From Eutreptiella sp. 'Long Island Sound 2002' (Eukaryota; Euglenozoa; Euglenophyceae; Eutreptiales; Eutreptiaceae), in NCBI GenBank assembly GCA_964036045.1, contig OZ038378.1, positions 168,007,975 through 168,071,974 on the forward strand: a stretch of 64,000 nt of DNA. The letters run 5' to 3'. Both the position numbers and the translations under genes were made by a program. The notes below the pieces were generated by a model. That model was given only the letters and a program-made list of their open reading frames with translations. It searched no databases and had not been told where the DNA came from. Below are positions 1 to 64,000 of this stretch, piece by piece (the stretch's first letter is position 1; each line of letters opens with the position of its first letter).

Positions 1-183
1 GTGTTTGCTGTGCCTCTCCTGCTGCTTGCTGCTGGTGTAGGGTTTCCTGCTGCTTGTTTTTGATGAGGAAAATGTTTTATTTGATGAAATACAACCAATC
101 CAGGATAGCCCAAGCCAGAGATAAGCAAGTAGAAGAGAATCAGGATCAAAGCATGAAGGGCTGCAGTGGGAACAGTGAAAGGT
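1..183 (-). repeat. Truncated copy of the E2-type LTR
   Basis: This stretch is nearly identical to 9066-9248 and to 40190-40372, which are the LTRs of the outer retrotransposon E2. Similarity stops at about position 180, where the LTR copies continue and this one passes into GC-rich DNA. It represents the end of the LTR that lies next to the primer binding site. The left part is cut off by the window, so I cannot say whether it belongs to another full element or is a broken solo LTR. Confidence 0.8.
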
Positions 184-2980
184 TTCGAGGTTTGATGTTT
201 GATTCTGCGGGTACTAGACGCCTTTCGGCCCCGGGGGGCCACCTGGTCGGGCAAGGTGATATCCTCCCCACCGGGTTCTAGTGGGGGGCCCTCCAAGACG
301 CACCTCCTGCCTGGTGGCGGAGTCCCCCGGGTTCACAGGGCTCAGAGCCCCGTCCTTCCCCGGCTTCCCCGTTTCGCCACTCCCCGGTCAGTGCATCAAT
401 TCGCAGCCGTGGCTGCGGGCGCTTACCCGCTGCGTCGCCCCCCCAATACGTGGTCGCCCGGGGCGCCGGCGCCGCCGGGCCCGTGCTACTGGCTTGTCGC
501 CAGTGGGACCCCCTTGGGCTGGCGCGGAGGCTGCCTAGCCTAGGGGTTGGGGCGTGGCGCTGTGCGCCACTACTGCTTTGGCGGGTGCAGTGCCCCGTCT
601 GTGTGTGCGTGGCGCTCGCGGCCGGTTCAGGGGGTTCGCGCCGGTACCTGGTGTTGTGTCTCTCTCGTTGCCCCCTTCCCGCCCCGCGTGTTCCGCGCTG
701 CGTGTGGCGGGCCGTCCCGTCCGGGGGTCCCTTACCCTCGCTCGCTGGTACGCCATTCCACGCGGTCTGTGCGTTCCGCGCGCTCCGTCCTGTTGCCCTT
801 CTGGTAGTCCCCGCGTGCCCCTTTCGTGTGTGTGCGCTCGCGCTCCCGCGGCTTCCGCTCCCCCCCCCCTGGGTGGCGTGGCGTGCGCACCTCGCGTGGT
901 CCCGGCACTGGGCGCTGGTAGGGCCGTTCCACGTGGTCCGTGCCCCTCCGCGTGTCCTGCCCCGGTCCCTTGCTCCGTCTGGCGTGCTTGGGGGGGGGCG
1001 GTCCGGTCCCGGTTCCCCCCTACTTGGCTTTGGGTTGTGGGGGTGGCGGTAGGGCGTCCCCGGGGGGAGTGCCTTCTACTGTTGCGAGGGGCGTCTGGGG
1101 TCAGGCGCTCCCCCTCCCCCGACTGCCCGCCCACTGGGCGGGCTGTTGGGGTCCGCGATCCACGTTTTGTGGGCGCGGGCGTGCGGGTGTGGGGGCCCTT
1201 CTCTGTCCCCTCGGCCTGCACGCCCTGTGGGGACTGCGCGCCGCGGGGCGGGGCCGTGGCGTTCGTGTGCCGGGGGGCGGGCTGGGGGGGGGGGGGGGGG
1301 GCGTGCGCCGTACCCCCCGTTTGTGCGGCCGGGGGGCGGCCTGTGAGGCGGGGGGTCGCTCTGCCTCGTTCCGTCATTCTGCCTTCCCTGGGCAGGCAAC
1401 AAAGCGGGTGTCACTGGCGTCGTGCTGTCCATGGGGGGCATGGCCCCCCATACCACTCCGGTTCGTGCTCACCCGCCTTCTCTGGGCGCGATCTGTGCGG
1501 CGTCCTGGCGCGTTGGCGTGGGCTCGCTTGTTCTCCGGGGCCCCTGTGGGAGCCGGCGGCTGGGGCGGGGGGGCAGGTTGCGCTCCGGCTCCTCTCTCGG
1601 GCGGGGGGGGGGACCATCCCCCCTGCCTCGGGGGGTGGGGGCCGGGGCCCCCGCGGCTTGCGGGCCGGTGGGGGGGTGGGGGGGGGGCAGTTCGCGCCGC
1701 GGCCTCCCTGCTCCCCTTCTGGGTGGCGGCCTGCGGTACTCAAACCTGGTCCCCCTCGTGTCGTCGGCGCACTCCCTTCCGGCGTGCGCGTGTGGTCGGG
1801 GTAGCAGTGCCGCCCCGGGGTGGGGGGGGTGAGGGGCGGCCTGTGGACCGCTCTCCAGGGGGCCCCTGCAGACCTGAACCCCCCCTCTGCCCTCCCTGAG
1901 TGGGCTGTGGTCACGGGAGGGTCATGTAGGGCGCGGCCCCCTTACTGTTCCGTTGCGCGCGTTGCTCCGGCACGCTGGTGTGGGCTCGCCCCGCGGCCGC
2001 GACCCCCGCGGGAGCAGGTCGAGCCGCATCTCCCCCCCCCTCCCCCGCGTCGCGGTCCCTTCTGGGGGGGGGAGGGCGTCCCCTCGGCTCCGGGGGGGCG
2101 GAGGGCCGCTCTTGCGGCTCCCTAGCTGGGGGGGGTGCGGGGGGGGGGGTGGGGGGGCCGCCCCCCCGCCCCCCCTGCCCCGTCGAGCGTCGGCCTGCCT
2201 TCCGTTGACCCCGGCGTGCCCCCCCGGGGTATACTCGTGCCGTGGGGGTTGCCGGGCGGCCGCGGGCGTCGGACGCAGTCTGGTCGGCCGCCGACGGGTC
2301 AGTGCGGCAGGGGGGGGGGGGGAGGGGGGGGAACCCCCCCGCCCTGGTTCGCGCCCTCGTCTTCCCCGGGCCGGCCTCTGATAAGGCCGCTCCGTTTGCG
2401 CCGTCCTTGGCGTCGCCGGTCCCCTGTCGGCCGGCAGCAGGCAGGGCGTGTGGGCGCCTGCCTCGGCCGTGGTGCCCCCGCACCCAGGGTGCAGCGGCCT
2501 CTTTGGGGGGGGTGTGGGTCCGCCGTTTCTCTGGTCTGCCTCCGTCCGCTCTTGGGCCTGAGTGGGAGGGGGGGGGGGGGAGTGGGGGGGGGGCCCTGGT
2601 CCCCCGGCGACGCCTCCTGACGGCCGGGGGGGGGGGCGGCATGGCGGTCCCGGCCCCGGGGGCCAGCCATCGGCTGGGGGGTCGCACCCTTCCCCCGCCC
2701 CCCTCTACCTAGAGCCGGACCCTCGTGCAGGCCCTCGCTGGGGCCCCTCATCCCCCCGGCCGTCGTCGCGCGGCGCTGGCCGGCCGGGGGCGGCCGTGAG
2801 GGTTAGCGGTCAGCGGTTAGCGGGCTGCGGGGCAGCAGGTTCCCCCCCCGCGCTCGTTGTCTCCGCCCTCCCTCCCGCGGGAGGTGGCGCGCTCTCCTGC
2901 GTCATGCCGTACCGTGGGGGGGGCGTGGGTTGGGGGGCCCAGCTCCCCCCTCCACTTTCTCGCGTCCGCCGTCCGGGCCG
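184..2980. other. GC-rich, A-depleted tract without a supported gene
   Basis: From about 540 to 2720 the + strand is almost free of A (0 to 4 per 60 bases in the lines I counted) and is packed with G and C homopolymers. All three stop codons need both A and T, so both strands stay open over long distances. The frames of up to 416 codons here carry no recognisable domain and have low-complexity Pro/Arg/Gly/Ala translations. I therefore assign no gene. The tract may be an untranslated part of whatever unit holds the minus-strand frames at 2981-7800. Confidence 0.6.
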
Positions 2981-5215
2981 TCACCTGCGCCGCCGCTTAT
3001 GTGGGGGCTGGGGCTGTGGCGGCGGCGGGTTGCGCTGGCGGTAGCGCCAGTGGGCGAGGGCGCTGTGCAAGGCCCGGGGGAGCCAGTTGTTGGCGTCCGC
3101 ATCCGTGATGCGGAGCACCGCTCCCCCTTCCAGGAAGGCCGGCCACGTCGGCTCCCTGTCGGGCCACGCCGCCCGGATCACTGACCTGAGGACCCTCTCG
3201 TGGTCCTCTGGGGCTGCCCACCCCCCCGGGGGTACCTCTCGGTTTCCTCCGTCTCTCCGGAGGAGCACGGCATCCAAGGGCCGGTTCCTCAACCCCCTGG
3301 TGGTCCCCTTGTTGGCCCAGCACAACCACCCGTACACCTCCCCCACCAGGGGGAGGGCCTCCTCCCCCAGAGGGTCCGGGACCGTGCCCCAGTCCCGGTC
3401 CCACCGCCGGGCCCCCTCTGCCCCTCGCGCCGGCTCCCCTCGCTGCCCCTGTGCCTGCGGCGCCGATGCTGCGCCCCGCCCCCCCTCCGCCGAGGCCATC
3501 CGCGCCGGCTCTGCTCTCGGCGCGGGGGGGGCTGGCTGGTGCTGGGGTCGTGAGGGTTGGGGGGGGACGAGCTCGCCGGCGTCAGGGTCGATGTTGTAGA
3601 GGTGGTGGTGGCGGTGGTGGTGGTGGTGGTGGGTGTGGTGCGCCGGCATCTGTTGGATGCCGGGGGGGATGCACCTCACCGGCTGCACGTCCGGCTGCGG
3701 GGGCACCCCGCTCCCCGCCCCCCTCCCTTCAGCCCGCCCTCCCCCCCGGGCTCCCATGCCCCGTCCCGCCTGTCCCTTGGGGCCCGCGGCGCCCTTGCCC
3801 TTGCCCTTGGGCCCCTTCCCAACCTCCTGCCCGTGCCGCGGGTCCCGCCCCCCATCCCCCACGCCCTGGCCCGCCCGCTCGCCCACCGCCCCTCGCCCCG
3901 CCCCCTGCGCTTGGGCTCCCTGCCCGCGCCCCTGCGCGCCCTTCCCGTGCCCTGGTCCCTTCCGGGCTCCCTGCCCTGAGTCGCGCCGTCCGCTGCCTGC
4001 GCTCTGCCCCCCCCCGCCGCTGCGCCCTTGCTCTCCGCCGCGCGTGCCCTGGCCTGCTCCTTGCGCGCGCTCCTGGGCACTTCCCCTGTCGCCTCCTGCC
4101 CCCCGCTCCGCGCTCCCGTGGTTGGCACGCAGCTCTGCCTGCGCGCCCTCCCCTCCTTCCTGGATCACGCGCCGGGCGTCCCCCTGTCTTTGCAGCTGCG
4201 GCAGCGTGACGCCCGGCGGCGAGCGCTTGGGCGCCGGGGGGCGGACGTGCCGCGCCCGCCCCGGGGGGAAGGGCTTGGGGGGGAACTGCTTGGGGGGGCT
4301 GGTGTGGGTGTGGGTGGGGTTGGCGTGGGCGCGGTACTTCGCGCTCTCCCTGCCCACTGCTGCTGCTGCGGCGGCCGCCGGCCAGGTGCCCGTGGTCCGT
4401 GCGGGGTCCGCCTCACGCTTTCGTGGCGTGCTGGGGGTCGCGGCGTGGCCGGCCGAGGCGATGGCGCGGCCCGCCAGGGCCGCGGTCGCAACCCCTCGCG
4501 CGCCCTCCTCACTCTCCTGTGCTGCTGTGGCGGCCGCCGGCGAGGTGCCCGTGGCCCGTGCGGGGTCCATCCCCCGCTTTCGCGGCGTGCTGGGGGTCGC
4601 GGCGTGGCCGGCCGAGGCGGTGGCGCGGCCCGCCGGGGCCGCGGTCGCAACTCCTCGCGCGCCCTCCTTGCTCTCCTCTGCTGCTGTGGCGGCCGCCGGC
4701 GAGGCGCCCGTGGCCCGTGCGGAGTCCTTTCCCCGCTTTCGCGGCGTGCTGGGGGTCGCGGCGTGGCCAGCCGAGGCGGTGGCGCGGCCCGCCGGGGCCG
4801 CAGTCGCAACCCCTCGCGCGCCCTCCTCGCTCTCCTCTGCGCCTGCGGCAGCCCTCGGCAATGCGCACGGTTCCTGCGCCGGGGCTACTCCCCGTGTCGG
4901 CGGCGTGCCGGGGGCCGCGGTCGGGGCCGCGGCGTGGCTCGCTGGGGCTGCGGTCTCCGCTTCCTGCGCGTCTGGGACCCCCTCCCGGGGCGGGGCGGCA
5001 GGGCTTGCTGCTTGGGCGGCGGGGGCGGTCACCTTGGCTGGCTCAGGCTCCCGGGCCGGCGGCGGCGGCCCGACCAGCACCGCCGCCTCCGCCAGCCTCC
5101 GCTCCTCGCGCTCCGCGAGGGTCTCCCTCGTCCACTCCGGGGAGGCGGGGGAGCGGGAGCGGGACGGGCGGTGGTGGCGGTCGTCCCGCTGGGGGGAGCC
5201 ATTGGAGTCTGCCAT
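2981..5215 (-). CDS. Unrecognised low-complexity protein, about 744 aa
   Basis: A long open frame on the minus strand. I start it at the ATG at 5215 (MADSNG...), which has G after the ATG, rather than the in-frame ATG at 5278, which lacks that context. The N-terminal two thirds is Ala/Pro/Gly/Arg-rich with three tandem 53-residue repeats (DNA 4368-4845), then a Gly/Gln/Arg-rich part and a histidine run (about 3590-3640). The last roughly 130 residues look more protein-like, with an even residue mix and Trp-containing segments, and end in a basic tail. I recognise no family. The T-poor coding strand favours chance open frames, so only the C-terminal part is persuasive. It could be a structural or nucleic-acid-binding protein of an unknown mobile element. 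Confidence 0.35.
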   Translation of the reverse strand: MADSNGSPQRDDRHHRPSRSRSPASPEWTRETLAEREERRLAEAAVLVGPPPPAREPEPAKVTAPAAQAASPAAPPREGVPDAQEAETAAPASHAAAPTAAPGTPPTRGVAPAQEPCALPRAAAGAEESEEGARGVATAAPAGRATASAGHAATPSTPRKRGKDSARATGASPAAATAAEESKEGARGVATAAPAGRATASAGHAATPSTPRKRGMDPARATGTSPAAATAAQESEEGARGVATAALAGRAIASAGHAATPSTPRKREADPARTTGTWPAAAAAAAVGRESAKYRAHANPTHTHTSPPKQFPPKPFPPGRARHVRPPAPKRSPPGVTLPQLQRQGDARRVIQEGGEGAQAELRANHGSAERGAGGDRGSAQERAQGAGQGTRGGEQGRSGGGGQSAGSGRRDSGQGARKGPGHGKGAQGRGQGAQAQGAGRGAVGERAGQGVGDGGRDPRHGQEVGKGPKGKGKGAAGPKGQAGRGMGARGGGRAEGRGAGSGVPPQPDVQPVRCIPPGIQQMPAHHTHHHHHHRHHHLYNIDPDAGELVPPQPSRPQHQPAPPAPRAEPARMASAEGGRGAASAPQAQGQRGEPARGAEGARRWDRDWGTVPDPLGEEALPLVGEVYGWLCWANKGTTRGLRNRPLDAVLLRRDGGNREVPPGGWAAPEDHERVLRSVIRAAWPDREPTWPAFLEGGAVLRITDADANNWLPRALHSALAHWRYRQRNPPPPQPQPPHKRRRR
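4368..4845 (-). repeat. 159-bp tandem repeat, three copies
   Basis: The landmark GCGTGCTGGGGGTCGCGG recurs at about 4426, 4585 and 4744, a constant spacing of 159 bp (53 codons). The copies are closely similar and stay in frame in the minus-strand reading frame, giving three copies of an Ala/Thr/Arg-rich peptide. An intact coding period could reflect selection, or just lack of time to diverge. Confidence 0.85.
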
Positions 5216-5278
5216 CACTGTTATCCTGATAGGCATGCGTGGTGGCAGGCGCGCCCTTCCCACTACCTCCTGGTGCAT

Positions 5279-6332
5279 CAGTGCCGTGCCGTGGGCAGTG
5301 CCGTGTGGTGCTCTGCGGGGGGGAGTGTTGGGTTGGGTGGGGTCAAGGCCTCGCCTGGTCGCCTACCCACGGTCCGCGCCGCCTTCCCTGCGGGACCCGA
5401 CTGGGCGGCCGTACCCGGGTGTCCAGTCACAAGGCCTACCGGACTGTTGACCGCCCCCAGACCCCGCGGTGGCGCTCGCGGGCGGGAGATGCCGCCGTGC
5501 CTGTGTGTATGTGCCCTTGTGTGTCTGGGGGGGGGGGGGGGCTGTGGCACACCTGCTTGCTCCATTGTTGTTCGGCGTTGGCGCACATGGCGCGGGGAAG
5601 TGTGTGCCTGGTGCTCCAGGCCCCGGCAGGGAGGCTGGAGAGCCTGACGCTGAGCCCGCCGGGGGAGATGTGGGCCTGGGCTCGCAACCTCCACGTCACA
5701 AGGACATGCTACCCAACCACTCCACGACTGCCTATTGGCACGGGAAGGCGGTGGTACGTGGCACGACTGGGGTCAGACCCGCACTCCTTGACTGCCTTAG
5801 GCACAGGTGGTGCTGCCTCGCGGGCTGGGTCCGGCTCCCACGGCCGAAGGCGTACCCTGGGCAGATGGAGGGGCACCAAGGCGCAGAGTGTGCTTCCCTG
5901 CCCTGGGTGCCACCAGTGCTGGCTGCACTGGCTGCGGCGCTACAGCCCGCGTAGACGAGGGGGCCCAGAGGGCACCACACCCGAATGGCCTCTCCGTTGA
6001 GGAAGGGGGGGGGGGGGGCAGGGGTCGGCTGGTGGCTGTCTGGCCTCCAGGGGTCACCCACAACTGCACCGGAGTGCACGGGGCTGTGCTGGCCTAGGCG
6101 TCTGTGATGAAGTTGGTGGGGCACGTGCACACCTGGAGGTTCCCTAGGCAGGCCGCTCAAGGGATACCCACAGCGGTCAAGCTGTGAGCCCTTCACAGCC
6201 TCCACTTTTTAGGCCCTGAGGGCGCCGACTCCGTGCACCCCTCCCGTCGGGGGCGCAGGCTGGGGGGGGGGGGTAGGGTGGTGGATGGGTCTACCTGTTC
6301 ACTTACGTGGGAGAGGAGGACCACCTGCTGGG
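5279..6332. other. Gap between the two minus-strand coding candidates
   Basis: Less extreme in composition than the flanks. I see only short overlapping frames with no domain, a G run near 5528 and another near 6007. Nothing here supports a gene, RNA or mobile-element end. Confidence 0.5.
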
Positions 6333-7800
6333 TTACCATGCGGGTCCCAGATCCCAACATACTTGTCGCTCGGCGTCCGCTCCCTGAGGGACCTGGATCA
6401 CCATGTGACGGCCTGCAGTGAGGGTGTGAGGGCATGCGGGGGGGGGGGGGGGGTGCTGGGCCTGCTTTCGGTCCGGCCCCATTTCGGTTGGGGGGGGTGG
6501 GGGCAGCAAAAGGTCTGCTCCCCTGTTTCCTGGTCCCCACGAGGAACCAGCCCACGGCTTGCACCCTCGCTTTGTGGTGGCTGAAATTTGGGCCGACAGA
6601 GCTGCGGGGGGGAGGGGGGGAGGGGGTGGGGGGCCGGCTGTGGCGTCAGCCCCGTAAGGCCTGGGGCCGGCGGCCATCCATCGGCATTGGGAGGGGAGGC
6701 GGGGGAGCCACGCGGCCCACGCGTCGCGCCACAGCTCCCAGTCTGGGGCGGGGCCCAGGGCCCTGGGCCCCGGGGGGTCGTCGGGTGGTATCGGGGGGAG
6801 CCGCACTAGGTGGACCCCCGTAACGGCGGTGACCTCCTGTGTTCGCAGGAAGGTGTGTACTCCGTCCCGCGCCGCGGGCGCCGGGAGGGGGGGGCGGGGT
6901 ACGGGCGCTGCCCCATAGAGGTGGGTGGGGGTGATCCCCAGGACCCGCCCCGGGTCCCCGCGGGTCGCGACGACGAGGAGGAGCAGGGGGGTGCCAGGGC
7001 ACTCTTGCCAGAGGACCTGCCCCCTGTGGTGGGCACCCCTGGTTCTGGAGAGGGGGGGGGACAGGTCTGAGTTAGCCCAGCCGCGGGGCGCGTGCGTCGC
7101 CGGCGGGAGGACGGGGCACCAAGCCGGCTCCCTGGGGAACGCCTCGCATACGATGGCATACGGGGGGGTAGGCCTGGTGCCGTCGCACACCGGGTTGGTC
7201 GGCCGGGGGCGGGCGGACGCCTCGTCCGCGCCTTCCACGAACACCGTGATCTTGCCCACCTCCAGGTCCTCGTCCGGTGGGTGTAGAAGGTGGAGCGCCG
7301 CATCCAGCTCGGACACTCCCCCCGGGTACGTGGCCCGCGCCTGGTTCAGGTACGGGGCCGCGTCCCCGGGGTAGCGCGTTCTGAGGGCGTGCAGCAGGGC
7401 CGGGGCGCTGCTGCGGAGGGACGTGGCAGACCCTGCTCCCGTCAGCCGCAGGGTGTCCCCCATGGACAGGGGCCGGCCCGACCGGTTGGACTCGCGCCAC
7501 TCCACCCAGTGCCCGTAGAGGGCCGCCTCCGAGCTGATGAGCCCCTGGCTGGACGGCGTTCACGATCCGGTGCATCGCCGGGAGCAGCGTAGGGGCCCCA
7601 ACTCCAATCAGGGCGCGGACGGCTGGGAGGGCGGTCTCGTTGAGGAAAGCCCTCGCACTGCCCGTCAGGTCACACCGTGCGGCAGCGTGCGCCTCGTGCG
7701 CCTCCGCCACCGCGTCCGCCACCAGGCCCCGGACGGCCGCCTCCTGCGCTTTGCTGCGGGCCCTGGTGTGTCCCGGCCCATCCCCCCGTCGGCGTGGCAT
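6333..7800 (-). pseudogene. Unrecognised GC-rich gene with a frameshift
   Basis: The ATG at 7798-7800 (MPRRRGDG...) lies exactly where ordinary-composition DNA gives way to the GC-rich block. The frame reads about 85 residues of helical, Ala-rich sequence, then loses sense. A second frame one nucleotide away continues convincingly from about 7545 (GLISSEAALYGHWVEWRES) and stays open to 6333. The switch lies at a run of four C (7542-7545 on the + strand), so a 1-nt homopolymer change, biological or from assembly, is the simplest explanation. The last 150 residues are proline-rich and may be non-coding. The middle part mixes hydrophobic and acidic residues like a folded protein, but I recognise no family. 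Confidence 0.4.
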
Positions 7801-7902
7801 GTTGAAAGTGTGTTGAAAGTGGACGTGCAATTTGTGCCTCTCAATTTGCATCTCAATCACCGCTGTGATTATTACTGTGAATCTCTGTCACTTACTCCTG
7901 CA

Positions 7903-8568
7903 GGTCCAACGCTTGCGAACAGTGATGGGGAGGTGTCATCAGAGGATGAAGACTCAACGCAGAAGAAGCGAGTGCAGTTCACTGTAACACGAGAACGGGC
8001 AGAAGAACTAGTCTCCTCCCTCTGCGGGGTAATTTGGAAACAAAAAAGTCACTCCTGGTCAGAAGTGTGCACTGGTGTTGCTGCATTGACAAAAACAGAT
8101 GGCGAAAAAATCCGTGAGGCAATGGAGGCGCTGGCGGCCGTGATAAAAGTACACTCGCAACTCCCAACGAACAGAAAGTACATCTATCGCATTGAAGAAA
8201 GGGGTGCTCGCCTTGGCTTTCAGACTGAGGGAGACACCTCCCACCTGGTTGCAATGATTACAGTAGGCCCGAAAGAACCACTGACCTTTCACTCTTATGC
8301 CACTGGTACCAAGGGTACAAAGGTTCCTGAGGGCCACTACCTCTTCCAAACCATGCAGCCGTTTGATACATTCCAGTGCATCCCGAATGCCAGAGGGCAC
8401 ATATACCTGTTCTTCTTTGACTGTGAAGAGAATATGAAGCTTGTATGCCACACAAACACTTTCAGGGACTCTTTGAACCCAAGTGACCGCGGTCCAACTT
8501 TGGATGCGCTCAGGCGAGTTGAGCGCAAGCTGGACGCTATAATGGAGCACCTGGGTATTGAACAGTGA
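7903..8568 (+). CDS. Exon-like island encoding about 221 aa, function unknown
   Basis: The frame runs from about 7903 to the TGA at 8566-8568. It begins after CTCCTGCAG, which fits a splice acceptor, and its base composition is balanced, unlike the GC-rich DNA to the left. The product starts with an acidic Ser/Glu/Asp stretch (SSEDEDSTQKKR), continues with mixed alpha/beta-like sequence holding aromatic clusters (GHYLFQTMQPFDTF, IYLFFFDCEENMK) and ends in a short heptad-like helix (LDALRRVERKLDAIMEHLG). I recognise no domain. Upstream exons are not visible. It could be the last exon of a host gene or a coding segment of a mobile element. Confidence 0.45.
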   Translation, partial: GPTLANSDGEVSSEDEDSTQKKRVQFTVTRERAEELVSSLCGVIWKQKSHSWSEVCTGVAALTKTDGEKIREAMEALAAVIKVHSQLPTNRKYIYRIEERGARLGFQTEGDTSHLVAMITVGPKEPLTFHSYATGTKGTKVPEGHYLFQTMQPFDTFQCIPNARGHIYLFFFDCEENMKLVCHTNTFRDSLNPSDRGPTLDALRRVERKLDAIMEHLGIEQ

Positions 8569-8917
8569 AGTGAACAGTGAGCAGAGTGGTGCCCACGTGC
8601 ATTTGCTTTGAGGATACATTTTTGAAACGCATCTTTTTCTGAGGTTAAGTTGAGAGACACGTTGAGACACTCAACTTGTGTCTCAATGTTTTGGCAAGAT
8701 TCACTGCAAAACATTGGAATTTGAGCTCGAAATTGATTTTGACAGTCTATGGCAGGGTTACTGCACATCACACCATTTTTTTTTCAATACTTATAGTCAA
8801 GGTGCACCACAAATTGTCAAACCTCAAGTTGTAGTCAAGTTGAGACACACGTTGACACACTCAACTTGTGTCTCAATGAGTTTCGGGATAATTGAACCCC
8901 ATAAGATCCTAGGTGAA
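8569..8917. other. AT-richer spacer with two copies of a fold-back motif
   Basis: This follows the stop codon of the coding island. It holds two 42-bp near-copies (8647-8688 and 8837-8878) of a sequence with overlapping dyads: AAGTTGAG pairs with CTCAACTT, and TTGAGACAC with GTGTCTCAA. Nothing else is seen. It could be a 3' untranslated region or the end of a small transposon. Confidence 0.5.
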
Positions 8918-9037
8918 AGTGGCTACCTCACCCCTACCGTATCGGGGATCTCCACCGCTTCAGAGCGGGGGGCACAATCAGAAGTGGCCCACAAGTGGGC
9001 AAAGTGGCTACCTCACCCCTGCCGTATGGGGGATCCC
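8918..9037 (+). repeat. Left remnant of the 85-bp satellite
   Basis: About 1.4 units of the same 85-bp repeat that fills 51735-56005. It ends in ATCCC at 9033-9037, directly beside the left end of E2. Joined to the right-hand array across E2, with the ATCCC duplication collapsed, it gives a perfect in-phase satellite unit. Confidence 0.9.
9033..9037. repeat. E2 target-site duplication, left copy (ATCCC)
   Basis: ATCCC directly left of the E2 LTR. The matching copy is at 51735-51739. Both lie at the same phase of the 85-bp satellite unit, so they are one target site. Confidence 0.8.
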
Positions 9038-9829
9038 AGAACGTTTTATAGTGATTTCAACACTGTGTGTCTGTTGTGCCTCTCCTGCTGCTTGCTGCTG
9101 GTGTAGGGTTTCCTGCTGCTTGTTTTTGATGAGGAAAATGTTTTATTTGATGAAATACAACCAATCCAGGATAGCCCAAGCCAGAGATAAGCAAGTAGAA
9201 GAGAATCAGGATCAAAGCATGAAGGGCTGCAGTGTAAACAGTGAAAGATGTTAGAATATTCACAGAAACTGCAACTCAGGGCACATCGGATTGCATATTC
9301 ACAAAGATAGCTGAAATGTTTTGGAACAAGAGTTGGAAAACTGCCCCATAGTCACTTAATATCCATAGTGCCATCTCAGGAGATGTGCACTCTTTGTTTT
9401 GGGTCCCATATGTGCTGAGGTGGCAGGGCATGTGGCGATGAGGTCACTGCCATGTCACATGGGATCTTCCTACTTAGCTAGGCTGACTGGGAATTGAACC
9501 CAGGACCTCTCAAAAAGAGGTGCCCAGCCCCCTAGGGTGCATACCACTAGGATAGCTAAGAATTCATGAGAAAACATAGATGGATTCATAGGCTCTGCCG
9601 TGGATATGTCAGTTCTCAGTCAACTCAGGAAAAGATGAATAGCCTCACATTGATAGGGGATTAAGGGGTCCACTCCATATCCTGATTTAGTGTTTGGTTC
9701 CATAGGTCAAAATGTGTTATCACCACTTTTGGTTGGGCCAATACTAAGATAGAAATGCCTGTGTGCTTAGAGCATCTCTAATACAACTAACGTATACCCT
9801 AAAGCATTGGAAAAGCACTTTTTCTTACT
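9038..9829 (-). repeat. E2 LTR (3' LTR in element sense), 792 bp
   Basis: Collinear with 40162-40587 plus 51371-51734. It lies next to a polypurine tract on its right, as expected for the 3' LTR of a minus-strand element. It contains a tRNA-like segment in the same sense as the element (9477-9560). Confidence 0.85.
9477..9560 (-). ncRNA. tRNA-like segment inside the E2 LTR
   Basis: Read on the minus strand it contains an A-box-like TAGTGGTATGC, a 5-bp anticodon-type stem ACCTC/GAGGT with the 7-nt loop TTTTTGA (anticodon position TTT, lysine-like), and a T arm CTGGG-TTCAATT-CCCAG with the B box GGTTCAATTCC. The outer stem is not canonical (the pairing segment lies 6 nt too far), and about 10 extra nt precede the anticodon stem. 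This is a tRNA-derived relic or an internal RNA polymerase III promoter rather than a working tRNA. The other LTR copy (about 51376-51460) has a damaged B box. Confidence 0.5.
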
Positions 9830-9837
9830 CCCCCCTT
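9830..9837 (-). promoter_or_regulatory. E2 polypurine tract
   Basis: In element sense AAGGGGGG lies immediately upstream of the 3' LTR, the position where plus-strand DNA synthesis is primed in LTR retrotransposons. Confidence 0.8.
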
Positions 9838-10545
9838 GTGCTGTGGTGGCCACCACTGTCGCAGTTTCAGGTAAAAGGGATTTTTTCTTGGCCTTTCCTT
9901 GGTTTCCACATCTACTTTAAAATACCTATAGCTTCCCTCACACAGAAAAATGGGCGCTCACCATGGCTGGCGCCTTTTTGCTGCGGTGTTCGTGACATTT
10001 CTCACAGAAAGCTCAGCGCTCATGGCGCTGCCGGGGTTCCTGTGGCTTGGCTGGGTTAGGTTGGGAGCATGCCAACACATGTGCATGTGCATCCCTCCCT
10101 CCAAGACGCAGCGCGACATAAATCCAACGCAAGACGCATTATACACACTCGCATGGGTTCTCGTAAACCTGCAGGCGACCTGTGACCTGTCTTAGGGCAA
10201 AGGGAGTCGTTCAAAAAATTAAATTGCCCCTTGGTGGGATCTTGGGTTCTTCTCAGTCTCTCCAGGCTGCTGCGTTTTGGCCCGAACACGGCCTACTCAG
10301 CGAGGCTGCGCGTGGGTATCTGTACAGACAGGAATGGGAGAATTATGGACAAATCCACGCAAACGCGAAGCGACAACACCTAAATCCGTCAAATGACGGC
10401 CTAGAATTTTTCTAAGACAACACACCTGAGCAGAATTCAATGGTGCATCAGATGCACATTTTTATAAAAATTGTAGTCATCTCTTGATTTTTTAAATCAA
10501 GAAATTCCTTCGGAGAAAAAGGCGGCGCGCAGGAGCGGCTCCTAG
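9838..10545 (-). other. E2 3' region without a coding frame
   Basis: The remaining internal sequence of E2 between its 3' LTR and the insertion point of E1. It shows only short frames. A dyad around TTGATTTTTTAAATCAA (about 10484-10500) and a near-palindrome AGGAGCGGCTCCTA lie just before the E1 LTR. I see no integrase remnant. Confidence 0.6.
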
Positions 10546-13500
10546 TGAAGCGGTACCCAGAACCCCATGGCTAGGGTAGGGCATACAACCGGTCTCCGGT
10601 CCACTAACCCCAGGTACGGAAGGGAAGACCGGTCTCCGGTCCACTAACCCCATGTACGAAAGGCGGCCGTTGACGCCCGGTGCGAGCCCGGCGGGAGCGT
10701 GTTCCGTGCCGTAAAGCCCCGCATCGGCAACCGATGCACCGCCAGCGGAGATATATATATCAGAATATCAGGAATCAACAGGGTTTTTTTTTCATATTGT
10801 TTCCGTCAATTTTTACGCTTCCGTTCTGATATTCACTGTTTTGGCAGCTGGCGGTTAGCTCGCGACTTTAGCGTAACCGCCAGTTTAACTGTTATATACA
10901 GATATTTTAGCGCAAATCGTGACGAAGACTCTTAAGTCTTCAGGAATTGCATTGATGCATCCGCAATTTTCACATCTTACACTCGCAACCTTAATCCGAA
11001 TTTTTCAGGATGTCGAAATCGCATTTTCGACTTCGACATCCCCGCACTTGATTTGACCTCTTTCGAGGGGACCTACGTGCTTCCCTATGCACGAATCAAC
11101 TTTCCTTTTGTCTTGCCCTCCATTTGTCTTAGAGATATGGGCAAAACAAAGTTGATTCGTGAGGCCACTTGTGAGGGTCATATCTCGTGCCGCTTGCGAG
11201 GAATGACAATAAGAAAACGTGGGATGTATTCACAATACTCCCAACGTAATTTAGGAAGCATTATACGCCTTGCGTTTCCACACGTGCGCGCTAGCGTAAT
11301 GGATAATGGTAAAGAGGGTAGAGTTTGCGTTATAACTCTTTGGCAATGATGTTGCGTGCGTTAAGATAACTTTCGAGTGTAGCGCGCGAGTGTTGGTGTT
11401 GCATAGGAACTCTCCTTGAGTTCCTATGAGCGATTGACACAAAGTTATGCCCTTGGAGGGGCATGACATATAGTGGGGGGGGTTACCTTTTTGGGCAATA
11501 TGGAGTATGTGCCTTGTGTTGTGTTGCGTGCCCATTTGGCAGGTCCATCGCTCCAAGCCAAACCCGCCAATGGACCTCATATTGTGCAAGCCCCTTCTCC
11601 ATACTCCCTACGATCAATTGCAAGCCTAACCTTCGTGAAGGGAAGCTTGTGTTGCGATCCCGAAGCGATACGTTGGGAGCAAGGTGTGTGTTTTGCAATT
11701 TTCCATAATTTCATGCGCCCACTTGGGAAGTAGCGCTCGTGACCTTTCAAAGCGCCCCAAGTGGAGCACATATGTGGAATCGAAGGTCATTGGTGTCAAG
11801 TCATTATGTTTAGAAGGATTAGTTGATTGCACGATCCAAGCCGAAGATATTATAATACAATTGTGCACCTTTCAAGGCACTTTTGTGTATCTTTGTGCCA
11901 ATTTTGCCGTTTTTGGCCCGTCATGATGTCAAGTGGCGACCGTGTATTTCGACGTTGCGCTCAATTGACATCATGACCCAAGTATGATATGGGGGTACAT
12001 ACTTCGGTGCCCAACATATCTTGGACCCGGCGAATAACTCCTCTTGGGCTTGGCACATCGTGGCCGCCATGTTGGCGATTTGGGACTATCCCAAATCATG
12101 GGCTCACTTGGCGACCCTGCCATTCCCAAAACCGGAGGAGTTGGGCGACGCCCAAAAGATATGTTGGACACACATGACTTGATACCAATCCACTGGCACA
12201 CTGCGGTCCAAGTCGGGCATGTGCCTCATTTGTCCTAACCATGAGTGTGCGCATTTTCGGCCATTTTGAGCAATTTTCCACTTTTTCTGCCCGCCGTGCA
12301 CTATGTTCAGCCCACCCGTGCACGCCGGACGCATGGACCAATGGACCATATATGACATGGGTGTTATGTATATTGGTCCCCATGGTTCACACACCACGTG
12401 GGCGAAGCGGAGCAACCTTCGTTAAGGCGCTAGCCCAAAGTGAGTGTGGGCAATTTTGCCTTTTTGGCATTTGCGGACCCGATTGGGATCGTCACCACGC
12501 CAAGTGGCATGGAGATCTTTGAGGGCCAAGGGCATGGGAGTCTCTGTTGGACTCCCGGTGGATCGCGCATGGAATGGCAGATCCGATCTCCAAGCCGGCG
12601 TGGAGATATACTCACCTATGATTTTACGCGCCACGCAAAACGTTGCCGCGCGCGCAAATTTCTGACCAGTTATTTGGGATTTCGCCAACTATGCCCATTT
12701 GTTCTGCCGACTTGTTGGGGCTTCTGGGATTGTTTGTGCATGGAAAACCAATTTTCTCAGCAAGACAAGTGACAAAAAATGCAAAAAAATCGGTATTGGG
12801 TTGGAATCCACGCCAGCGAACCAGCAATCCACGGTGCATACCACTGGACCACTGCCTTGTAGTCGTGTATATGTTCCAGCAGGCTTAGTTTGTGCATGGA
12901 GAACCAATTTTCTCAGGAAGACAAGTGAAAAAAAATGCAAAAAAAATCCAGTCCGTCAACACTGGAGTTTGAACCCACGCCAGATTTTGTGTGACCAGGC
13001 AGATACCACTGGACCACCACTGTGCACTGCTATATCAATGCTCAGGGACCATGTAGGGACCGAGGGACGAAAATTTTTTTCAAAAATTGAGCAATATTTT
13101 ACGTTTACACATGACTGCAATTATTGAGCAACCATAAGGAAGGTGTGATAGGGGTCTGGGACTGAGATCCAGGGCACTGGGAGCCTGTTTTACGATTTGT
13201 TGGGATGTCTTCGCCGATTTGGGGGGGGGGGTTGCACATCACGTTTGGCAACATGAATGGATTCGTAGGGTGGCTGTTGCCCACCAAATGCCAGGGCTTT
13301 TTCTGCAGGATTGATCTGCGATAAGGAGGACACAGTTACGTTTCTTTTCATAGTGTTGTGGGTCAGTTTTTGCAAGAACAACATTAACATTTCTTCGTGA
13401 CATCTTTAAAAAACGTTACTCATTCTGATATGCTTGGCAAAAGGGCAGAGGGATCTCATTTCATGTAATTTAGGTTGGCAACAACAACACAATTGGATTT

Positions 13501-14531
13501 TTTTCACATTTTAGGTCAAAATTATTGTTCAAAAAGTTTTTTTTCAGAAAAAAAATTTTGAAAATTTTTTTTTAAATTTTTTTTTCGTTTTTTTTGTGGC
13601 GCATAAAATCATAGGTGTATTGGGAGTACCCCGAATTTTAGCTCATTTCAGGCAGCCAAAATGACCCCCTTTTGGGACCCCAATTTCAACCCCCCGTGTG
13701 GTCAATTGGCGGCCCCATATCTCTATGCCCAAAAAGGAGCCCGGACCTAATTCCAAGTTGTACACTCAGATATAAGTCCTAGGTCCTGCCTCCTAACCTG
13801 TGAGCTATTGGCCTTGCCCTGGCCGGGCGAGCCACGCGTGGGAATGACGCCCATTTCCGTGATTTTGGCATCATGACCCCACTTGACGAATCTGTCTTGC
13901 CCTGATGCCGGGACCTCAGAGGGAACCAGGTTGGGTGAGGTCTCCAGGGAGTTTGTACTCGAAGGGAATAGGGTCAGTTGCCTCGTCCCTACCTCTGGCG
14001 GGTCCGGACGAGAGGTCAATTTTGGAGTTTTCGGAGCTAATATCAGTTTGGGCTGAAACAGCCCATTTTCAGCTACCAACTCCTAGGGGATAATGGCGGG
14101 GCCATATCTCTGACACAGAGGGGAGTTGAGACCTGCTGTTAAGGGAGCATAGGCTGCCACTGTGGGTTGGCCCTGGAGCGCTTTGGTTCCGAGGAACTCG
14201 CCTTTGGCTGGGCGGGACACCCCCCCTATTGGCAGGGTTTCAGGGTCCGGACTGAGCAGGGCATGGGTTGTGTTTGAGCCCCCGCCCCCACCAGCCACTG
14301 GGAGGGTTGGACCTGGGATTGGGATACGAGTTGGGACTGAGTGTCTATTGTCCTGTGATGCCCTTACCTCAGTCCAGTCTTAACCCCATGTGTACATATC
14401 CTGATGTGTTGCTGTACATACTTTCGTTCCCTTGTTGCAGAGTGGCAAGGATCCTGAAACGCTTTGTCACATGACATGAGCGCATTGATGCCCCTGTGAG
14501 CGTAGTGCTTTGCCTGCCTGCTCACTTGCGC
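10546..14531 (+). repeat. E1 5' LTR, interrupted by a small transposon
   Basis: Collinear with 30053-33032 apart from an extra 1005 bp at 12613-13617. It has a TATA-like ATATATATAT at 10751-10760 and several strong dyads: CACGAATCAACTTT at 11090-11103 with its complement at 11148-11161, TCATGATGTCAA at 11921-11932 with its complement at 11965-11976, and a fold-back around 11009-11042. Short open frames in it recur in the other LTR but show no protein character. Confidence 0.9.
12613..13617. mobile_element. 1005-bp non-autonomous inverted-repeat transposon
   Basis: Present only in the left LTR of E1; the right LTR shows the uninterrupted site at about 32120. The ends are 22-bp inverted repeats, CACCTATGATTTTACGCGCC at the left and its complement with one mismatch at the right. 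Net insertion leaves only one extra T, so the target duplication is unclear. Inside there are two related segments around TTTGTGCATGGAAAACCAAT (about 12735 and 12890), a G run, and no transposase frame. A diverged relative lies in reverse orientation at about 60575-61260. Confidence 0.8.
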
Positions 14532-14992
14532 GTGTCCACAGCAGCGTCCCGTGGCCAGGCCCCCCACGGGAACGCGTCCAAAGCGTTTCACCGCCGCGGG
14601 TTACCCATGCCTCGCGTGCCACTCGGGGCCACCAACCCCGAGCAGCGCGGCGCAGCCGCTCGCAGCTCGCAGCTCGCAGCGCAGCGCAGCGGCTCGCAGC
14701 GCAGCGCAGCGGCTTGCAGCGCCACCCAGCGACAGCGCCGAGTTCGTCACGGAGCCAGCAGCGCCGTCCAGAGCATCGCCCTGACTGCGCCGCGACTGTG
14801 AAGGAGGTGCACAGACCAGATCCATCGGCCGACCAGCAAGGCCGCGTCAACCACCTCCACAACCACCGGCTGACCAGCACCAGCCGCACTCCCAGTCCAG
14901 TGCTGCAGCACCCACCTCAACAACCACCGCCAGTTCGTTGAGTGGAAGGAGTGCACACCAAGGACCTCAAGACCAACTACGCCCCCGCTGCC
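14532..14992 (+). other. E1 leader between 5' LTR and gag
   Basis: GC-rich untranslated leader with a CAGCTCGCAGC-type simple repeat at about 14660-14730. I could not identify a convincing tRNA primer binding site directly after the LTR. Confidence 0.6.
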
Positions 14993-15454
14993 ATGGTGAA
15001 TTGGCAAGAAGCGGGTAGGACGTGGCCGCGGCCCCAACCCCATGCAGCGCACCTACTGCGTGGGTTGGTTTGGGACCAGCACTACCGCCACAGCCACCCC
15101 CAGTGCGAAGGCGGCATGCCCGGGAGCTTCGAGCTCCGCACAGACATGGTCCCTGACCGCCTGCAGGCCGTGGAGGACTGGCTGCGGGCGGAAGGGTTTG
15201 CCTTCCGCTTCCAGCAGAGGCGCTGGAGGACCTGGACCCGGCCGGACAGGCCAGGCGAAGGGCTGCGCTCCGACGGGATTGAGGAGGACGAGAACTCCAA
15301 CGAGTACCCGTCGGGCGCGTCGATCAATGTCTCCATGTGGGACATGATCGAAAAGAACTTCCCAGAACCGGGGAGCGAGCGCAGGCTGCAGGGCAGCAGC
15401 AGCGCGTCCCCGGCGAAGGAGAAGCGGTCCGCCGGGGACAGAAAGCGGGATTAG
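14993..15454 (+). pseudogene. gag: E1 gag, N-terminal segment
   Basis: The first ATG with good context (GCTGCCATGG at 14993) opens the gag frame. It reads MVNWQEAGR... and ends at TAG 15452-15454, with a second in-frame TAG at 15464-15466. The frame then stays open to 17131, so these two stops interrupt one original gag frame. Both would be explained by C-to-T change of CAG codons. The segment is rich in Trp, Arg and Asp/Glu and shows no named domain. Confidence 0.6.
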
Positions 15455-15466
15455 AAGTGGCGGTAG

Positions 15467-17131
15467 TACCAGGAGTCCCTGGCCGCCGAAGCCGCTCAGG
15501 GCGCCAAGGGCGGAACCCCAGCCCCCAGTCCCCAACGGGCCAATGGCGGTCACCACCCCGGCTCCACCACCCTTGGCAACTACATCCAAGTCGCCAAGCA
15601 GACCAAGGCCAAGCCCCGTCCGCTGCTCCTGAGGCCCCAGCAGGCCCCAGCAGGCCCCAGCAGCGACGTGGAGTCGGCCCACCGCGGGAGGATGCCGGCC
15701 GACCAGGCCAGCTCCAGCAGCAGCGCCGCTCCCGCCCAAAGGGACGTGGCGCGCGCCTGTGAGCGCGCCTGTGGGGTGCCCTGCAATCTTCGGGTTGCCC
15801 GGCAACCGGCCACGCAGCAGAACGCTGCCGTGGAGGGCGCCGTCGGCATCGCCCATGAGGAGGCCACCGAGTGGGGCAGAGGCATGGACTACCACGCCTC
15901 GAAAGTGGCAGCCATCGCGGCCGGTCTTACGGCTGCGGCCGCCCATGAGGCAGTGGCTGCCCGGATCAGGGCAACCGACGAGGAAGCCCGCCGGACGCAG
16001 GAGGCCATTGCCTGCAAGGAGGCTGAGGTGAAGGCGCTGGAAGAGGCGCTTGCCCAAGAGAGGGCAAAGAAGGAGGCGGCGGAAAGGGCCCACGCCGATG
16101 CGACTGCCAAGGCCCAGGCGGACGCCGCCAAGAAGGACGCCATCGAGGCCACACGACGGAAGGTCGCTGAGGAGAGGGCCAAGAGGGAGGCGGAGCTGGC
16201 GGCGTTGGAAGCGCACAAGGCTCGGCTGCAGCAGGCCAGGGAAGCCGAGGCGGCTCGTGCCCGGGAGGAAGCCGAAGCGCGAGCTGCCGCAGCCACAGCC
16301 GCCGCAATGGAAGAGGCAGAGGCCAGACTCTGCCGCGAGACTCCCCCGGGAGGATCACGAGTGGAGACCCTTCGAAAGCTTTTCGAAGGGGACGCCTCCT
16401 CCAGGATGACGCTGGACGAGGCCGACACGGGCAGCAGTGGGAGCAGTGGCCCCACTGGCCACCGACGGAGGAAGGGTAAGGGGAAGACCCCCGAGAGGCC
16501 ACGGAGGCCAGCGGGCGGACACCCCCACGACAGTGACCCCTTCTTCACCGCCAGCGACGGGGATGAACGAGGCCGCCGACATCGCCAAGTGGTGGCTTGG
16601 ACGGGCGGAGGAGGCGGAGACGTCCCCATGGAACCGGAAGGTGAGGATGAGGATCTCCCTCCTCCCTACCGGAGCTCGGAGTCTTCCGAGACCGAGACGC
16701 CCAGGTGGGGTGACATGGACGAGGATGACGGCATGGACTTCGGCATCACGAAGAAGCGCCCATCCTCGGACCCACCGAGGCGACCCAGCGGGGACCCACC
16801 GGGACCCCCTGGCGGAGGACCATCAGGACCCCCTGGAGGACGCCCACCAAGTGGACCCCCTGGAGGCGGACCACCGGGCGGGGGAGGACCCCCTGGACCG
16901 GGCGGACCCGGCAGAGGCCCTCCTGGAGGACCCCCTGGAGACCCTGACGACCCACCAGGGAACGGCGACCCAGATACCACCTGGCAGTGGATTGTCTACC
17001 TCCGCAGGAGGGTCCAGTTCCCCGAGCGCGAGGTGGACACTGGCAAGGGCGAGATGACTCGCATCGCCGGGGTCGCCGCGCGCGCGCGCAGAGAGAGCTT
17101 GACATCGCCAGGGCCGAGACCAGGTCGCTGA
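15467..17131 (+). pseudogene. gag: E1 gag, coiled-coil and proline-rich segment
   Basis: This continues the same frame as 14993-15454 after the two TAG codons. The first half is a long Ala/Glu/Arg/Lys heptad-type coiled coil (DNA about 15930-16330). The second half is acidic and then Pro/Gly-rich, and includes a PPPY motif (16658-16669) of the type retroviral Gag proteins use to recruit ubiquitin ligases for budding; whether it works here is unknown. The frame derails at a GC/AG microsatellite (17075-17098), after which gag continues in the frame of 16987-19305. This is a frameshift in a slippage-prone repeat. Confidence 0.65.
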
Positions 17132-19305
17132 ACACGGTTATCAGCGGCCTGCAGCAGAGGCTGGACGCGCTGGAAGCCCGTGGGAGCGTCGGCAGCGACC
17201 ACCCACCCCTGGAGTCTTGCTCGTCGGACGACGGCTGGGGACCCGGACCAGCTCCAGGCAGACCTCACGCCCCCGGCGGAGCCCCCAGGAGTCGCCCCAG
17301 CGCCAGTGCCCCCTCTCTCACCGCCCCCTCTCACCACAGCGCGGGCCGCCGCAACGAGCGCGTGCCGCCCGGCAGTGGCAGTGAGGATTGGGGTGATGAG
17401 TGGCTCAGCGCGGAGTACCGCAACCGCCGTGCTCCACCGCGGACACCAGTACGCCCCCGGCGCCCCGCACCAGCCCTGGAGCCAATCCCAATGGCTGGTG
17501 GACGTTATGGTGGACTCAGGGATGAGGTCCCCAGAGGAGACGTGGAGTGGGATGTCGGCGAAGGTGAGGATCTGGACCTGGACCTGGAGGAGTTGGACAT
17601 CAGCCCGCCGCGTGGTGTACGACGGGAGGCCGCTGAACGCAGCCGCCGGCGCCGTGATGAGGATGCGTACATGGAAGGAGTCTGGCGTGAACATCTAGGT
17701 TCAGCGTACATGGAGGAACCGCGGCGTAGCAACAGGGATTCCATGGAGGAGATGGACGTGGCGGCCGTGGGAGTCCGTGGGCGAGGCCGATGGGAACCTC
17801 GGTCGACCTCGCGGCCGGCGTTCATGGTCTCTAAGGCCGCGGATGCCGCCGTGTGGGAAGACTTGAAGGACATCAAGCCCCCCATGTACGATGGCAACCC
17901 CCTCAACCTCGACCGCTTCTTGGAGAAGCTGGACGATTGGGGGCTGACCGTCACTGAAGACATGCCTCCCACGGATGCGGAGAAATATGTCTTCAGACGG
18001 TTCAGGTACCGCCTGCCGGAAGTGCTCGGAGAGCTATACTTCGTGGCGACCAAGGAGGGGAGAATCAAGATCCTCAAGGAAGCCAAAAAGTGGCTCAACG
18101 AGCAGGAGCGGGTGGACGCTCCGCAGGTGGCTGCCAAGCGGTGGAAGTCCATCAAGCTTCAGCATAATGGACGGGAGATTCGCCTACGGGACTGGCGAGA
18201 CTTCCCAGGGCATTACACCCTCCTCCGCCGCAACGTGGAGGATTGGAACGAGGGTGACGAGCAGGCTCGCCTGCTCTCCATGCTGCCGGAGGCATGGATC
18301 AAGAGGGTCACCAAGGAGGAATCCAAGCGGGCCAAGTCCAACCACACGGTCAAGATGATGCTCCCCAAAGAGTATCATACGAACGTGGTGGCTTGGACGA
18401 GGAAGAACGTGGCCCGGGATGTCAAACGGCACTCCCTGCGGAACGCTCTCCTCATCACCGTCTCGGGCGATCGCGAGAAGACCGCGATGTGGCGCCTTGA
18501 CGAGTGTGAGTTGAGCGGCCAGACCATCCGTCTGCAGGCCATCCCGGCGCGGATGAGCTGCGACGAGATCCTGGAGTGGGTTGGAGAGGAGGCGCTCAAG
18601 GAGTACCGGAACCTCCACCACACCCGCGGGTTGAGACCCGGCGACCGCGACGTCAACTACGTTGGCGAGGGACCTGGCGGAGAAGCTGCCATGGACCCAG
18701 CGGGAGCCGACGGCGACGAGACTCTCGTCGACGATGACGACGACGATGAGCCCGGCGAGGTGGCCGTTTGCGCCTTCGTGGCCAACAACCTGAGCGCGGG
18801 GAACAAACCGGGAAACTGGAAGCCCCTGCAGCAGGGTTGGCGGAAGAAGGAGAAGAGGGACCCTCGCTGCATTGGCGACCCTCCGCTGTCCTTTGGGGAG
18901 TTCATACGAGCTCACCCGCAGGGCTGTTTCGTGTGTTATGGGAGGAAGAAAGGCTTCAACCATGACCACCGAACATGCCCCACCCACAAGGCCGACACGG
19001 AGGCTTACAAGAAGGCGCACGGGTCGAAGAAGCGTGCGCCCGCGGGTATCCGGGAAGCCAAAGTGGAGGTCGACAAGGACGAGCTGGCCAAGCTGATGTC
19101 GTCGGTGGGGACCGAGTTGGCCAAGGAGATCCAGGAGATCAAGCGGAACTGGGTCCCCGGGTCGGACAACAAGAACAAGGAGAACAGCCAGAATGACCAC
19201 AACAAGGACAAGGACAAGAAGGGTAAGAAAGGGGGAAGGAAGAAGGGCGTCAACGAGGTTGATGCGGAGGAGAACACCCCTACTTCCACAACCGACGCCC
19301 CCTAG
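17099..19305 (+). pseudogene. gag: E1 gag, capsid and zinc-knuckle segment
   Basis: After the microsatellite frameshift the gag protein continues (ELDIARAETRSLNTVISGLQ...). A capsid-like helical region spans about 17827-18660 (WEDLKDIKPPMYDGNPLNLD...). It is followed by an acidic stretch, a zinc-knuckle variant CX2CX8HX4C (about residue 647 of the frame that opens at 16987) and a Lys-rich tail. The frame ends at TAG 19303-19305 and the protease frame follows in the same frame. The capsid shapes the virus-like particle and the knuckle binds the element RNA. Confidence 0.75.
19303..19305 (+). promoter_or_regulatory. E1 gag/pol stop codon, predicted readthrough site (UAG CGG)
   Basis: gag and the protease frame are in the same frame with only this UAG between them, and no other stop from 17099 to 21229. 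The same arrangement occurs in E2 and E3. This fits Gag-Pol synthesis by stop-codon suppression; no frameshift is needed. Confidence 0.55.
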
Positions 19306-21231
19306 CGGAGCCCCTGCAGCCAAGGGCCCCAGCTAGGGCGGTCGCAGGATGGTGACGTGGGAAGCGCCGAACCATCCCAGTCGGGAGTCGATAAACACAA
19401 AGGGACTGCCGCGGGCGGAAGGCCCGGTCAGGCACCCAGTCGCGGAGGCGGGGTGAGGGCAAGTGAAGGCACGAACCCTTGCACCTGTCCGTCCTTCGCG
19501 ACCAAGAATGTGTTTGATGTACTACAAGATCTTTCCAAGAGTATCGGAGGATCACCCGGACCGCAGCTGGATGCTGCAGATGGGCAGCCTGAGCCCATTG
19601 TCCACGACCTGCACCAGTCGCTTGTTGAGCTTCTGGAACGGCCGGAGATCCTGAGTTTGCACGCCGTGCGCCGTGTCGGTCGCGAGCGGCAGTTGCATCT
19701 TAAGGTCCGTGCCCTATGCGGGGAACTGGAAAAGGTTTTCGACGTGTTGGTCGACACGGGAGCTCAAGTCAGCTTGGTCAAGGCTGGCCTACTTCCACCA
19801 GAGTGTCTGACCGACAGTTGGAAACCTGTCAGGCTGAAGATGGCGAACGGCCAGTACATGGTGGGAGGCACGAAGGAAGCGGCGATCGGGCTGCAGTTCG
19901 TGAACCATCGTGAGCTGAGCCGCCCAGACCTCGGCAAGGAAATCCTCCTGCACGGTCGCTTCTACGAGGCCGAGATGGACTGGGACATGATCGTCGGGTA
20001 CGACTTCATGATGGACACGGACTCCGGCGTCCTCCCGGCCCAGGCCTCCATGACCCTGTACCAGGACGACCAGCTCTCGTGGCTTTCGTCACCTGAGCAC
20101 CATGTGGAATGCCAATGGATCCACCCCGAACGCAATCAGCTCGAAGTGGCCGCGCTGGACACTGAGCCAACTGGTCCTGCAAACCAGGAGTACGGCGTAA
20201 TGCCGGAAGTGGCGAGCCGAGTTGTCGCGGACTTGGGAGCTTCGGATCTGGCCCTGGATGCGTTCTCTTCAGGAACCTCCGCCCATCTTCGGGTTTGTGA
20301 GAAGTACTGGAGCGCCCAGGGCTCCGTGTGGAAGAAGCACTGGGGTCCGCATCAGGGATTGATGTGGATCCATTGCCCCCGTTGGGACATTCCAAGAGCG
20401 ATAGCAAAGATTCGCAAGGACCGCTCCAAGGCAGTGCTGGTTCTACCTATGGGATGCACCGAGGAGGAAAGTACCCGACATTGGGTAGCCTCATTGACCA
20501 ACATGACCTTAAACAAGGTCGTCCTACCGGCTGGAGAGAGTGTCTATCAGGACGCTAAGGGACAGCCCATGCCACCCCAGGAATGGCCAACGGAATTCCA
20601 CTATGTGGATGGGGGCCTTGATCAGGCCGACACCACGGACTTCGTGTGTGTCAACCGCATCGTAACGGAGCCTTGGAGGCAATGCTTTGCGGTTCCCCCT
20701 GTTGACATCGGAGAATCAGAAGACCCCCTCACTGAAGGGGAGTTGGATCTGGTTCGGGGGTATATGGATCAGCCCTTTCACGACTGGGGAAACCAGCGTG
20801 AGGGCAAAGGCCAGGACAAAGCCTGGTGGGAAGTGGACTCGATCGTCTCTGGTTCCTACGATGGAGATACCTTCGTAAGGAGGGTACTGGACCACCTGTC
20901 CAGCCAGGACGAGCCAATCGGGGGTAACCCACCCACCTACGGCGATCTATTCCGAGGCAAGACCAGAGATGGCCCTTTGGGCCACCTGGGAAGACCGCCT
21001 GAGCCGAAGACGAGCGGAGTAGCTACCCCTCAAGTAAGCTCCGTGGTTCAAGTGCCCGGAAAAGCCAAGGCGGAGTCCGACGATTGCCCCAAGATTCAGG
21101 CATTGAGGGCCAGGCTGAAGCAGAAGTATGGGGATACCTTCTTCAGCGGAAAGCCTGTGTTTCCTCAACCGGTGCGTGGACCGTATGGCGAGGCCAAGAT
21201 ACGACCGAGCTGGTGGGGGAGGGAACATTAG
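19306..21231 (+). CDS. pol: E1 protease and Dam-like module, truncated pol
   Basis: Open in the gag frame past the UAG. An aspartic protease with the motif VLVDTGAQVSLV lies at about 19745-19780. Downstream is a module similar in order to E2 and E3: LDAFSSGTSAHL, then WIHCPRWDIPRAIAKIRKDRSKAVLVLP, corresponding to the NPPF-type segment and following helix/strand of Dam-like methyltransferases, but with HCPRW in place of NPPF. The frame then enters the linker before RT and stops at 21229-21231, where the 5.4-kb foreign block begins, cutting the polyprotein. Confidence 0.7.
   Translation, partial: RSPCSQGPQLGRSQDGDVGSAEPSQSGVDKHKGTAAGGRPGQAPSRGGGVRASEGTNPCTCPSFATKNVFDVLQDLSKSIGGSPGPQLDAADGQPEPIVHDLHQSLVELLERPEILSLHAVRRVGRERQLHLKVRALCGELEKVFDVLVDTGAQVSLVKAGLLPPECLTDSWKPVRLKMANGQYMVGGTKEAAIGLQFVNHRELSRPDLGKEILLHGRFYEAEMDWDMIVGYDFMMDTDSGVLPAQASMTLYQDDQLSWLSSPEHHVECQWIHPERNQLEVAALDTEPTGPANQEYGVMPEVASRVVADLGASDLALDAFSSGTSAHLRVCEKYWSAQGSVWKKHWGPHQGLMWIHCPRWDIPRAIAKIRKDRSKAVLVLPMGCTEEESTRHWVASLTNMTLNKVVLPAGESVYQDAKGQPMPPQEWPTEFHYVDGGLDQADTTDFVCVNRIVTEPWRQCFAVPPVDIGESEDPLTEGELDLVRGYMDQPFHDWGNQREGKGQDKAWWEVDSIVSGSYDGDTFVRRVLDHLSSQDEPIGGNPPTYGDLFRGKTRDGPLGHLGRPPEPKTSGVATPQVSSVVQVPGKAKAESDDCPKIQALRARLKQKYGDTFFSGKPVFPQPVRGPYGEAKIRPSWWGREH
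20847..21205 (+). repeat. 359-bp direct repeat, left copy
   Basis: Identical to 26648-27006 except for one base (G at 21082, A at 26883). It is part of the E1 pol coding sequence and flanks the 5.4-kb block 21206-26647. It is far too long for an integrase target duplication. Confidence 0.9.
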
Positions 21232-21843
21232 ATATGACTGGTGAGGGACATCAAGAATGATTCACACATCGATGGCTCTTGACAAAGTGAAATCCGCTTG
21301 CAAGTGAACCCCATCACCACGAGGCCCACTTCCAAGGCTTTTTGGACTTCTGAGGGGCCAAAATGCCCCAAAATGGGCTCAAAAGGGGCTCATTTCACCC
21401 GTATGTGCACCCCAAATGGTCTAGGATGAGGTAGGACCCTAACGTCGTCCCTCTCGTCGTCTAACTAGCCGTAGGCGCAAAGAAAAACGCGTCGCGAGCA
21501 GCGCGTAAAACTCGAAAAGTTTTTCTAAGCCGCCGCGTCCCTTCGCCCTGCTTCCCTGCCTTTTCTTTCCTTCTCCATGCACCTACCTCCCCTCCCTCCT
21601 GCCCCCCCTCAACCCTTTTCATCAGCTTGGGGGACCGGCCCTGGGGGAAAAGCGGTCAACCCCTAGCAAGCAAGACCACCATCTTCGCGGTCGCGTGGCA
21701 GCACGTAAGTCAGAAATTTCACCTTGGTATTGCTGCTTGCCTGCGTTCGTGACTTGCGTGGAGTTTGATTTTCTAAAGAGAAACATTTTAATTTTCGGTT
21801 TTCAGAAAGTTTTCAAAGGCACGGAAAAACGGCAGGGGTTTTT
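21206..21843 (+). other. Start of the 5.4-kb block inside E1 pol
   Basis: Ordinary-composition non-coding DNA with no recognisable gene. GTAAGT at about 21704 and a pyrimidine-rich TTTTCAG at about 21798-21804 look like a splice donor and acceptor, but without a coding context this is weak. Confidence 0.5.
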
Positions 21844-23679
21844 AGCAAAAGAAAAGAGGACAAAAGGAAAAACAAACACCAGCAGCGCAGACAGCCGCAC
21901 AGCACAGCCAACCAGCACAGCACCGCAGGGCAGCACGGCACCGCAGGACACGGCACAGGGCGCAGGACACCACAGGACAACACACAGCACAGCAAGACAC
22001 CACGACACACCAGAGCAGCACCACCACACCGCAGAACGCCCAGGGAGACACCACAACGCACAGGGACACGCCACAGCACGAGGCACCAACAACAGCGCAG
22101 ACCACACGGGCGCCGCACGACAGGCCGCAGGAGGGCAAAGCAAACACAAACAGCACCGCAAAACGACAGCAGAGCACGACAGCACAGCACCACACGACAG
22201 CACAGCGCCACAGCACACGACACAGCGGGGCAGGGCACCACAGCCAGCACAACAAGGCACCGCAGCGCACAGAGCGGAGAAGACAGGGAACGCACAGCAC
22301 GAGGAAAAGAGCACCACAGCACGCAGACACCACCACCGGGCAAAAAACAGCACAGCCAACCAACAGCACAACACAGCACAGCACGACAGCCCACAGGAGG
22401 GCAAAGCAAGCCCCAACAGCACCGCAACACGACAGCAGACCACAACAGCACAGCACCACGCGACAGCACAGCACCACAGAACACGACACAGGAAAGCAGG
22501 GCACCACCGCAAACCACACCAACCACAGGGAAGCAGACCACGCGGCCAGACAGGGACACCGACACCGCAACACGCCACCAGCAGACAACCACGGGCCACC
22601 AGACCCAGCAGCGCACCACGGCACACCACAGGAAACAGCACAACACACAGCAGCGCACCACAGCACCAGGCGCCAGCAACAGCACGCACCACACGGACAG
22701 CACAACGCGAGCGCACCAGCACAGCGAAGCACAGCACCGCACAGAGCGGAGAGGACAGGGAATGCACAGCACAGCACCCAGGGACACACACAGCACAAAG
22801 CAGAGCGGCGAACAACAGCAAGCACCACCGCGCCACGACAAAACACACACAGCACAGAGCACACAGCGCGGGGGAACACCGCAAAACACAGCGCCGCAGA
22901 GCACAGGGCCCAAGGGCGACGGGCAGCGCCAGAGGGCACGGCGCAACAAGCAGCGGCACCAAACGAACGCAACACAGCACAGGACAGCACAACACCGGAG
23001 GACACAACGCGCAGCAGCGCGGCGCAGCACCGCACACAGGGACGCACAGCACAACACAGCACACGGCACACAGCAGCGAGCGGGAGCGACGAAAACCGCG
23101 AGACACAAAGGGGGGGGGGGGCGGCAACCACCAGGGAGCAGCCAACAGCCAGGCGGAAAGCACGAAAGAGGGACGAGCGCACGGAGAGCCGAGAAGCGGA
23201 AGGCCAACAAAGCAAACAACGCACAGCGCCGAGGCCCAGGGCACCCGGGGCCGGAAACCAGAGAAACCCGGAGACAACGGGGGCACAAAGGGGAAGAAGA
23301 AGAAGGAAAAAAAAAAAAGAAAGAAAAAACAAGAACGCACCAAGCAGGAGCGACGAAAACCGCGAAACACAAAAGGGGAGGGGGGGGGGGGGCAACCACC
23401 AAAGAGCAGCCAACGGCCAGGCGGGAGAAACACACGAGGCGCGAGCGCACGGAGAGCCAGGCAGCAGGAGGCCGAGAAAAACAACCAAAACACAGCGCCA
23501 AGGCAACGAGGAACGGCAAGGGCAGCGAGAGACAGGGGGGCAACCCCAGCCCGGAGGGGGCCAAGCAAAGCAGAAAGACAAAGCGGCCAAAGGCAAAGGT
23601 GAGGCGCACCAGAACGCGCCCGGGAGGCCGGCCCGCCCGACCCGGCCAAGCAAAGCACGCACACGCACACCAGCCGCCG
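21844..23679 (+). other. T-free tract: 1836 nt with two T residues
   Basis: The + strand consists of A, C and G only, apart from T at 22763 and 23600. Words such as CAGCAC and ACAGCA dominate. Diverged internal duplications are visible (about 22128 against 22391, and about 23075 against 23345), suggesting degenerate units of roughly 265-270 bp. The copies differ at many positions, yet none of those changes introduces T. The 635-codon frame over this tract uses only amino acids whose codons lack T (no Phe, Leu, Ile, Met, Val, Tyr, Cys or Trp), so it is not evidence of a protein. The minus-strand frames of about 600 codons are equally artefactual. Confidence 0.9.
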
Positions 23680-23887
23680 TCCGGATGGACGAGTGCGCGC
23701 CCGGAGGGTACCCAGCCCCTGCCCGCTACGAACAGCCGCCGTCCGGATGGATGAGTGCGCGCCCGGAGGGTACCCAGCCCCTGCCGGCTACGAACAGCCG
23801 CCGTCCGGATGGACGAGTGCGCGCCCAGAGGGTACCCAGCCCCTGCCGGCTACGAACAGCCGCCGTCCGGATGGACGAGTGAGCGCC
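23671..23887 (+). repeat. 62-bp minisatellite, about 3.5 copies
   Basis: Units start with CAGCCGCCGTCCGGATGG at 23671, 23733, 23795 and 23857, a spacing of 62 bp with few differences. It directly follows the T-free tract. Confidence 0.9.
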
Positions 23888-23943
23888 CCGCAGCGACGCC
23901 CCGCACAGCAACACACCACACGCAACCCAACGCACAGCACACA

Positions 23944-26075
23944 GAGCGAGCACACCGGAGAACAGGAGCCAAGTGGCCCAGGCCACCGCACAGGCAAAAC
24001 AACACACACAGCGGGCAGACCGGTGAACAGGAGCCGGGAGGCCCAGGACACCGCACACGCAAAACAACACACAGAGCGGGCACACCGGTGAACAGGAGCC
24101 GGGAGGCCCAGGACACCGCACACGCAAAACAACACACCGAGCGGGCACACCGGTGAACAGGAGCCGGGAGGCCCAGGACACCGCACACGCAACACAACAC
24201 ACAGAGCGGGCACACCGGTGAACAGGAGCCAGGAGGCCCAGGACACCGCACACACAAAACAACACACAGAGCGGGCACACCGGTGAACAGGAGCCGGGAG
24301 GCCGGGGACACCGCACACGCAAAACAACACACCGAGCGGGCACACCGGTGAACAGGAGCCGGGAGGCCCAGGACACCGCACACGCAACACAACACACAGA
24401 GCGGGCACACCGGTGAACAGGAGCCGGGAGGCCCAGGACACCGCACACGCAAAACAACACACCGAGCGGGCACACCGGTGAACAGGAGCCGGGAGGCCCA
24501 GGACACCGCACACGCAACACAACACACAGAGCGGGCACACCGGAGAACAGGAGCCGGGAGGCCCAGGACACCGCACACGCAGAACAACACACAGAGCGGG
24601 CACACCGGTGAACAGGAGCCGGGAGGCCCAGGACACCGCAAACGCAAAACAACACAACGAGCGGGCACACCGGTGAACAGGAGCCGGGAGGCCCAGGACA
24701 CCGCACACGCAACACAACACACGGAGCGGGCACACCGGTGAACAGGAGCCGGGAGGCCCAGGACACCGCACACGCAAAACAACACACCGAGCGGGCACAC
24801 CGGTGTACATGAGCCGGGAGGCCCAGGACACCGCACACGCAACACAACACACCGAGCGGGCAAGCCGGAGAACAGGAGCCGGGAGGCCCACGACACCGCA
24901 CACGCAAAACAACACACAGAGCGGGCACACCGGTGAACAGGAGCCGGGAGGCCCAGGACACCGCACATGCAAAACAACACACCTAGCGGGCACACCGGAG
25001 AACAGGAGCTGAGAGGCCCAGGACACCGCACATGCAAAACAACACACCTAGCGGGCACACCGGTGAACAGGAGCCGGGAGGCCCAGGACACCGCACACGC
25101 AACACAACACACAGAGCGGGCACACCGGTGAACAGGAGCCGGGAGGCCCAGGACACCGCACACGCAAAACAACACACCGAGCGGGCACACCGGTGAACAG
25201 AAGCCGGGAGGCCCAGGACACCGCACACGCAACACAACACACCGAGCGGGCGCACCGGTGAACAGGAGCCGGGAGGCCCAGGACACCGCACATGCAAAAC
25301 AACACACCTAGCGGGCACACCGGTGAACAGGAGCCGGGAGGCCCAGGACACCGCACATGCAAAACAACACACAGAGCGAGCACACCGGTGAACAGGAGCC
25401 GGGAGGCCCAAGACACCGCACACGCAAAACAACACACAGAGCGGGCACACCGGTGAACAGAAGCCGGGAGGCCCAGGACACCGCACACGCAACACAACAC
25501 ACCGAGCGGGCACACCGGTGAACAGGAGCCGGGAGGCCCAGGACACCGCACATGCAAAACAACACACCTAGCGGGCACACCGGTGAACAGGAGCCGGGAG
25601 GCCCAGGACACCGCACATGCAAAACAACACACCTAGCGGGCACACCGGTGAACAGGAGCCGGGAGGCCCAAGACACCGCACACGCAAAACAACACACAGA
25701 GCGGGCACACCGGTGAACAGAAGCCGGGAGGCCTAGGACACCGCACACGCAACACAAAACACCGAGCGGGCGCACCGGTGAACAGGAGCCGGGAGGCCCA
25801 GGACACCGCACACGCAAAACAACACACCGAGCGGGCACACCGGTGAACAGGAGCCGAGAGGCCCAGGACACCGCACACGCAACACAACACACCGAGCGGA
25901 CACACCGGTGAACAGGAGCCGGGAGGCCCAGGACACCGCACACGCAAAACAACACACCGAGCGGGCACACCGGTGAACAGGAGCCGGGAGGCCCAGGACA
26001 CCGCACACGCAAAACAACACACCGAGCGGGCACACCGGTGAACATGAGCCAGGTGGCCCAGGACACCGCACACAC
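23944..26075 (+). repeat. 65-bp minisatellite, about 33 copies
   Basis: A head-to-tail array whose core is GAGCGGGCACACCGGTGAAC followed by GGAGCCGGGAGGCCCAGGAC and a CA-rich segment; the unit length is 65 bp. Most copies differ at a few positions (for example CACACGCAAAAC or CACATGCAAAAC). The + strand has about one T per unit, continuing the bias of the T-free tract. Open frames through the array on the minus strand, up to 485 codons, result from the lack of stop codons. There are no unique spacers, so it is not a CRISPR array. Confidence 0.95.
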
Positions 26076-26647
26076 GTAGGGCGGCCGGGGGACAGGAAAG
26101 AACCAACACTCCATGGGTCGGACACACTGGGGCGACCCAGCCGACCCACCGGGCCAGTGGCAGGAGCGGTACTCCAAGGCCACTGGTCCGAGCCCGGCCA
26201 GGCTGCATCGGGGACCATGGCAAACGTCACCCGGAGCCATGGAAGCAACCGGTGACAGGCGAGCCGGTACACAGTCCAGGAGGGGGTCGCCTGCCAAGCG
26301 AAGCGGCCCCGCAACTCAAGCCACAAGAGTGAGGCGGTCGTACCGTAGACAAGCGGGAGCAATACCCCTCGTGGTGAGAGATACTCCACACGGCTGGGCA
26401 GCCCCCAGAGCTGCCGCCCAAAGGAGGGGGCATGTGGCCCTACTCATGGACACATGTGGGGACACCCTCCCGCCTGGGACACATGGACCGGGTGGCCGCG
26501 ACAATGCCTTCCCAAGCACATGCGGGAGCGGCTCAAGAGGCACCTAACATAGGGCAGTGGGAGGGACACGACATCCCCTTGGTAAGACCTTCTTCCTGCA
26601 TCGTCAAAGGAGGCATCCCGTGCTCCCGAAGATACCCCCCCCCCACC
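26076..26647 (+). other. End of the 5.4-kb block inside E1 pol
   Basis: GC-rich non-coding DNA that ends in a C run (about 26635-26644) right before the second copy of the 359-bp repeat. No gene or RNA is seen. Confidence 0.5.
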
Positions 26648-27006
26648 CTCTGGTTCCTACGATGGAGATACCTTCGTAAGGAGGGTACTGGACCACCTGT
26701 CCAGCCAGGACGAGCCAATCGGGGGTAACCCACCCACCTACGGCGATCTATTCCGAGGCAAGACCAGAGATGGCCCTTTGGGCCACCTGGGAAGACCGCC
26801 TGAGCCGAAGACGAGCGGAGTAGCTACCCCTCAAGTAAGCTCCGTGGTTCAAGTGCCCGGAAAAGCCAAGGCGGAGTCCGACAATTGCCCCAAGATTCAG
26901 GCATTGAGGGCCAGGCTGAAGCAGAAGTATGGGGATACCTTCTTCAGCGGAAAGCCTGTGTTTCCTCAACCGGTGCGTGGACCGTATGGCGAGGCCAAGA
27001 TACGAC
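26648..27006 (+). repeat. 359-bp direct repeat, right copy
   Basis: The copy of 20847-21205 that continues into the reverse transcriptase coding sequence. The pair differs at one base. Confidence 0.9.
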
Positions 27007-27975
27007 TGAAGCAGGACCCCCGTGTGTATCGGCACCGGGAGTTTGCCCTGAGGGGCGAGAGGAAAGAGGCCATGGAGAAGATCCTCCGTGACTTCATCCA
27101 GAGAGGCTGGCTCGAGCCGTGCCAATCCGAATGGGCCTCTCCGTGCTTCGTCGTCCCCAAGAAGGTTGCCGGTGAGTGGCAGCTCGTGGTGGACTACCGC
27201 GGCCTGAACGCCCAAACGCAGCACGACAGCTATACGCTGCCCCTCATTGAGGACATGCTGCAAAAACAACACCGGCGGAGGATCTTCACGGTGATTGACC
27301 TGAAACATGGTTATCATCAGATGCCTCTAGCCGAGGAGTCCCGTGCCTGCACAGCCATGAGCACTCCACTTGGGCCTCTCCAGTGGAAGGTGATGCCCAT
27401 GGGCGTTACCAACGGCAATGCGGCTTTTCAGCAGATGCTGGAGAACCTGCTTGAGCCGGTGCGCGACTGTGCGGACCCATTCGTGGACGACGTGATCATC
27501 GCGTCCCGGGACCCCAGTATGAGCTACGAGGAGCTCCTGGAGGCACATGAAAGGGACGTCACTCGAGTGCTCGACCTTCTGGTTCGGCACAAACTCACGG
27601 GCAGCAGTGACAAGGCCACCATTGCGGTAAGCGAGGTGGTCTTCGCTGGCCACGTAGTCGGGAACGGGCAGCGAAAGCCCATACCTGGCAAGGTGGCTGC
27701 GATCGAGCACTGGGAGAAGCCCAAAACGGTGTCTGAGCTACGGGCGTATCTGGGGTTCTGCAACTACTACTCGGGGTATATCAAGATGTATGCCGAGTAT
27801 GCAGCCCCCATGACCACCATGCTCAAGGGCAACCGTGAGGAGACCAAGAAGGGGTCCAAGAAGGCGCTGGTCTGGAATGAAGAGTCCGACCGTGCCTTTG
27901 AGGGGATGAAGCAGGCGCTGCTATCCGCAGTGGGTCTGCACCTCGTGGATCCCAACCGAGGGTTCGTCCTGCGAG
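26778..27975 (+). pseudogene. pol: E1 reverse transcriptase (RNase H lost)
   Basis: A clear Ty3/gypsy-type RT. The conserved blocks are in order: WASPCFVVPKK, LVVDYRGLN, FTVIDLKHGYHQMPL, PLQWKVMPMGVTNG, the active-site FVDDVIIAS (residues 235-238 of this frame; YVDD or YIDD is more usual) and the thumb with LRAYLGFCNYYSGYIK. It breaks off at about 27975, just where the RNase H motif should begin (after GFVLR), and the next bases belong to the integrase C-terminus in another frame. RNase H and the integrase zinc and catalytic domains are therefore deleted. The N-terminus here is only the 359-bp duplicate, so the frame lacks its natural start. Confidence 0.8.
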
Positions 27976-28575
27976 GAATTCTTCGCGCGGCAAGAGCAAA
28001 CGGCGCGGGACATCCGCCAGCAGCGCGAGAAGGAGCATGCTGAGCGTCAGAAGTCCGCCCGGAGCTCGACAGCGCAGAAGTTCAGGGTGGGAGACCCGGT
28101 GTGGGTGATCAGACCCCGCCCTATGGGCACCCACCGCACCAAAACCTGGTTCACACCCGGAGAGGTGGTCCGCAGGATTGGTGAGGACACCTACCGCATC
28201 AAGGTGGGTCACGGACAGTTCCGGGAGCGCCACGAGAGTCGACTCCGTGTGCGGGAACCCGACCTCCGTGGCCAGCATGTGTCCCTGAGCTCTGCCGCAC
28301 ATGATGCTGATTCAGACGACGACTATGCTGAGCAGGACGACTATACAGTCGAGAAGATCCTTGCTCAGCGTCCGAAAGCCTCGGCACCCGGAGGTCTGGA
28401 GTTCAAGGTTCGTTGGCGAGGCTATGGGCCGTCCCACGACACCTGGGAACCCGTCTCCTCGTTCGTGCCGCGGGTCAATACTCCCTTCATGGAGTACATC
28501 CGCAAGCACAAGACCAAGATCCATGTTTCGGACTTGGCAGCACTCACCCGGGCGATTGCAGCCAGGGGCGCCTGA
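27976..28575 (+). pseudogene. pol: E1 integrase C-terminus with chromodomain
   Basis: Directly after the internal deletion the frame reads EFFARQEQTARDIRQQ..., then an integrase C-terminal barrel (FRVGDPVWVIRP...), an acidic linker and a chromodomain (YTVEKILAQRP...FKVRWRGYGPSHDTWEP, about 28342-28480), ending at TGA 28573-28575. Chromodomains of this kind direct chromoviral integration to marked chromatin. Here the catalytic core is missing, so the protein cannot act on its own. Confidence 0.8.
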
Positions 28576-30041
28576 TCAGTGCCCTGAGGTCTCCCCTGAT
28601 GTGTTATGAGCGCTTGTGAGGTCGACGGATCGTCCCTTACTTGCTTGCTCTCTTCCATCTTCCGGTGACCTGCCATCAGAGTGGCCATGCCCCCCCCCCT
28701 GCTGAATCCAGAGGGGGATGGCCCCTCTCTTCTTCTATTCGTCACTCCCCCCCCCTGCTGAATCCTTGGGAAACCAGGTAGGGCGACTGACCTTCATATT
28801 TCTGAGCTCTTGGGGCCTTGAAGCCCATACGACGTTGCGCAACGGATGCCGCTGTCATCGGCATTGCAATTTTTTTTTTGTTGTGTGTTCTGGTTCCATG
28901 GCACTGGCGAGATCCAGACCAGTCGACGTGTGTCTCGAGACTATATATGGCCTGAACTCAGGCGTTTTCCTGTCCACCCTCCTGCATCTGCCTTATCCTG
29001 ACCGTGGCGTGGTTTGGCACTCTGTCCAGATTGTGTTTACACGCCTATTTACACCGCTTGTTTTGCTTTTCTGTTCCCCAGGATATGTGCACCTGTATGT
29101 CAGCCCATCACTGAAGTGTGGACTGTTTTTCCCCCCCGACGGGATGCGAATCGACTACGAAGGCGCCCTGAGTCGCCGTTTACATGTTTTTACTTAAGGT
29201 CCAGCCTGGACCAGTACCTAAGTACATATTCTTCTGTTTGAGTGCCCGTGATACTGTGTGCCCTATTCGCTGTGATGTGGAGATCCTGATGGCGCCAGGC
29301 GGGAAGCCCAGTTGCCTGACTACACTCCCAGCGGTCCGCCACTGTCAGTCCCAGTGTGAGCCTACCAACTCGCAGACGCACTTGCAGTCGGATGGCGGCC
29401 TCCGGTGCTCCTGACCTCGGTCAGTCTGCCTGGGAAACTGGTGGTTTGAGGAGTCGACGCCTCCGCCCACACTGCATGAGGACTCCCTCATGTATGGCCT
29501 TCGTGGTAATAGGGCGAGGGAAAAGACGGCCTTGATGCCCGATCCCTTGAGGAGGAGCTCGTTCGGCTGTACCACTCTGGACTCGCGTCGTATGGATATG
29601 GACATGGTGCGCCCGAGGAAGGACCCGTGGGGACTCTCCCCCAGTCGGCGGGCCTTGGGAATCTTGGGGTAGCCTGATGGATCTTTGTGGTCGCTCTCGA
29701 CCTGTGGGACCACCTCGGTCGTCGTGTGACGCCTATGTTGGCTGTGTATGCCACTGCCACTGTGGTGGTTACCGTAGCAGCCGGCACCCGGTGCGCCTGG
29801 TATGGGTTAACGGGTCCTTTGGATGCCGAACAATCGCCGCCAGGACCCGGGACTTGATACTTGATACTATACTTGCAGTTACTAATGTCTACAGCACCGT
29901 ACCTATCTTACTGTGAGATTTGAGCAGCCTAACCTGCGAATCAGCCTGAAGGAGGGTGTGACACCCCCCCCCTTCAGGGGAGGGTCCTGGGTACCCGCTG
30001 CCATGCGTGGGTGTTATCGAGCCCCCCCCAGGGTTTGCTCT
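28576..30041 (+). other. E1 3' non-coding region
   Basis: A long untranslated stretch before the polypurine tract. It contains a duplicated CCCCCCCCTGCTGAATCC (about 28690 and 28747), a TATATATGG at about 28941, and extra purine-rich segments near 29940-30000 that resemble the final polypurine tract. No coding frame shows a domain. Confidence 0.6.
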
Positions 30042-30052
30042 AAGGAGGGGGG
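30042..30052 (+). promoter_or_regulatory. E1 polypurine tract
   Basis: AAGGAGGGGGG directly abuts the 3' LTR start TGAAGCGG. This is the plus-strand priming site and it fixes the LTR boundary. Confidence 0.85.
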
Positions 30053-33032
30053 TGAAGCGGTACCCAGAACCCCATGGCTAGGGTAGGGCATACAACCGGT
30101 CTCCGGTCCACTAACCCCAGGTACGGAAGGGAAGACCGGTCTCCGGTCCACTAACCCCATGTACGGAAGGCGCCCGTTGACGCCCGGTGCGAGCCTGGCG
30201 GGAGCGTGTTCCGTGCCGTAAAGCCCCGCATCGGCAACCGATGCACCGCCAGCTGAGATATATATATCAGAATATCAGGAATCAACAGGGTTTTATTTTC
30301 ATATTGTTTCCGTCAATTTTTACACTTCCGTTCTGATATTCACTGTTTTGGCAGCTGGCGGTTAGCTCGCGACTTTAGCGTAACCGCCAGTTTAACTGTT
30401 ATATACAGATATTTTAGCGCAAATCGAGACGAAGACTCTAAAGTCTTCAGGAATTGCATTGATGCATCCGCAATTTTCACATCTTACACTCGCAACCTTA
30501 ATCCGAATTTTTCAGGATGTCGAAATCGGATTTTCGACTTCGACATCCCCGCACTTGATTTGACCTCTTTCGAGTGGACCTATGTGCTTCCCTATGCACG
30601 AATCAACTTTCCTTTTGTCTTGCCCTCCATTTGTCTTAGAGATATGGGCAAAACAAAGTTGATTCGTGAGGCCACTTGTGAGGGTCATATCTCGTGCCGC
30701 TTGCGAGGAATGACAATAAGGAAACGTGGGATGTATTCACAATACTCCCAACGTAATTTAGGAAGCATTATACGCCTTGCGTTCCCACACGTGCGCGCTA
30801 GCGTAATGGATCATGGTCAAGAGGGTAGAGTTTGCGTTATAACTCTTTGGCCATGATATTGCGTGCGTTAAGATAACTTTCGAGTGTAGCGCGCGAGTGT
30901 TGGTGTTGCATACGAACTCTCCTTGAGTTCCTATGAGCGATTGACACAAAGTTATGCCCTTGGAGGGGCATGACATATAGTGGGGGGAGCTACCTTTTTG
31001 GGCAATATGGAGTATGTGCCTTGTTTTGTGTTGCGTGCCCATTTGGCGGGTCCATCGCTCCAAGCCAAACCCGCCAATGGACCTCATATTGTGCAAGCCC
31101 CTTCTCCATACTCCCTACGATCAATTGCAAGCCTAACCTTCGTGAAGGGAAGCTTGTGTGGCGATCCCGAAGCGATACGTTGGGAGCAAGGTGTGTGTTT
31201 TGCAATTTTCCATAATTTCATGTGCCCACTTGGGAAGTAGCGCTCGTGACCTTTCAAAGCGCCCCAAGTGGAGCACATATGTGGAATCGAAGGTCATTGG
31301 TGTCAAGTCATTAAGTTTAGAAGGATTAGTTGATTGCACGATCCAAGCCGAAGATATTAGAATATAATTGTGCACCTTTCAAGGCACTTTTGTGTATCTT
31401 TGTGCCAATTTTGCCGTTTTTGGCCCGTCATGATGTCAAGTGGCGACCGTGTATTTCGACGTTGCGCTCAATTGACATCATGACCCAAGTATGATATGGG
31501 GGTACATACTTCGGTGCCCAACATATCTTGGACCCGGCGAATAACTCCTCTTGGGCTTGGCACACCGTGGCCGCCATGTTGGCGATTTGGGACTATCCCA
31601 AATCATGGGCTCACTTGGCGACCCTGCCATTCCCAAAACCGGAGGAGTTGGGCGACGCCCAAAAGATATGTTGGACACACATGACTTGATACCAATCCTA
31701 TGGCACACTCCTGTCCAAGTCGGGCATGTGCCTCATTTGCCCTACCCATGAGTGTGCGCATTTTCGGCCATTTTGAGCAATTTTCCACTTTTTCTGCCCG
31801 CCGTGCACTATGTTCAGCCCACCCGTGCACGCCGGACGCATGGACCAATAGACCATATATGACATGGGTGTTATGTATATTGGTCCCCATGGTTCACACA
31901 CCACGTGGGCGAAGCGGAGCAACCTTCGTTAAGGCGCTAGCCCAAAGTGAGTGTGGGCAATTTTGCCTTTTTGGCATTTGCGGACCCAGTTGGGATCGTC
32001 ACCACGCAAGGTGGCATGGGGATCTTTGAGAGCCAAGGGCATGGGAGTCTCAGTTGGACTCCCGGTGGATCGCGTATGGAATGGCGGATCCGATCTCCAA
32101 GCCGGCGTGGAGATATACTATTGGGAGTACCCCGAATTTTAGCTCATTTCAGGCAGCCAAAATGACCCCCTTTTTAGGACCCCGATTTCAACCCCCCGTG
32201 TGGTCAATTGGCGGCCCCATATCTCTATGCCCACAGGGAGCCCGGACCTAATTCCAAGTTGTACACTCAGATATAAGTCCTAGGTCCCGCCTCCTAACCT
32301 GTGGGCCATTGGCCTTGCCCTGGCCGGGCGAGCCCAGCGTGGGAATGACGCCAATTTTGGTGATTTTGGCATAATGACCCCACTTGACGAATCCGTGTTG
32401 CCCTGATGCTGGGACCTCAGAGGGAACCAGGTTGGGTGAGGGCTCCTGGGAGTTCGTACTCGAAGGGCATAGGGTCAGTTGCCTCGTCCCTACCTCTGGC
32501 GGGTCCGGACGAGAGGTCAGTTTTGGAGTTTTCGGAGCTAATATCAGTTTGGGCTGAAACAGCCCATTTTCAGCTACCAACTCCTAGGGGATAATGGCGG
32601 GGCCATATCTCTGGCTCAGAGGGGAGTTGAGACCTGCTGTTAAGGGAGCATAGGGAGCCACTGTTGGTTGGCCCTGGAGCGCTTTGGTTCCGAGGAACTC
32701 GCCTGTGGCTGGGCGGGACACCCCCCCTATTGCCAGGGTTTCAGGGTCCGGACTGAGCAGGGCATGGGTTGTGTTTGAGCCCCCGCCCCCACCAGCCACT
32801 GGGAGGGTTGGACCTGGGATTGGGATACGAGTTGGGACTGAGTGTCTATTGTCTTGTGATGCCCTTACCCCAGTCCAGTCTTAACCCCATGTGTACATAT
32901 CCTGATGTGTTGCTGTACATACTTTCGTTCCCTTGTTGCAGAGTGGCAAGGATCCTGAAACGCTTTGTCACATGACATGAGCGCATTGATGCCCCTGTGA
33001 GCGTAGTGCTTTGCCTGCCTGCTCACTTGCGC
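30053..33032 (+). repeat. E1 3' LTR, about 2980 bp
   Basis: Collinear with 10546-14531 but without the small transposon. Scattered substitutions separate the two copies, more than in the E3 pair. It ends at CTTGCGC, after which E2-side sequence follows. Confidence 0.9.
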
Positions 33033-33623
33033 CGGAAAATTCAGAAATAATGAAATTATAAACGTATGTCTCACGTAGACAGGAAAATGACGAGACACAC
33101 ATAAATAAATAAACATTCAGATTCCACCCACACTGACAGTAAGAATCAAAAATCCAAAAATTCCAAAAATAAGAATATGACTTCAATGAATCAGGTATCA
33201 ACCTCAGGTGTGCTCGTATCGTATGCAGCATGCATATTGCTCGTCTCGGGTCTCCGTGAACGAGTCTTGTAGCAGCGCTAACAAACGATAGAGGGCTAGA
33301 TTAGAAAGATTGCAGATGATTAGAGGTGAGATTAGGGGAAAAACAGATGGCCTTCGGCCAGGGCTTGGTTGTCACGGGGGGCTACCGGTCCTGCCCTGCG
33401 GTGCAATGCGGGGCAACCGTGACAACTGCTCTTACAGCCCAACCACCCTTTTTTTTGCACTGATTAGAACATACACACTGGTGCATAAACAATTTGCGTG
33501 CTTCTGTTTCGATTTGCACGCTTCCGTCTCGATCTGCACTCCACCTTGCTCTCTCTCTCCAGCGGTGAGTAAGGTAGGTAAGCCCAGGCGGGGCCACCCC
33601 CTGGTAGAGTCCGTGATTGTGGG
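33033..33623 (-). other. E2 segment after the truncated integrase, with hairpin motif
   Basis: Non-coding DNA between the E2 integrase frame and the E1 insertion. It holds the conserved hairpin at 33348-33426 that recurs at 56606-56688. The expected integrase C-terminus is absent, so this may be acquired or rearranged sequence. Confidence 0.5.
33348..33426 (-). ncRNA. Structured RNA-like motif, copy 1
   Basis: A perfect 10-bp stem (GTTGTCACGG at 33368-33377 with CCGTGACAAC at 33417-33426) encloses an about 39-nt GC-rich loop. Beside it is a small hairpin TGGCC-TTC-GGCCA (33348-33360). A diverged copy at 56606-56688 keeps both stems, with two compensatory base-pair changes in the main stem. 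Function unknown. Confidence 0.5.
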
Positions 33624-36455
33624 TTAGATTTGTAGGACACGGATCTGTCGCTCACATAGGGGGTTGCTCGTGTGCGAGTAGGGGATCCCCGTAGACACCT
33701 GGACATTGAGGGATCTCAGGACCCTCTTGTACCAACCGGTATCTGAGCGTACTCGTACGTCCTCATCGGAGTTGATCTCCTTGGGCGCCCCATAGACACG
33801 AAACCACTCCTCCAGGAGTATCTTGATAGTCTCCTCCCCGGTAATGTGCTTGGTACATGGGAACACCCTGGTAAACCCGGTCAAGCCCCCGAACTTCGGC
33901 ATCTCCGTGTAGTCCACGTATAGAACACTGTTAGCACAGTGAGGGATGGGCAGGGTCGAGTAGAGACCTCTGTCCCTGATATCCCCTGGTTTGCAGGACC
34001 TGCACGGGCACTTGTCCACGATAGGCTGGAGGGTTTTCCGCAGTTGGTCGTCAATCCACGTAGTGTGGAACCACTGCTTGAACAGCCTCAGGGTACGGTC
34101 AGCACCCACATGACCGCTGGACTCATGGGTCAACTTCAGCAGCGCTGGGACTCTGTCACTAGGCACCACGATGCGGTCCTCGTGCCAGAGGTAGCTCTTG
34201 TCCCTCTTCCACTGATCTTGGTTGACCAGGAGGGGTTCAAGGCGTTTCTCGAGGCGCTTGTAGATATCCCTAAACTCCTTCAGGTACTCCGATTGTTGGA
34301 GTCCATCCAGGGGGCGTATCATAGTCATGTTGAGGTCCAAGTGGACGTCCATACGGCTGAACGCCTCCTTAGCCAGCGCTTCAGACCGGGCGCCAGTCAG
34401 GGCGTCGAAGTTGTTGCGGCTGATGTAGTCTGCACACTCGTTCTTCACTTCCTGGATATGCTGTACCGTCAGCCGTAGTTGACTGAGGTAGGTCCACCAG
34501 CGCCGTAGCTTGGCCTTCTCAGGTGGGGGGCCCTTCTGGAAACTGCGGACCGGCTCTTGGTCGCACAACCAGACCACAGGGTTACTCCCCAGCAGTCGTG
34601 CTTGTGAGGATAGCACTAGCATACCCGCGAGCAATTCCTGCTCATAGGTGGAGTAGTTGCCCCTGGCCTGGTTCCACTTCCAGTTCCAGTGGCCCAGAGG
34701 TACTAGGACCCACTTGTCCTCAGGGTAGCGGTGCTTGAGGGTTCCATCTCGGTTGAGACCTTCTGTCCCCCATTGGAAAATGGCCGAGTCGAACTCCTCC
34801 TTCTCTAGTGCTTGCCATTGGAACAACGTTCCACCACCGCCCACATTGCTGGCGTAGGTCAGCAGGATAATCTCCCCTTGTGCCCTAGGCACGCCCAAGC
34901 ACTTAGCGTTGGCCACCTTGTCTTTGAGCTCTTCAAACGCTTGTTGCTCTTGTGGGCCCCAGCGCCAAGTAGTACTCTTCTTGATCAAGTCTGTCAGAAT
35001 GGCGCTGGTGTAGGTGAAGTTTTTGATATGGCGGCAGTAGAAGTTGCACGCCCCAATGAAACTGCGTACATCATGAAGTCCTTTCTTGGGGTCTTCTTGT
35101 CGTACCTTAGCATCCATCGGGGGTTTGGCCTTAGAGGCTGCTGGGGTCCACCACCCATAGCCAACGTCAAACCCCAGGTACTGCATGGTCTCCTGCATGA
35201 ACTCACACTTCTCTAGCTTGAGTCGTGTGTGGTTCTCCTGGCAGACCGCAAAAGACTCACCCAAGAGGATAAGGTGGTCCTCCTGGGTATTGGTCCCGAG
35301 GCATACATCGTCGATGTGTGCTTCCATCTGGGCCCCACGGGATATAAGCTCCTGCACCTTAGGTCTCCTTCGTAGGATGGACAAGATCTTGTTCATCAGC
35401 TCTTGGAATAGAGCGGGTGCGTTGGCCACGCCAAATGGCATGACCGTCCACTTGAACACCCTCCCCTGAGGGGTGATGAGGGCTAGTAGCTCCTGAGCGT
35501 TGGGCGTCAGGTCCACTTGCCAGAATCCGCTCCTCTTGTCCATGTCCGTCTTGTAGCGACAGGAGGCTATCTTCTCAAGGGTAGACTCCATATTAGGAAT
35601 GGACCCTGAGTGGTTCAACGTTTTCTTGTTCAGCTCTCCGTAGTCCACTACCAGCCGTTTGGCTGTAGACCCAGGTTTAGCCACCAGGAAACAGGGGCTG
35701 CAGTGTAGGGGGTAGTCCCCGTCCTTGTACTCCAGGACTAGGCCAGCGTCGATACATTCTTGTATCTGTCGCTCAATCTCGTCGGCCTGCTCTTTAGGAG
35801 CTGGATAGGGTCTCCTCCGGATCTTGTGACCCACGAACTCGGGTTTCAGCTTGAGGTCCATCTGTACCAGCTTGTCACATGAAGCTGGAGGGGGTGGTTC
35901 TCCGAACACCTCCAGATAGGTCCTTATTAGCTTCTGCATTCGCGGGTCCAATAGCTTGATCTTGTCCCCCATGTCCTCGTCAGAGTGTAAGTTTTTTGCC
36001 CCCTGAGTAATAGATGTCGGGAGGTGATCCTCCACCAACTCTTCGCCCTTGGTAGTGTCCTTCAACCCTTGGTAGGCATATAGGAGGTCTTGTTCAACCA
36101 TCTCCGATGGACGATGGCAACATAGGCACGCTCGAGGGGGTTCACATACACATTCCTCCGAGATGTCCTCCTCCTCTGGGGTCCTCACATGGGCGCCCCA
36201 CACGCTCTTCATGAGCTTAAGATCTACCTCCCTTTGCCAGGTGGTGATCTTCTGTTCGAGGTCCTCCTTCAATTGGGATAGATCTCCCATACGTCCTTGC
36301 TTCAGTGGCCATGAGCTGCGGGTAGGTTTAGCGTAGCATAGCCTTTTTGCCACCAACTTCCCCTTGGAGTCCACATACTCCCTTAGCCTGGATCGAGGGT
36401 CCAGCTCTTCGTCCACGGGGTCTTCCACCCTCATGGGGAGTAGGATAGTCCACAC
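33624..36455 (-). pseudogene. pol: E2 reverse transcriptase, RNase H and truncated integrase
   Basis: About 943 codons. The RT has CSPCFLVAKPG, LVVDYGELN, FKWTVMPFGVANAP and the active-site AHIDDVCLG (IDD at residues 381-383). In RNase H the first catalytic aspartate is replaced: the motif reads LLTYASNVGGGG (Tyr534), where TDAS is normal; the later E and D are present (YSTYEQELL, WLCDQEPV). The integrase keeps its zinc residues (HESSGH and CPCRSC) and its D, D and E positions (D848, D897 or D899, E935) but stops at TAA after RQIRVLQI. The frame overlaps the protease frame by 25 nt in the -1 register and has no classical slippery heptamer there, so the shift may be a mutation. Confidence 0.8.
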
Positions 36456-37561
36456 TCAGAGACTCCATCAGGAACAGGTACATGGCAGGGAGAGTTGGGG
36501 GCGTTGGTGTCAGTCACGACGTACTCATCTCCTCCGGGTATAGTCTCAATAGCATCTTGAGGTCGTAGTCGATCCTTCAAGTCCCCCAAGGCGAGTCCAT
36601 CGCTTTCTCGTTGTATAGACTGGACCAGAGTCGGGTCCAGATCCTCCCAGGGGATGGGGGTAAGACCTCCGTCCACCACGCTGAGCATACTCCCCCATCT
36701 GTGTTTCCCAATAGGCGTCTTACACCCCAGAGGCACGTAGATGGCCTCATCAGGTAACCGAACAGAGCTGATAGTCAGCCTGTCCAGGAGGTTTCGCCAG
36801 TACTCGTTGCCCCCATGGGCTCCCCAATCGGGGGAACACAGGACCATACGGGAACGTTCCAAGGCCACCTTGGTCAGGACCTTCCCCAGTTCACTGAACC
36901 TGGGGTTCCCGTAGGCCATCCCGAAAGAGGGCCAGTAAAATTTGTAGCTGCAGTTCTTCCCCTTGCTGCAGTAAAGGTCCAGTACATGCTGCTTGTCGCT
37001 GGCGAACAACTCCACATTCAGGTCTTCTCTAGAGTAACCCAACTCCTTCAGACCTTGGTCTAGGACTTCCCCCAATAGTTGATAGTCCTCAGTTTCGGAG
37101 GCCGCCATCATGTTCGAAGGCTCCTCCTTCGATAGCCTCAGGTAGCTCAAGGTATGTTCCGACTGCTCCAGTGGCACGGACTCTCTGCGACTGCCGCGGT
37201 CCACGTAGAGGAGGTAGGGCGCTTGCAGCGTCAGGGATTGTATCTGGGAGTGCTGCACGAAGAAGTCAGTTCCCAATACAAAGTCGAAGGCCTCAGTGTC
37301 AATCACATAGAACCGATGGGCGATAGTCCGGGAGCCCATAGATACCTCCACTTCACAGTCCCCGCAGCTGTGCACCACATGTCCATCCCTCATTCGTATA
37401 GCCGCGGTGGTCATAGTGTTCTTCAGGCTCCCACAAGGTAAAATTGTCTTGGCCACTATAGATATGGTGGCGCCAGTATCCAATACCCCCAGGTATTCAC
37501 GTCCCCCTAGTCGGATACGTACCCCAAACACTAGGTCCTGGGTGCCACCGGAGCGTCCCCG
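36431..37561 (-). CDS. pol: E2 protease and Dam-like module
   Basis: In the same frame as gag and open directly after the gag UGA. An aspartic protease with EYLGVLDTGATISIVAK starts close to the N-terminus (DTG about 27 residues after the stop). A module follows with LNVELFASDKQHVL and AYGNPRFSELGKVLTKVALE, then MVLCSPDWG. This aligns with the NPPF segment and following strand in E3, with NPRF in place of NPPF. It ends at TGA near 36431, where the RT frame takes over in the -1 register. Confidence 0.7.
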   Translation of the reverse strand, partial: RGRSGGTQDLVFGVRIRLGGREYLGVLDTGATISIVAKTILPCGSLKNTMTTAAIRMRDGHVVHSCGDCEVEVSMGSRTIAHRFYVIDTEAFDFVLGTDFFVQHSQIQSLTLQAPYLLYVDRGSRRESVPLEQSEHTLSYLRLSKEEPSNMMAASETEDYQLLGEVLDQGLKELGYSREDLNVELFASDKQHVLDLYCSKGKNCSYKFYWPSFGMAYGNPRFSELGKVLTKVALERSRMVLCSPDWGAHGGNEYWRNLLDRLTISSVRLPDEAIYVPLGCKTPIGKHRWGSMLSVVDGGLTPIPWEDLDPTLVQSIQRESDGLALGDLKDRLRPQDAIETIPGGDEYVVTDTNAPNSPCHVPVPDGVSECGLSYSP

Positions 37562-37564
37562 TCA
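37562..37564 (-). promoter_or_regulatory. E2 gag/pol stop codon, predicted readthrough site (UGA CGG)
   Basis: gag ends in UGA followed by CGG. The same frame continues straight into the protease without another stop. UGA-CGG is a known leaky context in several plant RNA viruses. Possible downstream pairing (CCTAG with CTAGG, spaced 23 nt) is weak. Confidence 0.6.
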
Positions 37565-40060
37565 GAACTCCGCGGGACAGGTCACCTCGAACCCCTTGTT
37601 CCGTAGCTTGCGGGCCATCCTCATGAAACGGCTTCTCTTCTTAGCGTTGCCGTCATCACCGCCTTCATGCTCACGTTTAGCCCCTTGTTGTTGCTGGGCC
37701 TGCGTTTGTGAGCGTGTGGTAGGACCAGACTGCCCTCCAGAGGGCTCGGAGTTCCCCCCTTGATTAGGGTTGGGGTTGCCTCCGTTCTTGTCCGTCTTCT
37801 CGTTGTCCTTGTCTGGCTGGCGGTTAGCGCCTCCTCCTCGTCCACCTTGACTCTTGTCTTGCTCTTGTCCACGTTCTTTCGACTTGCCCTTGCCGGAGTC
37901 GTTGCCCTTGCCTTTGCCACCACCTTCGTCAGAGCCTTTGCCAGGATCCTCACCTTTCAGCTTCGCCGACAGGCGCTGCTTGTGGTAGCACTCTTCCTCG
38001 TAGTGCTTCCTCTTCCCGCAGAAGGCACAGGTGATTGTACACCAGTAGTGATCCGGCAGCTTCGCCTTGGCGCCGGTGTTCTTCTCCTGCTGCTTCCTTT
38101 GGACTACGAAGCAGTCTCGCTGCTCGCAGTCAGGGGCGTGCTGCAGGTGGCCCTGCTTGTCTCTGGCATCACACCAGAAGAGCTCCTTGACGTTTTCCAT
38201 GATACGGGCGTGGGTGTGTTTGGGGGTAGTCCCCTGCCCAGGTCTGGATCCTCGGTACCCTTTGCCATGGCTTCCAGAGCCTCCTCCTCCAGGACGGTAG
38301 TTGTTCAGGTGCTGGTCGCTTTCTTTCTCCAGCGCCAGCTCCAGGAGTAGTACGCATAGATCCTCGTAGCGGAGGGATCTAGCCTTGCGCTCTGCCGTTG
38401 AACAGCACTCGTCCCACAGCTCTCGAGGGAGCTTAGCCACCAACCAGAAAAGCAGGTCGTCGCTGCTGTAGGAACCGGGCGTCAATCGTCCAGCCCAGTG
38501 GTCCAGGTCAGCCAACAGCTCAGAGACCCTGCCAGGTTTGGGGTTGTTGGGCAGCACGGCCAGGCTCTGGATCTCGGCCCTGATGGAGAGGTCGGTTTCA
38601 TAGGTCGGGTACTGCCTCTCCAAGGCAACCAACACATCGGCAAAGGTGGCGGAGTTAGTCACGATCTGTCTGACCTGCTTCTCCAGGTACTTGGTCTTGT
38701 AGCACTGCAGGAGCAGATCGCACTTGACCCGTCCACTAGTGTGGGTTTGGCCGGTCAATCGGAGAAGGCGGCCAAAATTCTCAGCGAACTCGCTGAGGTC
38801 CTTGCCTGTGACCTCAGGCAGGTTCACCACGATCTTGGAGGTGGCGATAGCCTTAGCCTCCTGAGACCTGCGTCCGTCAGGGCGTCGGGTCTTCCTCTTC
38901 TTCTTCTTCTTCCTCCCACTTGGGTTCTCGGGGTCCTCCGGGTCGTCGTCCTCCGAGGGCGAAGCAGAAGTCATCGACGGCGGCTCATCATCGGAGGGGT
39001 CTCCTCCTAGATCACTAGAGCCATAGGGCTCCACGTCAACCATTGCCCTCAAGGCTGTCAGCCCCAGCCGGTCCAGCTCGGCTCTCGTAGAATTCGTCAC
39101 GTGGCTGTAGGGCGGCTGGGCCGTTCTTGGTAAGAAAGGGCTTCTCGGTATCGCTGAAGGGGTCGGCATCGGTCGGCTCCTCAGGCTCCCCAGGGTGTTT
39201 GTCAGCCCTGCCACCAGGTGGTTGGACTGTACTTGATGGGGTGACATTCCCACCGTGGTAGGTGACGCTTGGGGCGGTATCATCAGGGGCTCCAGTTTAT
39301 CTCGAATCTCTTGAGTGAGGTCGCCAACAATTTTAGAGGTTGCTCCTCGGAGCACCTCGTTGATCTCCGACCGCGTCAGGAACCCGTTGGAGGATATCCC
39401 CGATCCTCTACTCCTGCCTCCAAGAGACTCAGGTCCTCTCCTCAAGCCACTCAGGGTTGCATACCCAGGAACATCCACATTGGCTCCCGTAGCGGGTAGA
39501 GGATGGTGATAGTCAGCCACATACCATCGCGGTGCAGAACTGGAGGTCACCGGCTCACTGGCAATGGTTGCCTCAGGAAACGCAGTGGTAGGTGGGTTCA
39601 CACCATGGGCAGGGTAGGTAGGCATACCAGTAAAGCCTGTGCCCTCAGCCATAGGCGGGTTGGTTATGGGTGTGGATGTTGCAGCGGCTGGGTCTGGAAT
39701 TGGGAGTGTGGTGATTATAGGAGAGGGTGATGCGTGGAGGCCAGAAGCGCTTGGTGCGCCCTCGAAGGTAGGATCATTCGTCGGGTCATGCCCTTGGTCT
39801 GCTCCTTCGTCTGCTATGGTTTCTCCAGCATCCTTCTCGCTCTCTCTCTTTCTCTTCACAGGATGAGTGTCCACCTCCTCGACTGAGAGGGCCCGGAAGG
39901 CCGACTGGAGTCCTTCCAACGAATCCTCCGCCACGTCCACTGGCCCATGTAAGGGCTCCGAAGGTACAGCGCTAGGTCCAGGTCCAGGTTCACCAGGTGC
40001 TGGCATTGCTGGTGCCTCAGGCACCGTCTTCACGTCGGTGTCCTCTTTCTTGGTGTCCAT
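37562..40060 (-). CDS. gag: E2 Gag, 832 aa
   Basis: Starts at ATG 40060 (MDTKKEDTD) with a G at -3 and +4, 90 nt downstream of the primer binding site. The N-terminal 400 residues are acidic and Pro/Ser/Thr-rich and probably disordered. A capsid-like helical region covers about residues 411-590 (VVNLPEVTGKDLSEFAENFG...). It is followed by a Gly-rich linker and a canonical zinc knuckle CX2CX4HX4C (CAFCGKRKHYEEEC, residues 678-691), and a Gly/Lys/Gln-rich basic tail. It would form the particle and bind the element RNA. The frame is intact. Confidence 0.85.
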   Translation of the reverse strand: MDTKKEDTDVKTVPEAPAMPAPGEPGPGPSAVPSEPLHGPVDVAEDSLEGLQSAFRALSVEEVDTHPVKRKRESEKDAGETIADEGADQGHDPTNDPTFEGAPSASGLHASPSPIITTLPIPDPAAATSTPITNPPMAEGTGFTGMPTYPAHGVNPPTTAFPEATIASEPVTSSSAPRWYVADYHHPLPATGANVDVPGYATLSGLRRGPESLGGRSRGSGISSNGFLTRSEINEVLRGATSKIVGDLTQEIRDKLEPLMIPPQASPTTVGMSPHQVQSNHLVAGLTNTLGSLRSRPMPTPSAIPRSPFLPRTAQPPYSHVTNSTRAELDRLGLTALRAMVDVEPYGSSDLGGDPSDDEPPSMTSASPSEDDDPEDPENPSGRKKKKKRKTRRPDGRRSQEAKAIATSKIVVNLPEVTGKDLSEFAENFGRLLRLTGQTHTSGRVKCDLLLQCYKTKYLEKQVRQIVTNSATFADVLVALERQYPTYETDLSIRAEIQSLAVLPNNPKPGRVSELLADLDHWAGRLTPGSYSSDDLLFWLVAKLPRELWDECCSTAERKARSLRYEDLCVLLLELALEKESDQHLNNYRPGGGGSGSHGKGYRGSRPGQGTTPKHTHARIMENVKELFWCDARDKQGHLQHAPDCEQRDCFVVQRKQQEKNTGAKAKLPDHYWCTITCAFCGKRKHYEEECYHKQRLSAKLKGEDPGKGSDEGGGKGKGNDSGKGKSKERGQEQDKSQGGRGGGANRQPDKDNEKTDKNGGNPNPNQGGNSEPSGGQSGPTTRSQTQAQQQQGAKREHEGGDDGNAKKRSRFMRMARKLRNKGFEVTCPAEF

Positions 40061-40150
40061 CTCCGTTCGCCCTTCTGCTTATATATGACTGATCTCGGCG
40101 CACTGGTTGTACGGCACGGGGTTGCTGCCGGTACGCAGAGACAGTCTGCC

Positions 40151-40162
40151 TCTGCTACCAGA
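40151..40162 (-). promoter_or_regulatory. E2 primer binding site (initiator tRNA-Met)
   Basis: In element sense TGGTAGCAGAGG, directly after the 5' LTR. It is complementary to the 3' end (CCUCUGCUACCA) of an initiator tRNA-Met of the animal/fungal AGCAGAG type. E3 has the same site. Confidence 0.8.
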
Positions 40163-40587
40163 AAGTTTTATAGTGATTTCAACACTGTGTGTTTGTTGTG
40201 CCTCTCCTGCTGCTTGCTGCTGGTGTAGGGTTTCCTGCTGCTTGTTTTTGATGAGGAAAATGTTTTATTTGATGAAATACAACCAATCCAGGATAGCCGA
40301 AGCCAGAGATAAGCAAGTAGAAGAGAATCAGGATCAAAGCATGAAGGGCTGCAGTGTAAACAGTGAAAGATGTTAGAATATTCAAAGAAACTGCAACTCA
40401 GGGCACATCGGATTGCATATTCACAAAGATAGCTGAACTGTTTTGGAAAAAGAGTTGGAAAACTGCCCCATAGGCACTCAATCTCCATAGTGCCATCTCA
40501 GGAGATGTGCACTCTTTGTTTTGGGTCCCATATGTGCTGAGGTGGCAGGGCATGTGGCGATGAGGTCACTGCCATGTCACATGGGAT
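40162..40587 (-). repeat. E2 5' LTR, left part
   Basis: Matches 9038-9465 of the other LTR. It is cut by the E3 insertion at GGGAT (40583-40587) and resumes at 51371. Confidence 0.85.
40583..40587. repeat. E3 target-site duplication, left copy (GGGAT)
   Basis: GGGAT here and at 51366-51370 flank E3. The unoccupied version of the site is at 9461-9465 in the other E2 LTR. Confidence 0.95.
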
Positions 40588-41119
40588 TGAAAGTGCTGCC
40601 CTGGGTCGTTGATGGTGCCGGAGGGCTCGGGGCCGGCAAGACCAGTGGGGCAGGCACGCGAGGAGTCTCCCTGAACGTTGCTATTAGGGGTGGAACCGGA
40701 TACTCGGACACCAACGGAGGCGAGAGCAGCAACAACTGAAGCAAGGTCCATGCTGATTGTGGTCCGGCAGAAAATCCCAGTCTATGAAGAAAATTGATGC
40801 GGATTATTCTGAATACATCTGAGTGTCCAAAACTGTCTGAAAAGATTTAAATAATCCAATTATGTAAAAATGTTTGGCCGATCTGGCCCGCCAGCGCGCG
40901 TCAGCGGCAAATGGCAATTCCAGCTAAAATAGCGGAACGCGGCGGATTTACGGGAAATGGACTGCGGAATCAAATCCGGCATATCAGAAATATATAGGAA
41001 ATATCCTGTGACTGAGCTGCGAGGCGGCAATTCCGCCGAAGCAAAGAAAATGACCAAAATGTAGCCAATCTGGGCAGAATGTCTGAAAATCTGAGCAGAT
41101 GGGGCTAGCCGCACTTACA
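40588..41119 (-). repeat. E3 3' LTR, 532 bp
   Basis: Same length as 50834-51365 and almost identical. It carries a stranded copy of the first 50 or so gag codons, because gag begins inside the LTR. Confidence 0.95.
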
Positions 41120-41129
41120 CTCCCCCTCC
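41120..41129 (-). promoter_or_regulatory. E3 polypurine tract
   Basis: In element sense GGAGGGGGAG lies immediately before the 3' LTR (which starts TGTAAGTG). Confidence 0.85.
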
Positions 41130-42777
41130 AAAAACACACTGGGGTGTGTCGCTACGTCAACAAAGAACGTAGTGCGGGTAAGTCCCAGAAAAACATAGAA
41201 ATGTAGCCTCGATGGGGCGAAATCTGCTTGATCTGACCTGATTTGGGCTGAATTGGCACTGAATCAGGCTGGATGAACCTGAAATGAGACAGAATGAGAA
41301 GTGACGAACAGTCCTCCGTGCTGTAAAACATTAGGTTAGGGGCTAAAAAGCATGTAAACGTATCGAGAATCGATACCAAACCATGCATTGGTTGAGAATG
41401 AGGTAGATTATTGATGGATTGAGTGGGGGGATCATGAAATGGAGTGACATCTCAGCGCTCTGGCACAGTTTCGCTGTCGCGGGCACGCTACGGTGTCCTC
41501 GCCGAACTCTACATCGTGTTATTCCCGCTTTTCTCGTTCTGAAAAGTGCAGCATGTGGCTCAGATTTGGCGCATCTGGTGGATGATCACAAGATTGAGCA
41601 AGATTAAGAATCATTTGGAGCAGGGATGAAGGAGATTAAACACTCACAGAGAGGTAAAACAAATACAAATGTAGTCTACAGACCCTAAGTGAATCACGGA
41701 AGGTTAGGGTGTTTTTCTGTGCACCTAGATCTAAACAGATCTTCGAGGAATGAGAGGAGATGACAAGGAAATCAACCCAAATTGTCCTAAAATGAGTAAA
41801 TTCCCTAAGATGAGGGTGAAATGAGGCGGAATGTCTACAACTGAAACTACTAACACTTTCGTTTAGACTAGAGTTAATATATATTGTCGTTTATTCAGCT
41901 CATTTGTGCTTTCCGGCACGTTGGTTCGCGAGCATCTAACAGATTCTATCAAAATGTGGATCATGTGATGATGCATCATGATGGGACATGCTGGCCCTGG
42001 ATCCTTGGCATGTAACGCGCCGAAGGTTCACTGAAGGCGCTTTACTGACAGTATATAACTGAGAGACACCGAATTTACAGTGGCGGTGCTGTCAATCGAC
42101 TTGGACAAGGCCAATCTTTCGATGAAGTCCCACAAGACACTTGGATTCACCATTTTCGACAGTTTCAGGTCGGATTGAGCTCACATTGGCGTGTGCCAAA
42201 AATACAACGAAGCTTACGGACTTCAGAGGTTGCTTTTAGAAGTCCCTAGAGCTCCTATCTGAAGGTTGTCTGAACAATTGACGTCTGGGTTTCGTACAAC
42301 AGTGGCAGAATGATTGACAAACCTGAGAAATTCAAGGTAAATTTGAGGATCCTGGATCTGAATCTGGACTTTGGCGTCAGCATCACAGCAAATGAAGGTG
42401 AGATCTGAGTTCCTGGCGTCGCATCTGGTGCAGCCAGTACTACAGGGGATACCTGTAGGGGTGAATGTCGCTGGCCAGCGTTTTGATTATGTACATTTGC
42501 TTCCATCTGCACGAGTAGCCAAATTCCAAAGATGCACAGACCAACAGAGACAAGATTACCCCGAATCTGCCTGAATTAAGCCTGAGTTTGGTTTTTTCTG
42601 AACACGGCAGCACACTCCGTGGCTTTCGGTTTTCGACTTTCGATACACTACCGAACGGAGACCAAAGAAAAATTGATTGATTGACGTCAAATTATCAAAC
42701 ATTCGCAGTTCTCCACATCATGACATAAACAGAAAGAATGAACAGTGGATTGAGCAGAATGTGGTAGGATGGCTTCC
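41130..42777 (-). other. E3 3' non-coding region
   Basis: About 1.65 kb between the pol stop codon and the polypurine tract. AT-rich with only short frames; no accessory gene is recognisable. Confidence 0.6.
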
Positions 42778-43668
42778 TCAATTCGGCCAAGCACGAATAC
42801 ATGTGACCACCAACCTGTCTGGCCTGGCCCTCGTACGGCTTGGGCGCTGCAAATCAGCGGCCGAACTCGAAGCTTGGTCCTCATTTGGCTCCTGGGCTGG
42901 CCTGACCGCAGGAGGGGGGATCGACGGATCAGCCCTGGAATGTGGCAGCTGAGGGCCGTAAAAGGCTGGATCTCGATTCACCACCGGTCGTTTTCCGTCG
43001 CTCTCCACTTGTCTGTCTAGTTTCGACAAACAGTCTGTCAGGAGTACTCCAATTTCGGGGTGCTTCTTCAAGAAGTCGATGAACCCCTTGGTGTATCCAT
43101 GGACAAAAGATTGGGCTGGTTCCCAGTTGTTGTGACTGGAATCAAAGCCCCTCCACTCACACAGAAATTCCCATTCGCCCTTGGCGTCACGTCTTGCTTC
43201 AACAATCCTCTTGAGTTCGTACTTTCCCCCTTCGATGACCCGATCAGACAAAAACTTCGAAGTCCAAAAAAGGGGTTTAACCCGATCCTTGGGGGAGGGG
43301 ATCTCTCTCTTGAGGCGATCGCCCGAAACGTCAATTTCCCTGCTGACATCCACACGAATCCTCCACCTGTTCTCACCAAGACGCGCTGTAACAGCGAATG
43401 GCCCCTCCCACAAGGGAAGAAGCTTGTCATCTCCGTCCAGGGTGGTTTCGGATTTTCGAAGCCAAACTCGATCATCGACTTCAAAATTGTGGGGGTTTTT
43501 TCGGCCTTGATTTTGGACCCAAAGCCAGTCAGCTTGATGCTTCTCGATTAATTTCGACACAGTCTTATCTGCTCGTTGGACTTCGTCCAAAAACAGCGAA
43601 GCATCTTTACAGGGGCGAGGATTATTCAACGGCATGTTCCACCAACACTTCTTTCGTCCAAAGACAAT
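42778..43668 (-). pseudogene. pol: E3 integrase C-terminus and chromodomain
   Basis: In the same frame as 43669-47961, separated from it by one TAA. It contains the integrase C-terminal barrel (FEVDDRVWLRK...LWEGPFAV) and a chromodomain (YELKRIVEARRD...FLCEWRGFDSSHNNWEP, about residues 139-190 from the Met at 43635), followed by a Ser/Pro-rich tail. It ends at a TGA (42778-42780). The chromodomain would target integration to particular chromatin. Confidence 0.85.
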
Positions 43669-46600
43669 TTAATTTGGAGAAAGGCCATGATACAAAGGCG
43701 TGTTGTGGTAACGGCGAAGCATGGCGAAAAGAATCTCAAGCCAATGGAAATCCTTTTCACTCGCGAGCTCCTTACGAAGCATATTTATAAGTGAGCGGCC
43801 GGCTACTTCGCCAGGCAGCGCTCGATGCGAGTGGATTTCACATCGCAGGTGGTGGATTCCAAGGCGAGCACATAATTCTCTCCACCATTCGGAGGTGTAC
43901 TCTTTGCCTGAATCCGTCACCACCTCGGATGGGACGTCCCAACCTCCCATCCAGGTCTGCGCGCACCATTTGGCGGCAGCCTTGCCAGTCATCGACTCAA
44001 TGTTGCAAGGCAACACTTGAATGTAGCCGGAATGACGGCACTGAATAAGGAGCACACCATTGACTTTTTTATTAGTCCAATCGCACTCTTCGTCATCAAG
44101 TTCACCGAGATAGAAGAAATCACTGGTGACTCTGTTAAAGAGGCGCTCCGGAATAGGATGAGGCCTCAGATGGCCGTGCTTCTTCGCGCTGGCGGGCGTC
44201 GAGACAGCACATTGGGCACCTCCGGCGGCTACTTTCATGCAGTGAGTATATAGCCGTGAGCCAAACAACCTATGTTTAATCATCGACCACAGTCGACGGC
44301 CATGTGCGTGGGGGGACTCCCATTTATGCCACCAGTTTAACACTCGGGGGGCCAGGGCGTCTGGTACGCACAATTTACCCTCCATCCACAGCTTCCCCCC
44401 ATCCCACGAGTACTCAGCAAACATCCCATCCTTGTGAGCATCTTTGGATTGGAGATTTCCAAAGACCTCTTTAAACATGGGATCCTGCAGGTAATCGGAC
44501 GTCCAGTCACGGATTATCAGGGAATCTTTAGGCAGGGGTGGAGTTTTGGCCGGATCTCGACGCTTAATGCCTTGGATCAACCGAAATCGACTTACTTGTC
44601 GGGTATAGTCAAACCGTTTCACACTCCCTGAGGAGGGATCGGTGACTTTCTCCACGACTTTCAGTGTTTTGGTGCAGATCTCATGGGCATGCGCCGGATC
44701 TGAGATGGCCGTGATGTCGTGACACGGCAATGCGTGCTGTTTAACAGCGCACTGCATGCATGCACGTCGAATGAGTTTCTTTTCTTCCTGATCCCATTCG
44801 ATGATGACATGGCGGTCCTGCTCCGTACCATGGATGTTGGTACTTTGCAGCCCCTCTGAGGCGGGGTAAGCCCATCGGCTCAGAGCATCCGCTACCGTGT
44901 TGTGTTTTCCAGGCAAGTACGACACATGGAGGTCAAACAGAGAGAGAAATTCGTGCCATCTGGCCCGTCGACCAGCTGGGCTCGCGACAGTATCAATGTG
45001 TTCAGTGGCCCAATACTCCAGAGATCGATGATCCGTCAGGACCTCGACTCGATTGGTGCCAACCCACGATTGGTACTTTTTTAAAGCACAGATGATGGCG
45101 TAGGTTTCTTGCTCACGCGGCGACCATTGCATTTGGCGTGGGGCTAGCTTCCGCGACCAAAATGCAAGAGGGTAATGATCACCTGTGGCTTCATCAACCT
45201 GTTCAAGGACAGCTCCGATCGCGTACCTAGATGCGTCGGTTCTAATGTAGAAGGGTCGGTCAAATTGGGGCACATGCAACGTGGCGACTTCGCAGAGGGC
45301 CGCCTTCAAGTGATGGAAGGCCTCCTCACACTCGTCAGTCCACTTGACACGAACCTTTGAACCTGCCTTGCCCGCATCTCTCCCTACCTTCAATGATTCA
45401 GTGAGGGGGGCAGCAAATTTGGCATAATTCGGCACAAAAGTGTGATAAAAATTGCAACAACCCAGGAATCCTCTCAACTCCGTGATCGTCTCAGGGCGCT
45501 TCCACTTCTGAATAGCGACGAGCTTCCCTGGACTGGGTCGTCGGGTGCCATTCTCAAGGAGAGAACCACAAAATTCGACTGATTCTAAAAATAATTTTCC
45601 CTTCTTTGGCCCACAAATCAGCTGATTGGCGTCAAGAATGTCCAAAACTTGGTTCAGCTGCTTCTCATGTAGGGCCACCAGCTCGGCTTCGGTCAGTCCC
45701 TCCCCTTCCGTCGCGATGATTATGTCATCTATGTACACACTCACGAAGGCACGAAGCTCAGGATGGGTTGTGAACAGCACATCCTCCATCATTCTTTGAA
45801 AAAATGAGGGGGCGTTCTTCAGCCCCATGGGCATGACGGTCCATTGGACTGGGCCACATGGCGTGCACATACAGGTGAGAGGTCGGCTGTCCTTCCTCAA
45901 CGGCATTTGGTGAAAGCCGTGACGGAGATCCAGCACAGAAAACAAACGACCTCTTGCCCTCTTGGCGATTTCCTCCTCAATGAGGGGCAGGGGGTGTGAA
46001 TCCGCCTTTGTTTCGGCGTTGAGATTGCGAAAATCAACAACCATTCGCCAACCATCAATGGTGTTCTGGTCTGCAGGCGGTGGCTTCGGGACTGTGAAGG
46101 GTGCACAGCACCATTCGCTGGTCATACAACCCTCAAGCCAACCAAATTCCCTGAGATTTCTCTCGATGATTTTTCTGAGTATCTCATGTTTGTGTCCATG
46201 ATTTTCATAAGGGCGCTGTTTCTTCGCCTTGTACCCTTCACGAAGCTCGATGAAGGCTTCACCGAACTGCCCACGGACAGGGGGATCTTTGATCAACTTC
46301 CCTGAAAGGGTTGTGTCCTTCCGTTCCTCAAAAATCTTTTCTCTTGACTTGGAACACAATTCAGTGTCCACCTGATCGCCAGGAATTACTGTCGAAAAAA
46401 CTTTGGCGACTTCTTCGGCTTTGGCAGGAAGAATCTTCTTACGGATGTCCCTAAACAGGTCTGTATCAACTGCCTCTTGAAGATAGGTGGGTCTTGTGTC
46501 GAAATCCCAGAGATTCTCTTCGTGATCCAGCTCCTCGAAAGGATCCATGAAAGCTTCCACAGGGGGTTTTTCATAAAAAACTCTGAATTTACGGCCCGAT

Positions 46601-47961
46601 TTGGAATTTTTCTTCGCCCGTGCACTGAAGATTCTTTTCGATGTCGATCGTATTGGGGAAGAGGGAGACGAGGCGGATCCATTGGACGTTGGATCACCTT
46701 GGGTATCTGACGGACAAAAATCAGAAAAAAGAGATTCATCATCAGTACCACGCTCAACCTCAGATTCAGACCCAACACAAGAATCAGTACCAGAATCAGC
46801 AGAATTAGAGTCAGAAAGCTTTCCATCCACCAGGAATGCAAGCGAACTCCAGGACCGCTGTGGCAGGGGACCTGTGTCGTCCCTGGCATACAGCTTAATC
46901 TTCCTGGGAAGTTCGATGTAATCTACACAAATGTCTTGTAATTCCTGAAACCAAGGCTTGTCGTCCCACAAGGGCACAACTAAAATTGCCTGGGTTTTAT
47001 CTTGCTTGATTTTGTGGATGACCTGCTGGATTAGGTGAAACGGAGGGTTAATCCACAACTTCTTGTCCCGTTTATGGGTCCAAGCGTCGCTAAAGTGCTT
47101 GTCAAAGCGCTTGTTCTCACGGTTAGCAAAGGCATCATACTGTGGCCAAAAGGAATGATGTTCATGAAAATATTCACAAATTGCATCGCGCCATTTGTCG
47201 ACAACTCTGTAGGATGAAGAGTGCCAGCGCGAAGGGCGTCGTGGCTGGGAGTCCCTACGAAGACATTCTAACTCTCGGGAGTAATCGGCACTCCCATTCA
47301 CCTCTGTAATGGTGACATCTTCACCAAATTTTGGTGTCACCTTTTGCTTCAAAAATTCTTCTGCACTTTTAAACCCTGCGTGCAAAAAACGAAATTCAGG
47401 ACGCTCCAAGGGACCTGACTCCAGCAAAAAACAACGACGATGACCTACGGGCGCTACCCTGTTCTTGCGAAGCCAAGGATGGCCCAAATAAAGGTCATAC
47501 TTTATGTCGGCACGATAGAAGTAGTCATCCTTAAGGACAACTTCTTCCACATTTTGCTCTTCCCAAAGGTCTTGAGCGACCAAATGAGTTGATATATAAC
47601 AACCGCGTTGCCCACCTGCGAGAGAATGTCCAGAAACTCCCTCGAGGGTAACAGGATGAGGCGACTCAAACACGCAGTCGTCGGGTAAGAATGAATTGGA
47701 TTGGAGATTTACCTCTGATCCATTGTCACATAAACAAGTGGCGAGGTGGAAGTTTCCCTTGCAATCAGAGACCCACAGCTTTGTGACAAACTGACGAGCC
47801 CTGTGCTTGGACTGTACACCAACCTCGTCCACTACAACAGAAGGATCCGCTGCCGGATCCAGGGGAGAGGAAACAAGCGACCCTACATCAAGTAATGGTC
47901 GATCAGGAATCTGGGGATCATGCCTGAAATCGCCTGGGGAGGGGCGATTTTCGTGGCTCCC
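43669..47961 (-). pseudogene. pol: E3 polyprotein: protease to integrase core
   Basis: Open from directly after the gag UAG. Numbering from the first Met at 47832: protease with CDNGSEVNL (residues 35-43; DNG instead of DTG or DSG); Dam-like module with DAFANREN (233-240), INPPFHLIQQVIHKI (261-275) and LVVPLWDDKPWF; RT with WRMVVDFRNLN, FSVLDLRHGFHQMPL and VYIDDIII (YIDD 700-703); RNase H with RTDASRY (D866), E907 and D934; integrase with D1238, D1307 and E1342 (34 residues between the last two). The zinc region is atypical (C1198 and C1208, spaced CX9C). TAA at 43669-43671 interrupts the frame, at a place where a glutamine codon CAA would fit. Confidence 0.9.
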
Positions 47962-47964
47962 CTA
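47928..47964 (-). promoter_or_regulatory. E3 gag/pol readthrough site with downstream hairpin
   Basis: UAG (47962-47964) followed by GGG. gag and pol are in one frame and the 43 codons between this stop and the first pol Met contain no other stop. A 7-bp stem AATCGCC/GGCGATT (47943-47949 with 47928-47934) starts 12 nt after the UAG. Its 8-nt loop contains CTCCCC, complementary to GGGGAG, which begins at the last base of the stop. A stop followed by G and a structure recalls gammaretroviral readthrough. A full pseudoknot is possible on paper, but its connecting loops would be only 1 nt. Confidence 0.6.
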
Positions 47965-50900
47965 GGCGTTCTGACCTCCAGCGGCTGCGTTAACATTGTG
48001 AACACAGCCTGATTCGTCGACCCACTCGTCTTGGAACGGATCATCTGCTGGATTCAGGGCATTTTCGACATAATCTCGATCCGCATCGGACACCTGATCT
48101 GCACCTGAGACCTGATCCACACGATGGTTGCCCTTTCCACGTCCACGGCCACGGCCGCCGGATGATGGACCACCACCGTCGCCACGCCCTCTGCCCTTAC
48201 CAGAGAAAGGGGTTCCTGAAGGATTTCCCTTACCTTTACCCTGTGATCCTGGAGCATTTCCTTTGTTTGTACCGGATTGAGGGGTTTGGCCTGGATTTCG
48301 ATTTCCGCCTCCGGCGTTGCCATTGGGACTTGTCTGGCCGTTCGGCTGTCCACCGGAGCCGGATGGAGTCCGATTTCCTTTGCCTTGGGACCCGCCAGGG
48401 CCTCCAGTATTTTTGTTTCCACCGGAGGGGGTCGGATTACCCTTTCCCCCCTTTGCACCATGCACCTGTCTGTCATTCCTGTCTGAATTCTGCGAATTAC
48501 TGACATTTTCACCAATCACCTTGTGATCGTAAGCAGACCATCGGTGATTACCAGTAGAATGCGTCTTAGCTCGGTTCGTAGAACCTAAAAGAAGGCAGAT
48601 GCTACAATGATCCTGAACATTCCGGGTGTCATTCACCTTTTTGTTGCCCTTTTGGGCCCCATTTTGGGTGTTTTGCTGGGTATTCTTGTTTCCCCCAAGA
48701 CCCTCATGGAAATTTTGATTGGCGGCGTCAGCGAGCCGCTCAACCTCTTCCCACAGTTCCTGCGGGGTGAACGAAAACACCCAGTTCCTGGCCTTCAGGC
48801 GATGGCCGTGGAAACTTACTCCCTTGTTGAGGACTTGGACAAACAAGTCCCGATCCTCGTGTTCATTAAATTTGATTTTCCACGTGTTTTCAGTGAATTT
48901 CACCTTGGAAAACGACGTGGGGGAGCACTTTTGAAGTGCCTCCCTGACCGTAAACCTGTTGGCCGAGGCATCAAAGCCTTCGACCTCTGCCCACCAGGTC
49001 TTGACCTTTTCTTCGGACTGTTTATTCCGAAGGGTGGCGGCAGTTTCGGAGGGGATCTTGTCAAAAATCAAATTTTTCAGCTCGGCACTAGAAAATTTTT
49101 CGCCTGAATGTTCAGATTCTTCCACTAGATTCCAGAAGCGCTGTCTCTTGTCTTGCACTTCGTGCAAGATTAATCGTGAGAACGAAGGAAAATTCTTCAA
49201 CATCTGGTGGTAATGGTCCTCTGGCAGCCGGGATCCACGTACCTCCAACTGTTCCCACACCTCATCAAAGGTAAGGGGGGAACTTGAATCTTCAGGATCA
49301 CTCCAGGTCCTGAGCCAAGTGTTGGCCGGCGCTCCCTCAAGGCAGTCCAAGAGGGCCATCAGGAACTGATCATCCTGGAGCTTTTGAGTCTTAACCCACA
49401 ATTTAAATTCCCGTTGGAACTGAGGCCAACGTCTGGGGTTTCCATTATACTTCGGTTGCTTGGCAACCTGACGAAGTCGCAATGAAGTAGGATTTAGAAG
49501 TGAATCCAGCCCAACACCGGCCGTAATGGCAGACACCTTGGCGGCATCATTAGCCACACCAGCTCCGGCGAGGGTCTGGGCGAGCAACATCTGGGCTAAT
49601 GCATTGGAATCAGCAGCAGGAAGGGCAGTACGGGAGGCAGTTCGCTTGGCATTCTGAGCCTCAGTCCTAGCCTTCGCCGACCTACTCTGAGATCGAGAGA
49701 TTGTAACCCTATCCTTTAGCTTAGTCCTGCTGATCCTTGCATCGGTGGTCTTAGAGTCCACAGAAGGAGCAATCGAAAAAATTTCTGTCGCCTCCTCCGA
49801 CGGTTCTGTTGTTTGTTCCACCGATGATGCGCCCTCAGACCGCATGTGTGTCTTGAAAAGATCTTTAATTCCCAGCGTCTGAATGATGAGTTGCATTTGA
49901 TCTTTGAGCAATTGGAGCTCAGTATCTCGCTGTAATCTGCAAGAGCAGTCGGCAGGACAGTACATACCGTGTCCTGAAGGGCCTGAGCAGGCTGTTGGAC
50001 CGCTAATCTCGGTGGTTCGCAGCCAGGAGTCCACTTGGGGAGCTCCTTCAGCCCTAATTTCCAGACTTGCCTGCCTGGCTGCCTCTAAAATTCCTTCCTC
50101 AACCGCGGCGGCTAGATCGTCGCGGATGGAAACAGAGGGATGAGGGGCGGAGGGCCCGGCAACAGGTGCCTTGGTCTTCTCCTTCGGGAAGGGGCTTGCC
50201 TCCCAGATCTGCAAAAAAATGGCAAAAGAGTCATCTTCTTGAGAACACCACCACATCCTGGTATTAATTTCTTCTTGAAGGAGGAAAAAATATTCGAATA
50301 AAAAATCAGAGGCGATTCTTTCTTGTCCTATCAGCTTAGACGTGGCTAATAGACAAAGGGCCTCAAGCGCCTCAAGGTTACGGGTCACTTCTGAAGACAA
50401 ATGGTTGTCCCATTGTGCCCATGAGGCTGGTCGATCATAGGTAGGTACCTCACCTGGACCACCCATCTCAATGTCGTCAATGTCGGCGTCGATGGTCTCA
50501 AAATGTGGACATTGGTAGGGAGTATTGGTACCTGCCAGGTCCGTAAGCTCCACCGGAGCGTTGCCATTAGCGTAGGCTGGGAGATTCCAGCTGCTTGATG
50601 GCCAATTTTGACTGGGATCTTGATGGTAATCTGGGCCTCCACAGCTGCTGATTTGTGCCCTTCTTGGGCAACTTGGGCTTGCGCAAGGCATTCCTCTCAA
50701 GGCCTCGTTCGCACAGCACCACGGCAGCGTAATCGTTACGTCTCCAGAGGTGGCGGGGTCTACGGGGCCGTACTGGGGAGCTAGCTGTGGTTGGGACACC
50801 AAAGGAACAACATTCAGGTAGCCTCTGCTACCATGAAAGTGCTGCCCTGGGTCGTTGATGGTGCCGGAGGGCTCGGGGCCGGCAAGACCAGTGGGGCAGG

Positions 50901-50997
50901 CACGCGAGGAGTCTCCCTGAACGTTGCTATTAGGGGTGGAACCGGATACTCGGACACCAACGGAGGCGAGAGCAGCAACAACTGAAGCAAGGTCCAT
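47962..50997 (-). CDS. gag: E3 Gag, 1011 aa, starting within the LTR
   Basis: Begins at ATG 50997 (A at -3, G at +4), 164 nt inside the LTR, and reads through the LTR end and the primer binding site, which is translated as HGSRG. A long N-terminal part with Cys/Pro-rich and acidic stretches is followed by a capsid-like region (about residues 502-700, NPTSLRLRQVAKQPKYNGNP...) and a small domain near 697-745. Then come an atypical zinc motif (CSIC then H and H, about 797-820), a Gly/Asn/Pro-rich stretch and an RG-rich basic segment. It ends at UAG 47962-47964. No earlier start after the LTR is needed, and the frame is intact. Confidence 0.85.
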   Translation of the reverse strand: MDLASVVAALASVGVRVSGSTPNSNVQGDSSRACPTGLAGPEPSGTINDPGQHFHGSRGYLNVVPLVSQPQLAPQYGPVDPATSGDVTITLPWCCANEALRGMPCASPSCPRRAQISSCGGPDYHQDPSQNWPSSSWNLPAYANGNAPVELTDLAGTNTPYQCPHFETIDADIDDIEMGGPGEVPTYDRPASWAQWDNHLSSEVTRNLEALEALCLLATSKLIGQERIASDFLFEYFFLLQEEINTRMWWCSQEDDSFAIFLQIWEASPFPKEKTKAPVAGPSAPHPSVSIRDDLAAAVEEGILEAARQASLEIRAEGAPQVDSWLRTTEISGPTACSGPSGHGMYCPADCSCRLQRDTELQLLKDQMQLIIQTLGIKDLFKTHMRSEGASSVEQTTEPSEEATEIFSIAPSVDSKTTDARISRTKLKDRVTISRSQSRSAKARTEAQNAKRTASRTALPAADSNALAQMLLAQTLAGAGVANDAAKVSAITAGVGLDSLLNPTSLRLRQVAKQPKYNGNPRRWPQFQREFKLWVKTQKLQDDQFLMALLDCLEGAPANTWLRTWSDPEDSSSPLTFDEVWEQLEVRGSRLPEDHYHQMLKNFPSFSRLILHEVQDKRQRFWNLVEESEHSGEKFSSAELKNLIFDKIPSETAATLRNKQSEEKVKTWWAEVEGFDASANRFTVREALQKCSPTSFSKVKFTENTWKIKFNEHEDRDLFVQVLNKGVSFHGHRLKARNWVFSFTPQELWEEVERLADAANQNFHEGLGGNKNTQQNTQNGAQKGNKKVNDTRNVQDHCSICLLLGSTNRAKTHSTGNHRWSAYDHKVIGENVSNSQNSDRNDRQVHGAKGGKGNPTPSGGNKNTGGPGGSQGKGNRTPSGSGGQPNGQTSPNGNAGGGNRNPGQTPQSGTNKGNAPGSQGKGKGNPSGTPFSGKGRGRGDGGGPSSGGRGRGRGKGNHRVDQVSGADQVSDADRDYVENALNPADDPFQDEWVDESGCVHNVNAAAGGQNA
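50822..50833 (-). promoter_or_regulatory. E3 primer binding site (initiator tRNA-Met)
   Basis: In element sense TGGTAGCAGAGG, directly after the LTR end CACTTTCA. Same tRNA as E2. It lies inside the gag reading frame. Confidence 0.85.
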
Positions 50998-51365
50998 GCT
51001 GATTGTGGTCCGGCAGAAAATCCCAGTCTATGAAGAAAATTGATGCGGATTATTCTGAATACATCTGAGTGTCCAAAACTGTCTGAAAAGATTTAAATAA
51101 TCCAATTATGTAAAAATGTTTGGCCGATCTGGCCCGCGAGCGCGCGTCAGCGGCAAATGGCAATTCCAGCTAAAATAGCGGAACGCGGCGGATTTACGGG
51201 AAATGGACCGCGGAATCAAATCCGGCATATCAGAAATATATAGGAAATATCCTGTGACTGAGCTGCGAGGCGGCAATTCCGCCGAAGCAAAGAAAATGAC
51301 CAAAATGTAGCCAATCTGGGCAGAATGTCTGAAAATCTGAGCAGATGGGGCTAGCCGCACTTACA
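50834..51365 (-). repeat. E3 5' LTR, 532 bp
   Basis: TG...CA in element sense. A TATA-like TATATAT (51236-51242) lies about 240 nt upstream of the gag ATG and would place the transcript start near 51210, leaving a short leader before gag. Confidence 0.95.
51236..51242 (-). promoter_or_regulatory. TATA-like box in the E3 LTR
   Basis: TATATAT in element sense, the only strong TATA match upstream of the gag start in this LTR. No start site is proven. Confidence 0.4.
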
Positions 51366-51370
51366 GGGAT

Positions 51371-51734
51371 CTTCCTACTTAGCTAGGCTGACCGAGAATT
51401 GAACCTAGGACCTCTCAAAAAGAGGTGCCCAGCCCCCTAGGGTGCATACCACTAGGATAGCTAAGAATGCATGAGAAAACATAGATAAATTCATAGGCTC
51501 TGCCCTGGATATGTCAGTTCTCAGTCAACTCAAGAAAAGATGAATAGCCTCACATTGATAGGGGATTAAGGGGTCCACTCCATATCCTGATTTGGTGTTT
51601 GGTTCCATAGGTCAAAATGTGTTATCACCACTTTTGGTCCGGCCAATACTAAGATAGAAATGCCTGTGTGCTTAGAGCATCTCTAATACAACTAAAGTAT
51701 ACGCTAAAGCATTGGAGAAGCACTTTTTCTTACT
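51371..51734 (-). repeat. E2 5' LTR, right part
   Basis: Continues the LTR interrupted at 40587 and matches 9466-9829. It includes the second, more mutated copy of the tRNA-like segment and ends at the ATCCC target duplication (51735-51739). Confidence 0.85.
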
Positions 51735-54700
51735 ATCCCCACCGCTGCAGAGCGGGGGGCAAAATCAGAAGTGGCCCATAAGTGAGCAAAATGGCTACCT
51801 CACCCCCGCCGTATCGGGGATCGCCACCGCTTCAGAGCGGGAGGCAAAATCAGAAGTGGCCCACAAGTGCGCAAAGTGGCTACCTCACCCCTGCCGTATT
51901 GGGGATACCCACCGCTGCAGATCGGGGGGCAAAATCAGAAGTGGCCCACAAGTGGGCAAAGTGGCTACCTCACCCCTGCCGTATCGGGGATCCCCACCGC
52001 TGCAGAGAGGGGGGCAAAATCAGAAGTGGCCCACAAGTGAGCAAAGTGGCTACCTCACCCCTGCCGTATCGGGGAGCCCCACCGCCTCAGAGCGGGGGGC
52101 AAAATCAGAAGTGGCCCACAAGTGGGCAAAGTGGCTACCTCACCCCTGCCGTATCGGGGATCCCCACCCCTTCAGAGCGGGGGGCAAAATCAGAAGTGGC
52201 CCACAAGTGGGCAAAGTGGCTACCTCAGCCCTGCAGTATCGGGGATCCCCACCGCTGCAGAGCGGGGGGCAAAATCAGAAGTGGCCCCTAAGTGAGCAAA
52301 TTGGCTACCTCACCCCTGCGTATCGGGGATCCGGACCACTGCAGAGCGGGGGGCAAAATCAGAAGTGGCCCACAAGTGGGCAAATTGGCTACCTCACCCC
52401 TGCGGTATCGGGGATCCCTACTGCTGCAGATCGGGGGGCAAAATCGGAAGTGGCCCACAAGTGGGCAAAATGGCTACCTCACCCCCGCCGTATCGGGGAT
52501 ACCCACCGCTGCAGAGCGGGGGGCAAAATCAGAAGTGGCCCACAAGTGGGCAAAATGGCTACCTCACCCCTTCAGTATCGGGGATCCCCACCGCTTCAGA
52601 GCGGGGGGCAAAATCAGAAGTGGCCCACAAGTGGGCAAAGTGGCTACCTCACTTCTGCCGTATCGGGGATCCCCACCGCTTCAGAGCGGGGGGCAAAATC
52701 AGAAGTGGCCCACAAGTGGGCAAAGTGGCTACCTCACCCCTGCCGTATCGGGGATTCCACCGCTGCAGAGCGGGGGGCAAAATCAGAAGTGGCCCACAAG
52801 TGGGCAAAGTGGCTACCTCACCCCTGCCGTATCCGGGATCCCCACCGCTGCAGAGCGGGGGGCAAAATCAGAAGTGGCCCATAAGTGAGCAAAATGGCTA
52901 CCTCACCCCTGCCGTATCGGGGATCCCCACCGCCTCAGACCGGGGGGCAAAATCAGAAGTGGCCCACAAGTGGGCAAAGTGGCTACCTCACCCCTGCCGT
53001 ATCGGGGATCCCCACCGCTGCAGAGCGGGGGGCAAAATCAGAAGTGGCCCACAAGTGGGCAAAGTGGCTACCTCACTTCTGCCGTATCGGGGATCCCCAC
53101 CGCTTCAGAGCGGGGGGCAAAATCAGAAGTGGCCCACAAGTGGGCAAAGTGGCTACCTCACCCCTGCCGTATCGGGGATTCCACCGCTGCAGAGCGGGGG
53201 GCAAAATCAGAAGTGGCCCACAAGTGGGCAAAGTGGCTACCTCACCCCTGCCGTATCCGGGATCCCCACCGCTGCAGAGCGGGGGGCAAAATCAGAAGTG
53301 GCCCACAAGTGGGCAAAGTGGCTACCTCACTTCTGCCGTATCGGGGATCCCCACCGCTTCAGAGCGGGGGGCAAAATCAGAAGTGGCCCACAAGTGGGCA
53401 AAGTGGCTACCTCACTTCTGCCGTATCGGGGATCCCCACCGCTTCAGAGCGGGGGGCAAAATCAGAAGTGGCCCACAAGTGGGCAAAGTGGCTACCTCAC
53501 TTCTGCCGTATCGGGGATCCCCACCGCTTCAGAGCGGGGGGCAAAATCAGAAGTGGCCCACAAGTGGGCAAAGTGGCTACCTCACCCCTGCCGTATCGGG
53601 GATTCCACCGCTGCAGAGCGGGGGGCAAAATCACAAGTGGCCCACAAGTGGGCAAAGTGGCTAGCTCACCCCTGCCGTATCCGGGATCCCCACCGCTGCA
53701 GAGCGGGGGGCAAAATCAGAAGTGGCCCATAAGTGAGCAAAATGGCTACCTCACCCCTGCCGTATCGGGGATCCCCACCGCCTCAGACCGGGGGGCAAAA
53801 TCAGAAGTGGCCCACAAGTGGGCAAAGTGGCTACCTCACCCCTGCCGTATCGGGGAACCCCACCGCTGCAGAGCGGGGGGCAAAATCAGAAGTGGCCCAC
53901 AAGTGGGCAAAATGGCTACCTCACCCCTGCCGCATCGGGGATTCCCACCGCTGCAGATCGGGGGGCAAAATCAGAAGTGGCCCACAAGTGGGCAAAATGG
54001 CTACCTCACCCCTGCCGTATCGGGGATCCCCACCGCTGCAGAGCGGGGGGCAAAATCAGGAGTGGCCCACAAGTGAGCAAAGTGGCTACCTCACCCCTGC
54101 CGTACCGGGAATATCCCCATTGCTTCAGAGCGGGGGACAAAACCAGAAGTGGCCCATAAGTGAGCAAAATGGCTACCTCACCCCTGCCGTATCGGGGATC
54201 GCCACCGCTTCAGAGCGGGGGGCAAAATCAGAAGTGGCCCACAAGTGGGCAAAATGGGTACCTCACCCCTGCCGTATCGGGGATCCCCACAACTGCAGAG
54301 CGGGGGGCAAAATCAGAAGTGGCCCACAAGTGGGCAAAGTGGCTACCTCACCCCTGCAGTGTCGGGGATCCCCACCGCTTCAGAGCGGGGGGCAAAATCA
54401 GAAGTGGCCCACAAGTGGGCAAAGTGGCTACCTCACCCCTGCCGTATCGGGGATCCCCACCGCTGCAGAGCGGGGGGCAAAATCAGAAGTGGCCCACAAG
54501 TGGGCAAAGTGGCTACCTCACCCCTGCCGTATCGGGGATCCCCACCGCTGCAGAGCGGGGCACAAAATCAGAAGTGGCCCACAAGTGAGCAAAGTGGCTA
54601 CCTCATCCCTGCCGTATCGGGGATCCCCACCGCTTCAGAGCGGGGGGCAAAATCAGAAGTGGCCCACAAGTGAGCAAAATGGCTACCTCACCCCTGCCGT

Positions 54701-56005
54701 ATCGGGGATCCCCACCGCTTCATAGTGGGGGGCAAAATCAGAAGTGGCCCACAAGTAGGCAAAGTGGCTACCTCACCCCTGCCGTATCGGGGATCCCCAC
54801 CCCTGCTGAGCGGGGGGCAAAATCAGAAGTGGCCCACAAGTGGGCAAAGTGGCTACCTCACCCCTGCCGTATCGGGGATCCCCACCGCTTCAGAGCGGGG
54901 GGCAAAATCAGAAGTGGCCCACAAGTGGGCAAAATGGCTACCTCACCCCTGCCGTATTGGGGATACCCACCGCTGCAGAGCGGGGGACAAAATCAGAAGT
55001 GGCTCACAAGTGGGCAAAGTGGCTACCTCCCCCCTGCCGTATCGGGGATCCCCACCGCTTCAGAGCGGGGGGCAAAATCAGAAGTGGCCCACAAGTGGGC
55101 AAAATGGGTACCTCACCCCTGCCGTATCCGGGATCCCCAACGCAACGGAGCGGGGGGCAAAATCAGAAGTGGCCCACAAGTGAGCAAAATGACTACCTCA
55201 CCCCTGCCGTATCGGGGATCCCAACCGCTTCAGAGTGGGGGGCAAAATCAGAAGTGGCCCACAAGTGGGCAAAGTGGCCACCTCACCCCTGCTGTATCGG
55301 GGATCCCCACCGCTTCAGAGCGGGGGGCAAAATCAGAAGTGGCCCACAGGTGGGCAAAATGGCTATCTCACCCCTGCCGTATCGGGGATCCCCACCGCTT
55401 CAGAGCGGGGGGCAAAATCAGAAGTGGCCCACAAGTGGGCAAAGTGGCTACCTCACCCCTGCCGTATCGGGGATCCCCACCGCTTCAGTGCGGGGGGCAA
55501 AATCAGAAGTGGCCCACAAGTGAGCAAAGGGGCTGCCTCACCCCTGCCGTATCGGGGATCCCCACCGCTGCAGAGCGGGGGGCAAAATCAGAAGTGGCCC
55601 ACAAGTGGGCAAAATGGCTACCTCACCCCTGCCGTATCGGGGATCGCCACCGCTTCAGAGCGGAGAGCAAAATCAGAAGTGGCCCACAAGTGGGCAAAGT
55701 GGCTACCTCACCCCTGCCGTATCGGGGATCCCGACCGCTTCAGAGCGGGGGGCAAAATCAGAAGTGGCCCACAAGTGGGCAAAATGGCTACCTCACCCGT
55801 GCCGTATCGGGGATCCCCACCGCTTCAGAGCGGGGGGCAAAATCAGAAGTGGCCCACAAGTGGGCAAAATGGCTAACTCACCCCTGCCGTATTGGGGATA
55901 CCCACCGCTGCAGAGCGGGGGGCAAAATCAGAAGTGGCCCACAAGTGAGCAAAGTGGCTACCTCACCCCTGCCGTATCGGGGATCCCCACCGCTGCAGAG
56001 CGTGT
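51735..56005 (+). repeat. 85-bp satellite array, about 50 copies
   Basis: Head-to-tail units containing GGGGATCCCCACCGC, the dyad CCGCT-GCAG-AGCGG, GCCCACAAGTGGGC and GTGGCTACCTCACCCC. Between about 52.6 and 53.8 kb, variants (ATTCCACC, ATCCGGG, CACTTCTG) recur every 425 bp, a five-unit higher-order repeat. Because 85 is not a multiple of 3, each frame reads an 85-residue period; the long open frames are by-products. No spacers are present. Similar arrays can mark heterochromatin or centromeres, but nothing here proves that. Confidence 0.95.
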
Positions 56006-56605
56006 GACACATATGCTACAACTAAGCGAAGACATGGACACGGCCATAGGCTGAGCCTTGCCCACGGGGTCACACAATACTCTAGCCACAATGGTGGCTG
56101 TCCATCTTTGCATATGACGGCGCACCGGCCATTTCTGAGCATCGCTTTTGTGTGTGGCGGGTCAGTTTTTCAAGTGGGCCTTTGGTTAGGCCTTGTCTCT
56201 TTATTTTCAAGCAAGTAATCAAGCAAGCTTCCATCTTACAAGCAGGAGCTCACTCGTTACTGCAAGCGTTAGATCAAGCACAGCAAGTACATCAAGCACA
56301 TTCAAGCTCTCATAAACTCTCTGAGGCACGAAGGTGCAAGGTGTGGGCATCGTACCCGTGTTTCCATTTGTGCCTAGTGTGTCGATTACTTACCCTGAGG
56401 TCATCGTGACCTCTTCCCTCTATTCAGTGGGCTACCGCGCGCACGGTGGGGCCGTCGTGGCCGTGTTTTTTAGTGGCCTAAGCGTGGCACAAGACAGAGG
56501 CGGACACAAGACATTAATGCATGGCACGGCAACAACATAGTACAGGTCGTCAATCACAGTGCTCATTGTTCAAGTTTGTGAAAAATTGATTGTGGTGGCT
56601 GTAAG
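56006..56605. other. Unique-looking spacer right of the satellite
   Basis: No supported gene. A CAAGCA-rich stretch (about 56200-56310) is mildly repetitive. It may be part of the element that carries the hairpin motif at 56606. Confidence 0.5.
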
Positions 56606-56688
56606 GACTGTTACCACGGTTGCCCCGCGTTGCATTGCAGGACACGACCGTTAGACCCCCGTGGTAACAGTCCCCTGGCCAAAGGCCA
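56606..56688 (+). ncRNA. Structured RNA-like motif, copy 2
   Basis: A perfect 14-bp stem, GACTGTTACCACGG (56606-56619) with CCGTGGTAACAGTC (56659-56672), then a small hairpin TGGCC-AAA-GGCCA (56676-56688). It is related to 33348-33426, with paired substitutions that keep the stem intact. The flanks GGCTGTAAG before and CCATC(A/T)GTTTT after are also shared. Confidence 0.5.
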
Positions 56689-57654
56689 TCAGTTTTGAGG
56701 TTTCATTCATCTTGGTTTCCCTGACCTCTAACTCTACTTTCCCACGTGTCCCCGGTTGCAGGCACAGTCATAAGCTACGGTCACACTTTCCCGTCGCTGT
56801 TGCTGGCAGCTTTTCCCAAAAGTAAAATTTTGGCACTGTTGCGCTGCACCGTTTCGCAGATACCGTTACCTTCAGAATTGTTTAAAAGTGTGATTTCACT
56901 TTGCCTTTAGTTTTGATCCTGAAGAAAAATACCAACTTTACCTACTAGACCCCACAATGCTTTTTGCGACCAGACTCTGCGCGCAACAGCTCGCGATTCT
57001 GCCTACTACTTATTGCGGGATCTGCGGGATCCCGTTATTGAATTTCCGGATTTTGGCGGTGGTTCAATTACCACTGTTCGGAGCTAATTCAGCGGCCGTG
57101 CGACCGGCTCCGAGATTGCCAGTGTCGGTTCGAATCCCTATGGGAGGGATTATGTGACAACCTGACATTTGCTGTTTTTTGTAGCTTTGTGACTGCTACG
57201 TTCCTCTTGGGCATGTACTTCCTGCCCGTGGCAGTCGTTCTAAGTGGGAGGGGTGAAGCAGGTCACAACCCTACCCTAGCATATTGCCCCTAAGGGATCA
57301 TTATATGACCCTATATATGGGAGTATGGTATATTATATTCCATTTCCTTGTTACGAACATAGGATGTGGGATAGATAAAGCAATCTTGGATCTTTAATAG
57401 TTATATGAATTAGTAGATGATGAGGTGGATTTTACATATGTGCATATCAGGTATTTCATTGGCTATGTGTATCATATCTTTTTGCAGGATACTATTCAGC
57501 CAACACGATCGTTATGTCTTCTTTGCCAAGCAATGTTGCTGCCCATGCCATTGTGACCTCTGCTCCTGACCCTACGGTCTGGTTTCAACTCGGGGCATCA
57601 ACGTTGTTTGACAGCACATTTTAATGCTTCTTCCACATTCGGGATGTAGCATTT
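56689..57654. other. Non-coding stretch with possible LTR start
   Basis: No gene supported. GTGGGAGGGGTGAAGCAGGT (about 57241-57260) looks like a polypurine tract followed by an LTR start of the E1 type (TGAAGC...), with TATATATGGG at 57311-57320, but no partner LTR lies in the window. Confidence 0.35.
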
Positions 57655-57999
57655 TTGGACTTTCACCAACAATCACCCATTTCCATCCCTTCTCAACGTT
57701 TTTGGTACCTTTTTTATACCCTCCATATGGAACACGTACTTGCATGTGGATGGGTCGCACCTACAGAGGGGGACAATGATGATGAAGATGTTGTGGTTGA
57801 CGATGGTGATGTATATATCCTTTGTTGCCCCAATTCTAACCTCGAGAAAATGCAGCTTACGGAAAGATATAGGAAAAATATACAATATTTCAGAAAAGTG
57901 AAACAACATTTGGGGGCGGGGTGCCCCCTTTCCCCATCTACCCACTACAGGGGTACATTCGCTTTTCTTTTCTTCTTGGGGGGGCTAAGGCCATGCTGA
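57655..57999 (+). CDS. Possible exon, about 114 aa, unknown
   Basis: An open frame preceded at about 57480 by TTTTTGCAG, a possible splice acceptor. The product has an acidic patch (EGDNDDEDVVVDDGDVY) and a basic helix (EKMQLTERYRKNIQYFRKVK). No family is recognised and the end is low in complexity, so coding status is doubtful. Confidence 0.2.
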   Translation: MDFHQQSPISIPSQRFWYLFYTLHMEHVLACGWVAPTEGDNDDEDVVVDDGDVYILCCPNSNLEKMQLTERYRKNIQYFRKVKQHLGAGCPLSPSTHYRGTFAFLFFLGGLRPC

Positions 58000-58029
58000 G
58001 GTGGCGAAGGCTGCTCTGAATCAAAGATC

Positions 58030-58118
58030 ATAACTGTCCCATGCTACATTTGTCTCACATCGCAATGTGGTAGCGGACGTGACAAATTGTAAAGGTGAGC
58101 CGATTCTGATGTGTTTCA
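58030..58118 (+). repeat. Fragment of the SINE-like repeat
   Basis: Shares CTGTCC, TGCTAC and GTGGTAGCGGA followed by TGACA, in order, with the SINE-like insertion at 60755-60920. Diverged and without visible target duplications. Confidence 0.45.
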
Positions 58119-60574
58119 AATTCTAGGACGATTCAAGCTCAAAGTATCACTGGCGCACCAACATATGTCCCCAAAATGATCACGGCATTTCAGAAAAGGC
58201 TGAAATTCTGCAACAGCCGCAATTCTACTTGTGCTACTCTGGCCAATTTCTTGCACTGCTGGCGCACTACGTGCATGCTGCGCACGCAAAAGCTGGGATA
58301 CTCACCCAAGAATACCCGTCACATGTCTAGTACCATGGCGAAGCAGCAAAGCCCACCGTTGGTACATGCGACCCCATTCAAATGCCCCACCATACCCACA
58401 ATAGTCTGCGCATGTGTGTTGTGTTGGGAACGTTGATGAGCCCCTCTGCAGCCTGACAGTCCTTCAAGCTGGTGTCGACTGGCGAGATACGCCCAAAGAC
58501 ATGTTTATATCGATCTTGAAACTAATCGGGTTTGTAATGCTGTTCATTGATCAGGTGTTTCCAAATTTGCAAACTACTAGCTGAAGAATGCTGCCCTCCC
58601 AATACCCAGTACCGCCCAGCTGGAAGAAAAAGGAGTGATAATGATTGTCATGTCAGGTGTCTGACACAAACAAAATGTGCAAAACATACTTCCACGGTCC
58701 TTTAGCAAACAGTCCACTCGTCCAAGGTCCTGTCCATTATACATGGCAAAGGTGAGGGGGAGGAAATAGGGAAAATGGTTGAAAATGGGCAGAAATGGCT
58801 GACAATTCAAATGTGCCACATCCTAAATGCTTAGGAAGCTAAAAAAAAGACCTGGTACGAGTATTTGCCGACGTCCAAAACTTCGCACTGCGTGCATGGC
58901 ATTCCCTCTGGCACCTTCGTATGCTTTTATGGTCACCTCCTGAGACTCACCTCTCCAGAGTCTGGTTACGAGGCACCAAAGTACTGGCACACAATGGGGG
59001 CAGGGCTGAATAAGATGGGTAATAGCTCTAGGGGCTCAGGCCCAGCCCCCGCTGATACTGGATTTTCATGGAAACTGACTCGCTACCAAATTTTCATATC
59101 ATGAAGCCTCAACACGGGGGGGGGGGGGGATTCTGTGTCTACGAAAAATGAATCTACAAATTCTGGCACGACAAAATCTGTGCCATTTCTTAAAAAGGAG
59201 CAAACAAACTATGTATGGTTCCCGAAAATTGCTCATGAGAAACAGTGGCTGCCTCAAAAGTGAAGGCACAGCTGAAGGAGGACGCCCGCTCCCAAAAATA
59301 CAAAACACACTGCTCAACATAATGATCTGACGAAAAGCGGCCATGTGTGGACCAGCACAAGGAGCATGCAGACACCAGTATGTACTTCAGCACTTCTGGG
59401 ACTTCCATGGGAAAGTAATCATCATTAACCAAATCCTCTGGCATGGTGCAAATGAGCGAATTCCCCCCTGCCCCCTGGTACGCTTCCATTGAACACAAGA
59501 AAAGAGAGCGCCTTTCGACACACCAGGGGAGGGACAAGCAGCAACAGGTGGCCAAGGCTTGCTTAAGCAAGACGTCACAGCAGCAACTGCTGCTGAACCC
59601 CACATCCCCAAAATGCAGCTGCAGAGCCATTGGGCAGGAGAACCCAGAGGGTGTGTCCAAACCCCCTTTCACGAATCTGTTTGTCACATGGGTGGGTTAG
59701 TGCAGGCGTGAAACCAGGTGAATTCAAAATGCATGCAGAATGTGTGCAGGTGTATAAACTGATGACATGCAATGCAACTTTCATCACAGGGCTGCATCTG
59801 CTGCACGAAGGGAATTATGCGCAATGCATATTGTGGCAGTATTGTCATAGGTAAACATCACTCCCTGCAACAGGCCAATTTGACCACCCCCAACCCCATT
59901 GGACAGTAGTTGGCTGTGCATGATTGTTCCCTCACACCCCTGAGGGAACATGGCCAAAGTGACAATTCCATCGCCGAAAGAGGCTAAAAGACAACATGCA
60001 GTGTTCCAGAAAAGCCAAATGCTCCGATCTTGGAGGGGTACGCACAGTTCAGCCCCTAAAACATGCTCCACAACAGAATCTACGAAAGCGCCCGGTTGAC
60101 TGAAAAACCCACGTGAAAATGCACTTCCCAAATTCTTGGCGATAAATTTTAATGAAAACTGCCATGGGCCGCCGTTGTTTAGCTGGCAGGTGTCGCTCCC
60201 TGTCGTGCCCTCTCTGTCTCTCTCCCGTCGGCCTCCCTTCTGCACTGCACATACAGGGAAGACGCAGGGAATCAAAACCATTGATGTGGAGTATCGGTGT
60301 CTCCCGGCGCCCAGCGAACACCTGTCCCACTCGCTAAAGGGGCCGGTGTGTAGCTAAACTTAAGTTTAAGGGGTTAAACTTGAGGTTTAGTGCCCAGTGC
60401 ACAGTCAGGCATCAATGGAACAAAGGTGCAGCATGCATGAAATGACCAACAAGTGGCAGGCCCCAAGGGTTGCCCTGGTCTACTGAGACATCGGCTCAGT
60501 ATGCCACGATTTTCGGCGAGAATAGAGTCCACCTTGAAGGGCTGGACATGATTCAGAAGGACCACTGGACTGGC
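58119..60574. other. Intergenic or intronic DNA, no confident gene
   Basis: On the minus strand, frames at 59190-59687 and 59784-60281 look moderately protein-like (for example CTMPEDLVNDDYFPMEVPEVL), and a similar phrase (HCLEDLANDEISVPIVTG) occurs in a minus-strand frame at 62355-62924. These may be exons of related genes, but no domain is recognisable and no splice structure could be confirmed. Confidence 0.3.
59118..59199. repeat. About 80-bp dispersed repeat, copy 1
   Basis: A G run followed by GATTCTGTGTCTACGAAAAA through to TTTCTTAAAAAGGA. Almost identical to 62826-62907, and both flanks differ. Confidence 0.8.
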
Positions 60575-61260
60575 GTCCCCCCCCACCCCCAAATCGGCGA
60601 AGAAATCCCAACAAATCGGCGGAACAAATCGGCGCACCGATGTTTTTTGGCAACTTCCCAGTGACCTGCATCTCGGTCCAGGCCCCAGACTCACCTTCCT
60701 TTTGGTTGCCATGCAGTTACAGTCATGTGGAAACCCAATGTGTCTCTCAATTTTTTTGGCTCTGACCAAGACGAGCTGGCGTAGCGTGCTTGCTTCACAG
60801 TACTCGAGGTGACCCCTCGGGATCAAGGTTCAGAGCTGTCCAGTGCTACGATGATCCCACAAATGACTGTGGTAGCGGATCTGACACGTAGTGGGGATTA
60901 GCTGAGTCTGAAACCAGTCTGAAACCCAATGTGTCTCTCAATTTTCGAAAAAAATTTTCATCGCACAGTCTCTACATAGTCCTTGAGCATCAGTATGCCA
61001 AGTGCATTCATTACTCTCATGGAAAATGCACTATGTCAACGTGCTCAGAATGATGATTCAATTTTCACTACAACAATTTTTGTCACATATCCTGCAGTAG
61101 TCAATCTGATGAGAAAATTTTTTTTCATGCACAAACAAAGCCTACCTGAAGAAGACGAACACACAGGCTTCGCATTACAACATCACTGGTCTTGGAGTGG
61201 TCAATTTGATGGGAAAACTGTTTTTTCATGCACAAACCATGGCCACCACAAGAAGACAAA
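60575..61260 (-). mobile_element. Diverged relative of the 1005-bp transposon
   Basis: Read on the minus strand it aligns in order with 12880-13230: TTTGTGCATG(G/A)A and TTTTCTCA, ATGCTCA(A/G)GGAC, GAAAATTTTTTTC, ACATGACTG, CCAAAAGGAAGGTG, TTGTTGGGATTTCTTCGCCG and a G run. Its terminal inverted repeats are not visible. A SINE-like sequence is inserted at 60755-60920. Confidence 0.6.
60755..60920 (+). mobile_element. SINE-like insertion with 25-bp target duplications
   Basis: A 166-bp insert flanked by direct repeats of 25 bp beginning GAAACCCAATGTGTCTCTCA (60730-60754 and 60921-60945). The related transposon at 13080-13110 shows the uninterrupted arrangement. The head has a tRNA-like TGGCGTAGCG and GGTTCAGAGC. 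A short T run at its left edge would be an A tail if it is read on the minus strand, so orientation is uncertain. Confidence 0.65.
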
Positions 61261-62825
61261 GGCACCTGCAGCCAGAATCCACTGAGTGGGGGGCTAATGA
61301 CGAGGCGCCTGAAGAGCGGCGGCTGAAGAACGAACTGGGGCGTACAGAGCAAAGACAAAAGTCGCAAACTGCACCCTGACCAGCATCAGGGTACTTGTCC
61401 CGCAGAAGAGTTTGATCAGTGGGGGACAACGAATCCGAGGGGACCAGACACAGGTCTTTTTGTGAGCAGCAAAAACACTTCATGGTGTCAATCTGAAACA
61501 ATGGATATCAAAAGACATGAATTATCCAGTGTCGCAAAGTAAATGATGCATATCTTAGAGTGACCCCCTGCCAGTGAAGCACAAGTCAGGTGTCCCAGAA
61601 TCCCAGAAACCCCAACCCATCGGCAGAATGAATCGGCAAAACCCCAGATTCCCAACGAATAGGCAGAACGAATCGGCAGAACAAATCGGCGAAACTCCGA
61701 AACCCAACAAATCGGCAGAACAAATCGGCGAAGTCAGCCGAATTCGGGGGCCAATTTTTTTTTGGGGGGGGGGGGGCGGTGGACTGGACTCTCCAGCCGG
61801 AAAGCTTGGTAGCACCCATGGCAGCAACCATGGCACAGGTCAGGCAGCAAATTTGGTACAGGGCTTGACTGCAGGCTTCATCGAGGCGACCACTTTTTTT
61901 CAGGAATATCTTGCGTGAAGTATAGCTTTGTGTCAAAAACATTTGCCAAGCCCCATACTCCAAGAGCACGCTGTGCACACATAATCTCAGTATGTGGCTC
62001 ACTCCACACCACTTGGAAGGCGCGATCTGCAGTGGTCAAGGATTCCACACCATGTCAGACTGAAGTAGTCTTGAACCCTGAGCCGGAAGTAAATGCAAAC
62101 CCACACATTGCCATACCGTCACTGTGACTGCTTGAGGAAGCGCCACTGTGCGATGGTTTAAAACACTGCAAGACCAATTGTCATCAGCCAATGTCATGGA
62201 GCGTGGCTGCTTCTAACAGCTGGAACGGCAAAGCCACTTCCAACCCCGTGCGGGGGGCGAGGGGGGGCACAAAACTGTTTGATTGCTCCTCCTTGTCTCT
62301 AGGGTAGTCTCTGCATGGCACACTACACTGACAGCCCCGAGCATTGGGGTGACGTTACGGAACCAACCTCAAAGCCACCAACCTCAACGCCACAAGAAAA
62401 GTGCTGATAGAGGTGCGAATAAACATCACGAAGCAGATACTGTTGCTGTCCACATCGCCTTGAAGATAGCCCTCTGGAACACAAACCTGGGGCTTATGCT
62501 GTTTTCCACTGGCTGACTCACCCTGATGAGGGCCCCCAATTATCCTTCCCGTCACAATCGGAACAGAAATCTCATCATTGGCCAGATCCTCCAGGCAATG
62601 AATCACTATGCGGACACCCGCACAGCAACCGACACAGCCTGACAATAATATCACACTGGTGATGGACATGTCAGTCAGCAAGCATGCAGTCTGCGGCCAC
62701 GTATGTACGGTCGGTTCACCTCCCCTGAAATGCACCAAGACACACAAACAGTTCTGCAAGAGGCACTTGTTGGGGTCTGCAAGAGCAAGAAAAAGAACAC
62801 TCAGATTAGTGGAAGTAGAGAATAA
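61261..62825. other. Intergenic DNA with an AATCGGC-rich cluster
   Basis: 61617-61735 holds about eight copies of (A/G)AATCGGC or near-copies with CAGAAC spacers, the same words found in the small transposon family. A long G run is at 61764-61776. No supported gene. Confidence 0.5.
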
Positions 62826-62907
62826 AGGGGGGGGGATTCTGTGTCTACGAAAAATGAATCTACAAATTCTGGCGCGACAAAATCTGTGCCATTTCTTAAA
62901 AAGGATT
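62826..62907. repeat. About 80-bp dispersed repeat, copy 2
   Basis: Same orientation and nearly the same sequence as 59118-59199, 3.7 kb away. Confidence 0.8.
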
Positions 62908-64000
62908 ATTGCTCTCAACAACAAGACCAGGTGATGGTTCCCTCATCACTCATTCCCCTTACCTCCCGCCTCGGGATGTTCCAGGGGGTATGCTGTCCAA
63001 AGGAATGGGGAGTAGCACCTAAAAGAAGCCATGGCATTTACAGCATGTGGACTAGTAAACATGGACAGGATGTTGGAGGGGAAATTGGAATTCATACGAA
63101 TTGATGCGCTTCACTTCAGCAATGGGTTGTCAGGTAATGAAAAAATTGAAAATTGGCACTTCCCGCGTAAGCACCGCTTGACCGATGGCGCAAGCACATA
63201 CTAAGGGAAGATTCACAGGTGCCAGCGACGGCTACATAGCGGTATGGAATGTGGCAACCATGCCCCCATACGGGGCAAATTTTTTCCACTGTACGGGCCA
63301 CTGTATGGGGTGGACCGTTTTTCGTCAAAACCCCTCAGCCCCTCAGCCCTTGGCCTCCGAAATCAAAGATGACATGCATGGGAAATTCGGGCAGCACATT
63401 TCCTGTCATGACCACCCCATGTAATGTGAGTTGTGATGAGGTCGTCCCTGGTGTAGTCCAGTCGTTGTCCACAGGGCCCGCAGGTCAGAACTCCATTGTT
63501 GTTGTACAACCCATACTTCCCATACTTTGCTACACGGAGTGGCATATACTGCAAGGCATGGTCTGGTTAACAACACATGGGAAGGCAGAAAAGAGGGACA
63601 AATGGGTGCCTATACTGCCTATTTCTGTGTTACGTTCTGAGAACCCACTGTACGGGTGACTGTACGGTGCAAAACGGGGAATCCAGGATTCCCGCACGGG
63701 GGCATGGTTGATGTGGGGCGGGAGATGCTGCTCTGTGTGTGTTTGTCTGCTGGGTGACCGGGCAGGTGAGCCATGTGTGCGGGCTACTCATGGAACAGCA
63801 TTGTGTCTGTAACAATTGAAGGGCAACAAAATGTTACCCCCCCCTTTGTAATAGCTACGCAAAAGTACCAAATTAATACGGTCCCTACGCCTACTGTAGC
63901 TTAGACAAGGGCGTGGCTTGCGCGCAACACATACAACTACCAACACACACGGGGGTGAGTGCGTGGTATCAATGCACCTTAACCTCCGCCCACGTTCCCA
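62908..64000. other. Right end of window, nothing supported
   Basis: Only short frames, no repeat partner in the window and no recognisable RNA gene or element end. Confidence 0.5.

What the first reader, a model, noticed from the sequence alone, without database searches (positions are those of the whole stretch)
21844..23679. A 1.8-kb tract with almost no T on one strand
Seen: 1836 nt with T only at 22763 and 23600. Internal duplicates (about 22128 against 22391, and 23075 against 23345) have diverged at many positions, yet none of the changes produces T. That is far beyond ordinary GC skew and argues for a strand-specific process or constraint acting after duplication. Inference: candidates are one-way conversion such as adenosine deamination on the complementary strand or its RNA, selection for a U-free transcript, or R-loop formation. 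It continues, weaker, into the 65-bp minisatellite.
Basis: partly seen in the sequence, partly recalled or inferred. Interest (0 to 1): 0.9.

Follow-up and report, generated by a model that had tools for sequence, protein, structure and literature searches.

The report
Retroelement with an almost uracil-free RNA
The T-free tract is part of a high-copy, recently active mobile element in a large eukaryotic genome; copies appear to be born almost T-free and to pick up Ts only after inserting, so something seems to remove or reject T while the element copies itself.

Summary
Confirmed: window 21844-23679 (1836 nt) has T only at 22763 and 23600. It is one module of a dispersed mobile element (about 21206-26647 here, no Pfam domain) inserted in a Ty3-type retroelement and flanked by a 359-bp direct duplication. 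Related copies end in (CTAC)n, one is 5'-truncated, and flanking duplications are about 250 to 908 bp; one young copy fetched as a test showed at least 679 bp, 100% identical; L045 showed none. This fits target-primed reverse transcription with long target-site duplications; no partner enzyme was found. In 15 copies T is almost only private: 75 shared variant sites include 45 G/A, no C>T, and three G/T. The adjoining 5' and 3' modules keep and exchange T, and a host tubulin gene has ordinary T. Best reading: source copies are held near U-free, probably by selection on the RNA or its DNA hybrid; module-limited T removal or mutational bias is not excluded. Artefact and simple seed expansion are rejected as full explanations.

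The parts
20847..21205 (+). upstream copy of the 359-bp flanking direct duplication (target-site duplication) inside the host Ty3-type element
   Evidence: matches 26648-27006 with 1 difference in 359
21206..21843 (+). 5' module with ordinary T content (155 T of 638); shared with L044 from about 21431 on
21704..21843 (+). intron-like stretch: GTAAG at 21704 (also in the four other aligned copies) and GGGGTTTTTAG ending at the T-free boundary; splicing not shown
   Evidence: inference
21844..23679 (+). T-free module 1 (2 T in 1836 nt)
22086..22241 (+). internal duplicate, first copy (second copy 22356-22507)
23073..23235 (+). internal duplicate, first copy (second copy 23337-23504)
23671..23888 (+). 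3.5 copies of a 62-bp repeat
23934..26073 (+). T-poor minisatellite (VNTR), 65-bp unit x 33, 47 T in 2140 nt; L023 carries a different unit of about 188-195 bp at this place
26074..26647 (+). 3' module with more T (67 T of 574); differs from the 3' module of the (CTAC)n copies apart from a short structured motif
26413..26470 (+). motif CCGCCCAAAGGAGGGG with predicted stem, present in both kinds of 3' module
26648..27006 (+). downstream copy of the flanking duplication
16987..19305 (+). long ORF (no Pfam match) of the interrupted retroelement, gag-like by position only
26778..28043 (+). reverse-transcriptase ORF of the interrupted element (PF00078); a separate ORF with a chromodomain (PF00385) follows at 28087-28575; Ty3-type is inferred from the two together

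Best explanation
The tract is the larger T-free module of a dispersed mobile element of roughly 5 to 6 kb with the plan: ordinary 5' module, T-free module, T-poor VNTR, second T-free module, ordinary 3' module with a structured motif and (CTAC)n tail (the window copy carries a different VNTR and 3' module). Shown: many copies, recent activity, a shared 3' end, one 5'-truncated copy, long flanking duplications, and near absence of inherited T with T gained as private changes. Inferred: it moves as RNA by target-primed reverse transcription, using another element's enzyme. Inferred and less certain: source copies are kept near U-free by selection on the sense RNA, or on its hybrid with an A-free DNA strand, within sharp module limits. 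Possible advantages, recalled and untested: an unstructured RNA (only G-C pairs can form) with few splice-donor, poly(A) and stop signals, escape from U-dependent cleavage or small-RNA processing, and absence of weak rU:dA pairs in RNA-DNA hybrids.
For: Dispersed family: (39 near-full-length matches at 92-100%, one of them the window); L023 was found independently of any similarity search. Recent activity: the 3' module has 1421 first-look candidates, and all 40 scored are 100% (rounded) over 433 nt, on many chromosomes. Retrotransposon-like ends: L023, L044, L045 and one of two L046 copies end in (CTAC)n; L023 starts inside the tract. Flanking duplications 359 bp (window), 908 bp (L023), about 250-266 bp (L044) and, in one young copy fetched to test the expectation, at least 679 bp at 100% beginning at the 3' end. 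T state: 15 copies have 2-10 T each; shared variant sites against the consensus G>A 24, A>G 21, C>A 9, C>G 6, G>C 6, A>C 6, G>T 2, T>G 1, C>T 0; singletons include C>T 30, G>A 73. Tree parsimony: 0 C>T (2 changes involving T) among 50 internal-branch changes, 27 C>T (53 involving T) among 326 terminal. Expected inherited T gains about 17 from the singleton ratio, 3 seen, Poisson p 3e-5. Other modules: shared differences involving T are 0 of 37 in the tract and 64 of 109 in the 5' module (window, L044, L045, two L046 copies), and 6 of 8 in the 3' module (L023 in place of the window) (Fisher p 7e-12, 3e-6). Private T counts are of the size the flanking-duplication clock gives: window 0.6 expected, 1 seen; L023 1.9 expected, 4 seen. 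Host alpha-tubulin, codon position 3: T 23.9%, A 6.9%. Low structure of the sense RNA: -0.15 to -0.31 kcal/nt against -0.41 to -0.46 for five gag/pol stretches. No Pfam domain in the window copy on either strand, or in L044 on the sense strand.
Against: T is not strictly barred: inherited T at 22108 (8 of 15), 23120 (2), 23376 (5) and 23600 (15 of 15); shared G>T is about as frequent as expected (3 against 4.3), so the strong deficit is in C>T, which fits a mutational asymmetry as well as selection. Changes were polarised against the consensus or a midpoint-rooted tree, not an outgroup. The 14 copies compared were the best hits of a similarity search, so T-richer relatives may be under-represented. 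The 5' module differs between subfamilies far more than the tract and may have been exchanged, which weakens it as a control; the 3' module has only 8 shared sites; module 2 has 2 of 16 with T. L045 shows no flanking duplication in the stretch held. The aligned 5' ends keep the intron-like stretch, so a spliced RNA is not what was copied there. No RT-bearing partner, no transcript, no expression data. One host gene family only. Low structure follows from composition: z is between -1.1 and 1.4 in five of six sense pieces, -3.2 in one.
Confidence: 0.5

Rival explanations
1. A mutational process of the copying cycle, limited to this module, removes T or never makes it: for example deamination of A in the first cDNA strand or an RNA-DNA hybrid (T to C on the sense strand), with G/A and A/G changes arising on cDNA or RNA.
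For: Shared changes are mostly A/G (45 of 75 sites) and lack C>T, while shared G>T is not depleted: a pattern a mutational bias would give. In the sampled genome T-poor stretches tend to be C-rich (correlation of AT and GC skew -0.35 over 400 windows; -0.33 over 380 without L023).
Against: The process would have to stop within a base or two of a TTTTT run at the 5' end and spare the 3' module, which would be copied first. T at 23600 is kept in 15 of 15 copies and a T recurs in most 65-bp units. No consistent neighbour context of the remaining T across other T-poor segments.
Confidence: 0.2
2. T-free seed expansion: the module grew from T-free microsatellite words (CAGCAC, ACAACAC) and simply has not had time to gain T.
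For: The first 1.2 kb is rich in such words, and similar T-poor microsatellites occur elsewhere (L011 2997-3310, L027 5498-5824).
Against: Internal duplicates differ at 14-23% of aligned sites and the other 14 copies differ from the window copy at about 4-5%, with plenty of A/G change yet almost no inherited T; 23073-23679 does not look built of these words.
Confidence: 0.12
3. Genome-wide transcription-associated loss of T from the coding strand, of which this tract is the extreme.
For: AT skew varies more than GC skew in 400 sampled windows (SD 0.25 and 0.15; 12 against 0 beyond 0.7), and stretches in L015 and L019 are also strongly skewed. But 8 of those 12 windows are L023, the copy of this element.
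Against: An alpha-tubulin gene has T of 24% at third positions and 29% downstream; the 5' and 3' modules of the element itself are not T-free.
Confidence: 0.1
4. Assembly or base-calling artefact.
For: None found.
Against: Copies on many chromosomes with private changes, ordinary flanks, and private T gains of the size expected from flanking-duplication age in the two copies tested.
Confidence: 0.01

Closest known systems
Non-LTR retrotransposons (LINEs) and their non-autonomous passengers, mobilised by target-primed reverse transcription
   Same: Fixed 3' end with a short simple-repeat tail, a 5'-truncated copy, flanking target-site duplications, no LTRs; T-poor, A-rich sense strand in the direction of L1 (42% A and 21% T in mammals, 43% and 24% in lizard; passage of PMC7140322).
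   Different: T of 0.1-0.5% in the module is far outside that range; duplications of about 250-908 bp (1447 bp in a second family) are at or beyond the long end of the 'several to several hundred nucleotides' stated in a passage of PMC1291365; no RT or other Pfam domain was found in the element.
SVA / LAVA (VNTR composite retrotransposons of hominoids)
   Same: Long, non-autonomous composite with a central VNTR and exchangeable end modules (abstract openings of PMC4432496 and PMC7353768 in the search listing).
   Different: No Rfam family in the window at gathering scores, simple-repeat or C-rich end instead of poly(A), T-free modules; a different organism.
Host-hypermutated retroelements (APOBEC, ADAR; recalled, not tested here)
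   Same: Strand-specific change tied to the copying cycle is one rival explanation.
   Different: Here the pattern is inherited by copies that multiplied, is sharply module-limited, and T returns after insertion.

Membership tests
Non-LTR retrotransposon (TPRT-mobilised, non-autonomous) | constant 3' end with simple-repeat or poly(A) tail at the junction | tested here: met
   (CTAC)n in L023, L044, L045 and one of two L046 copies; same in the C9 copy; the window copy ends differently (C-rich)
Non-LTR retrotransposon (TPRT-mobilised, non-autonomous) | target-site duplications | tested here: met
   window, L023, L044 and C9 copy; not found for L045; L046 not assessed
Non-LTR retrotransposon (TPRT-mobilised, non-autonomous) | 5' truncation of copies | tested here: met
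   one clear case, L023; frequency not measured
Non-LTR retrotransposon (TPRT-mobilised, non-autonomous) | an autonomous partner with RT and the same 3' end | not tested
SVA / LAVA | central VNTR | tested here: met
SVA / LAVA | Alu-like or SINE-derived parts, poly(A) tail | tested here: not met
   no Rfam hit in the window at gathering scores, none relevant up to E 3 in the element; tail is (CTAC)n or C-rich
LTR retrotransposon | long terminal repeats as the element's own ends | tested here: not met
   the flanking repeats are pieces of the target element's own sequence and differ between insertions
Protein-coding gene | indels in threes, third-position excess of variation, known domains | tested here: not met
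   26 of 101 indels are multiples of 3; variable sites 120/105/106 by position; no Pfam family

The most novel reading that the evidence does not exclude
A retroelement lineage under selection against a single RNA base: its transmitted RNA must be nearly free of U over about 2.5 kb for it to copy, survive or prime, and the same (unknown) machinery leaves target duplications of hundreds of bases to over a kilobase, with T-poor templates evolving repeatedly among its passengers (a second family here, without detectable similarity, is T-poor and has a 1447-bp duplication).
Probability: 0.35. Interest if true: 0.88.

Novelty: new variant of a known kind. Interest (0 to 1): 0.72.

Why it matters
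If selection holds an RNA nearly free of one base for thousands of nucleotides, something in the cell or in the copying machine treats U as a liability; the many copies of different age make that testable from sequence alone. The long duplications would also mean that second-strand cleavage can lie hundreds of bases from the first nick.

Tried and rejected
Rejected or left behind: assembly artefact (many copies with private changes); pure seed expansion; protein coding; host-wide transcription-linked T loss, on one gene family only; a neighbour-context signature of T loss shared by T-poor segments, none consistent; known RNA families; Pfam domains in the second T-poor family and in samples L015, L017 and L019: none. 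Paper searches for long target-site duplications with minisatellites (0 papers), T-poor or T-depleted retroelements, long duplications and hypermutation: no listed title or abstract opening described a T-free retroelement; I saw only listings, abstract openings and the passages, and the longer result lists were capped. The organism was not identified; the best solved-structure match of its alpha-tubulin is 6u42_2, recalled to be Chlamydomonas.

Limits: the 14 compared copies (L030-L043) are the 14 best non-self hits of 38 near-full-length ones listed. In the clock check only two copies were tested. The internal-branch p value of 2e-10 printed assumes equal A/G and C/T opportunity and is not used. 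The 5' end of L044's duplication is fuzzy (alignment). The young C9 copy is one copy, chosen because both its tract and its 3' module had been located; no written prediction was logged beforehand.

Full report
OBSERVATION. Window 21844-23679 holds 1836 nt with T only at 22763 and 23600. Outside it the longest T-free run in the window is 129 nt, and in 20 evenly placed 10-kb samples of the genome the only longer one (394 nt, L023) is a copy of the same element.

WHAT IT IS. The window belongs to a 2.28-Gb genome with eukaryotic genes. The tract lies in a 5.44-kb block (about 21206-26647) that interrupts a retroelement with an RT ORF at 26778-28043 and a chromodomain ORF at 28087-28575 (Ty3-type by inference) and is flanked by a 359-bp direct duplication with one difference. 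L023, one of the evenly placed samples, contains a second insertion of the same family in a different retroelement: it begins inside the tract (at the equivalent of 22979), carries a different VNTR, and is flanked by a 908-bp duplication. A whole-genome search gave 4191 first-look candidates, of which 40 were scored; 39 of 42 listed matches (one is the window) are nearly full length at 92-100%. The 3' module gave 1421 candidates; all 40 scored matched at 100% (rounded) on many chromosomes, so the family has been active very recently. No Pfam domain was found in the window copy on either strand or in L044 on the sense strand.

ANATOMY. Comparison of the window, L023, L044, L045 and the inverted pair in L046 gives: an ordinary 5' module (T 23% over five copies); a sharp switch to T-free sequence after a TTTTT run (TTTTTAG in 13 of 15 copies); T-free module 1 of about 1.8 kb; a T-poor VNTR whose unit differs between subfamilies; T-free module 2 of about 750 bp (1.2% T); and a 3' module of about 440 bp (14.5% T) ending in (CTAC)n. 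The window copy has another 3' module but shares a structured motif (8 of 44 predicted pairs show a two-sided change, counted in five sequences of which only the window is strongly diverged). A GTAAG donor-like site and the TTTTTAG acceptor-like site bound an intron-like stretch; splicing is not shown. The tract does not behave as coding, and no Rfam family fits.

LONG DUPLICATIONS. Flanking duplications are 359 bp (window), 908 bp (L023) and about 250-266 bp (L044). I then took one young copy with known positions of tract and 3' module (C9:30332178 and 30336160-30336592) and fetched 950 bp at each end: 679 bp repeat exactly, starting at the end of the (CCTA)n tail; the duplication may continue, as the left piece ended there. 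L045 shows none in the stretch held. A second T-poor family, without detectable similarity to this one (window 182-7800, minus strand, 5.8% T in 182-5117), has a 1447-bp duplication.

WHEN T IS LOST OR BARRED. In 15 aligned copies (window plus the 14 best hits) T counts are 2-10 per about 1800 nt. Sites where a variant from the consensus is shared by two or more copies: G>A 24, A>G 21, C>A 9, C>G 6, G>C 6, A>C 6, G>T 2, T>G 1, C>T 0. Singletons: G>A 73, A>G 56, C>A 36, C>G 35, C>T 30, A>C 27, G>C 21, G>T 13, A>T 10, T>A 1. Inherited T exists at four places: 22108 (8 of 15), 23120 (2), 23376 (5), 23600 (15); 23120 and 23376 are in or beside G runs. By the singleton ratio about 17 inherited T gains were expected and 3 are seen (p 3e-5), the deficit being in C>T and A>T rather than G>T. 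On a midpoint-rooted tree, 0 of 50 internal changes are C>T against 27 of 326 terminal ones; changes involving T are 2 of 50 against 53 of 326. Three flanking duplications, which should have diverged only after insertion, show A/G 23 and C/T 17 of 56 differences. So T enters freely after insertion and hardly at all before.

WHERE. Shared differences that involve T are 0 of 37 in the tract and 64 of 109 in the 5' module (window, L044, L045, both L046 copies), and 2 of 16 in module 2 and 6 of 8 in the 3' module (the same with L023 in place of the window). The 5' module may have been exchanged between subfamilies, so the 3' module is the cleaner, if small, control. A host alpha-tubulin gene has T 23.9% against A 6.9% at third positions and 29% T downstream.

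HOW IT MAY WORK. Tail, truncation and duplications point to target-primed reverse transcription by an unidentified partner. The module-limited absence of T in transmitted copies is best read as selection on a nearly U-free RNA or on its hybrid with DNA, but because the deficit is concentrated in C>T while shared G>T is near expectation, a mutational bias of the copying cycle confined to the module stays open. The sense RNA is weakly structured, as expected from a composition in which only G-C pairs can form. Avoidance of splice donors, poly(A) signals, stop codons, U-dependent cleavage or small-RNA processing, and weak rU:dA pairs are recalled possibilities, none tested.

WIDER PICTURE. AT skew in the sampled genome varies more than GC skew (400 windows: SD 0.25 and 0.15; beyond 0.7: 12 and 0), but 8 of those 12 windows are L023, the copy of this element; the other four are in L015 and L019. 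No neighbour-context signature links the T-poor segments. L1, the A-biased case met in the literature here, has 21% T in mammals and 24% in lizard (passage of PMC7140322).

VERDICT. A real and strange feature of a recently active element of a known general kind; the base-specific constraint is the new part, and its cause is undecided.

Noticed in passing
window 182-7800 (minus strand) with L029: A second T-poor insert flanked by a 1447-bp direct duplication (97.8%); 3' end with short ATCAAAC-like repeats, gene-like GT..AG stretches with C-only pyrimidine tracts, no Pfam domain.
   Followed up: partly
L046 132-4691 and 4951-9472: Two copies of the element form a 4.57-kb inverted pair with 5' ends facing (96.9%).
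   Followed up: no
L019 2404-3378 and 8175-9146: Two copies of the window 182-7800 family with 3' ends facing each other.
   Followed up: no
window 51735-56002; also L025, L029: 85-bp satellite array, 50 units here, also found in L025 and just upstream of the window.
   Followed up: no
window 40588-41119 and 50834-51365: 532-bp repeats (99.6%) that look like the LTRs of a nested retroelement.
   Followed up: no
L047-L049 (C21:17.30 Mb): Near-identical alpha-tubulin genes in tandem about 5.6 kb apart, with an uninterrupted reading frame.
   Followed up: partly
window 21844-26073 and VNTRs of L023 and L045: Most retained T are followed by G (UG in RNA); could hint at which U contexts are tolerated.
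   Followed up: partly
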